Made by a program: the position numbers and the translations under genes. Under the pieces are notes generated by a model that saw only the letters and a list, made by a program, of their open reading frames with translations, was not told where the DNA came from and did no database searches. This document shows, one piece after another, positions 1 to 28,329 of a stretch of DNA of 28,329 bases (the stretch's first letter is position 1; each line of letters opens with the position of its first letter). The DNA comes from Neolentinus lepideus HHB14362 ss-1 (Eukaryota; Basidiomycota; Agaricomycetes; Gloeophyllales; Gloeophyllaceae), in assembly GCA_001632425.1 (NCBI GenBank), contig KV425633.1, forward strand, positions 4,364 to 32,692. Direction: 5' to 3'.

Positions 1-499
1 GGACGGGGGACGGCGAGAATCACATCCAAGGAAGGTGAACATGCCAAACAGACGGGTGGAGAGGATAAGTAAGTAGCGTGGTAGAGGTCGAAGTGCGTGG
101 TAGAGGTCGAAGTGGGGGTGAACCGGTGGTGAGTAGACGAGCCAAGTAGGGTCAAACGTGAAGCGGCGCCCAGGAGGAGTGAGTCAGACGCAGGATTGAG
201 GATGGAGGGAGTGCGTCAGACGCAGGACGACGACACGAGATTGAAGCGACGGCACGCATTGCGATATTGAAGCGACGACGCCCAATCCCCACCGAAACGA
301 AAAACAATACCAAATCAGCCCCACCCCACCCGACACAGAGAAACGGGGACGCACCGGTCCGTGCCCGCGAGAATGAGGAGGCGCGCGGCGCGTGTGGCGA
401 GGAAGAGCGGGGAGAGGGAGGTGAACCAGGCTGTTCGTTTGTTTATGTTGGGGGTTTGGGGGTGGGGGAGGGGAGAAGGGTTGGAGGAGGGGGTGAGGG

Positions 500-1085
500 G
501 ATGAGGACGCAGGTTTAGAGAAGACGAGAGGAGGACGCAGGGTGAGTGAAGACGAGTTCAGAACACAGGGTGAGTGAAGATGAGAGGAGGACGTAGAGTG
601 AGGGAAGGCGAGACGAGAACACAGGGAGAGAAGACAAGGCGAGATGAGGACGCGGGGTGAGTGAAGACGAGAGGAGAACGCAAGGTGAGTGAAGACGAGA
701 GGAGAACGCAAGGTGAGTGAAGACGAGACGGGACGAGAACGCAGGGTGAGTGCAGAAGGGACGAGAACGCAGGGTGAGTGCAGAAGAGACGAGGATGCAC
801 GGTGAGTGCAGAAGAGACGAGGATGCACGGTGAGTGAAGACGAAAGGAGAACGCAGGGTGAGCGCAGGACAAAAACGCAGGTTGGAGGGGACGAGACGAG
901 ACGAGACGAGAACGTAGGGTGAGAAGACGAGAGTGGAATGCGGGGTGAGGTGAAGATGAGAGGACGCAGGGTGAGTGAAGACGAGATGAAGACGCAGGGT
1001 GAGTGAAGACGAGATGAAGACGCAGGGTGAGTGAAGACGAGAGGAGGACGCAGGACGAGATGAAGACGAGACGAGATCGCAAGTT
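500..1085. repeat. GA-rich 28-bp minisatellite
   Basis: Tandem, slightly diverged units of about 28 bp read on the plus strand as GTGAGTGAAGACGAGAGGAG followed by AACGCAGG. The units at 659-714 are nearly identical; others vary by small insertions or by GAAGA/GCAGA changes. Seen from PME-1 (minus strand) the array is a pyrimidine-rich tract lying beyond the donor of the gene's fifth exon, so it sits in what should be an intron, or it separates the gene from its last exon. Long open frames here are composition artefacts. A smaller direct duplication of about 18 bp lies at 80-118. Confidence 0.85.
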
Positions 1086-1157
1086 GAATGATGAGAGAAG
1101 AAAGGAGATACGAGCGTCAGCGCGAGCTCACCCGGGAAAGAAAGAACGAGTGCTTAC

Positions 1158-2537
1158 TCTCCCAGTACGGCCCCGTGCTCCGAAGGGCCGTGCGCCAGGT
1201 GTATTTCTTCGGGCTGGATGGAGAGGAGGATGCGTTGGATAGAGAAGGCGAGGAGGAGGAGGAGTTGAGGGGAGAGGATGCGGAGAGGGAGGAAGAGGTG
1301 GGGGTGGATGGAGATGCAGAGGTGTTGGATTGAGAGGAGGTGGTGGGGACGATGATGGTGGGGACGATGATGGCGGGGACGGAGATGCGCGCGGAGGTGG
1401 GGTTGTGGATTTGGTTGGCTTTTATGCTGGGTGAGGTGAGTTATGGTGGTGGGGAGGAAAGGATGGAAGGAGGTTGGACAGGCGGGGAAAGGAGGGAAAG
1501 AGGGAGAGGGAAGTGCGAATGTAAGGGCGAGGAGAGGGAAGTGTAGATGCAATGCAAGGGAGAGAGTCGGCAGGACGCGCAAGAACGAGGATGAGAAGAC
1601 GATGAAAGAGATGCGAGGATGAGAACAAGGACAGGAACGACTAAAGAAAAGCGACTTACTGCCATTCTACTGCCTCCTCGATACTGTCAAAGCCATCCGG
1701 GCGGGCGTTGAGGATCTGGTTCATGTAGGGAAGGGCTTCGAGGGCGGTGCCTGTGGAGAGGGAAGTGATGGAAGGTAGGCAACATATGCAGACACACCTT
1801 CGACGACGTCGAGCACTACGACGCCCAGGACAGAGTACCCGGCGTCGATGAGCTGGGGGCATGCGTGCACGACGACGGCGCCGCCCATGCTGTGGCCAAC
1901 GAGCTGGAAATTTTAGTAGACATGACACAGAGAACAGGGATGGGCGCACTAGTAACTCGGGCGCGGCCTTTGCATCTGGAAAGACGGTCTTGAGTAGCTC
2001 TGTGAGGTCGTCTGTGAGGACACTGATGGAGAGATCCTCGTCAGACGCGCCGTCCATGGGCACCGTCTTCCCTGCACACAGTCATTCACGCACCAACACG
2101 TGATGACACTAGTACTCACCATGCCTCCTCGCGTCCACTGCCAGCACACCGAGCTTACCTGCCGTCATATCCTGTACCTCCTTGGCCAAGCACGCAAAAC
2201 TGAGGGCAGAGAAGCCCGCGCCGTGGTGGCACACGAGGACCGCGCCGGAGGACACGGGCGGGGTGTAGTAGACGCGAAAGTCGAGGTGGCGGGGCGGGAC
2301 GGCGACTTGACTGGCGGAGGCGAAGTACGGGGCGGCGGAGAGCGGGGAGAAGGCGGGGTTGGGGGCTTTCGGGACCGCAGGTTTGGTGTAGCGGGGGGGA
2401 AAGGGCGGGCCCATGGGGCCGAGGGAGCTGCGAGCTTCTTCGTCGTCGTCGTCGTCGGGGTCGGGATCTGGATGGGGAGGGAGAGGCGGGAGATTGGAGA
2501 TGCGGGCTTGCAGGGCAGAGCGGTAGAGATCGGACAT
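1158..2537 (-). CDS. PPE1: Protein phosphatase methylesterase 1 (PME-1), 3' end missing
   Basis: PME-1 removes the carboxyl methyl ester from the C-terminal leucine of the PP2A catalytic subunit and is an alpha/beta hydrolase. By-eye exons on the minus strand are 2537-2120, 2071-1950, 1903-1798, 1750-1660 and 1426-1158; all join in frame through GT-AG introns. The product starts MSDLYRSALQ, has an acidic Asp/Glu run near residues 26-34, the family motif CHHGAGFSALSFA, the nucleophile elbow GHSMGG (Ser near 185), then VVVLDVVEGTALEALPYMNQ and NPTSARISVP. A Ser/Pro-rich linker precedes YTWRTALRSTGPYWE. The fifth exon ends at a good donor (GTAAGCA, from 1157). The final segment, which should carry the catalytic His, was not found between 1 and 1157, so it lies outside the window or is lost. 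Intron 4 (1427-1659) is unusually long for this locus. Identity is secure; whether the gene is intact is not. Confidence 0.9.
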
Positions 2538-3080
2538 GTTGGGTCAAGAGCAGCGCAGCGTCGAGGCCATCGGCGGATGATGGTCGAGCAGGGTTAGGGT
2601 TCGCACGGTGAATGACATCATCACTTCGAACATACTTGACTCAAACAAGATATACTCGTGGCTGACTTGTCCTCATCCACACGCTCCCTTTGACATGTAT
2701 ACTGTGAGACCCCCTGAACTAGGATGTATGTGTGCCCCATCTTATCTTCTCGCATAGTTCCCGATTTCCATGGACAGAGCGCACTTGGGTTGCCGGCTTG
2801 GCTTGATATTCGAACTTCACGGAGACCTCGGATTCATATAGCATGTGCCTGTATCCATACCTTCACTATATCATCAGGGTGAGTCAGCTGCATCGAGTCT
2901 ACGCCATATCGCTATCATCTCAGTGCACCCAAGTCGACTAGCACTCCACCGTGCATTGAATCTGGTCCCCTGGCAGAGGGTCCATGTGTGTGTGTATGAC
3001 TTCTTCCTATTAATCTCCTTCAGACAATCTGGTTCATCACTGGCGAGGTTCCATTTGCGCATAAATCTGACTCGGGCGGT
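2538..3080. other. Intergenic, PME-1 upstream region
   Basis: No gene is supported here. The stretch directly upstream of 2537 should hold the PME-1 promoter, but no clear TATA box or other named site stands out. Small open frames around 2845-3150 lack codon structure or family resemblance. Confidence 0.5.
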
Positions 3081-3081
3081 A

Positions 3082-3136
3082 TTACGAGTCCTGAGTTTAC
3101 GAAGGAACAAGTTACGAGGCCTGAGGTACGAAGGAT
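3082..3136 (+). repeat. Two-copy short tandem repeat (TTACGAG..CTGAG..ACGAAGG)
   Basis: Two adjacent copies of about 25-30 bp share TTACGAG, CCTGAG and TACGAAGG. The same CGAGTCCTGAG core reappears in the inverted pair at 4119-4285, so it probably belongs to a local repeat family. Confidence 0.5.
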
Positions 3137-3152
3137 GAGTTTGTACGCTCAA

Positions 3153-3430
3153 AATGAGCGGGTTGCCGAATGATGTCCTTCGTGGGAACTCGTGCCGAGT
3201 AATCGGTGTTTCAAAATATTTGTAGTGCTAATCACAAAATTGGATCCCAGATTCATAGTCCGTTTGTAGTGATCACTACAAAGAGACTACAAACTCGTTT
3301 TGTAGTCCCTTTTTTCAATATTCTCTTCCTCACTATCTTCAAATTGCTCCTTTTCCTTCCTCCTTTTCAATATAAGCTTATACCATATATATGTGTCATT
3401 GTGAATATTTCTGTAGTTTTAGCATTTTCT
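3153..3430 (+). repeat. Dispersed repeat family 1, copy 1 (TGTAGTG/CACTACA type)
   Basis: Begins AATGAGCGGGTTGCCGAA, carries TGTAGTG..CACTACA palindromes and several TTGTAGT words, then a pyrimidine-rich stretch ending near TATAAGCTT. The order of these landmarks is repeated in the copy starting at 4338. No coding capacity is seen, so it is most likely a non-autonomous mobile element or a fragment of one. The right boundary is approximate. Confidence 0.55.
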
Positions 3431-3635
3431 TTGCCTTCGAGGTACCCGATACGTTCTCCAAGGCCTTTCTTACCATGGGAATTCGACTTCAATGACCATT
3501 TGTTGTGGGTGGCGCGGTGGCGCGCCGCGTCGATTCCAAATACTGGCTTCTGATTGGCCAGATGCTCTCTTGTGCGGGTCACTTCATAAATTTGGGCTTC
3601 AAGTCTAGTGTATAATAATCTTAGCTGACTTCACC

Positions 3636-3820
3636 GTTCATTGAGTGAGCATGAGATACCAGTAAGAGAATGACGTGGACAGCATGAAAGTCTCACAAGA
3701 TTTTACACACTGTTTATGTCATTGGTCACTGATAGCTGGTATTTCCACTGAGAAAAATCAGAAATTTTACTAAAAATATCAGAAAAATTTGTACAACCCA
3801 GGGTGGCTGGCACCCATCCA
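3636..3820 (+). repeat. Dispersed repeat family 2, copy A
   Basis: About 185 bp starting GTTCATTGAGTGAG and ending CCCAGGGTGGCTGGCACCC. It shares ordered blocks with copies at 3880-4080 and 28130-28329: TTCATTGAGTGA, GCTGGTATTTC, the AAATATCAGAAAAATTTGTAC region and CCCAGGGTGGC. It is non-coding and all three copies have the same orientation. Confidence 0.7.
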
Positions 3821-3879
3821 TTCGTTTGTTTATACCTCTGACTATGGTAATCATTGATGTTGTATATATCTTTTTTACC

Positions 3880-4080
3880 TTCTACTGGTCTACTGGCTTT
3901 ATTAGTTGGCTCATTGAGTGAGGATACCAGCAAGAGCATGACATAGATGGCATGGAAGTCCTGTGAGATTTTGCATGCTGTTTACATCATTGGTCATCAA
4001 TAGCTGGTATTTCTGCTCAGAAAATTTGGAAAATTGCTAGAAATATCAGAAAAATTTGTACAGCCCAGGGTGGCTGGCAC
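3880..4080 (+). repeat. Dispersed repeat family 2, copy B
   Basis: Second copy, placed in tandem with copy A. It carries an extra 5' part (TACTGGTCTACTGGCTTTAT) that is also present at the start of the right-hand copy C, so the full unit is about 200 bp. Confidence 0.7.
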
Positions 4081-4118
4081 ATTTGTTTGGGTGATTATTT
4101 GTATATGGTAACTTTTAT

Positions 4119-4285
4119 GAGTCCTGAGGTTTTCAGAAAATTCCATACCCCATCATAATCAAAAAATGGATTAAAATAAGATGAAAATAGAATTAAAAAT
4201 CCAATTTAGACCATTTTTAAATTATAATGAAGTACAAAAGTTTCAGACAATTAATATGAAAATGTAACAAGTGACCTCAGGACTC
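4119..4285. repeat. Perfect 12-bp inverted repeat around AT-rich DNA
   Basis: GAGTCCTGAGGT at 4119-4130 is the exact reverse complement of ACCTCAGGACTC at 4274-4285. The enclosed 143 bp is AT-rich and non-coding. This could be a small MITE-like element or the edge of a SINE. No target duplication was recognised. Confidence 0.45.
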
Positions 4286-4337
4286 GTACCCATGCCATGC
4301 AGAGCAGTGGCCCTCTTGCCCAAGTCTTTACACCGAG

Positions 4338-4600
4338 AATGAGCGGGTTGCCGAACAGGAGCATGATGGCTGAGAAGTCGTGGGATTATTCTTATGTAGT
4401 GGCCACTACACTATTGGATGTCCGCATCAAAGTCCGCCTGTAGTGTCAACTACAAAAAGACTACAAAAAGAGTTTTGTAGTGCCTCTGGTCAGGTTTCAG
4501 CCTGCTCCTCAATTAAAGTGGCTCCTTTCTCTCTGATTTTTCTAATATAAGCTTCTGATACCTGCTCACATCACCTGGAATATTTTCCTTATTTTAGGTG
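4338..4600 (+). repeat. Dispersed repeat family 1, copy 2
   Basis: Starts with the same 18 bases as the copy at 3153, then carries TGTAGTGGCCACTACA, a perfect 16-bp palindrome, followed by TTGTAGTG words, a pyrimidine-rich stretch and ATAAGCTTCTGATACC. The copies are clearly diverged outside these landmarks. Confidence 0.55.
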
Positions 4601-4641
4601 CTGTCCTCATGTTCCAATATATTTTACAGCGATGTGGTTCT

Positions 4642-4668
4642 TACATCAGCAAAATGTCGAGCCATCTT
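4642..4668 (+). repeat. Left terminal inverted repeat
   Basis: Reads TACATCAGCAAAATG, then a variable stretch, then CATCTT. The reverse complement of 21592-21618 reads TACATCAGGAAAATG, a variable stretch, then CATCTT, with five mismatches over 27 positions. Confidence 0.7.
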
Positions 4669-5035
4669 AGCAACCGGCTAAGCACGTGTTAAGATCTCTA
4701 AGAAGCCAAGAATAGGCTAAGATAGGCTAAGATTAGACTAAGATCAGATAAGTCCCAAAGAAGATATAAGCTTCGCCGAAGATAGAAAGCAATCACACGA
4801 TAAGATCATCTTAAGACTGCTAAGGAGCTAAGACAGTCTCAAGAGTCCAGTAAGCGCCCCGAAGGAATGTAAGCTCAACCAAGCATTGTAAGACAATACT
4901 TGTAGATTACTCGAAATGGTTAGAACTTAGATAGGCTAAGATCGGGCCAAGACGGCAGTGATAATATTGTAAGATATTGCTAAGATCCTAAGACGCAGTA
5001 AGAAGTTCCTAAGGAGCTCCCTAAGGACGCACGCA
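4660..5035. repeat. Left subterminal TAAG-rich repeat region
   Basis: TAAG or CTTA occurs every 10-25 bases, often as CTAAGA or GGCTAAGAT. Examples are the near-tandem GGCTAAGATAGGCTAAGAT near 4713 and CTAAGGAGCTAAGAC near 4820. Most copies are TAAG on the plus strand. The density drops sharply where the tRNase Z fragment begins. It is probably the binding array for the transposase or its accessory protein. Confidence 0.7.
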
Positions 5036-5270
5036 GGACATTGCAGATGAGCGTGATGAGACCCATCGTGTGGTCAGCTATGCGGGTATGTGTCACAGCA
5101 CTCTCATGCGAATTCCAACACTAGCTCTTCCGTGGGGGGAAGCGCGTACGTACCGTGCATGTGGGTGATGAACACATTGGTCACTCTGCTCGATCTTAGG
5201 TACATTTGGCCCTGTGCTCCCCGCGGCTGAAAAGCGAATTGGTGGACGGTGCCTTCAGTGCAGTCCACCA
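5035..5270 (-). pseudogene. tRNase Z (ribonuclease Z) fragment
   Basis: tRNase Z trims the 3' trailer of tRNA precursors. An exon at 5270-5154 reads VVDCTEGTVHQF and, after RVTN, VFITHMH. It is joined across a GT-AG intron (5153-5078) to an exon starting ADHTMGL. Together they give the metallo-beta-lactamase zinc motif H-x-H-x-D-H (THMHADHTMG). Only this short piece is present: nothing recognisable follows before the TAAG region, and the upstream coding part is absent. The retained intron shows capture of genomic DNA rather than cDNA. The family call rests on one motif plus its flanks. Confidence 0.6.
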
Positions 5271-5429
5271 CTGTCGAGAGGAAGCATTAGTGGATATTTT
5301 CCTGGTTGTAATGTTGCATAGAAACGGGAGCAAGGATGGCTGACGTACCTCAACCCATCATCTGAAGAAATGTCAGTCACAGGGTAGTCGACATACCAAT
5401 GCTCCTTGCCTTAATAGTACTGGGCCCAA

Positions 5430-6612
5430 CCTCTCTTCAACTTGAAGCATATCTCGAACGTAGCACGGAGAATGCTACAGAGCAATCAGCAACTTCAAAA
5501 GAAGCACATGACAGTCTACAACGCACCGACCAGCGGATTGTTGCACAAAAACCATGTCAGCGACGAGAGCAAAACTTCTAGCTTAAGCTGGGAGATGTAC
5601 GCCTGTAAGAGGACATTGATCTTCGCAGTGGGCTCATCGCCACTCTCCTTCACTGGAATCAGAACGTGCTCCAGTAACTTTCCAAGCTCGAGTTTTTCCT
5701 GATTATGTGTACATTAGGGCAATGGCTTGAGATTGATTGAAGAGCAGATACATACCTCCTGCCATACTGGAATATACTCGAACTCATCTGACAGGGCGAA
5801 CACTCTGAAAAGCTCCAGCATCCACATCGATGGCTGCATGTGCTTGTTGTAAGTCGCCATGCAGTTATATGTAACATAGTAATGCGATGCGATGCGAGCT
5901 CACTCCGTAATCTGGAAGCGACCAGAAGCCCTTTCATACTTTATGAGATGACATTTCTCAAGTAACGCAGGAGCAGAGTGAATGATATCTGCATGCTTCT
6001 GGACAAGACCCTTGTTGTCCTCGTAGTCAACACCAACACTGTAGAGGCTCGGCATTTTGAGCATCTGGACGTATCTGACATGCCACGAGTTAGCCTGATT
6101 CTTGCTAGAATTGTGTAGAAGTAACTTACAGATATGTGTATCCCAACCATTGCACGGCCTCATCTTGGTTTCTAATGGTACTGAGGACGATCTCAGCATT
6201 CAAGTTATCGGCCAACTTTGCGATGAACTGCGACTTGATGGGAAGTTGCTGGTTCATTAGACTGAGGTAGTACTGCAGCTCAGAGTGGTCGGTGATGATC
6301 ACTCCTTCTCCGTAAGTGTCATATTGCGGCCGACCAGTGTGTCCAAGCATTTGGAGAACATCTTGGGGTGACAGCTCTACCCATCGACCCTTCTCGGGGT
6401 TGTAGATCTGAGTACCCTCGAGCCGGGAGCAAGCGTGCCAGTCTTGGGCACGGCTTCAACTCCCCTTGCATCCTGGTCTTCATGGCATCGTCAGAGCGCA
6501 TCTTAGCCTGTATGTCGCCCGCTAACTCACGGAGAATCCAGCCAACACCCTTCTCCCTCATTGCTACCTCCACATTGACTCTTTCATCCACATCACTGCG
6601 CTGTAACTTCAT
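5430..6612 (-). pseudogene. BRR2 spliceosomal helicase fragment, internally deleted
   Basis: BRR2 (SNRNP200) is the Ski2-like helicase that unwinds U4/U6. The fragment starts in the N-terminal region (RSDVDERVNVEVAMREKGVG, then WILRELAGD and [10 protein letters not shown]). It then jumps straight to the end of the first helicase cassette ([20 protein letters not shown], then [17 protein letters not shown]), so several hundred residues including Walker motifs I-IV are missing. It continues into the winged-helix and Sec63-like parts ([42 protein letters not shown]). Helicase motif VI has HTGRP where the family has RAGRP. There is a one-base deletion near 5580 and a scrambled stretch near 5890-5915. 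Several GT-AG introns remain (6130-6076 region, 5755-5701), which shows DNA-level capture. It cannot encode a helicase. Confidence 0.85.
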
Positions 6613-6639
6613 ATATTAGACAATTATGTTATGCTTTTT

Positions 6640-7290
6640 TTTAGAAGAGTAGGAAGCTCTGATACTCGAACAACTCCATAAGCTGGTTCTCGCAGTCTCA
6701 GAGACTGGATTCCGAGCCCACAAAGTCTCTTGTAGGGCAGCTTGGATGCTCAACATACGTCCTGACCATCGGCTTGGAGTTCCCAGTGGTGAAGTGGTGA
6801 GGATCGCGTTCCATGCAAAGTCCATTGTGGTCCACAGCCTATTGTCAAACACTCCCAGCATACACACATTGCGCCACACACCGTTGATAACCATTGCGTT
6901 CCTGAGAGCTCGTGCGGGGATACTTGCATTGACACGGTGCAAGTACGTGATCTTCTGCACTGGGAACAGTGATCAGGGATGGTCTCGTTGAGGTCGGACA
7001 TGCTGAGCCTCGTGGGTGGGGCAGGGGGGAGCGCGGAGATTGATGTGCTTGGTGTAGAGGTACGAGGAGAGGATGGGGAAGGTCTGTGGGGAGGGGAGGC
7101 AGTTGGGGATGACGGGGAGGGTGGTGGTTCCTGTGTGCGGGTTGTTGGGGTGCAGCTTGGGGAGGTGGGCACAGTGTACGGTGAAGGTGATGTTGTGCAA
7201 GTGACCTTTAGCTCGACGGGCTTGGGGTGAACATTGGATGGCATGGGAATAAATCTTACTTCAATGAAGATCTATTACCACGCCACCTCT
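6640..7290 (-). pseudogene. Clp1-like protein, 3' part (captured fragment)
   Basis: Minus-strand frames read LHNITFTVHCAHLPKLHPNN, then LPVIPNCLPSPQTFPILSSY, YLYTKH and, after a break, NGVWRNVCMLGVFDNRLWTT followed by MDFAWNAIL. The order of these blocks fits the Clp1 (clampless-1) family of mushrooms, in which Clp1 is needed for mating-type-controlled clamp development. One frameshift near 7185 and a TGA near 6975 break the frame. The upstream edge (7290-7229) is a segment also found at 12032-12100, where the 5' part of apparently the same gene continues. The family assignment is from memory of the motif order and is moderately sure. Confidence 0.55.
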
Positions 7291-7292
7291 CT
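7229..7292 (-). repeat. 60-bp palindromic segment, copy 1 (left of JmjC block)
   Basis: The segment is shared with 12032-12100. It can fold back: GGCATGGGAATAAAT, a loop around CTTACTTCAATGA, then the partly complementary ATCTATTACCACGCC. On the minus strand it is in the same frame as both halves of the Clp1-like gene. Together with its partner it brackets the JmjC gene and the truncated LINE. Confidence 0.65.
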
Positions 7293-7413
7293 GATTGCGC
7301 ACCTTCACCTCCTCCTGGTGATCCTAGTAATCCTGAAACTCCTGTCAATTACATTCCAAGAATTACTTTCGACAATCATTGTCTACATTGTAACTTTGAT
7401 TTGATTTGATACT

Positions 7414-9888
7414 ATGCAACCATACACCGAATACTATGGATCAGTGGCCAAGGCTGCCGACATCTATGTAGGGAAAGTGGGTCAGACTATTGACCTTGGA
7501 AGCGGTGCTTTGGGAGTCATCAAAGAGTGTGTCATTCAGCCTGACGAGGTTAAGAATTACTGTCCATGGATATGCACCCCACCACACTTGACCTTTGCTC
7601 GGTTCACGGCACCATTCTCTCCTTTTGACCCTCAAGCTCACGGAATGGGAGATCCATGTCAGATCCTCCGTCCAGGAGATCTGTGGCTCAGCATTGAAGA
7701 GGGCCACAGAGGTATATGGGTCTTAGGCTTTGATAGGTCTTGGATCTTGTGGGATCAACTCGATCCACTGCATCTTATCACCCACCCTGTGGCAGATGCC
7801 TACCTCCTCTTGGGCACCGGGAAAGATCTGGACAACCTGGGGTGGTGGGGACACAAAGTTTGTGGAAACTCAAAAGCATCATTCCAGGCCAGAATACAAT
7901 CTGCCAACTGGAAGTCTGGAGCACATGTTGCTGACCATCTGGCTCTGGTACTTCAGGCTCCCTCCAAGCCAAGGAAGGGTGGCCGCAAGTGCAAACTATC
8001 ACATTCTACTACCACCGATATCTCTGAGAGTCCTCTGAGTAACACCTCAGGGGGGGTGGATATAGCTCAATGGCAGGGCTCCGTTATTTCTGGCCTGCTC
8101 TCAGAAGTGGCCACACTTCCTCCGCAATCAGTACATGGAGATGCAGATCACCTGACAAGCATGTTCCAATCCTTCTCCCTCACTGAGAGGCAGGAGGGAA
8201 TTGAGTTCCCATGTGGCTCAGAAAAAATCAAATGGATGAATGGTATGGAATCGTTCCTGCCATGGATTCGACCACCTAGTGGAGAAGGAGAGGTAAGTGA
8301 CTTTTAACTCACTCATCACTCCAGTTATTAACTTTGAACAGGATGTTATGGCAGTCAAGAAGATGGCAGCTGCGCCTGATGGCAAGGTTGACCCATCGAT
8401 AGATTCTTGGGATATACGAGAATTCTGTGAGGATCCCCTCAATCCCTCGATCCCAGAAGCAAAGGTGGTTATTGAAAGGATCAAGTGTAACATATCTAAG
8501 GGTCGGCCGACACTTGTGAGGGGCTGTCAGCTGGTGGGCCCACGGTTCACATTTGATGAGGGTGCTGCCAAATTATACAAAGGCTCCCTCCACAACCCGA
8601 TATCTGTACAAGGTTTGTGATACCTGATAGTTCTAGTGTGAATTCTACTAACCCTTGATATCCAGAGGCAGGGCGACGACTGCAGTCTGAGCTGAGTGGG
8701 TCTGAGGGACCTCCTGATGTCCACATGAGTTTATCTCTGGAGAACTTCATTCAGGAGGCAACAAGACCAGATCTTCCCGGAAAACCAAAGTTATGCTGCA
8801 ACCTTTTGGATTCATATTCTGTACATAGGATATCAGCACCGTGGTTCGTTTCATATGTATTAGGCTTCTATTTGGCTCCTAAAGTCACAGTGATGTTAAT
8901 CATTTTCTGCCCTAGGTTTCTCAATCAGCAAGAAGAGGCTTTGTACCTCAACAGGCAGGATGAGCATGCACTGTGTCTCCCAGACAGAAATCCAAGACAG
9001 AGAAAGGATGATGCTGATGGATTTTCTGGTGCGCAGCTGATGGACCCAGATATGTCTCGCTTGGGACAGTGGGATCTGCTCACCCATGGTGGCTTTATGA
9101 CTCAAACTCACCATGATGCTGCTGGAGCATGTACATGGATGTCAATCCAGGATGGCTGTAAGTTTTGGACCCTGGTGTATATCAAGTCGAATGCACTCAG
9201 CAGCCGGGAACATGCGAAAGAGCGATTCATAGATGCTACTGGTGCCCTCAAGGATCAAATGGACAACAACAGTGACATCAAGCTCGTAACTATCTGCCTT
9301 GAGCCTGGAGATATCCTGTGAGTCTCTGTGCCCATTTCTCTACTATCCTATCTAATTCCAAACAGTATACAGCCCCCAGCTATCATGCATGCCATCTATA
9401 CTCCTGTCAAGACTGTTGCTACAGGGGGCCATTTCTTCCTCTATGATGCCATGCACCTCACGGAAATTTCCATGGACATTGACCATGACCACAGCGATGT
9501 TACTACTAACCAAGTCCACCATGGAGCCCACCACCTGCTTGTGAACATGACGCTTGCTCTCCCAAACATGTGGGACAAGCCTATGGCTCGTAAGCCTTTC
9601 CTCACCTTGGCTCGATTGATTCTGCGCCCCAAGGACTATGCCCCGGACTTGAAAGGTTTGGGAAAGCCTACCATGTACAAGGAGGAGCGGGTGGAATGTG
9701 AAGTGGTGGGGGAGATTTCTGATGCTCAAAAGATAATCAGGGCTGTTATGAAGGAAAATTCCATCGCACAGGAAGAGGTACTAGCTCGTCACCCAAGGGG
9801 AGATCCATTAGAGCCTGATTTCTATGATCCTGGTGAAGTTATGGTGAGCCTTGGATGTTTGAGGACGTGGCACACTGTCTGCCTGTAG
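7414..9888 (+). CDS. JmjC-type 2-oxoglutarate/Fe(II) dioxygenase
   Basis: By-eye exons are 7414-8292, 8342-8612, 8666-8843, 8916-9317 and 9366-9888. They join in frame through short GT-AG introns to give 750 aa with no internal stop. The C-terminal third has a JmjC-like double-stranded beta-helix: GQWDLLTHGGFMTQTHHDAA with an H-x-D iron motif (His508, Asp510), GCKFWTLVY after the first strands, LEPGDIL, then PPAIMHAIYTP with the distal iron ligand (His585) and VATGGHFF. The first 290 residues match nothing I recognise. Similar proteins are usually histone lysine demethylases or protein hydroxylases, but the substrate cannot be told. The gene faces away from the transposase and sits between the two halves of the Clp1-like gene. 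The start is the first ATG of the long frame; a 5' exon in 7290-7413 and a different last exon (donor near 9844) are possible. Confidence 0.75.
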
Positions 9889-10031
9889 GCTATTCTTCAT
9901 CAGGAGTAGCCAACAGTATCCTTGAATGATTTGCAATGTATTACTAAGTAGTCACTACCTGTTTTTGGTTCCCAATAGAATAGACCCCCACTCCTTATGA
10001 ATATATCTCAAACTCCCCGCAAGATGACCTT

Positions 10032-11057
10032 ATGCTGACCCACCACCGCCTTGAAAAGAACTGGCAAGCACGACTAGAACAGAGCACAATCACTTTTAAC
10101 CCAACAATTACGGTGAAAATGCACCTCGCGGAATACTTCTGGGTGTTCCTCCCACCCCAGGAGACCTCAACGTCGCCTGCATACCGGCTCCAAGCCCCAG
10201 CGCCAGGCCTTAGCCTACAGCATGAGCACCTAACCATCTACACTGATGGATCCTGCATTAACAACGGTAAAGCTGATGCCCAGGCAGGTAGTGGAGTATT
10301 TATACATACCAACAGCCCCATGAACCACGCCATAAAAATCCCTGGACCACATCAATCCAACCAGATAGGCGAGCTCGTCGCCGTCATTGTCGCACTCCAA
10401 ATTGCACCCTCATTTGCGCCTATCACCTTTGTCACAGACTCTATGTACGTGATCGAGGGACTCACCGTACACCTTGGATCTTGGGAAGACCAAGGCTTGA
10501 CTAGAATAGAGAACAGCCACTTCTTCAAAGCGGCGGCCTATCACCTTAGACTCCGCTCCACGATAACAGCCTTCCGCTGGGTTAAAGCCCATAATGGCGA
10601 CCCCGGTAATGAGGCTGCTGATGCCCTTGCCCGTGAAGGTGCCCTAAAGCCAAACCCTGACATACTGAACTTATCAGTACTGAATAACTTCGCACTCCCA
10701 GGTGCTAAACTGTCAACACTCACCCAACATGTAGCATACCAAGCGATACGAGGTTTAAAGGAGGTGAAACACCCTGCACGCAGATCTGCATCTAACAATC
10801 TTGCCAGAATCCAAGCTGGCCTTGAGGAAATAAACGAGCACCCTGAAACAATTGCTCAGCTATGGCTACAATGCCGAAACACTAACCTTCGACCACTGGT
10901 CCGACAATTCCTCTACAAAGCGATACAACACGCGCACCGCATTGGTGACTTTTGGGCGCCCATCCCCAGATACAAGGAACACACAGTGTGCCCATCCTGC
11001 CTCAACTCCTCAGACAACCTTGACCACATTCTCCTTGAATGTGGAACTCCTGCCTGA
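10032..11057 (+). pseudogene. LINE ORF2 C-terminal part: RNase H and zinc finger
   Basis: A 341-aa open frame. RNase H residues are in order: IYTDGS (Asp), IGELVAVIVAL (Glu), FVTDSMY (Asp) and HNGDPGNEAADALA (the H..GNE..D motif). A Cys-His finger follows near the end (CPSC, then DHILLEC). RNase H in LINEs degrades the RNA strand of the RNA-DNA hybrid during insertion. The frame ends with TGA after CGTPA, and about 30 further codons continue in frame, so this stop may be secondary. The true start is missing; the ATG used is internal. Confidence 0.7.
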
Positions 11058-11429
11058 GAAATAACTTGGCTCCTAGCCGCCGATCTCTGGCCAGAACCAT
11101 ATGGAACCTGGCCATCAGTAAAACCTGGGCACCGTCCTCGGATGTGGGAAACTCTCAACCCACTTACCTACACTCCATAACCAAACTAACCCCGACTCCC
11201 AGTCCAGCACACCCTCAAATGAACAGCACACACCCCGCCCCCACCCAGGAGCCTCCTGATTACTCCAAATCCTAATCTCTGAATCTATGTACCTAATCTG
11301 GGTGCTAAGATGCGAGCGCATAATACAATAACGGACTCACTCAATTAAATCCATTGCATCACGCTAGACCAATGCCATTAACCGATGCCTAAATGTCGAT
11401 AGAATAACCGCATGTAAGATTAAACGATG

Positions 11430-11733
11430 CCTAAAAAGACTAAATTAGTAAACGCTACGTGGAATGGCACACTAAAAGACGAACTTACCCTACCACCCAA
11501 CTGGGCCTCCTGGCCTGAGGTTTTAGTGGGTGTTAGGCCACCTAGAGCTCCTACCCAACGGAGACTCCAGGTGTGTCCTCGAGCCCCTCTCCCCAGCCCC
11601 CGCTGGGGGTCGTGCATAAAAGTATTTATCCTCGGACCGAGTAACCAGCCGGTTACTTGCTACAGCAGACCGTGCCGGAGTTAAACCTATTGTTAATTGC
11701 CGGTCGGTCACATCGCTTGTCTAAAAAAAAAAA
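11430..11733 (+). other. LINE 3' untranslated region with stem-loops
   Basis: Two perfect short hairpins precede the A-run: CCCCAGC-CCC-GCTGGGG near 11592 and GTAACC-AGCC-GGTTAC near 11640. Structured 3' ends are often the recognition site for LINE reverse transcriptases. Confidence 0.5.
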
Positions 11734-11985
11734 GAAAGTGGTGAAATCACATCTTTCATAGGCTTGATATGGCGCCTCCTAGATATGACTTGGTAGACAA
11801 GCAACTTACTGCAGAACCCAGAAAGTAGTCAGCAGATATCTAGGCCTAGATAGAGAACATACCCACCTTTTCAAAGCGAGGACCTCGGGTTTCCCGACCT
11901 GCCGCATTTTGTTGCCTGATTTGGCTAAAAATCCCTACCATGGCAGAACTATGTCCGTGATGGCGTACTGATGCACAAGTTCTCG
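11734..11985. other. Unassigned stretch between LINE and Clp1-like 5' part
   Basis: No gene is recognised on either strand. Several splice-like words are present on the minus strand (for example the complement of ACTTACTGCAG near 11805), so this may be degraded captured DNA. Confidence 0.4.
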
Positions 11986-11987
11986 AG

Positions 11988-12100
11988 GGAATAAATATTA
12001 CTTCAGTGAAAATATATTCCCACAGCCACAGCGAACATTGGATGGCGTGGGAATAAATCTTACTTCAATGAATATTTGTTTCCACGCCACCTCTTTCATG
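11988..12100 (-). repeat. 60-bp palindromic segment, copies 2 and 3 in tandem
   Basis: 12032-12100 matches 7229-7292 closely (GAACATTGGATGGCGTGGGA, then TTACTTCAATGA and CCACGCCACCTCT). A further partial copy at 11988-12025 keeps GGGAATAAATATTACTTCAG, TGAA and ATATTCCCAC and can also form a hairpin. Together with the left copy these bracket the JmjC/LINE block as direct repeats. Confidence 0.65.
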
Positions 12101-12332
12101 AGCAAGTGAACGGTCCGGGTCAACTCGTATGGGAGGACATTCAAGTTGGAGAGGGGGATGGGCTGCATGGCATTTAGAGTGTGAAGCATCCTGGAGGGTT
12201 GTCAGCATTGAGAAGAGTCAATGAACAGTAGAGAGTAGAGATAGATGTACTTGGGACCCAGATCTACCTCCAAGTCGACATAAATCATGAATGTAGTCGA
12301 GCCGTCCGACTTGACCACCAACACACTGTTCT
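12045..12332 (-). pseudogene. Clp1-like protein, 5' part (captured fragment)
   Basis: Minus strand: ENSVLVVKSDGSTTFMIYVD, then LEVDLGP. A GT-AG intron (about 12250-12191) follows, then MLHTLNAMQPIPLSNLNVLP and YELTRTVHLLMKEVAW. The frame runs into the shared 60-bp segment and would continue in frame with the fragment that begins at 7290. That is the main reason for joining the two as one split gene. Sequence similarity alone would not let me name this half. Confidence 0.4.
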
Positions 12333-12360
12333 CCTATGCATGTAACCCGATTGAGACTGT

Positions 12361-12656
12361 ACAGCCACTGGAGTTGTTTGTGTTCAAGGGTATATAATTG
12401 TGTCTCAAATAGACTTCCGGTGCTCGGTTTGTTGTGCTCAGTCGATAGAGATAGACCATCTCGTTATCTTGGTGCAAGTTTTGGAGCTTAGAATATCATC
12501 TGAAGGACGTAAAGTGTTGGTGAAGGTGTATGTGACCAGATGTAACTGTGTAATTGTCACACTGGAGTTACAGTTACTGAGGGCGAGTATCGGGTGTTAG
12601 TGACACTTGTAAGTTATGCTAAGACTACTAAGACATTATGTGTATTAAGAAGTGAA
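12361..12656. other. Non-coding spacer downstream of the transposase
   Basis: AT-rich DNA without a supported gene. It contains the presumed 3' untranslated region and polyadenylation region of the transposase gene, which ends at 12657 on the minus strand. Confidence 0.5.
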
Positions 12657-15600
12657 TCATGAGCTACGAGAATGCAGTAACTCAAATGCATGATGGTCTG
12701 CATATTTATTGACATAAAAAATGCAGTACTCATCAAGACTCTTTGCAGCTGTGAGTGTTCGAGTGACATGATGGGTTCCAAACATAGGGATGAGGTGGAT
12801 GGCTTGAAGTATGCGCTGTAATGGAATAATTGTCAAGGCAGCCTTACCACCTCGACGGCCAACCACCCACATGCCCGTGTCTTCATCCGGGTGGTCCTCC
12901 AACCATTCGTACCAATGCACTAAAGCACATTGATACTGTATGTCGCAAAATGTGAATGAGAAAAACATGAAGACTCTTGCGATGTCATAAGGTGGATGTG
13001 GTGAATCTTCAGATTGTACGCCACTCTTCACAAGGACACAGTCAAAGCAGGGAGGACCACCACGCCAAGACGGTGTTGCTCGGATATGCTCCTTCCTCAT
13101 ACCTTGGATACCAGAAGGATCACTTGGGGCATAGAATGTCGCTGCCGCGGAATAGTGGACGTAGATGGGGTCCGTGAACTCTGGGAGCTTTGTGAGGTGA
13201 AGAGATGGCATTTCAGAATTAAGTTGGTCGCGGATAAACTGGCGTAGCAATCCATTGAACGTCGAGTTGTCTAGTTCGTCATAGATGCCAGTAGGGTGAT
13301 ATTCATGTTGACATTCTGAGACAGGATCAGATCCACTGTTTCATATGAGTAAGGAGATACATACTAGAGCGAGATGCAAGCTTAATGTGGGGAGGTCTCC
13401 GTGGCCCGCTCACAGCCCCATCATCCTCGGGTTTGCAAGGGCGCCGTTTTGCTATTAAAATGAGATGGAATTTAATAGGATTTTTTGCACACGAAGCACA
13501 CTTACATGGATGAGTCTTGTCAATAATTCCACGACTGATGAAGTCAACACGGGTCGCAGCCAGCTTATCTAACTGAAGATTTGTCTTGAGCATCTGCCCT
13601 AAGGCTTTGAACCGACTTGAACACCGCCATGGCTCCTTGACAGCTTTTATGTGCTTGGACTCCGTGATCGATGAGCAAAGACCATTGAGGGCACCAAATT
13701 CAAATGTTGCATCATGATAGTGCCTTAGAGAATGTTGCCTAGGTAATGAAAATCCTTCAACACGGACACCAGTTTCCTGAAAGACAATGCGATAATCATG
13801 GAACCGTTCCATTGCTTCTTCAAGCTGTTTGAGAGTCTCTGGAGTCTGAACGTTACGGCGAACCAGATAGCAAAATTCAAGAAATGCGCGTATTGTCCGA
13901 ACAACGTCAGAGGGCACAAGACCATCAATAGCAGGAAGATAGACCTAATCTTCAATATAAGTATATGAACTAAACATCAAATGCCAAACTTACCTTCATA
14001 AGCGCTTTTGAATCATCGCCGGTCCACTGCTTAAACCCGCGGCCCTGGGGAAATCGACGCAGTCCAGTGAATGGAGGAACTGCAGCAATTCTAGACCCAG
14101 AGTGAGCATTGTGCTAGAATACCACAGGAAGATCTTACCGTCGATCAATCTCAGCTAGAACAGCCTCACCACGTGTTGAACCATGCTGTAGGCTGAGTAA
14201 CTCAACTACCCAGTCTACCAGGTGATCTTTGAACGTGCCCTTGATGAGTTGATGAAGGATGTCTGGGGTGATGAGCTCGTGGATATCAGCCCGGGGGAAA
14301 TCATTCATGAATGGCTGTAATGCATATTTCAGTAATGAAACAACATTTGTTGATGGCGACTGATCCAACAAGAGAGAAATAGAAGAAAAGTTTATAAGGA
14401 AGATATACGAACCACAATGTCTCCGACAATCCCATACTCATCCCACAGCGTACCAAGGTCCAGGGCCTCAACTAATGCCTCAGTATGTTCACACCAACGT
14501 CGTATACTTATACAATTTCTTTCCAAGTCGCCACTAGGTGCTGTACATCTGATTAATGATGAACGAGTTAATGCATGTGAATGTTGAAGAGGAAATGGCA
14601 CTTACTTTGCACACCAGCCCTGTACAATACAGGCTAGCAGTGCCTGTTCTGGGTAATCTGCGATATAGGGTCCAAGGCCATACACTGCACGTCGGAACTG
14701 ACCATCAGCACACATAGTGACTTCAGGGTTTGTCATTACTGGTTTGAGGGTTTGTAAGATCCTCGCGAGCGAGGCATGGAATAGTTGGCGTCGAAATTTC
14801 CGGAATTTGACACTGTCTTTGTGTTGACGATCGGCTGTTATACAAACATGAATAGGGTTAGGGTCCCGAGGATAGATGGACTGCTTACTCTTCAGAATAG
14901 CTAGGAACCCAATGACTGCTACAGCACTACGATGTGCTCGGCGCACATTGTTATGATGGTTTCCGAGCATCATGTACAGTGGATAATATTCATTATCACC
15001 AGTAGCAATAGAGACTGTTGTCTTGTCGCTTCCAAGGATGACAGGAACAAAAGCCAAGCCATGGGTTCCTAGGTCCTTAGCAATCTTACTCTAATATTGA
15101 ATAGATGTGTTAGAATATTTTTTGGAATTCCAACAATGACGTACTGATTGTGACCAGGCCCAATCACCAGACATAAAATCCTTGAGACGACGTGTACCAT
15201 CCAAAAAATCCCGTTTGGCGCAGTAATCAATTTCTTCTTTGAAGTCAGGATTGGCGAGCATATTACGGGCAACCTTGAGCGGATCGCGGAAGCAGACTTC
15301 GTATTCAGCGGACATCCATTCAGGAGTGTTATCCTCAGGTCGCGGACCATCATATTTGATATTGAAAGTTTCCCAGTTTACTTCTCCAAGTACAGATGCA
15401 TCAATAGTCTTATATACATCGCTCGAATCGTAAAATGGCACCCGACCACCATCTTTAGCTTTGTCGGTGGCCCATATCTCGAGAAGCGTATTAATTTTCT
15501 TGCCAGACATTTGTGCTTCACTGAACAGGAAATGTGCCAAATCAAATGCAACCTTGTCAGCAGAAGGTGCCCAAGGGCTTTCTGGAGCTGATGCCGGAGG

Positions 15601-16442
15601 TTCTGTCCTGAATGGAGGATGTGACGGCTTTGTAGCCACTGGCTTTTGAGGCAGAGGCTCTCCTTTGCTATCACATGGCGCTCCTGAATTGCAAAGCATT
15701 AGCCTCATGAGGGACGAAGCCAGGGATATATATAAGTACCGGTTAGATGAGGGTGATAGAATGTTTGAATACTGCTTGGTTCATCGAGGGTGTCGCTAGT
15801 ATATCGATCAGGATTAGACAGAGGAGAACTTCCTGCCCTGCTACCATCACTTCTCAGGGGATGTATTTCCTCTTCCTCTGCATTGTCACTGTCCGTTGAG
15901 AAGGTTTCATTGTCCAAGTACAGGTCGTCATCCTCGGCCTCAGTAGCAGATGCATGAACATCAGCATAGTCATAGAAATGAGGGTGGAAGATAGTGTCAA
16001 TATAGTGGGAGTTATCGTAAGAGCTTCCAGATGTAGGGGTACAGCTGCGTCCATCTTGAATATGCGGATCCAGATTGGGTGTGTCAGAACTCCCAGAGTG
16101 CGATGGCACTGAAATATCTTGCAGTTCAGCACAGTAATCAGGTGTCCTGGGGCTTGATAGGTGTGCGTGTGCAGAAGGTGCAGGTGTGGGAGGCCTGGTT
16201 TGAGGTGAGCAGGAGCGGGAGCGGGCTCTGGATGGGAATCGGAAAAACTGACTAAATATTCCAGAAGGCCCTTCAGCAGCGGGTATTGTTGCAGCATTCT
16301 GAGGTGGTTTATAAGGATGTTTCCACTGTCGATGTTTCTTCAGTCCACCAGTAGTGTGGCAGGATTTATCACAGTCAGGACACTTGAATGCCGGTGATCC
16401 ACGTTCAACAGAAGTAAATAGATCATTCATCAGAGTGCTCAT
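12657..16442 (-). CDS. Plavaka-type transposase, ten exons, uninterrupted
   Basis: By-eye exons (minus): 16442-15740, 15683-15145, 15090-14889, 14834-14606, 14548-14413, 14359-14139, 14090-13994, 13944-13506, 13451-13365 and 13315-12657. All introns are GT-AG, phases agree, and the sum is 1103 aa without a stop. The N terminus has a C2H2 finger (C21, C24, H37, H42), then a Pro/Ser-rich and acidic linker. The core carries family blocks: PEWMSAEYEVCFRDP, FMSGDWAW, FVPVILGSDKTTVS (Asp436), YGLGPYIADYPEQALLACIV (Asp541), GWCAKCTAP, NDFPRADIHEL, LPRQHSL and NGLCSSITESKHIKAVKEPW (Glu804). The tail ends in DEDTGMWVV and YVNKYADHHAFE. I propose Asp436, Asp541 and Glu804 as the DDE-like triad. No damage is seen, unlike its neighbours, so it may still be active or recently was. 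Confidence 0.88.
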
Positions 16443-16722
16443 GCCTGCACAAAGGTGGTATTTACCAGCTATACCCCCTGGAAGTGTGTGGACACGTCTG
16501 TCACTACAGGAGAACTCGGACTTAGAGAAATATTCTGGGTTTGGCGTGCTCTGGCCGAATTTGGTTCACCGAGCGTTCACCGAGATAAGTTCAACTTCAA
16601 CTCTGACTGGAACTGGAGCTTCGTGACTCCCCACACTCTGCCACATCCTCAATAATTTCCCTCAGAGGCATACAACCATTTTCCGTTTACTATTTCTTGT
16701 CATATCTGTCTGGAAATCCATT
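16443..16722. promoter_or_regulatory. Divergent promoter region of transposase and accessory gene
   Basis: About 280 bp separates the transposase start (minus strand) from the ATG of the accessory gene (plus strand), so both promoters must share it. It is neither coding nor TAAG-rich. No TATA element can be assigned with confidence. Confidence 0.5.
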
Positions 16723-19700
16723 ATGCCGCGTAAAAGAGCTACAAAAGCCCAGGAAGAGCTCCCAGTCGCCCCCACTGCGCCCAAGAAGCAGAAAGGTCGT
16801 CGCACTCCAGAGGAGGTAGCTGCTGCCAAGGCAGAGGCAGAGCGTTGAAAAGAAGAACGAGACTTGATGAAGAAGATAGCACAGGAGAATGCAAGGCGTG
16901 TAAAGGAGGAGGCTAAGCAAGCACACGACGAGCTTGCTGCTAAAGAGAAACAGCAGAAGAAGGAGGAGAGGGCGATGATATACCCTATGTGTCTCTAGGC
17001 TCAGAAAACGCATTTTCGGCACTTTTGCGCTATTTCCCACGCTATGTGCGATAGCGCTAGGGCTCCCGGTCTGGTGGCGCAAGCGATATTCGAGTTTTTA
17101 TTGATTTTTTCAGCTATTTCCTGCACTCCTCGACACTTCGATCTCGTTCAGCAGGCGCTCTGCTGCATTATGTAAGCAAGCGCACCCATCTCGACAATAG
17201 CGGCGGTGCTGTGGTATCCTTCCAACAAGTGGCATAGTGCAGCAGTGTTGCACTGCTTCAGCTGCGTCCGGCAGTGTGGTCTCTATCAAGCTCAAGTCAT
17301 TCCAAGGCTGTGCGTGTGTTGCGGGCACCTGTGCAGCCTCCACCTGGAGCAATAGCGCTTTTTTTGATGTGATGCTGTGCGCGTTCCCACGCCTCTTTCG
17401 GTATGCGGTTGCCTGTGCATATGGACACTGTAGCTTACAGAGATTGTTCCCCTGTCTGAGGTTTGAGATAGATCGGTTTCAGGAGTAGTTCCATTTGTTA
17501 GCATATGGCTCTTGGTTCATTTGTTTACCCAGTAGAGTACTTTAGTTGGACCTCCTGTAGGCAGACAAGGCAGGCAACAGGCACTCCAGTCAGTCCTCCC
17601 TGCGCAATCTAGTGTTCCCATCTCATTCCTGCGTCTATCTCTGAGCTTCCTGCGTCTTGCATCCTTCCTCCAATCTCTGCGTCGCTATCTCTCCAGCCTA
17701 CGATAAAAGCTCCAAGTCACTATCATCGCTATACGTCGCTAGTCGCTACATCGCTATCTCGCCAACTGCTAATAGGCGCGCTGTGTCGCACCTTGTCACT
17801 TTCCGATTGTGTTCTATTTTTAGCCTCCCATCGCTATTCCGTCGCCATCTTTCTACGTCCCTCTTCGCATCGCAGTTTCTTTTGGTTTTTTTTTCATATA
17901 CGTCGCATTTGTGGTTTGCAGTCTTGGCCCTATCCTTCCATTTACTCCCTCCGAACTATCTATTACCCTTCGTTACCCCGGGCCTCGCAGCCATCTGACA
18001 CCAAAGGCTTTGGTGTTTGCTTTGTGGTTGTGTCTACCCTTTAGGTCTCTTTTTCCGCGGGTTTCGTTGTGTGTTCGTGTTCATCAGCGAAGAAGCGAGA
18101 GCATGACAAGGCCGAGCGCCAGAAAGCAGCTCAGGAAGCGAAAGCTGCAAAGAAGGAGCAGGCTGCACGTGAAGTTGAAGCTGTTCGTTCCACTGCCCAG
18201 GACCGAGTAGCAGCACTTGAGATGGAGGCTGCTCGAGCTGACCTTGAACGCCGGTCTAGTCGCATTACCAGCATCGAAGATACTCAACCGAGACTACTGA
18301 AGAGGTCATATGCTGTTGCTGATCTGCATGAGCATGCTGCTACCTCTGCTTCACCCTCTTTGGAAGATGTGCCCGATGAGACTGGCATACCTTTTAAGCA
18401 TATCAGAGCCCGCATCTTAGACCCTAGCTCGGATGCTGGCGATGTCGTGAATGCGCTTTCTAGAGGGAAACACGAACACACCTTCATGCTCCAAGCTCCG
18501 TCCGATAGCGAGTCAAAAGATGAGATGTCAAGTCAGCTCTCTGAGCTGGAAGAGGAAGAGCAAGAGGTAACAACTGAGCTGGACGATGAAGAGGTACCAG
18601 CCCAGCTGTCTGGAGAGGAAGTTGATCAGCTGGCTTCTGATGTGCAGTCGAAGCATTCCCTTTCTCCAGCAACTGCGAGTTCCCAGACTCGGACTCAGAA
18701 GAAGAAGGGGAAAGCAAAGGCCGAACACAAGCCTTCTTTCTGTGGTGGCGTTGATCAACGGAGGAGCTTCTTCACCCAAGATGAATCTTTGACAGTCCAT
18801 GGTCATGGGGTAAGCATCACTCAGAGCCAGGGAGAGCGTGCCAGTCGTGCCAGTCAAGCTCGGACTGCCATTGGCAAGCATAGCACACCTATCCGGTGTG
18901 TGTTGGAGGAGCCTATCTTTGATTTCACACGCTGATTACATTACATCTTTAGATCAGGAAATGCTTCTACCAAGTACGATAGACTCCAGGACCGTCTTGC
19001 TGATGCTTGGGGAGGAGTGTCCAACAACTCTCCTCTTGTGACCAGCAGGATCCACCGTCCGCTTCCGGTGCCAGAACTAGGGCGACACTGGGGGATTGGA
19101 TCTACTCATACTTTCGGCCGCCCTCCATCCAGCATAAGCCGCATTCATGAAAACTCAGAGAGTGAAAGTGAGACTAATGCTAACACTGATGAAAACAACA
19201 TTATGCAGTTAACCGACACCGAGGTGGAAGAGCGACAGGCAGCGCTTGTTTCTCCTCAGAAGATGCCGGCAGCCCGTGCTGCAAATAAGGTATGACTACT
19301 CCCACCATCATTATACTGCATTAATGTTCTATTTTACAGAAGTTGATGGTCATTGGTGCTGCGTCAAAGCTTCCCACTGCTGTGGGAGGGCCAGACAAAA
19401 TGAACGATAGTCTACTGATTACGCCCATCCCTCCAAAACCACGCAAACGAACAACAGCCATGGTGAGTTATTTTCAGACGTGTTTGTGATTCTTACTTAA
19501 ATTCTGTAGATGGCGGCAGCTGTTGTTGATGGGAAGAAGCCGAAGGTGAGACTTTGATCCAGTAGTATCAGATGCTTATAAACTTGTTATATTCTTACTA
19601 GGGTCCTCGTGCACAAGCAGCCAAATCAGTCGGAATCAAAGAAGAACCAATTGATCTGACAATTAGTGTTCCTCCTAAAGTGTCAGGTGAGGTTATCGAT

Positions 19701-20823
19701 ATCGGAGACTCTGGAGACAGCGAAGAGAGTGATTCGGAGGGTGACACGAGGAAGGGTAAGACCAATAAGGATCTGGAGTTCAATCTGGCAAAGGATCTGG
19801 TCTGGCGGCATGGTTTCATGGTGACCATGATTCGTTGGATGGCGACGCGGCGCAGGCCGTGGTTCGCTGATGACAGCGATTTTCTCCCTGTTCTTCAGGA
19901 GACATGGAATGCTCTATTCTGAATCAAGCATGGAGAGTTCCTTATCACGAAGAATACTGTGATTTATGAGCGCGTAAGTCTTGTGATTCTTATAACTATG
20001 GTCTTATAACTTGCTATTTTGTATATATAGGCCAGGCAGAAACTATATGATTGGAGGAATGGAATAGGACAAGCAGCCGTCCAGGCTGTTGATGCTCACT
20101 TCAACGCTCATCCCCAGAAGTATAACTCCCTCGACGCTCGCCAGAAGTGGGCCGCATATATGCTAGAAAATTACAGGTTTGCCTATTGGGACACTGCTGA
20201 CCCGGACGCAGATGTAAGCAGTGCCTTTCTTCATTTCCACATGATTGAAAGTTCTGCGTCTCAGGAATGGAGTGGTGTTCTTTGCTCAAGTTTGATGGAG
20301 AAGACCCTTGCATATCACTATTCATGGTTTAAACATGGTAAAGATGTCTTGATTCCGCAGCTATTGAATGGAGATGGCGAAGAGAAGGTTCCGGTTGGTG
20401 CGATTGGTCTTGCCACCTCTGCTGTAAGCTCTTGGTTATATTACAGCTACCATACTAATACATTTTATGCAGCTTGAGCGCATTCTCACCAAGTGGTCCA
20501 TGCGACATGCTGCAATCTCAAAAAAGAACGGAAAGACGATCATTCTGGCTGCACCAAAGAATGAGAAGTCTGACAACAAAGGCAAGATGAAGCAGGGAAC
20601 TGGAGTCCATTTCACTGCCGACGAATACAGCGAAATGACCAGAGCATGGTCCAACTGCGCTGACCATTGTGATGCAAAACAGTTCCAGCAGCTGCTGTCA
20701 TCCGCCATGCATACTGCTGGTGCCTCGACAAGATGGCTTTCTCTTTTCAAGACTTACGAGTCTGACGAGGATCCGAGGGCTCAGCTGGGGGGTCATTCAC
20801 GTCGTGATGGTGCTCGACGATAA
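16723..20823 (+). pseudogene. Transposon accessory gene (coiled coil plus unknown domain), decayed
   Basis: Exons by eye: 16723-16975, 18091-18895, 18953-19289, 19340-19462, 19510-19545, 19602-19973, 20031-20213, 20265-20423 and 20473-20823. The start MPRKRATKAQ leads into a long Lys/Glu/Ala coiled coil, then a Ser/Glu-rich acidic stretch (SQLSELEEEEQEVTTELDDE) and further disordered segments. A C-terminal helical domain of about 280 residues follows (LVWRHGFMVTMIRWMATRRR, then EKVPVGAIGLATSALERIL and TKWSMRH). I do not recognise it for certain; its shape recalls basidiomycete domains of unknown function such as DUF6532. Damage: TGA at about 16846, TGA at about 19919 (both where CGA is likely) and a 1.1-kb insertion. 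Position opposite the transposase suggests a TnpA-like partner, which is inference. Confidence 0.6.
16976..18086. mobile_element. Solo-LTR-like insertion (1111 bp) in the accessory gene
   Basis: The insert begins TGATATACCC and ends GTTCATCA (TG...CA, as in LTRs). It is flanked by GCGA on both sides (16972-16975 and 18087-18090). Without the insert and one GCGA the coiled-coil frame continues without a shift, which fixes the boundaries well. It has no GT-AG ends, so it is not an intron. A TATA-like GATAAAAG occurs near 17703, followed by a pyrimidine-rich stretch. The orientation, and whether the duplication is 4 or 5 bp, are unsure. No internal retroelement genes are present. Confidence 0.7.
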
Positions 20824-21285
20824 AGGCAGTGTAAGTCATAAGAAAGTTTAATAGTGTCCGTACCATCTGATGACCACCCAAGTCGACTGACAGCCTCACC
20901 CTAGCCCGCAATACATGTCTTGGGCCATATCGAGGATTCTGTCACAGCGCCTAGCTGCCTATCACTAGAACTCACAATGCTCCTCGCGACTCTGGAATGG
21001 TTGCCTACTGTCCCTACTTGGCACGCAAGTTATCTGTTCTCCATAACTTGGTTGACATTATCGTCTTTTGTTTGACTCTGTGCTGTCTTTTTCAACTCCT
21101 GGTCTTTTGCGTATTTTGTTCTCATCACTATGGCTTCTTTCTCATCAATTTGATTGATGCCTCCCTATGTCTTTTTGCAGTCACAGTCTCCTTTGGCCGA
21201 ACCTTATAGGTGTCTTATTTGCCTTATTCTGTTCTTGCGAGTGCTTGTATTCTTATATGCATTTTAATCTATTAACATCTTACTT
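20824..21285. other. Downstream spacer of the accessory gene
   Basis: No gene supported. Short hydrophobic frames around 21000-21350 reflect T-rich composition. This probably includes the accessory gene's 3' end. Confidence 0.45.
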
Positions 21286-21590
21286 CCTTACGAGGTCCTT
21301 AACCGGTCCTTACATCTATCTTACAGGTTCTTATATTGTGGATAAGACCATTTAAGATGGTCATTAAGAACCCATTTAAGCTGCTACTAAGGGCCATAAG
21401 ACCGGCTTAAGATGGCGGCTAAGCACCCGTTCAAGCCTGTATTAATACCGGATAAGACCGGAGTAAGAGCCCAATAGAGCTTCCTAAGATGGAATAAGGA
21501 TGGACTTGGCTTATCTTGTCTTAGCCATCTTATGGCGTCTTAGAGCATAAATAAGATCCGATAAGATATTCTAAGCTCACAAGATCCCGG
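21286..21590. repeat. Right subterminal TAAG-rich repeat region
   Basis: TAAG and CTTA words occur about every 10-20 bases in both orientations: CTTAC and CCTTA words dominate at 21280-21330, then GGATAAGACC, TTAAGATGG, ATAAGACCGG and GATCCGATAAGAT. Motif and position mirror the left end at 4660-5035. Confidence 0.7.
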
Positions 21591-21591
21591 A

Positions 21592-21618
21592 AAGATGCCG
21601 CAGCATTTTCCTGATGTA
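21592..21618 (-). repeat. Right terminal inverted repeat
   Basis: On the plus strand it reads AAGATG, a variable stretch, then CATTTTCCTGATGTA. It is the inverted partner of 4642-4668 and lies just outside the TAAG-rich region. Confidence 0.7.
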
Positions 21619-21713
21619 TTGACCGTGGGAATTGACTACATGAAGGATTTGAAGTCGGTGGCATGGATGGGATTCTGCGTCGATTTGCATTGGTGCAATC
21701 TGATTGGTCAATG

Positions 21714-21724
21714 GCCATGTCTAT
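21714..21724. repeat. Target-site duplication of the LINE, left copy
   Basis: GCCATGTCTAT immediately before the T-run. The same 11 bases are found at 28067-28077. Confidence 0.7.
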
Positions 21725-21959
21725 TTTTTTTTTTTTCTCCGAGTTTATTGTCCTGAGGGCATCGCCCTATGTTAGACATTACATGACTTGTACCTACGAT
21801 GCACGGGTTTCAATACTACAAAAGAAAAGTGTCTGGGGAACATTCGCAGTACCACATTGTGCGGAGTGCGACTAGGGTGGGTGACCATTGGTTAGCAGAA
21901 GTGATAACAGTGGTGGCAACAGGGGATAGGATGAGCAAGACAAACAAAAGGGAGGGAGG

Positions 21960-22030
21960 AGTGGGTCATCACCGGGGTGCATTAAAAAACCCCTTTTGGG
22001 GGAAAAAGCTACCTGGCTCACCATCCTAAC
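21960..22030 (-). other. LINE 3' untranslated hairpin
   Basis: A run reading A6-C4-T4-G5-A5 on the plus strand (about 21984-22007) can form a CCCC/GGGG stem-loop near the 3' end of the LINE. It may help the reverse transcriptase recognise its RNA. Confidence 0.35.
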
Positions 22031-22215
22031 ACCTCCGGGCTCTCGTCGCCCCTAAAGAAGATGAAACTGAGGTTGACCTTTCCTCCTCTTCAGGCAACCC
22101 ACATATAGGTGGACCGGGGGTTTTAGATTAGGTGGGAAGTAGGTGTAGATTGATGTGATATAGATGTGGCTTGGTGGGTTCACGAACGGGTAACATCAAC
22201 TGGAAAAAGAGGACA

Positions 22216-25200
22216 TTATTGTTCTTTCTCCGGAGGTAGCAGATTCTCACCGTGTGTTTGCGTGAAACGTTTCGTCTGATGGACGTAAGTGAGGAGGGAT
22301 TTCACTTCCGAGGTGAGGAGGGCGGAGATATTGGATGCAGTGCGCCCCAGCTTGCATCGCAATGTGAAGCGCTGCTGCTCGTACATCCCACACTCGAGAA
22401 TGTAATGATGGACATCTTCTGGGACTCCTGGGCAGTGTTCACAGTTGGGAGATGGTGATGCTCGAATGCGATGAAGGTGAGCATTAAGCGGTGTGTGTCC
22501 GGTATGTAATTGCATTATAATTGCAGCGTGGGGACGGGGGAGGTTGGCGATGTCAGAAAGGAAGGACTTTGAAGGGAGTTTTGGGTCGATGGCTGCAGTA
22601 TGTTCATAACGGGGTGACTGCTTCCATTCCTTCTTCCACTGTTTCATAAGACAAGTGCGATAAGCTTGCTTGAGTGCTGACACACTCAGAGGTAGCAGTT
22701 TGTGGCATAAGATCTGCGGAAGGAGGTGAGTAGCACTTGTTTTACCTTTCGCTGCATGTTTTGCTTCCTTGTCTGTTAACTCGTTCCCTTCGAGATCCTT
22801 ATGACATGGCACCCATCTGAGTACTATTTTGAGGTCTTTGTGATGGTCAATGAGCCTTTGCACCTGGTTCCGGATGTGCTGAAGAATGTGATAGCCAGGT
22901 CGCACTTTTCGAGTAGGTAGTGCCTGTAGAACAGCCATATTGTCTAGGCCGATTGAGATAGTACCTTCCAAGTGTTGCTCCTTACGACGGAGTTCAAGGG
23001 CAAGTATTACACCTACCCCCTCTCCGGAGTAGACAATGTGTTGCTGGAGGGTTCCGAGGCAGTATCATAGTGTCTTGGGAGGCTTCTGGCGCTTTAGCAT
23101 AACCGCGGATGCACCAACCTTACCCTTGTATCCTGATCCATCAGTGTAGAGCCTAACCGCAGCAGTGCATTCCCATTCAATCTCCTCTCACATGGCCTCA
23201 TCCTTGTTGCGAGCGGTATGGATCGTGAAGGGGGGTTTCCAGTCGGGCGGTGGTCCTACAGAGTCGAGCTTCTCCATGGCATCTGTGTCAATATGGAAGG
23301 TATGAAAGAGGTTGTGTAGGGGTGAGCAGTGGCGTTTGACTAGGTGTCTTGATGCTCATCTGATGTATGGTGCAAGAGGGTGTGTTTTCGGCAAGGAGGC
23401 AAGCTGAAGGCTTGCTCACAAACATTCAAATTGAGTAAGTGGTGGGTCGGCCACAGGTTAGCATGAGCATCTAGCACATCCGTTGCTGTGCTGCACAACC
23501 CACCAGTGATGCAGGTGGTTGCAGCACACTGAATGGTTGCGAACCGGTGTGCTATGTGGACAGATCCTCATTTGTTCTTGCAGGTGGTCACTCTGTGAAT
23601 GGGGGTGTACCATATGTCAGCTGCATACGCCACTTTCCTTACTGCCACACTCTGGTAGAGCTGTTGAACGCCCTTTGGGGACAGACCATACTTTGTCTTT
23701 GCAAGTCTGCGAAGCTGGTATGTCCATTGTGCACCCTTGTCCAGGGCATAGTCAGTTTGCGCCTTCCAGTGCAGTTCTTGGTCGAGCATAACACCTAGAA
23801 ACTTATGAGATACCTTCGGCTGGATTACTATACCGTTCAACTCCAAACTCGGGCGTGGTGCTGGTTTGGTGCAGCGTGCTGAGTTTGGATCTCGATCAGG
23901 AACACGTGCTCGAGAGAAGTGTATGAGGCCGAATTTCGCAACTTCAAACTGTGAGTTGTGTTGCCTGGCCCATTCCAGAGCACCTCCCGGGTGGGTCATC
24001 ATGTTCTGTAATATGTTAGTGGTCTCTCGGAAGTTGTGACCTACCGCCAGGAAAGCAGTGTCATCCACAAAAGCAACTGCATCTTCCCGGTCATCTTGTG
24101 GGATCCGAAGAAGGCCAGGATTGTAGAACAAGAATGAAATGAGGGAGATGGGGTCTCCCTGGCCTAAACTGCTGATGATAGGTATCCATGGTGATTCATA
24201 GTTGTCAAATTTGAGTTTCATCTGTCGATCTGTAAGCATGCGGTCCATGAACTTGATGTATTGATTGGGTATCCCCGCCATTTGCAGATCATGGAGAAGG
24301 CATTCCGGCACGACATTGGGGAAGGCTCCTTTGATGTCGAGGAAGAGGATGGAGGCGACCTTGTTGGTCCTCCATGCATTCTTGATCTTGGTAACAACGT
24401 GGTGCAGTGAATCGGTGGTCGTATGACCGGGTTGGCCTCCAAAGTGCTTAGAGGGCAGTGCACCGTGCTTCTCGCTGATGTAGGTGATGTCCTCTGTGAT
24501 GACTTTGGTCAGTACTTTGCCTATTGTTGTGTAGAGAGCTATGGGTCAGTATGATTTTGTTAAACCATAGTCAGCTTGCCCTGGTTTGCGAAGGACGACC
24601 GTATGCCATTCTCGCCACGGTGGATAGTACGTGTCAAGATCAAACACGGCAAGAAAAAGGTAGTACAATCTGTCAATGATGATGTCAGTACACTTCATGA
24701 GCACTATGTTTTTGATACCGTCAGGCCTGGGGGCCTTGTGAGGGTCTAGGGAGGCTAGGGCACGTTTAATGCATGTACGGGTAGCAGGTCAGAACTTGGA
24801 GATAGGCAGTGGTGGAGCTGTGTCCGGATCAACAAGGGAGTGGGCTGGAGGCTGTGGGAAGAAGGAGTTAGCAAGCTGCTGAGCTCGGTCTTCATTCGTA
24901 GTGGCCTCGCCAATGATTTGGCCAGCTGCGTCTTTGATTTTGAGGGTTGGCACTCGAGTTTTCCCCCCATCACCGACAGGCCCTGAGATAAACTTGTTAG
25001 CTGTCCATATATCCTTACCACTAACATGGGTCATCCACTCTTCCCAGTGTTTGGATTTCTGCTTCCGAATAGCATCTTGGTAGTTCTGCTCTGCTTGCCG
25101 AAAGATGTGGTGAGAAGGGTGATCAGGTACGTAGCAATACTTATGCGCTTCATTCCCGAGCACTCGGAGCTCTTTACGACGGGCTGTTAACTCTACCGTC

Positions 25201-26180
25201 CACCACCTCTTCATGTGCTGACTGAGCTTGATGCGGGGCACCGTGAGCTCAACGGTCTTGGTGAGTGCGCTGTGCAGTCCATAGGCTTGGGCATCGAAGT
25301 CATCTTGATTGCGAATTCATCTCGGAACCCCGAGCGGCTTGAGTTGGCGTCGCAATTCCTTACGGAATTCATCCCAATCGACATTGCGGAAGTTGCAAAA
25401 CTCAGGCAACATTGCCATACCTAATGAGAAATCCAAGACAGTTAGTATAGGATAGTGATCTGCCCCTGTGGGAGTGAGGGATCGGTTCATAGCACAGGAT
25501 AAGAGCTGTTTCTGTAATGAGGTTGACAAAAAGACATTGTCTGGTTGGTATTCCTTCTTCCACCTCTTGTGCAAGAGAGTAGGGATACTGGGCGGGAGGG
25601 CCATAAACATATCAAAGTCTGCAATGTAGTCAAGTAGGATCTGGGCTTGGCATAGGGCTGGGCTTGTGAAGGTCTGTGCATTCACCTGGAGTTCCCATGC
25701 TGGGTGCTTGCGGTTAAAATCCCCCACCCAAAGCATGCCCCCATCAGATGGGGCACAGATCCTAGGCAGGTCATGTTGGCAAAATTGTGCTAGGTCATGT
25801 AGTGTCTGGTCCGAGTCAGCATTGTTATAGATATTGAAAATGGTCAGTCTACCGCCCTGCCCTTCCAGATGAATGGCAGTGACATCGGGGCTGGGAAAGT
25901 CAATGTGGCGCCAGTCATTCGTACTCAATCGGGAGTTGACAAGGATTAAGGAATGAGTTTTCTCTGATCTGTTTAAATGGTCAGTAGGATATATTACCAT
26001 CCATGCCCTGGTAGCCTTGGCATTCTTGAAGGTGTCGATGTAAGGTTCTTGGATGAGGAGGATGTCCCAGTTTTTGTGAAGGTCAGCCCAGTTAAGGAGA
26101 TCAAATGTTGCGGTGATGGATTTGTTGAGGTTCTCTTGCCATATGTGTATCTTGCGGCGAGAGGCGGTCATACTAGTCAT
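22216..26180 (-). pseudogene. LINE ORF2: endonuclease, reverse transcriptase, RNase H (decayed)
   Basis: The start ATG at 26180 overlaps the ORF1 stop (ATGACTAG). Endonuclease at 26180-25317: IWQENLNKS, LIQEPY, WVGDFNRKHPAWE and GADHYPI. Reverse transcriptase at about 24800-23570: ILFLDIKGAFPNV, LGQGDPISLISFLFYN and the catalytic AFVDDTAFL. RNase H at about 23200-22700: RLYTDGSGYKGKVGASAV, SGEGVGVILAL, IGLDNMAV and HKDLEGNELTDKEAK. A Cys-His finger follows (CEHC, then VHHYILEC). In-frame stops are at 25317, 24789, 24546 and 23568. These are TGA, and the one at 24546 is in the motif SY*PIAL, where Arg is the family residue. There is also a frameshift between 23568 and 23100. The protein carried out target-primed reverse transcription. 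Confidence 0.88.
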
Positions 26181-27882
26181 GGTGATCCGGAGCTACTTCG
26201 GTGGTGCTGGACGGTGTTTTGGCACGTCGTCGGCTTGCAGTTTGACTCCATCTGCCCAAAGGGTCCATGAAGTTGTCTAGGGTTGATTGGTGCCCGGATG
26301 ATTTACGCCCTGGGTAGCATTGGCTGGTTACCGGTGCATTAGATGAATCGAAGTGAGTGTTGGATGATGAGTGCTGGGTCTGAGTCTGGGATGGGTACCG
26401 CTGCTTCGCATTACGGGTGAGTGTTTCAATTGGTGTCGCAAAGTGTGAGCGGTCATTGAAAGGGTCAGTAGGTGCTCATTGTGGGTTGGGGTATCTGGCT
26501 AAACTAGACGGATCATCAGTGATGAAGTATGGAAGAGTATTTTCCGGCCTTCGAGCATTAAGCTGGTCCTGCTTGCATAGGAAGATTGGGCATTCACGTC
26601 CAGAACTGGGATGGTCCCCAGATACGCAGTTGACACAGAATACGCGATCTGCAGTGCAGGAAGTGGTGTGGTGGTTGTCGCCGCACAGACTGCATATGTC
26701 CTCCTTGCTGGGGCAGTTCTTGACAATATGACCGTACCGTTGACACTTCATGCAGTGTAGCAGTTCGTGCATCTCCCTGTCAGCTGTCAGCTGCTTCTCG
26801 CAAATGAGAATACCTGAGTCGATGGCCTGGTTTGCAAGCTTAGCGTCCTGAAGGTAAAAGAGGGTGTGCGTGACTTGTTGCCCAGGTTTTCACTTCTCCT
26901 CCGGCTTGATCCACCACGCCTTGATGATGGTGTTCTTGTCCCATCTGTTTTGTTCTTCAATCTCATGCATATCTTCAGGACAATCAGGCCAGAAGTGGAT
27001 CGGAATGAATCGTACGATGAGCGGGTGGGGGTGCTCGCAGATGGCCGCTGATGGCTCGAATGCAGCTAGAAAAGTGAATCTGTGCTGGCAGATGTGGTCA
27101 GCTCCTTCACAGGTCTGTATCTCGAGAACTAAGCTGCCATTGGCTAGCTTGGCAACCTCGCCAACTCTGCACATGTCGGTTTTGTCGGGCCACAGATCTT
27201 TGACAACTTGCATGACTCAGTCGCCAATATCGGTGTTGCTGGTGGACAGGGTTTTGGTTCGGGCCTCCTTGTCTTCGATGTCTATGAGTATTTGCCTGGT
27301 GAGCACCTCCACTCGGGCTTGCATCCGAGCGGTAGTGGGGTCTCGTGGTGTGGTGCCTAGATGCCCATTCAGTAATGCATCACGATAGGTGAACACACCT
27401 GGAGCAGGTGCAACTGCAGCAGCCACAGCCTGTTGTTCCTGTGTTTCCTGCCAGAGGGTTTCAGTAGTTTCCATAAGTGTCTTGGTGGCTTCCTCGAGAC
27501 GAGTGGTAATTGTTGCGGCTGCTGTCTCTACAGCCTGAAATTGTTCCATGACGACACTGCAAAGGCTGTTTGCTAGAGTCTGCATCGTGGCTTCCTCTAA
27601 TAGGAATGCTACCGCTCGGACTGCTTGCCTGGATGTTGAGGGTACGTTTAGGTTATCTTGAACTGCCTCCTGTAATATTTTGGCAAATTTTTCAGTAGTC
27701 AGTTCTTCGGATACTAATGCAAATGAGCTCTTAATGAGGTATTCTCTAGCAGTCGTGGCGTCCTTGACTGCGCCGGTAGCGCTTGGTATCAACACATTTC
27801 GGTTTGTGCTCTGGGTGGTTGGGGTCATCACTGCTGGGTGCCCACTCGCTGCCGACAATGCATTGGGCTCTTTGGAGCTCAT
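26173..27882 (-). pseudogene. LINE ORF1: gag-like RNA-binding protein with zinc knuckles (decayed)
   Basis: One frame of 570 codons, starting MSSKEPNALSAASGHP, is broken by three TGA codons (about 27217, 26887 and 26473) that each look like former CGA. The N-terminal half is Thr/Glu/Ala-rich and probably helical. The C-terminal part carries three Cys-His knuckles: CMKCQRYGHIVKNC (CCHC), CSLCGDNHHTTSC and CVNCVSGDHPSSGREC. ORF1 proteins of LINEs bind their own RNA and form the ribonucleoprotein. The gene ends with an ATGACTAG overlap into ORF2, suggesting reinitiation of translation. Confidence 0.8.
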
Positions 27883-28066
27883 ATGATGTTACCTATGTAG
27901 CCAAAGCTAGAAGAAAGAGAGAGGAGACTATGAAAGTAGCTATTGGGGGTGAGGTTTGTCGCCTAGAGGTGAGGTATTATGAAGAAGTGTACGCTAATGG
28001 ACTTGAACTGTGCGGGACCCCAGAAGGGTGCCACTTGGTCAGAGATCAAGATGTGTCCCAGTCACA

Positions 28067-28077
28067 GCCATGTCTAT
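28067..28077. repeat. Target-site duplication of the LINE, right copy
   Basis: GCCATGTCTAT, identical to 21714-21724. It marks the 5' end of the minus-strand LINE at 28066. Confidence 0.7.
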
Positions 28078-28129
28078 CTCCCTTCATTACTTATATGACT
28101 TCAAGTAAGAGATAGTCCCAGCTTGTACG

Positions 28130-28329
28130 GTTTACTGGCTTCATTAGGCAATTCATTGAGTGAATGAGGGATACTGCCAAGAGTATGATGTAGACAGTGT
28201 GCATTTCTGCCCAGACTTGCACGCTGTTTACATCATTCCTCACCAATAACTGGTATTTCCATTCAAAAACCAGGAAAATTGCCAGTAATATTACAAAAAA
28301 TTCTACAACCCAGGGTAGCCACCCATCTA
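28130..28329 (+). repeat. Dispersed repeat family 2, copy C
   Basis: Starts TTTACTGGCTTCATTAGG, then ATTCATTGAGTGAATG, and ends in ACCCAGGGTAGCCACCCATC at the window edge. It is a third copy of the units at 3636 and 3880, in the same orientation, so the family flanks the transposon cluster on both sides. Confidence 0.7.

Follow-up and report, generated by a model that had tools for sequence, protein, structure and literature searches.

The window analysed here, a 28,329-nt stretch of the Neolentinus lepideus HHB14362 ss-1 genome (GCA_001632425.1, KV425633.1 positions 4,364-32,692, forward strand), contains a real transposable element at 4644-21616 with CATCAG..CTGATG ends and a TA target duplication. 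The element is probably a PlavakaB transposon (CACTA-like, CMCT clade) that moves by cut and paste, captures genes and behaves like a Pack-type element. The stretch from its left end to the transposase holds copied fragments from three host genes, alongside a complete JmjC gene and a LINE-type tail (Table 1), where the JmjC gene looks like cargo of a gene-capturing transposon rather than a standard gene of the family. An earlier note made from these letters had proposed a Plavaka-type element with defined ends, inside which pieces of host genes accompany an intact JmjC gene, and that proposal is supported. No tRNA and no runs of N were found in the window.

Table 1. Features of the element, in window coordinates
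Feature	Position	Strand	Details
PlavakaB element, CATCAG..CTGATG ends	4644..21616	.	16,973 bp; terminal match 22/27; ends and flanks as in sisters
Target duplication TA, left copy	4642..4643	.	
Target duplication TA, right copy	21617..21618	.	
Left subterminal zone, TAAG-rich	4644..5024	.	25 TAAG/CTTA in first 400 bp
Right subterminal zone, TAAG/CTTA-rich	21217..21616	.	28 motifs in last 400 bp
Metallo-beta-lactamase-like gene piece, copied from C1	5025..5348	-	96.3% over 324 bp
Brr2 helicase gene, three copied rejoined pieces, from C106	5349..6720	-	91, 92, 85%
C8 host-gene piece, first half	6748..7199	-	76% to C8:248147-248605
67-bp direct repeat, copy 1	7229..7295	.	90% to copy 2
JmjC dioxygenase gene	7414..9888	+	exons 7414-8292, 8342-8612, 8666-8843, 8916-9317, 9366-9888; 750 aa
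LINE-type 3' end, RNase H domain, poly-A tail	9993..11735	+	RNase_H E 8.7e-27; A run ~11723-11733
Stretch matching contig C25	11734..11946	.	86%
67-bp direct repeat, copy 2	12033..12099	.	
C8 host-gene piece, second half	12145..12300	-	82% to C8:248745-248883
Plavaka transposase	12657..16442	-	nine exons, 1121 aa, open
DUF6532-like partner gene, broken	16723..20823	+	in-frame TGA at 16846; LTR-like insert
LTR-like insert (TG..CA)	16976..18086	+	1111 bp; 4-bp flank GCGA both sides

Ends, core genes and sister elements

Inspection of the termini bears out the 27-bp inverted repeats of the earlier note, with 22 of 27 positions identical; shuffling the bases of both 1-kb end regions 30 times gave 20 at best. 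In each 27-mer the outermost TA is the target duplication, which places the element between the two TA copies. The mirrored TAAG-rich zones also hold: the outermost 400 bp contain 25 motifs on the left and 28 on the right, where 2000 first-order Markov simulations per end average ~6 and never exceed 15. PlavakaB elements are defined by 5'-CATCA..TGATG-3' ends and a 2- or 3-bp target duplication in the accessible part of Kojima 2025 (PMC12730594); here, CATCA..TGATG ends, a 2-bp duplication (TA/TA) and a Plavaka transposase domain occur together.

The transposase matches Pfam Plavaka PF18759 along the entire profile (E 2.7e-117, positions 1-325 of 325), and at E <= 0.1 Pfam reports Plavaka and zf-C2H2 only, with nothing of KDZ type. 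Its reading frame is uninterrupted as first described, but our model has nine exons rather than ten, one acceptor having been picked by reading frame because the frame of the last exon is otherwise broken. Transposases of this Plavaka type were reportedly named by Iyer et al. 2014. The partner gene is present and divergently oriented, as had been claimed, but it is not intact: the TGA and the LTR-like insert had been overlooked. With its partner gene broken, the element may now be non-autonomous and possibly unable to move by itself.

Searches across the genome place these features in a family. The end pattern occurs at 140 places, against 3 for a reversed control, and all six elements that could be delimited, the present one included, have CATCAG..CTGATG ends with a matching 2-bp flank (the others lie on C33, C3, C18, C82 and C10). 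One further end, at C30:342721, had no partner end within the stretch examined around it. Four sister elements share the core, with transposase and partner gene in the same order, and show the same kind of ends around it, where ends lying elsewhere would have spoken against the element as first proposed. The earlier note had looked to such copies for transposase and JmjC gene together; the core is indeed shared, but the genome search found the JmjC gene in none of the four. Instead, a DED1/DDX3-like helicase occupies the same slot in two of them, the C33 and C10 copies. Because all four sisters lack the JmjC gene and two carry the helicase in its place, the former looks like cargo, and the idea that it is the element's own kind of gene is not borne out. 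The helicase pair shows that cargo in this slot spreads together with the element.

Captured host sequence in the left part

The left 8 kb of the element is pieced together from copies of three host loci, and its decay falls mainly on CpG sites. The three host-gene fragments first reported are confirmed as three donor loci by DNA match (C1, C106 and C8), except that the RNase H stretch is no host-gene fragment; we rejected it as such since it belongs to a LINE-type repeat that ends in a poly-A tail and is dispersed in the genome, with at least 1.3 kb of it at eight other places. The donor peptide on C1 matches Pfam Lactamase_B_2 (E 1.5e-6), and from its motif we take the gene to be tRNase Z. 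The Brr2 piece in the window matches SNRNP200_wHTH (E 1.4e-11). Pfam gave no match for the C8 donor gene, which we guess to encode a Clp1-like protein.

Donor CpG sites read TpG or CpA in the element in 87 of 179 cases, against 9 of 92 in the opposite direction (seven of these nine fall within one Brr2 piece), so copying ran from host to element. Decay of this kind suggests that cytosines in the element have been methylated. The second half of the C8 piece (7.1%) lies off the inward age trend. Segment 7200-12144, bounded by the 67-bp direct repeat, takes the place of 139 bp of the captured C8 piece. Our reading is that copies of host pieces entered one after another next to the left end, on its inner side, probably by template switching while a break or gap was being repaired, and that a later event put the JmjC gene and the LINE tail inside the C8 piece.

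The JmjC gene and its possible roles

The dioxygenase gene is complete, as had been claimed, with all five exons in an open frame. Its product retains the iron ligands of the HxD..H motif (H508, D510 and H585) and the 2-oxoglutarate lysine (K525), which are invariant in 8 of 8 aligned proteins; threonine 505 varies among them (T, S or L). A profile search finds KDM2A at E 1.9e-5, with the best matches being KDM2A, PHF8, PHF2 and KDM7, while the single sequence gives KDM2A at 0.00099 and Pfam JmjC_2 reaches 0.034, below the cut-off. The predicted fold of a relative is nearest PHF8, PHF2 and KDM7, albeit from a weak model with TM-scores of about 0.3-0.5 and a pLDDT of 54.6 overall and below 50 across the HxD motif. 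A first structure model (P0001, pLDDT 36) was poor and was set aside. By sequence, then, the protein looks nearest the KDM2/KDM7 JmjC histone demethylases, and we infer that it works as an Fe(II)/2-oxoglutarate enzyme of that kind and is carried as cargo. Pfam gave no Tet_JBP match at E <= 10 and none of the 25 profile matches up to E 1 was a TET, where PE-type TET/JBP proteins are too remote for Pfam or profile similarity tests to detect, according to the available text of Kojima 2025 (PMC12730594). A genome-wide TET/JBP search returned no match, but its controls were equally silent, so such genes may still be present.

Relatives of the gene are scattered. The genome search gave one good copy, the present one, and one decayed relative at C123:15230-16246, in which HxD reads HHN, one TAG interrupts the frame and an adjoining run of N (1-14285) masks the context; no source copy at the DNA level is left in the genome among the matches found. 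Elsewhere, among the candidates scored (the 7997 sharing most words in each search, so that further relatives may have been missed), at least four relatives occur in Gloeophyllum trabeum and at least one each in Jaapia, Paramarasmius and Pleurotus. Two of the Gloeophyllum copies are 88% alike and lie on different scaffolds. A search begun with a Gloeophyllum relative brought in one more protein, from Pleurotus, among the candidates scored, and a profile search for further relatives returned the query alone, its words probably coming from the weakly conserved first half. CpG in the present gene is low (0.33) yet its frame is open, which fits a long stay in methylated DNA under constraint. On the other side, when decay was simulated to the degree seen in the youngest piece, 273 of 2000 frames this long remained free of stop codons by chance; stop codons alone were counted, the indel rates (three of four ages) and the transition bias being assumed.

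What the gene does for the element is a matter of weighing. It may be a passenger, swept into the slot just as the helicase and the tRNase Z fragments were and without a role in the life cycle of the element, a reading we hold at somewhat short of even. The slot is filled mainly by truncated, decaying host pieces, an unrelated helicase sits there in sisters and the gene is not common to those sisters; yet among the captured genes seen in this element it alone is full-length, it has kept its frame despite CpG depletion, and no source copy has turned up among the DNA matches found. We consider, tentatively, that it could instead serve the transposon against silencing, as a histone-mark counterpart of transposon-borne TET/JBP, for which the accessible part of PMC12730594 offers the precedent. 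The nearest matches being H3K9/H3K36 demethylases, CpG decay typical of methylated DNA and the multiple Gloeophyllum copies all favor this, whereas the single carrier in this genome does not. The most likely function, speculative as it is, would be to clear the chromatin of the element of a repressive histone methyl mark and so to aid its expression; failing that, the gene would be a passenger. It is plausible that the gene could in principle shield the element against silencing and, as the earlier note supposed, it may modify the chromatin around the element. That the whole JmjC group is a mobile anti-silencing family, with Agaricomycete transposons repeatedly carrying a KDM2/7-like demethylase that clears repressive marks from histones, strikes us as rather doubtful; the scattered, partly multi-copy spread of relatives would then reflect carriage by transposons.

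Two other readings concern how the gene came to lie here. Arrival with a separate nested mobile unit, rather than as Plavaka cargo proper, is unlikely: the replacement inside the C8 piece, the direct repeats around the JmjC gene and the adjoining LINE tail would suit it, but such a unit was not found a second time, the 67-bp repeat matched only itself in the searches made, and the sole other JmjC gene is decayed and lies beside an N run. An assembly artefact fusing a transposon with an unrelated gene is very improbable, even though the assembly is a draft in 168 contigs and several other stretches examined contain N runs, given an N-free window and TA/TA flanks and core order that agree with the sisters; the same gene also stands in a public record on a 125,669-base contig, possibly of the same assembly.

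Comparison with known systems

The contrast first drawn with the KDZ group does not hold as stated. In the available text of Kojima 2025 (PMC12730594), Plavaka is placed in CMCT, not KDZ, and PlavakaB elements carrying TET/JBP are reported in two Agaricales species. Those with PE-type TET/JBP resemble the present element in CATCA..TGATG ends, a 2-/3-bp duplication, the transposase and possibly a 2-oxoglutarate dioxygenase, but here the dioxygenase is JmjC (KDM2/7-like), not TET/JBP, and host-gene pieces accompany it. The term 'JmjC' is absent from the part of that text available, and no Plavaka-JmjC pairing was found in the open-access PMC literature as far as it was accessible. A functional JmjC cargo would equip a DNA transposon to erase histone silencing marks by itself, a counterpart to the TET/JBP enzymes that its cousins carry, and would open counter-silencing by mushroom transposons to direct tests. 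Regardless of JmjC activity, the element is a fungal CACTA-like transposon that gathers pieces of host genes, and these can be put in a rough order of age.

In this it resembles the Pack-TYPE transposons of plants, where DNA transposon ends surround copied pieces of several host genes; as described in the accessible part of PMC8903248, those are non-autonomous, whereas the present element is fungal and retains an open transposase. Copied host-gene pieces thus lie between the ends together with a transposase, so the element works like a Pack element without being one in the strict sense. The histone demethylases KDM2A, PHF2, PHF8 and KDM7 give the best sequence and fold matches for the cargo protein, with the HxD..K..H residues aligned, but the similarity is remote and Pfam reports no PHD finger or other chromatin-reading domain in the cargo protein. 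JmjC genes on invading DNA that the host methylates are also described for endogenous giant viruses of Amoebidium (PMC11244446, in the text available), where the carrier is a virus and the JmjC KDM4-like, as opposed to a transposon and a KDM2/7-like protein here; that study treats Plavaka repeats as a separate kind of giant repeat. Finally, Epe1 of fission yeast, a JmjC protein opposing heterochromatin (PMC7192584, PMC6576747, in their accessible parts), offers a model for how the cargo might act, although Epe1 is a host gene and the JmjC gene here is transposon cargo.

Ends and copies of the element

Inspection of the 27-bp termini proposed in an earlier note reveals that they are alike at 22 of 27 positions and that the outermost TA on each side is target duplication instead of element sequence. 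Kojima 2025 (PMC12730594) defines PlavakaB by CATCA..TGATG ends with 2- or 3-bp duplications; because this definition makes the first and last TA target duplication, the element spans 4644-21616 (16,973 bp) of the window, which lies on contig C83 of the 33.8-Mb genome. A terminus search yielded four more ends beyond those of the window. Other copies were delimited by scanning fetched stretches for CATCAG and a TAAG/CTTA-rich zone, where the C18 left end was placed at 141126, with a higher score and a matching flank, over a weaker alternative at 140948. Matching 2-bp flanks are observed for 6/6 delimited elements (the window's and those on C33, C3, C18, C82 and C10:30864-32257). The right end of a large copy at C10:118709 falls in a run of N, and the end at C30:342721 has no partner within the stretch fetched around it.

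The PlavakaB end pattern (at most one mismatch) occurs 140 times genome-wide, versus 3 for the reversed control. Among about 100 places listed, many form inverted CATCAG pairs ~200 bp apart, which are short non-autonomous PlavakaB copies representing a burst.

Features of the window and of related loci (unprefixed coordinates, window; C, contigs of the same genome; L, stretches taken from them)
Feature	Location	Details
PlavakaB element	C33	13,511 bp; identical 2-bp flank
PlavakaB element	C3	14,493 bp; identical 2-bp flank
PlavakaB element	C18	12,517 bp; identical 2-bp flank
PlavakaB element	C82	212 bp; identical 2-bp flank
PlavakaB element	C10:30864-32257	1394 bp; TA both sides
Inverted CATCAG pair (example)	C132:36286-36497	
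Inverted CATCAG pair (example)	C6:293757-293968	
Inverted CATCAG pair (example)	C13:101893-102350	
Tandem-repeat-like	490-1123	overlapping self-matches, 75-88%
Copied piece	5025-5348	donor C1, 96.3%
Copied Brr2 piece	5349-5423	donor Brr2 gene on C106
Copied Brr2 piece	5424-6421	same donor, separate part
Copied Brr2 piece	6418-6720	same donor, third separate part
Copied C8 piece, first half	6748-7199	same C8 locus as second half
67-bp direct repeat	7229-7295 / 12033-12099	flanks JmjC and LINE tail
LINE-type repeat	9993-11735	ends in poly-A; at least 1.3 kb of it at eight other places
Copied C8 piece, second half	12145-12300	same C8 locus as first half
LTR-like insert in partner	16976-18086	TG..CA ends; GCGA/GCGA flanks
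LINE-type retrotransposon, right of element	22216-27888 (-)	zinc knuckle, endonuclease, reverse transcriptase, RNase H pieces
Helicase, large C10 copy	L022:1062-2255 (-)	398 aa open; E 2.2e-148 to DDX3X
Helicase, C33 copy	C33:200064-202422 (in L035)	no long open frame

Transposase and divergent partner

The transposase, described earlier as an uninterrupted ten-exon gene, is indeed open (1121 aa; Plavaka domain E 2.7e-117) and comprises nine exons in our model, where one splice acceptor was picked by reading frame. Matching transposase and partner pieces are present in four sister elements (C33, C3, C18 and the large C10 copy). One exon of the DUF6532-like partner scores 20.6 bits, under the 24-bit cut-off. 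DUF6532 and Plavaka matches lie on opposite strands, 1.9-5.3 kb apart, at 13 of 17 DUF6532 loci but not at the other 4 (hand count among the matches listed; both locus lists are lower bounds). Divergent pairing is thus the usual arrangement, and the partner might act as a second protein in transposition. In the window it is broken, with a start codon at 16723 followed by TGA at 16846 and a 1111-bp insert, beyond which the same protein family resumes. The insert is a dispersed repeat; another copy lies within C10:30864-32257, which would measure 205 bp without it.

Captured host pieces in the cargo slot

DNA searches reveal the 8-kb slot between left end and transposase to be a patchwork of captured host pieces alongside a complete JmjC gene. 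The C1 donor is metallo-beta-lactamase-like and, by motif, presumably tRNase Z. The 67-bp repeat is partly palindromic by eye (GGCGTGG..CCACGCC) and matched only its own two copies in genome searches. Across five captured pieces, donor CpG reads TpG/CpA in the element in 87/179 cases, versus 9/92 for the reverse change (seven of the nine in one Brr2 piece); this asymmetry establishes the copying direction, and the pattern points to methylation-driven decay. Divergence outside CpG is 1.1% for C1, 5.5% and 9.0% for Brr2, and 11.0% and 7.1% for the C8 halves. With donor constraint uncontrolled, left-side pieces thus appear older inward, the second C8 half being lower, and capture probably proceeded stepwise at the left end.

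The JmjC gene as probable cargo

A public N. lepideus HHB14362 ss-1 protein (P0001) and the window dioxygenase match at 97% across the part compared, the differences being, by eye, exon choices of two gene models. The genome holds the window's copy and one decayed relative within C123:14501-18500; this stretch and C82:111237-122737 are extremely poor in CpG (observed/expected 0.06-0.14), a level to be expected where DNA has long been methylated. Relatives elsewhere comprise four in Gloeophyllum trabeum, two of them 88% alike on different contigs, and one each in Jaapia, Paramarasmius and Pleurotus. This patchy spread, with partly recent multiplication, is compatible with mobile carriage.

The C33 and large C10 copies are 77-92% alike over twelve aligned blocks (longest 5.7 kb at 85.7%), and in each the slot that houses JmjC in the window contains a DED1/DDX3-like helicase; PlavakaB-family cargo therefore spreads with the element. 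The C3 slot is also filled (6.8 kb, C3:520378-527225), with an internal stretch repeated in opposite orientations. We infer that the JmjC gene is likewise PlavakaB cargo, a pairing for which open-access literature searches returned no paper. The protein is probably enzymatically active. More speculatively, it might serve counter-silencing, by analogy with transposon-borne TET/JBP as described in PMC12730594 and, as a second analogy, with the JmjC genes that endogenous giant viruses of Amoebidium carry (PMC11244446).
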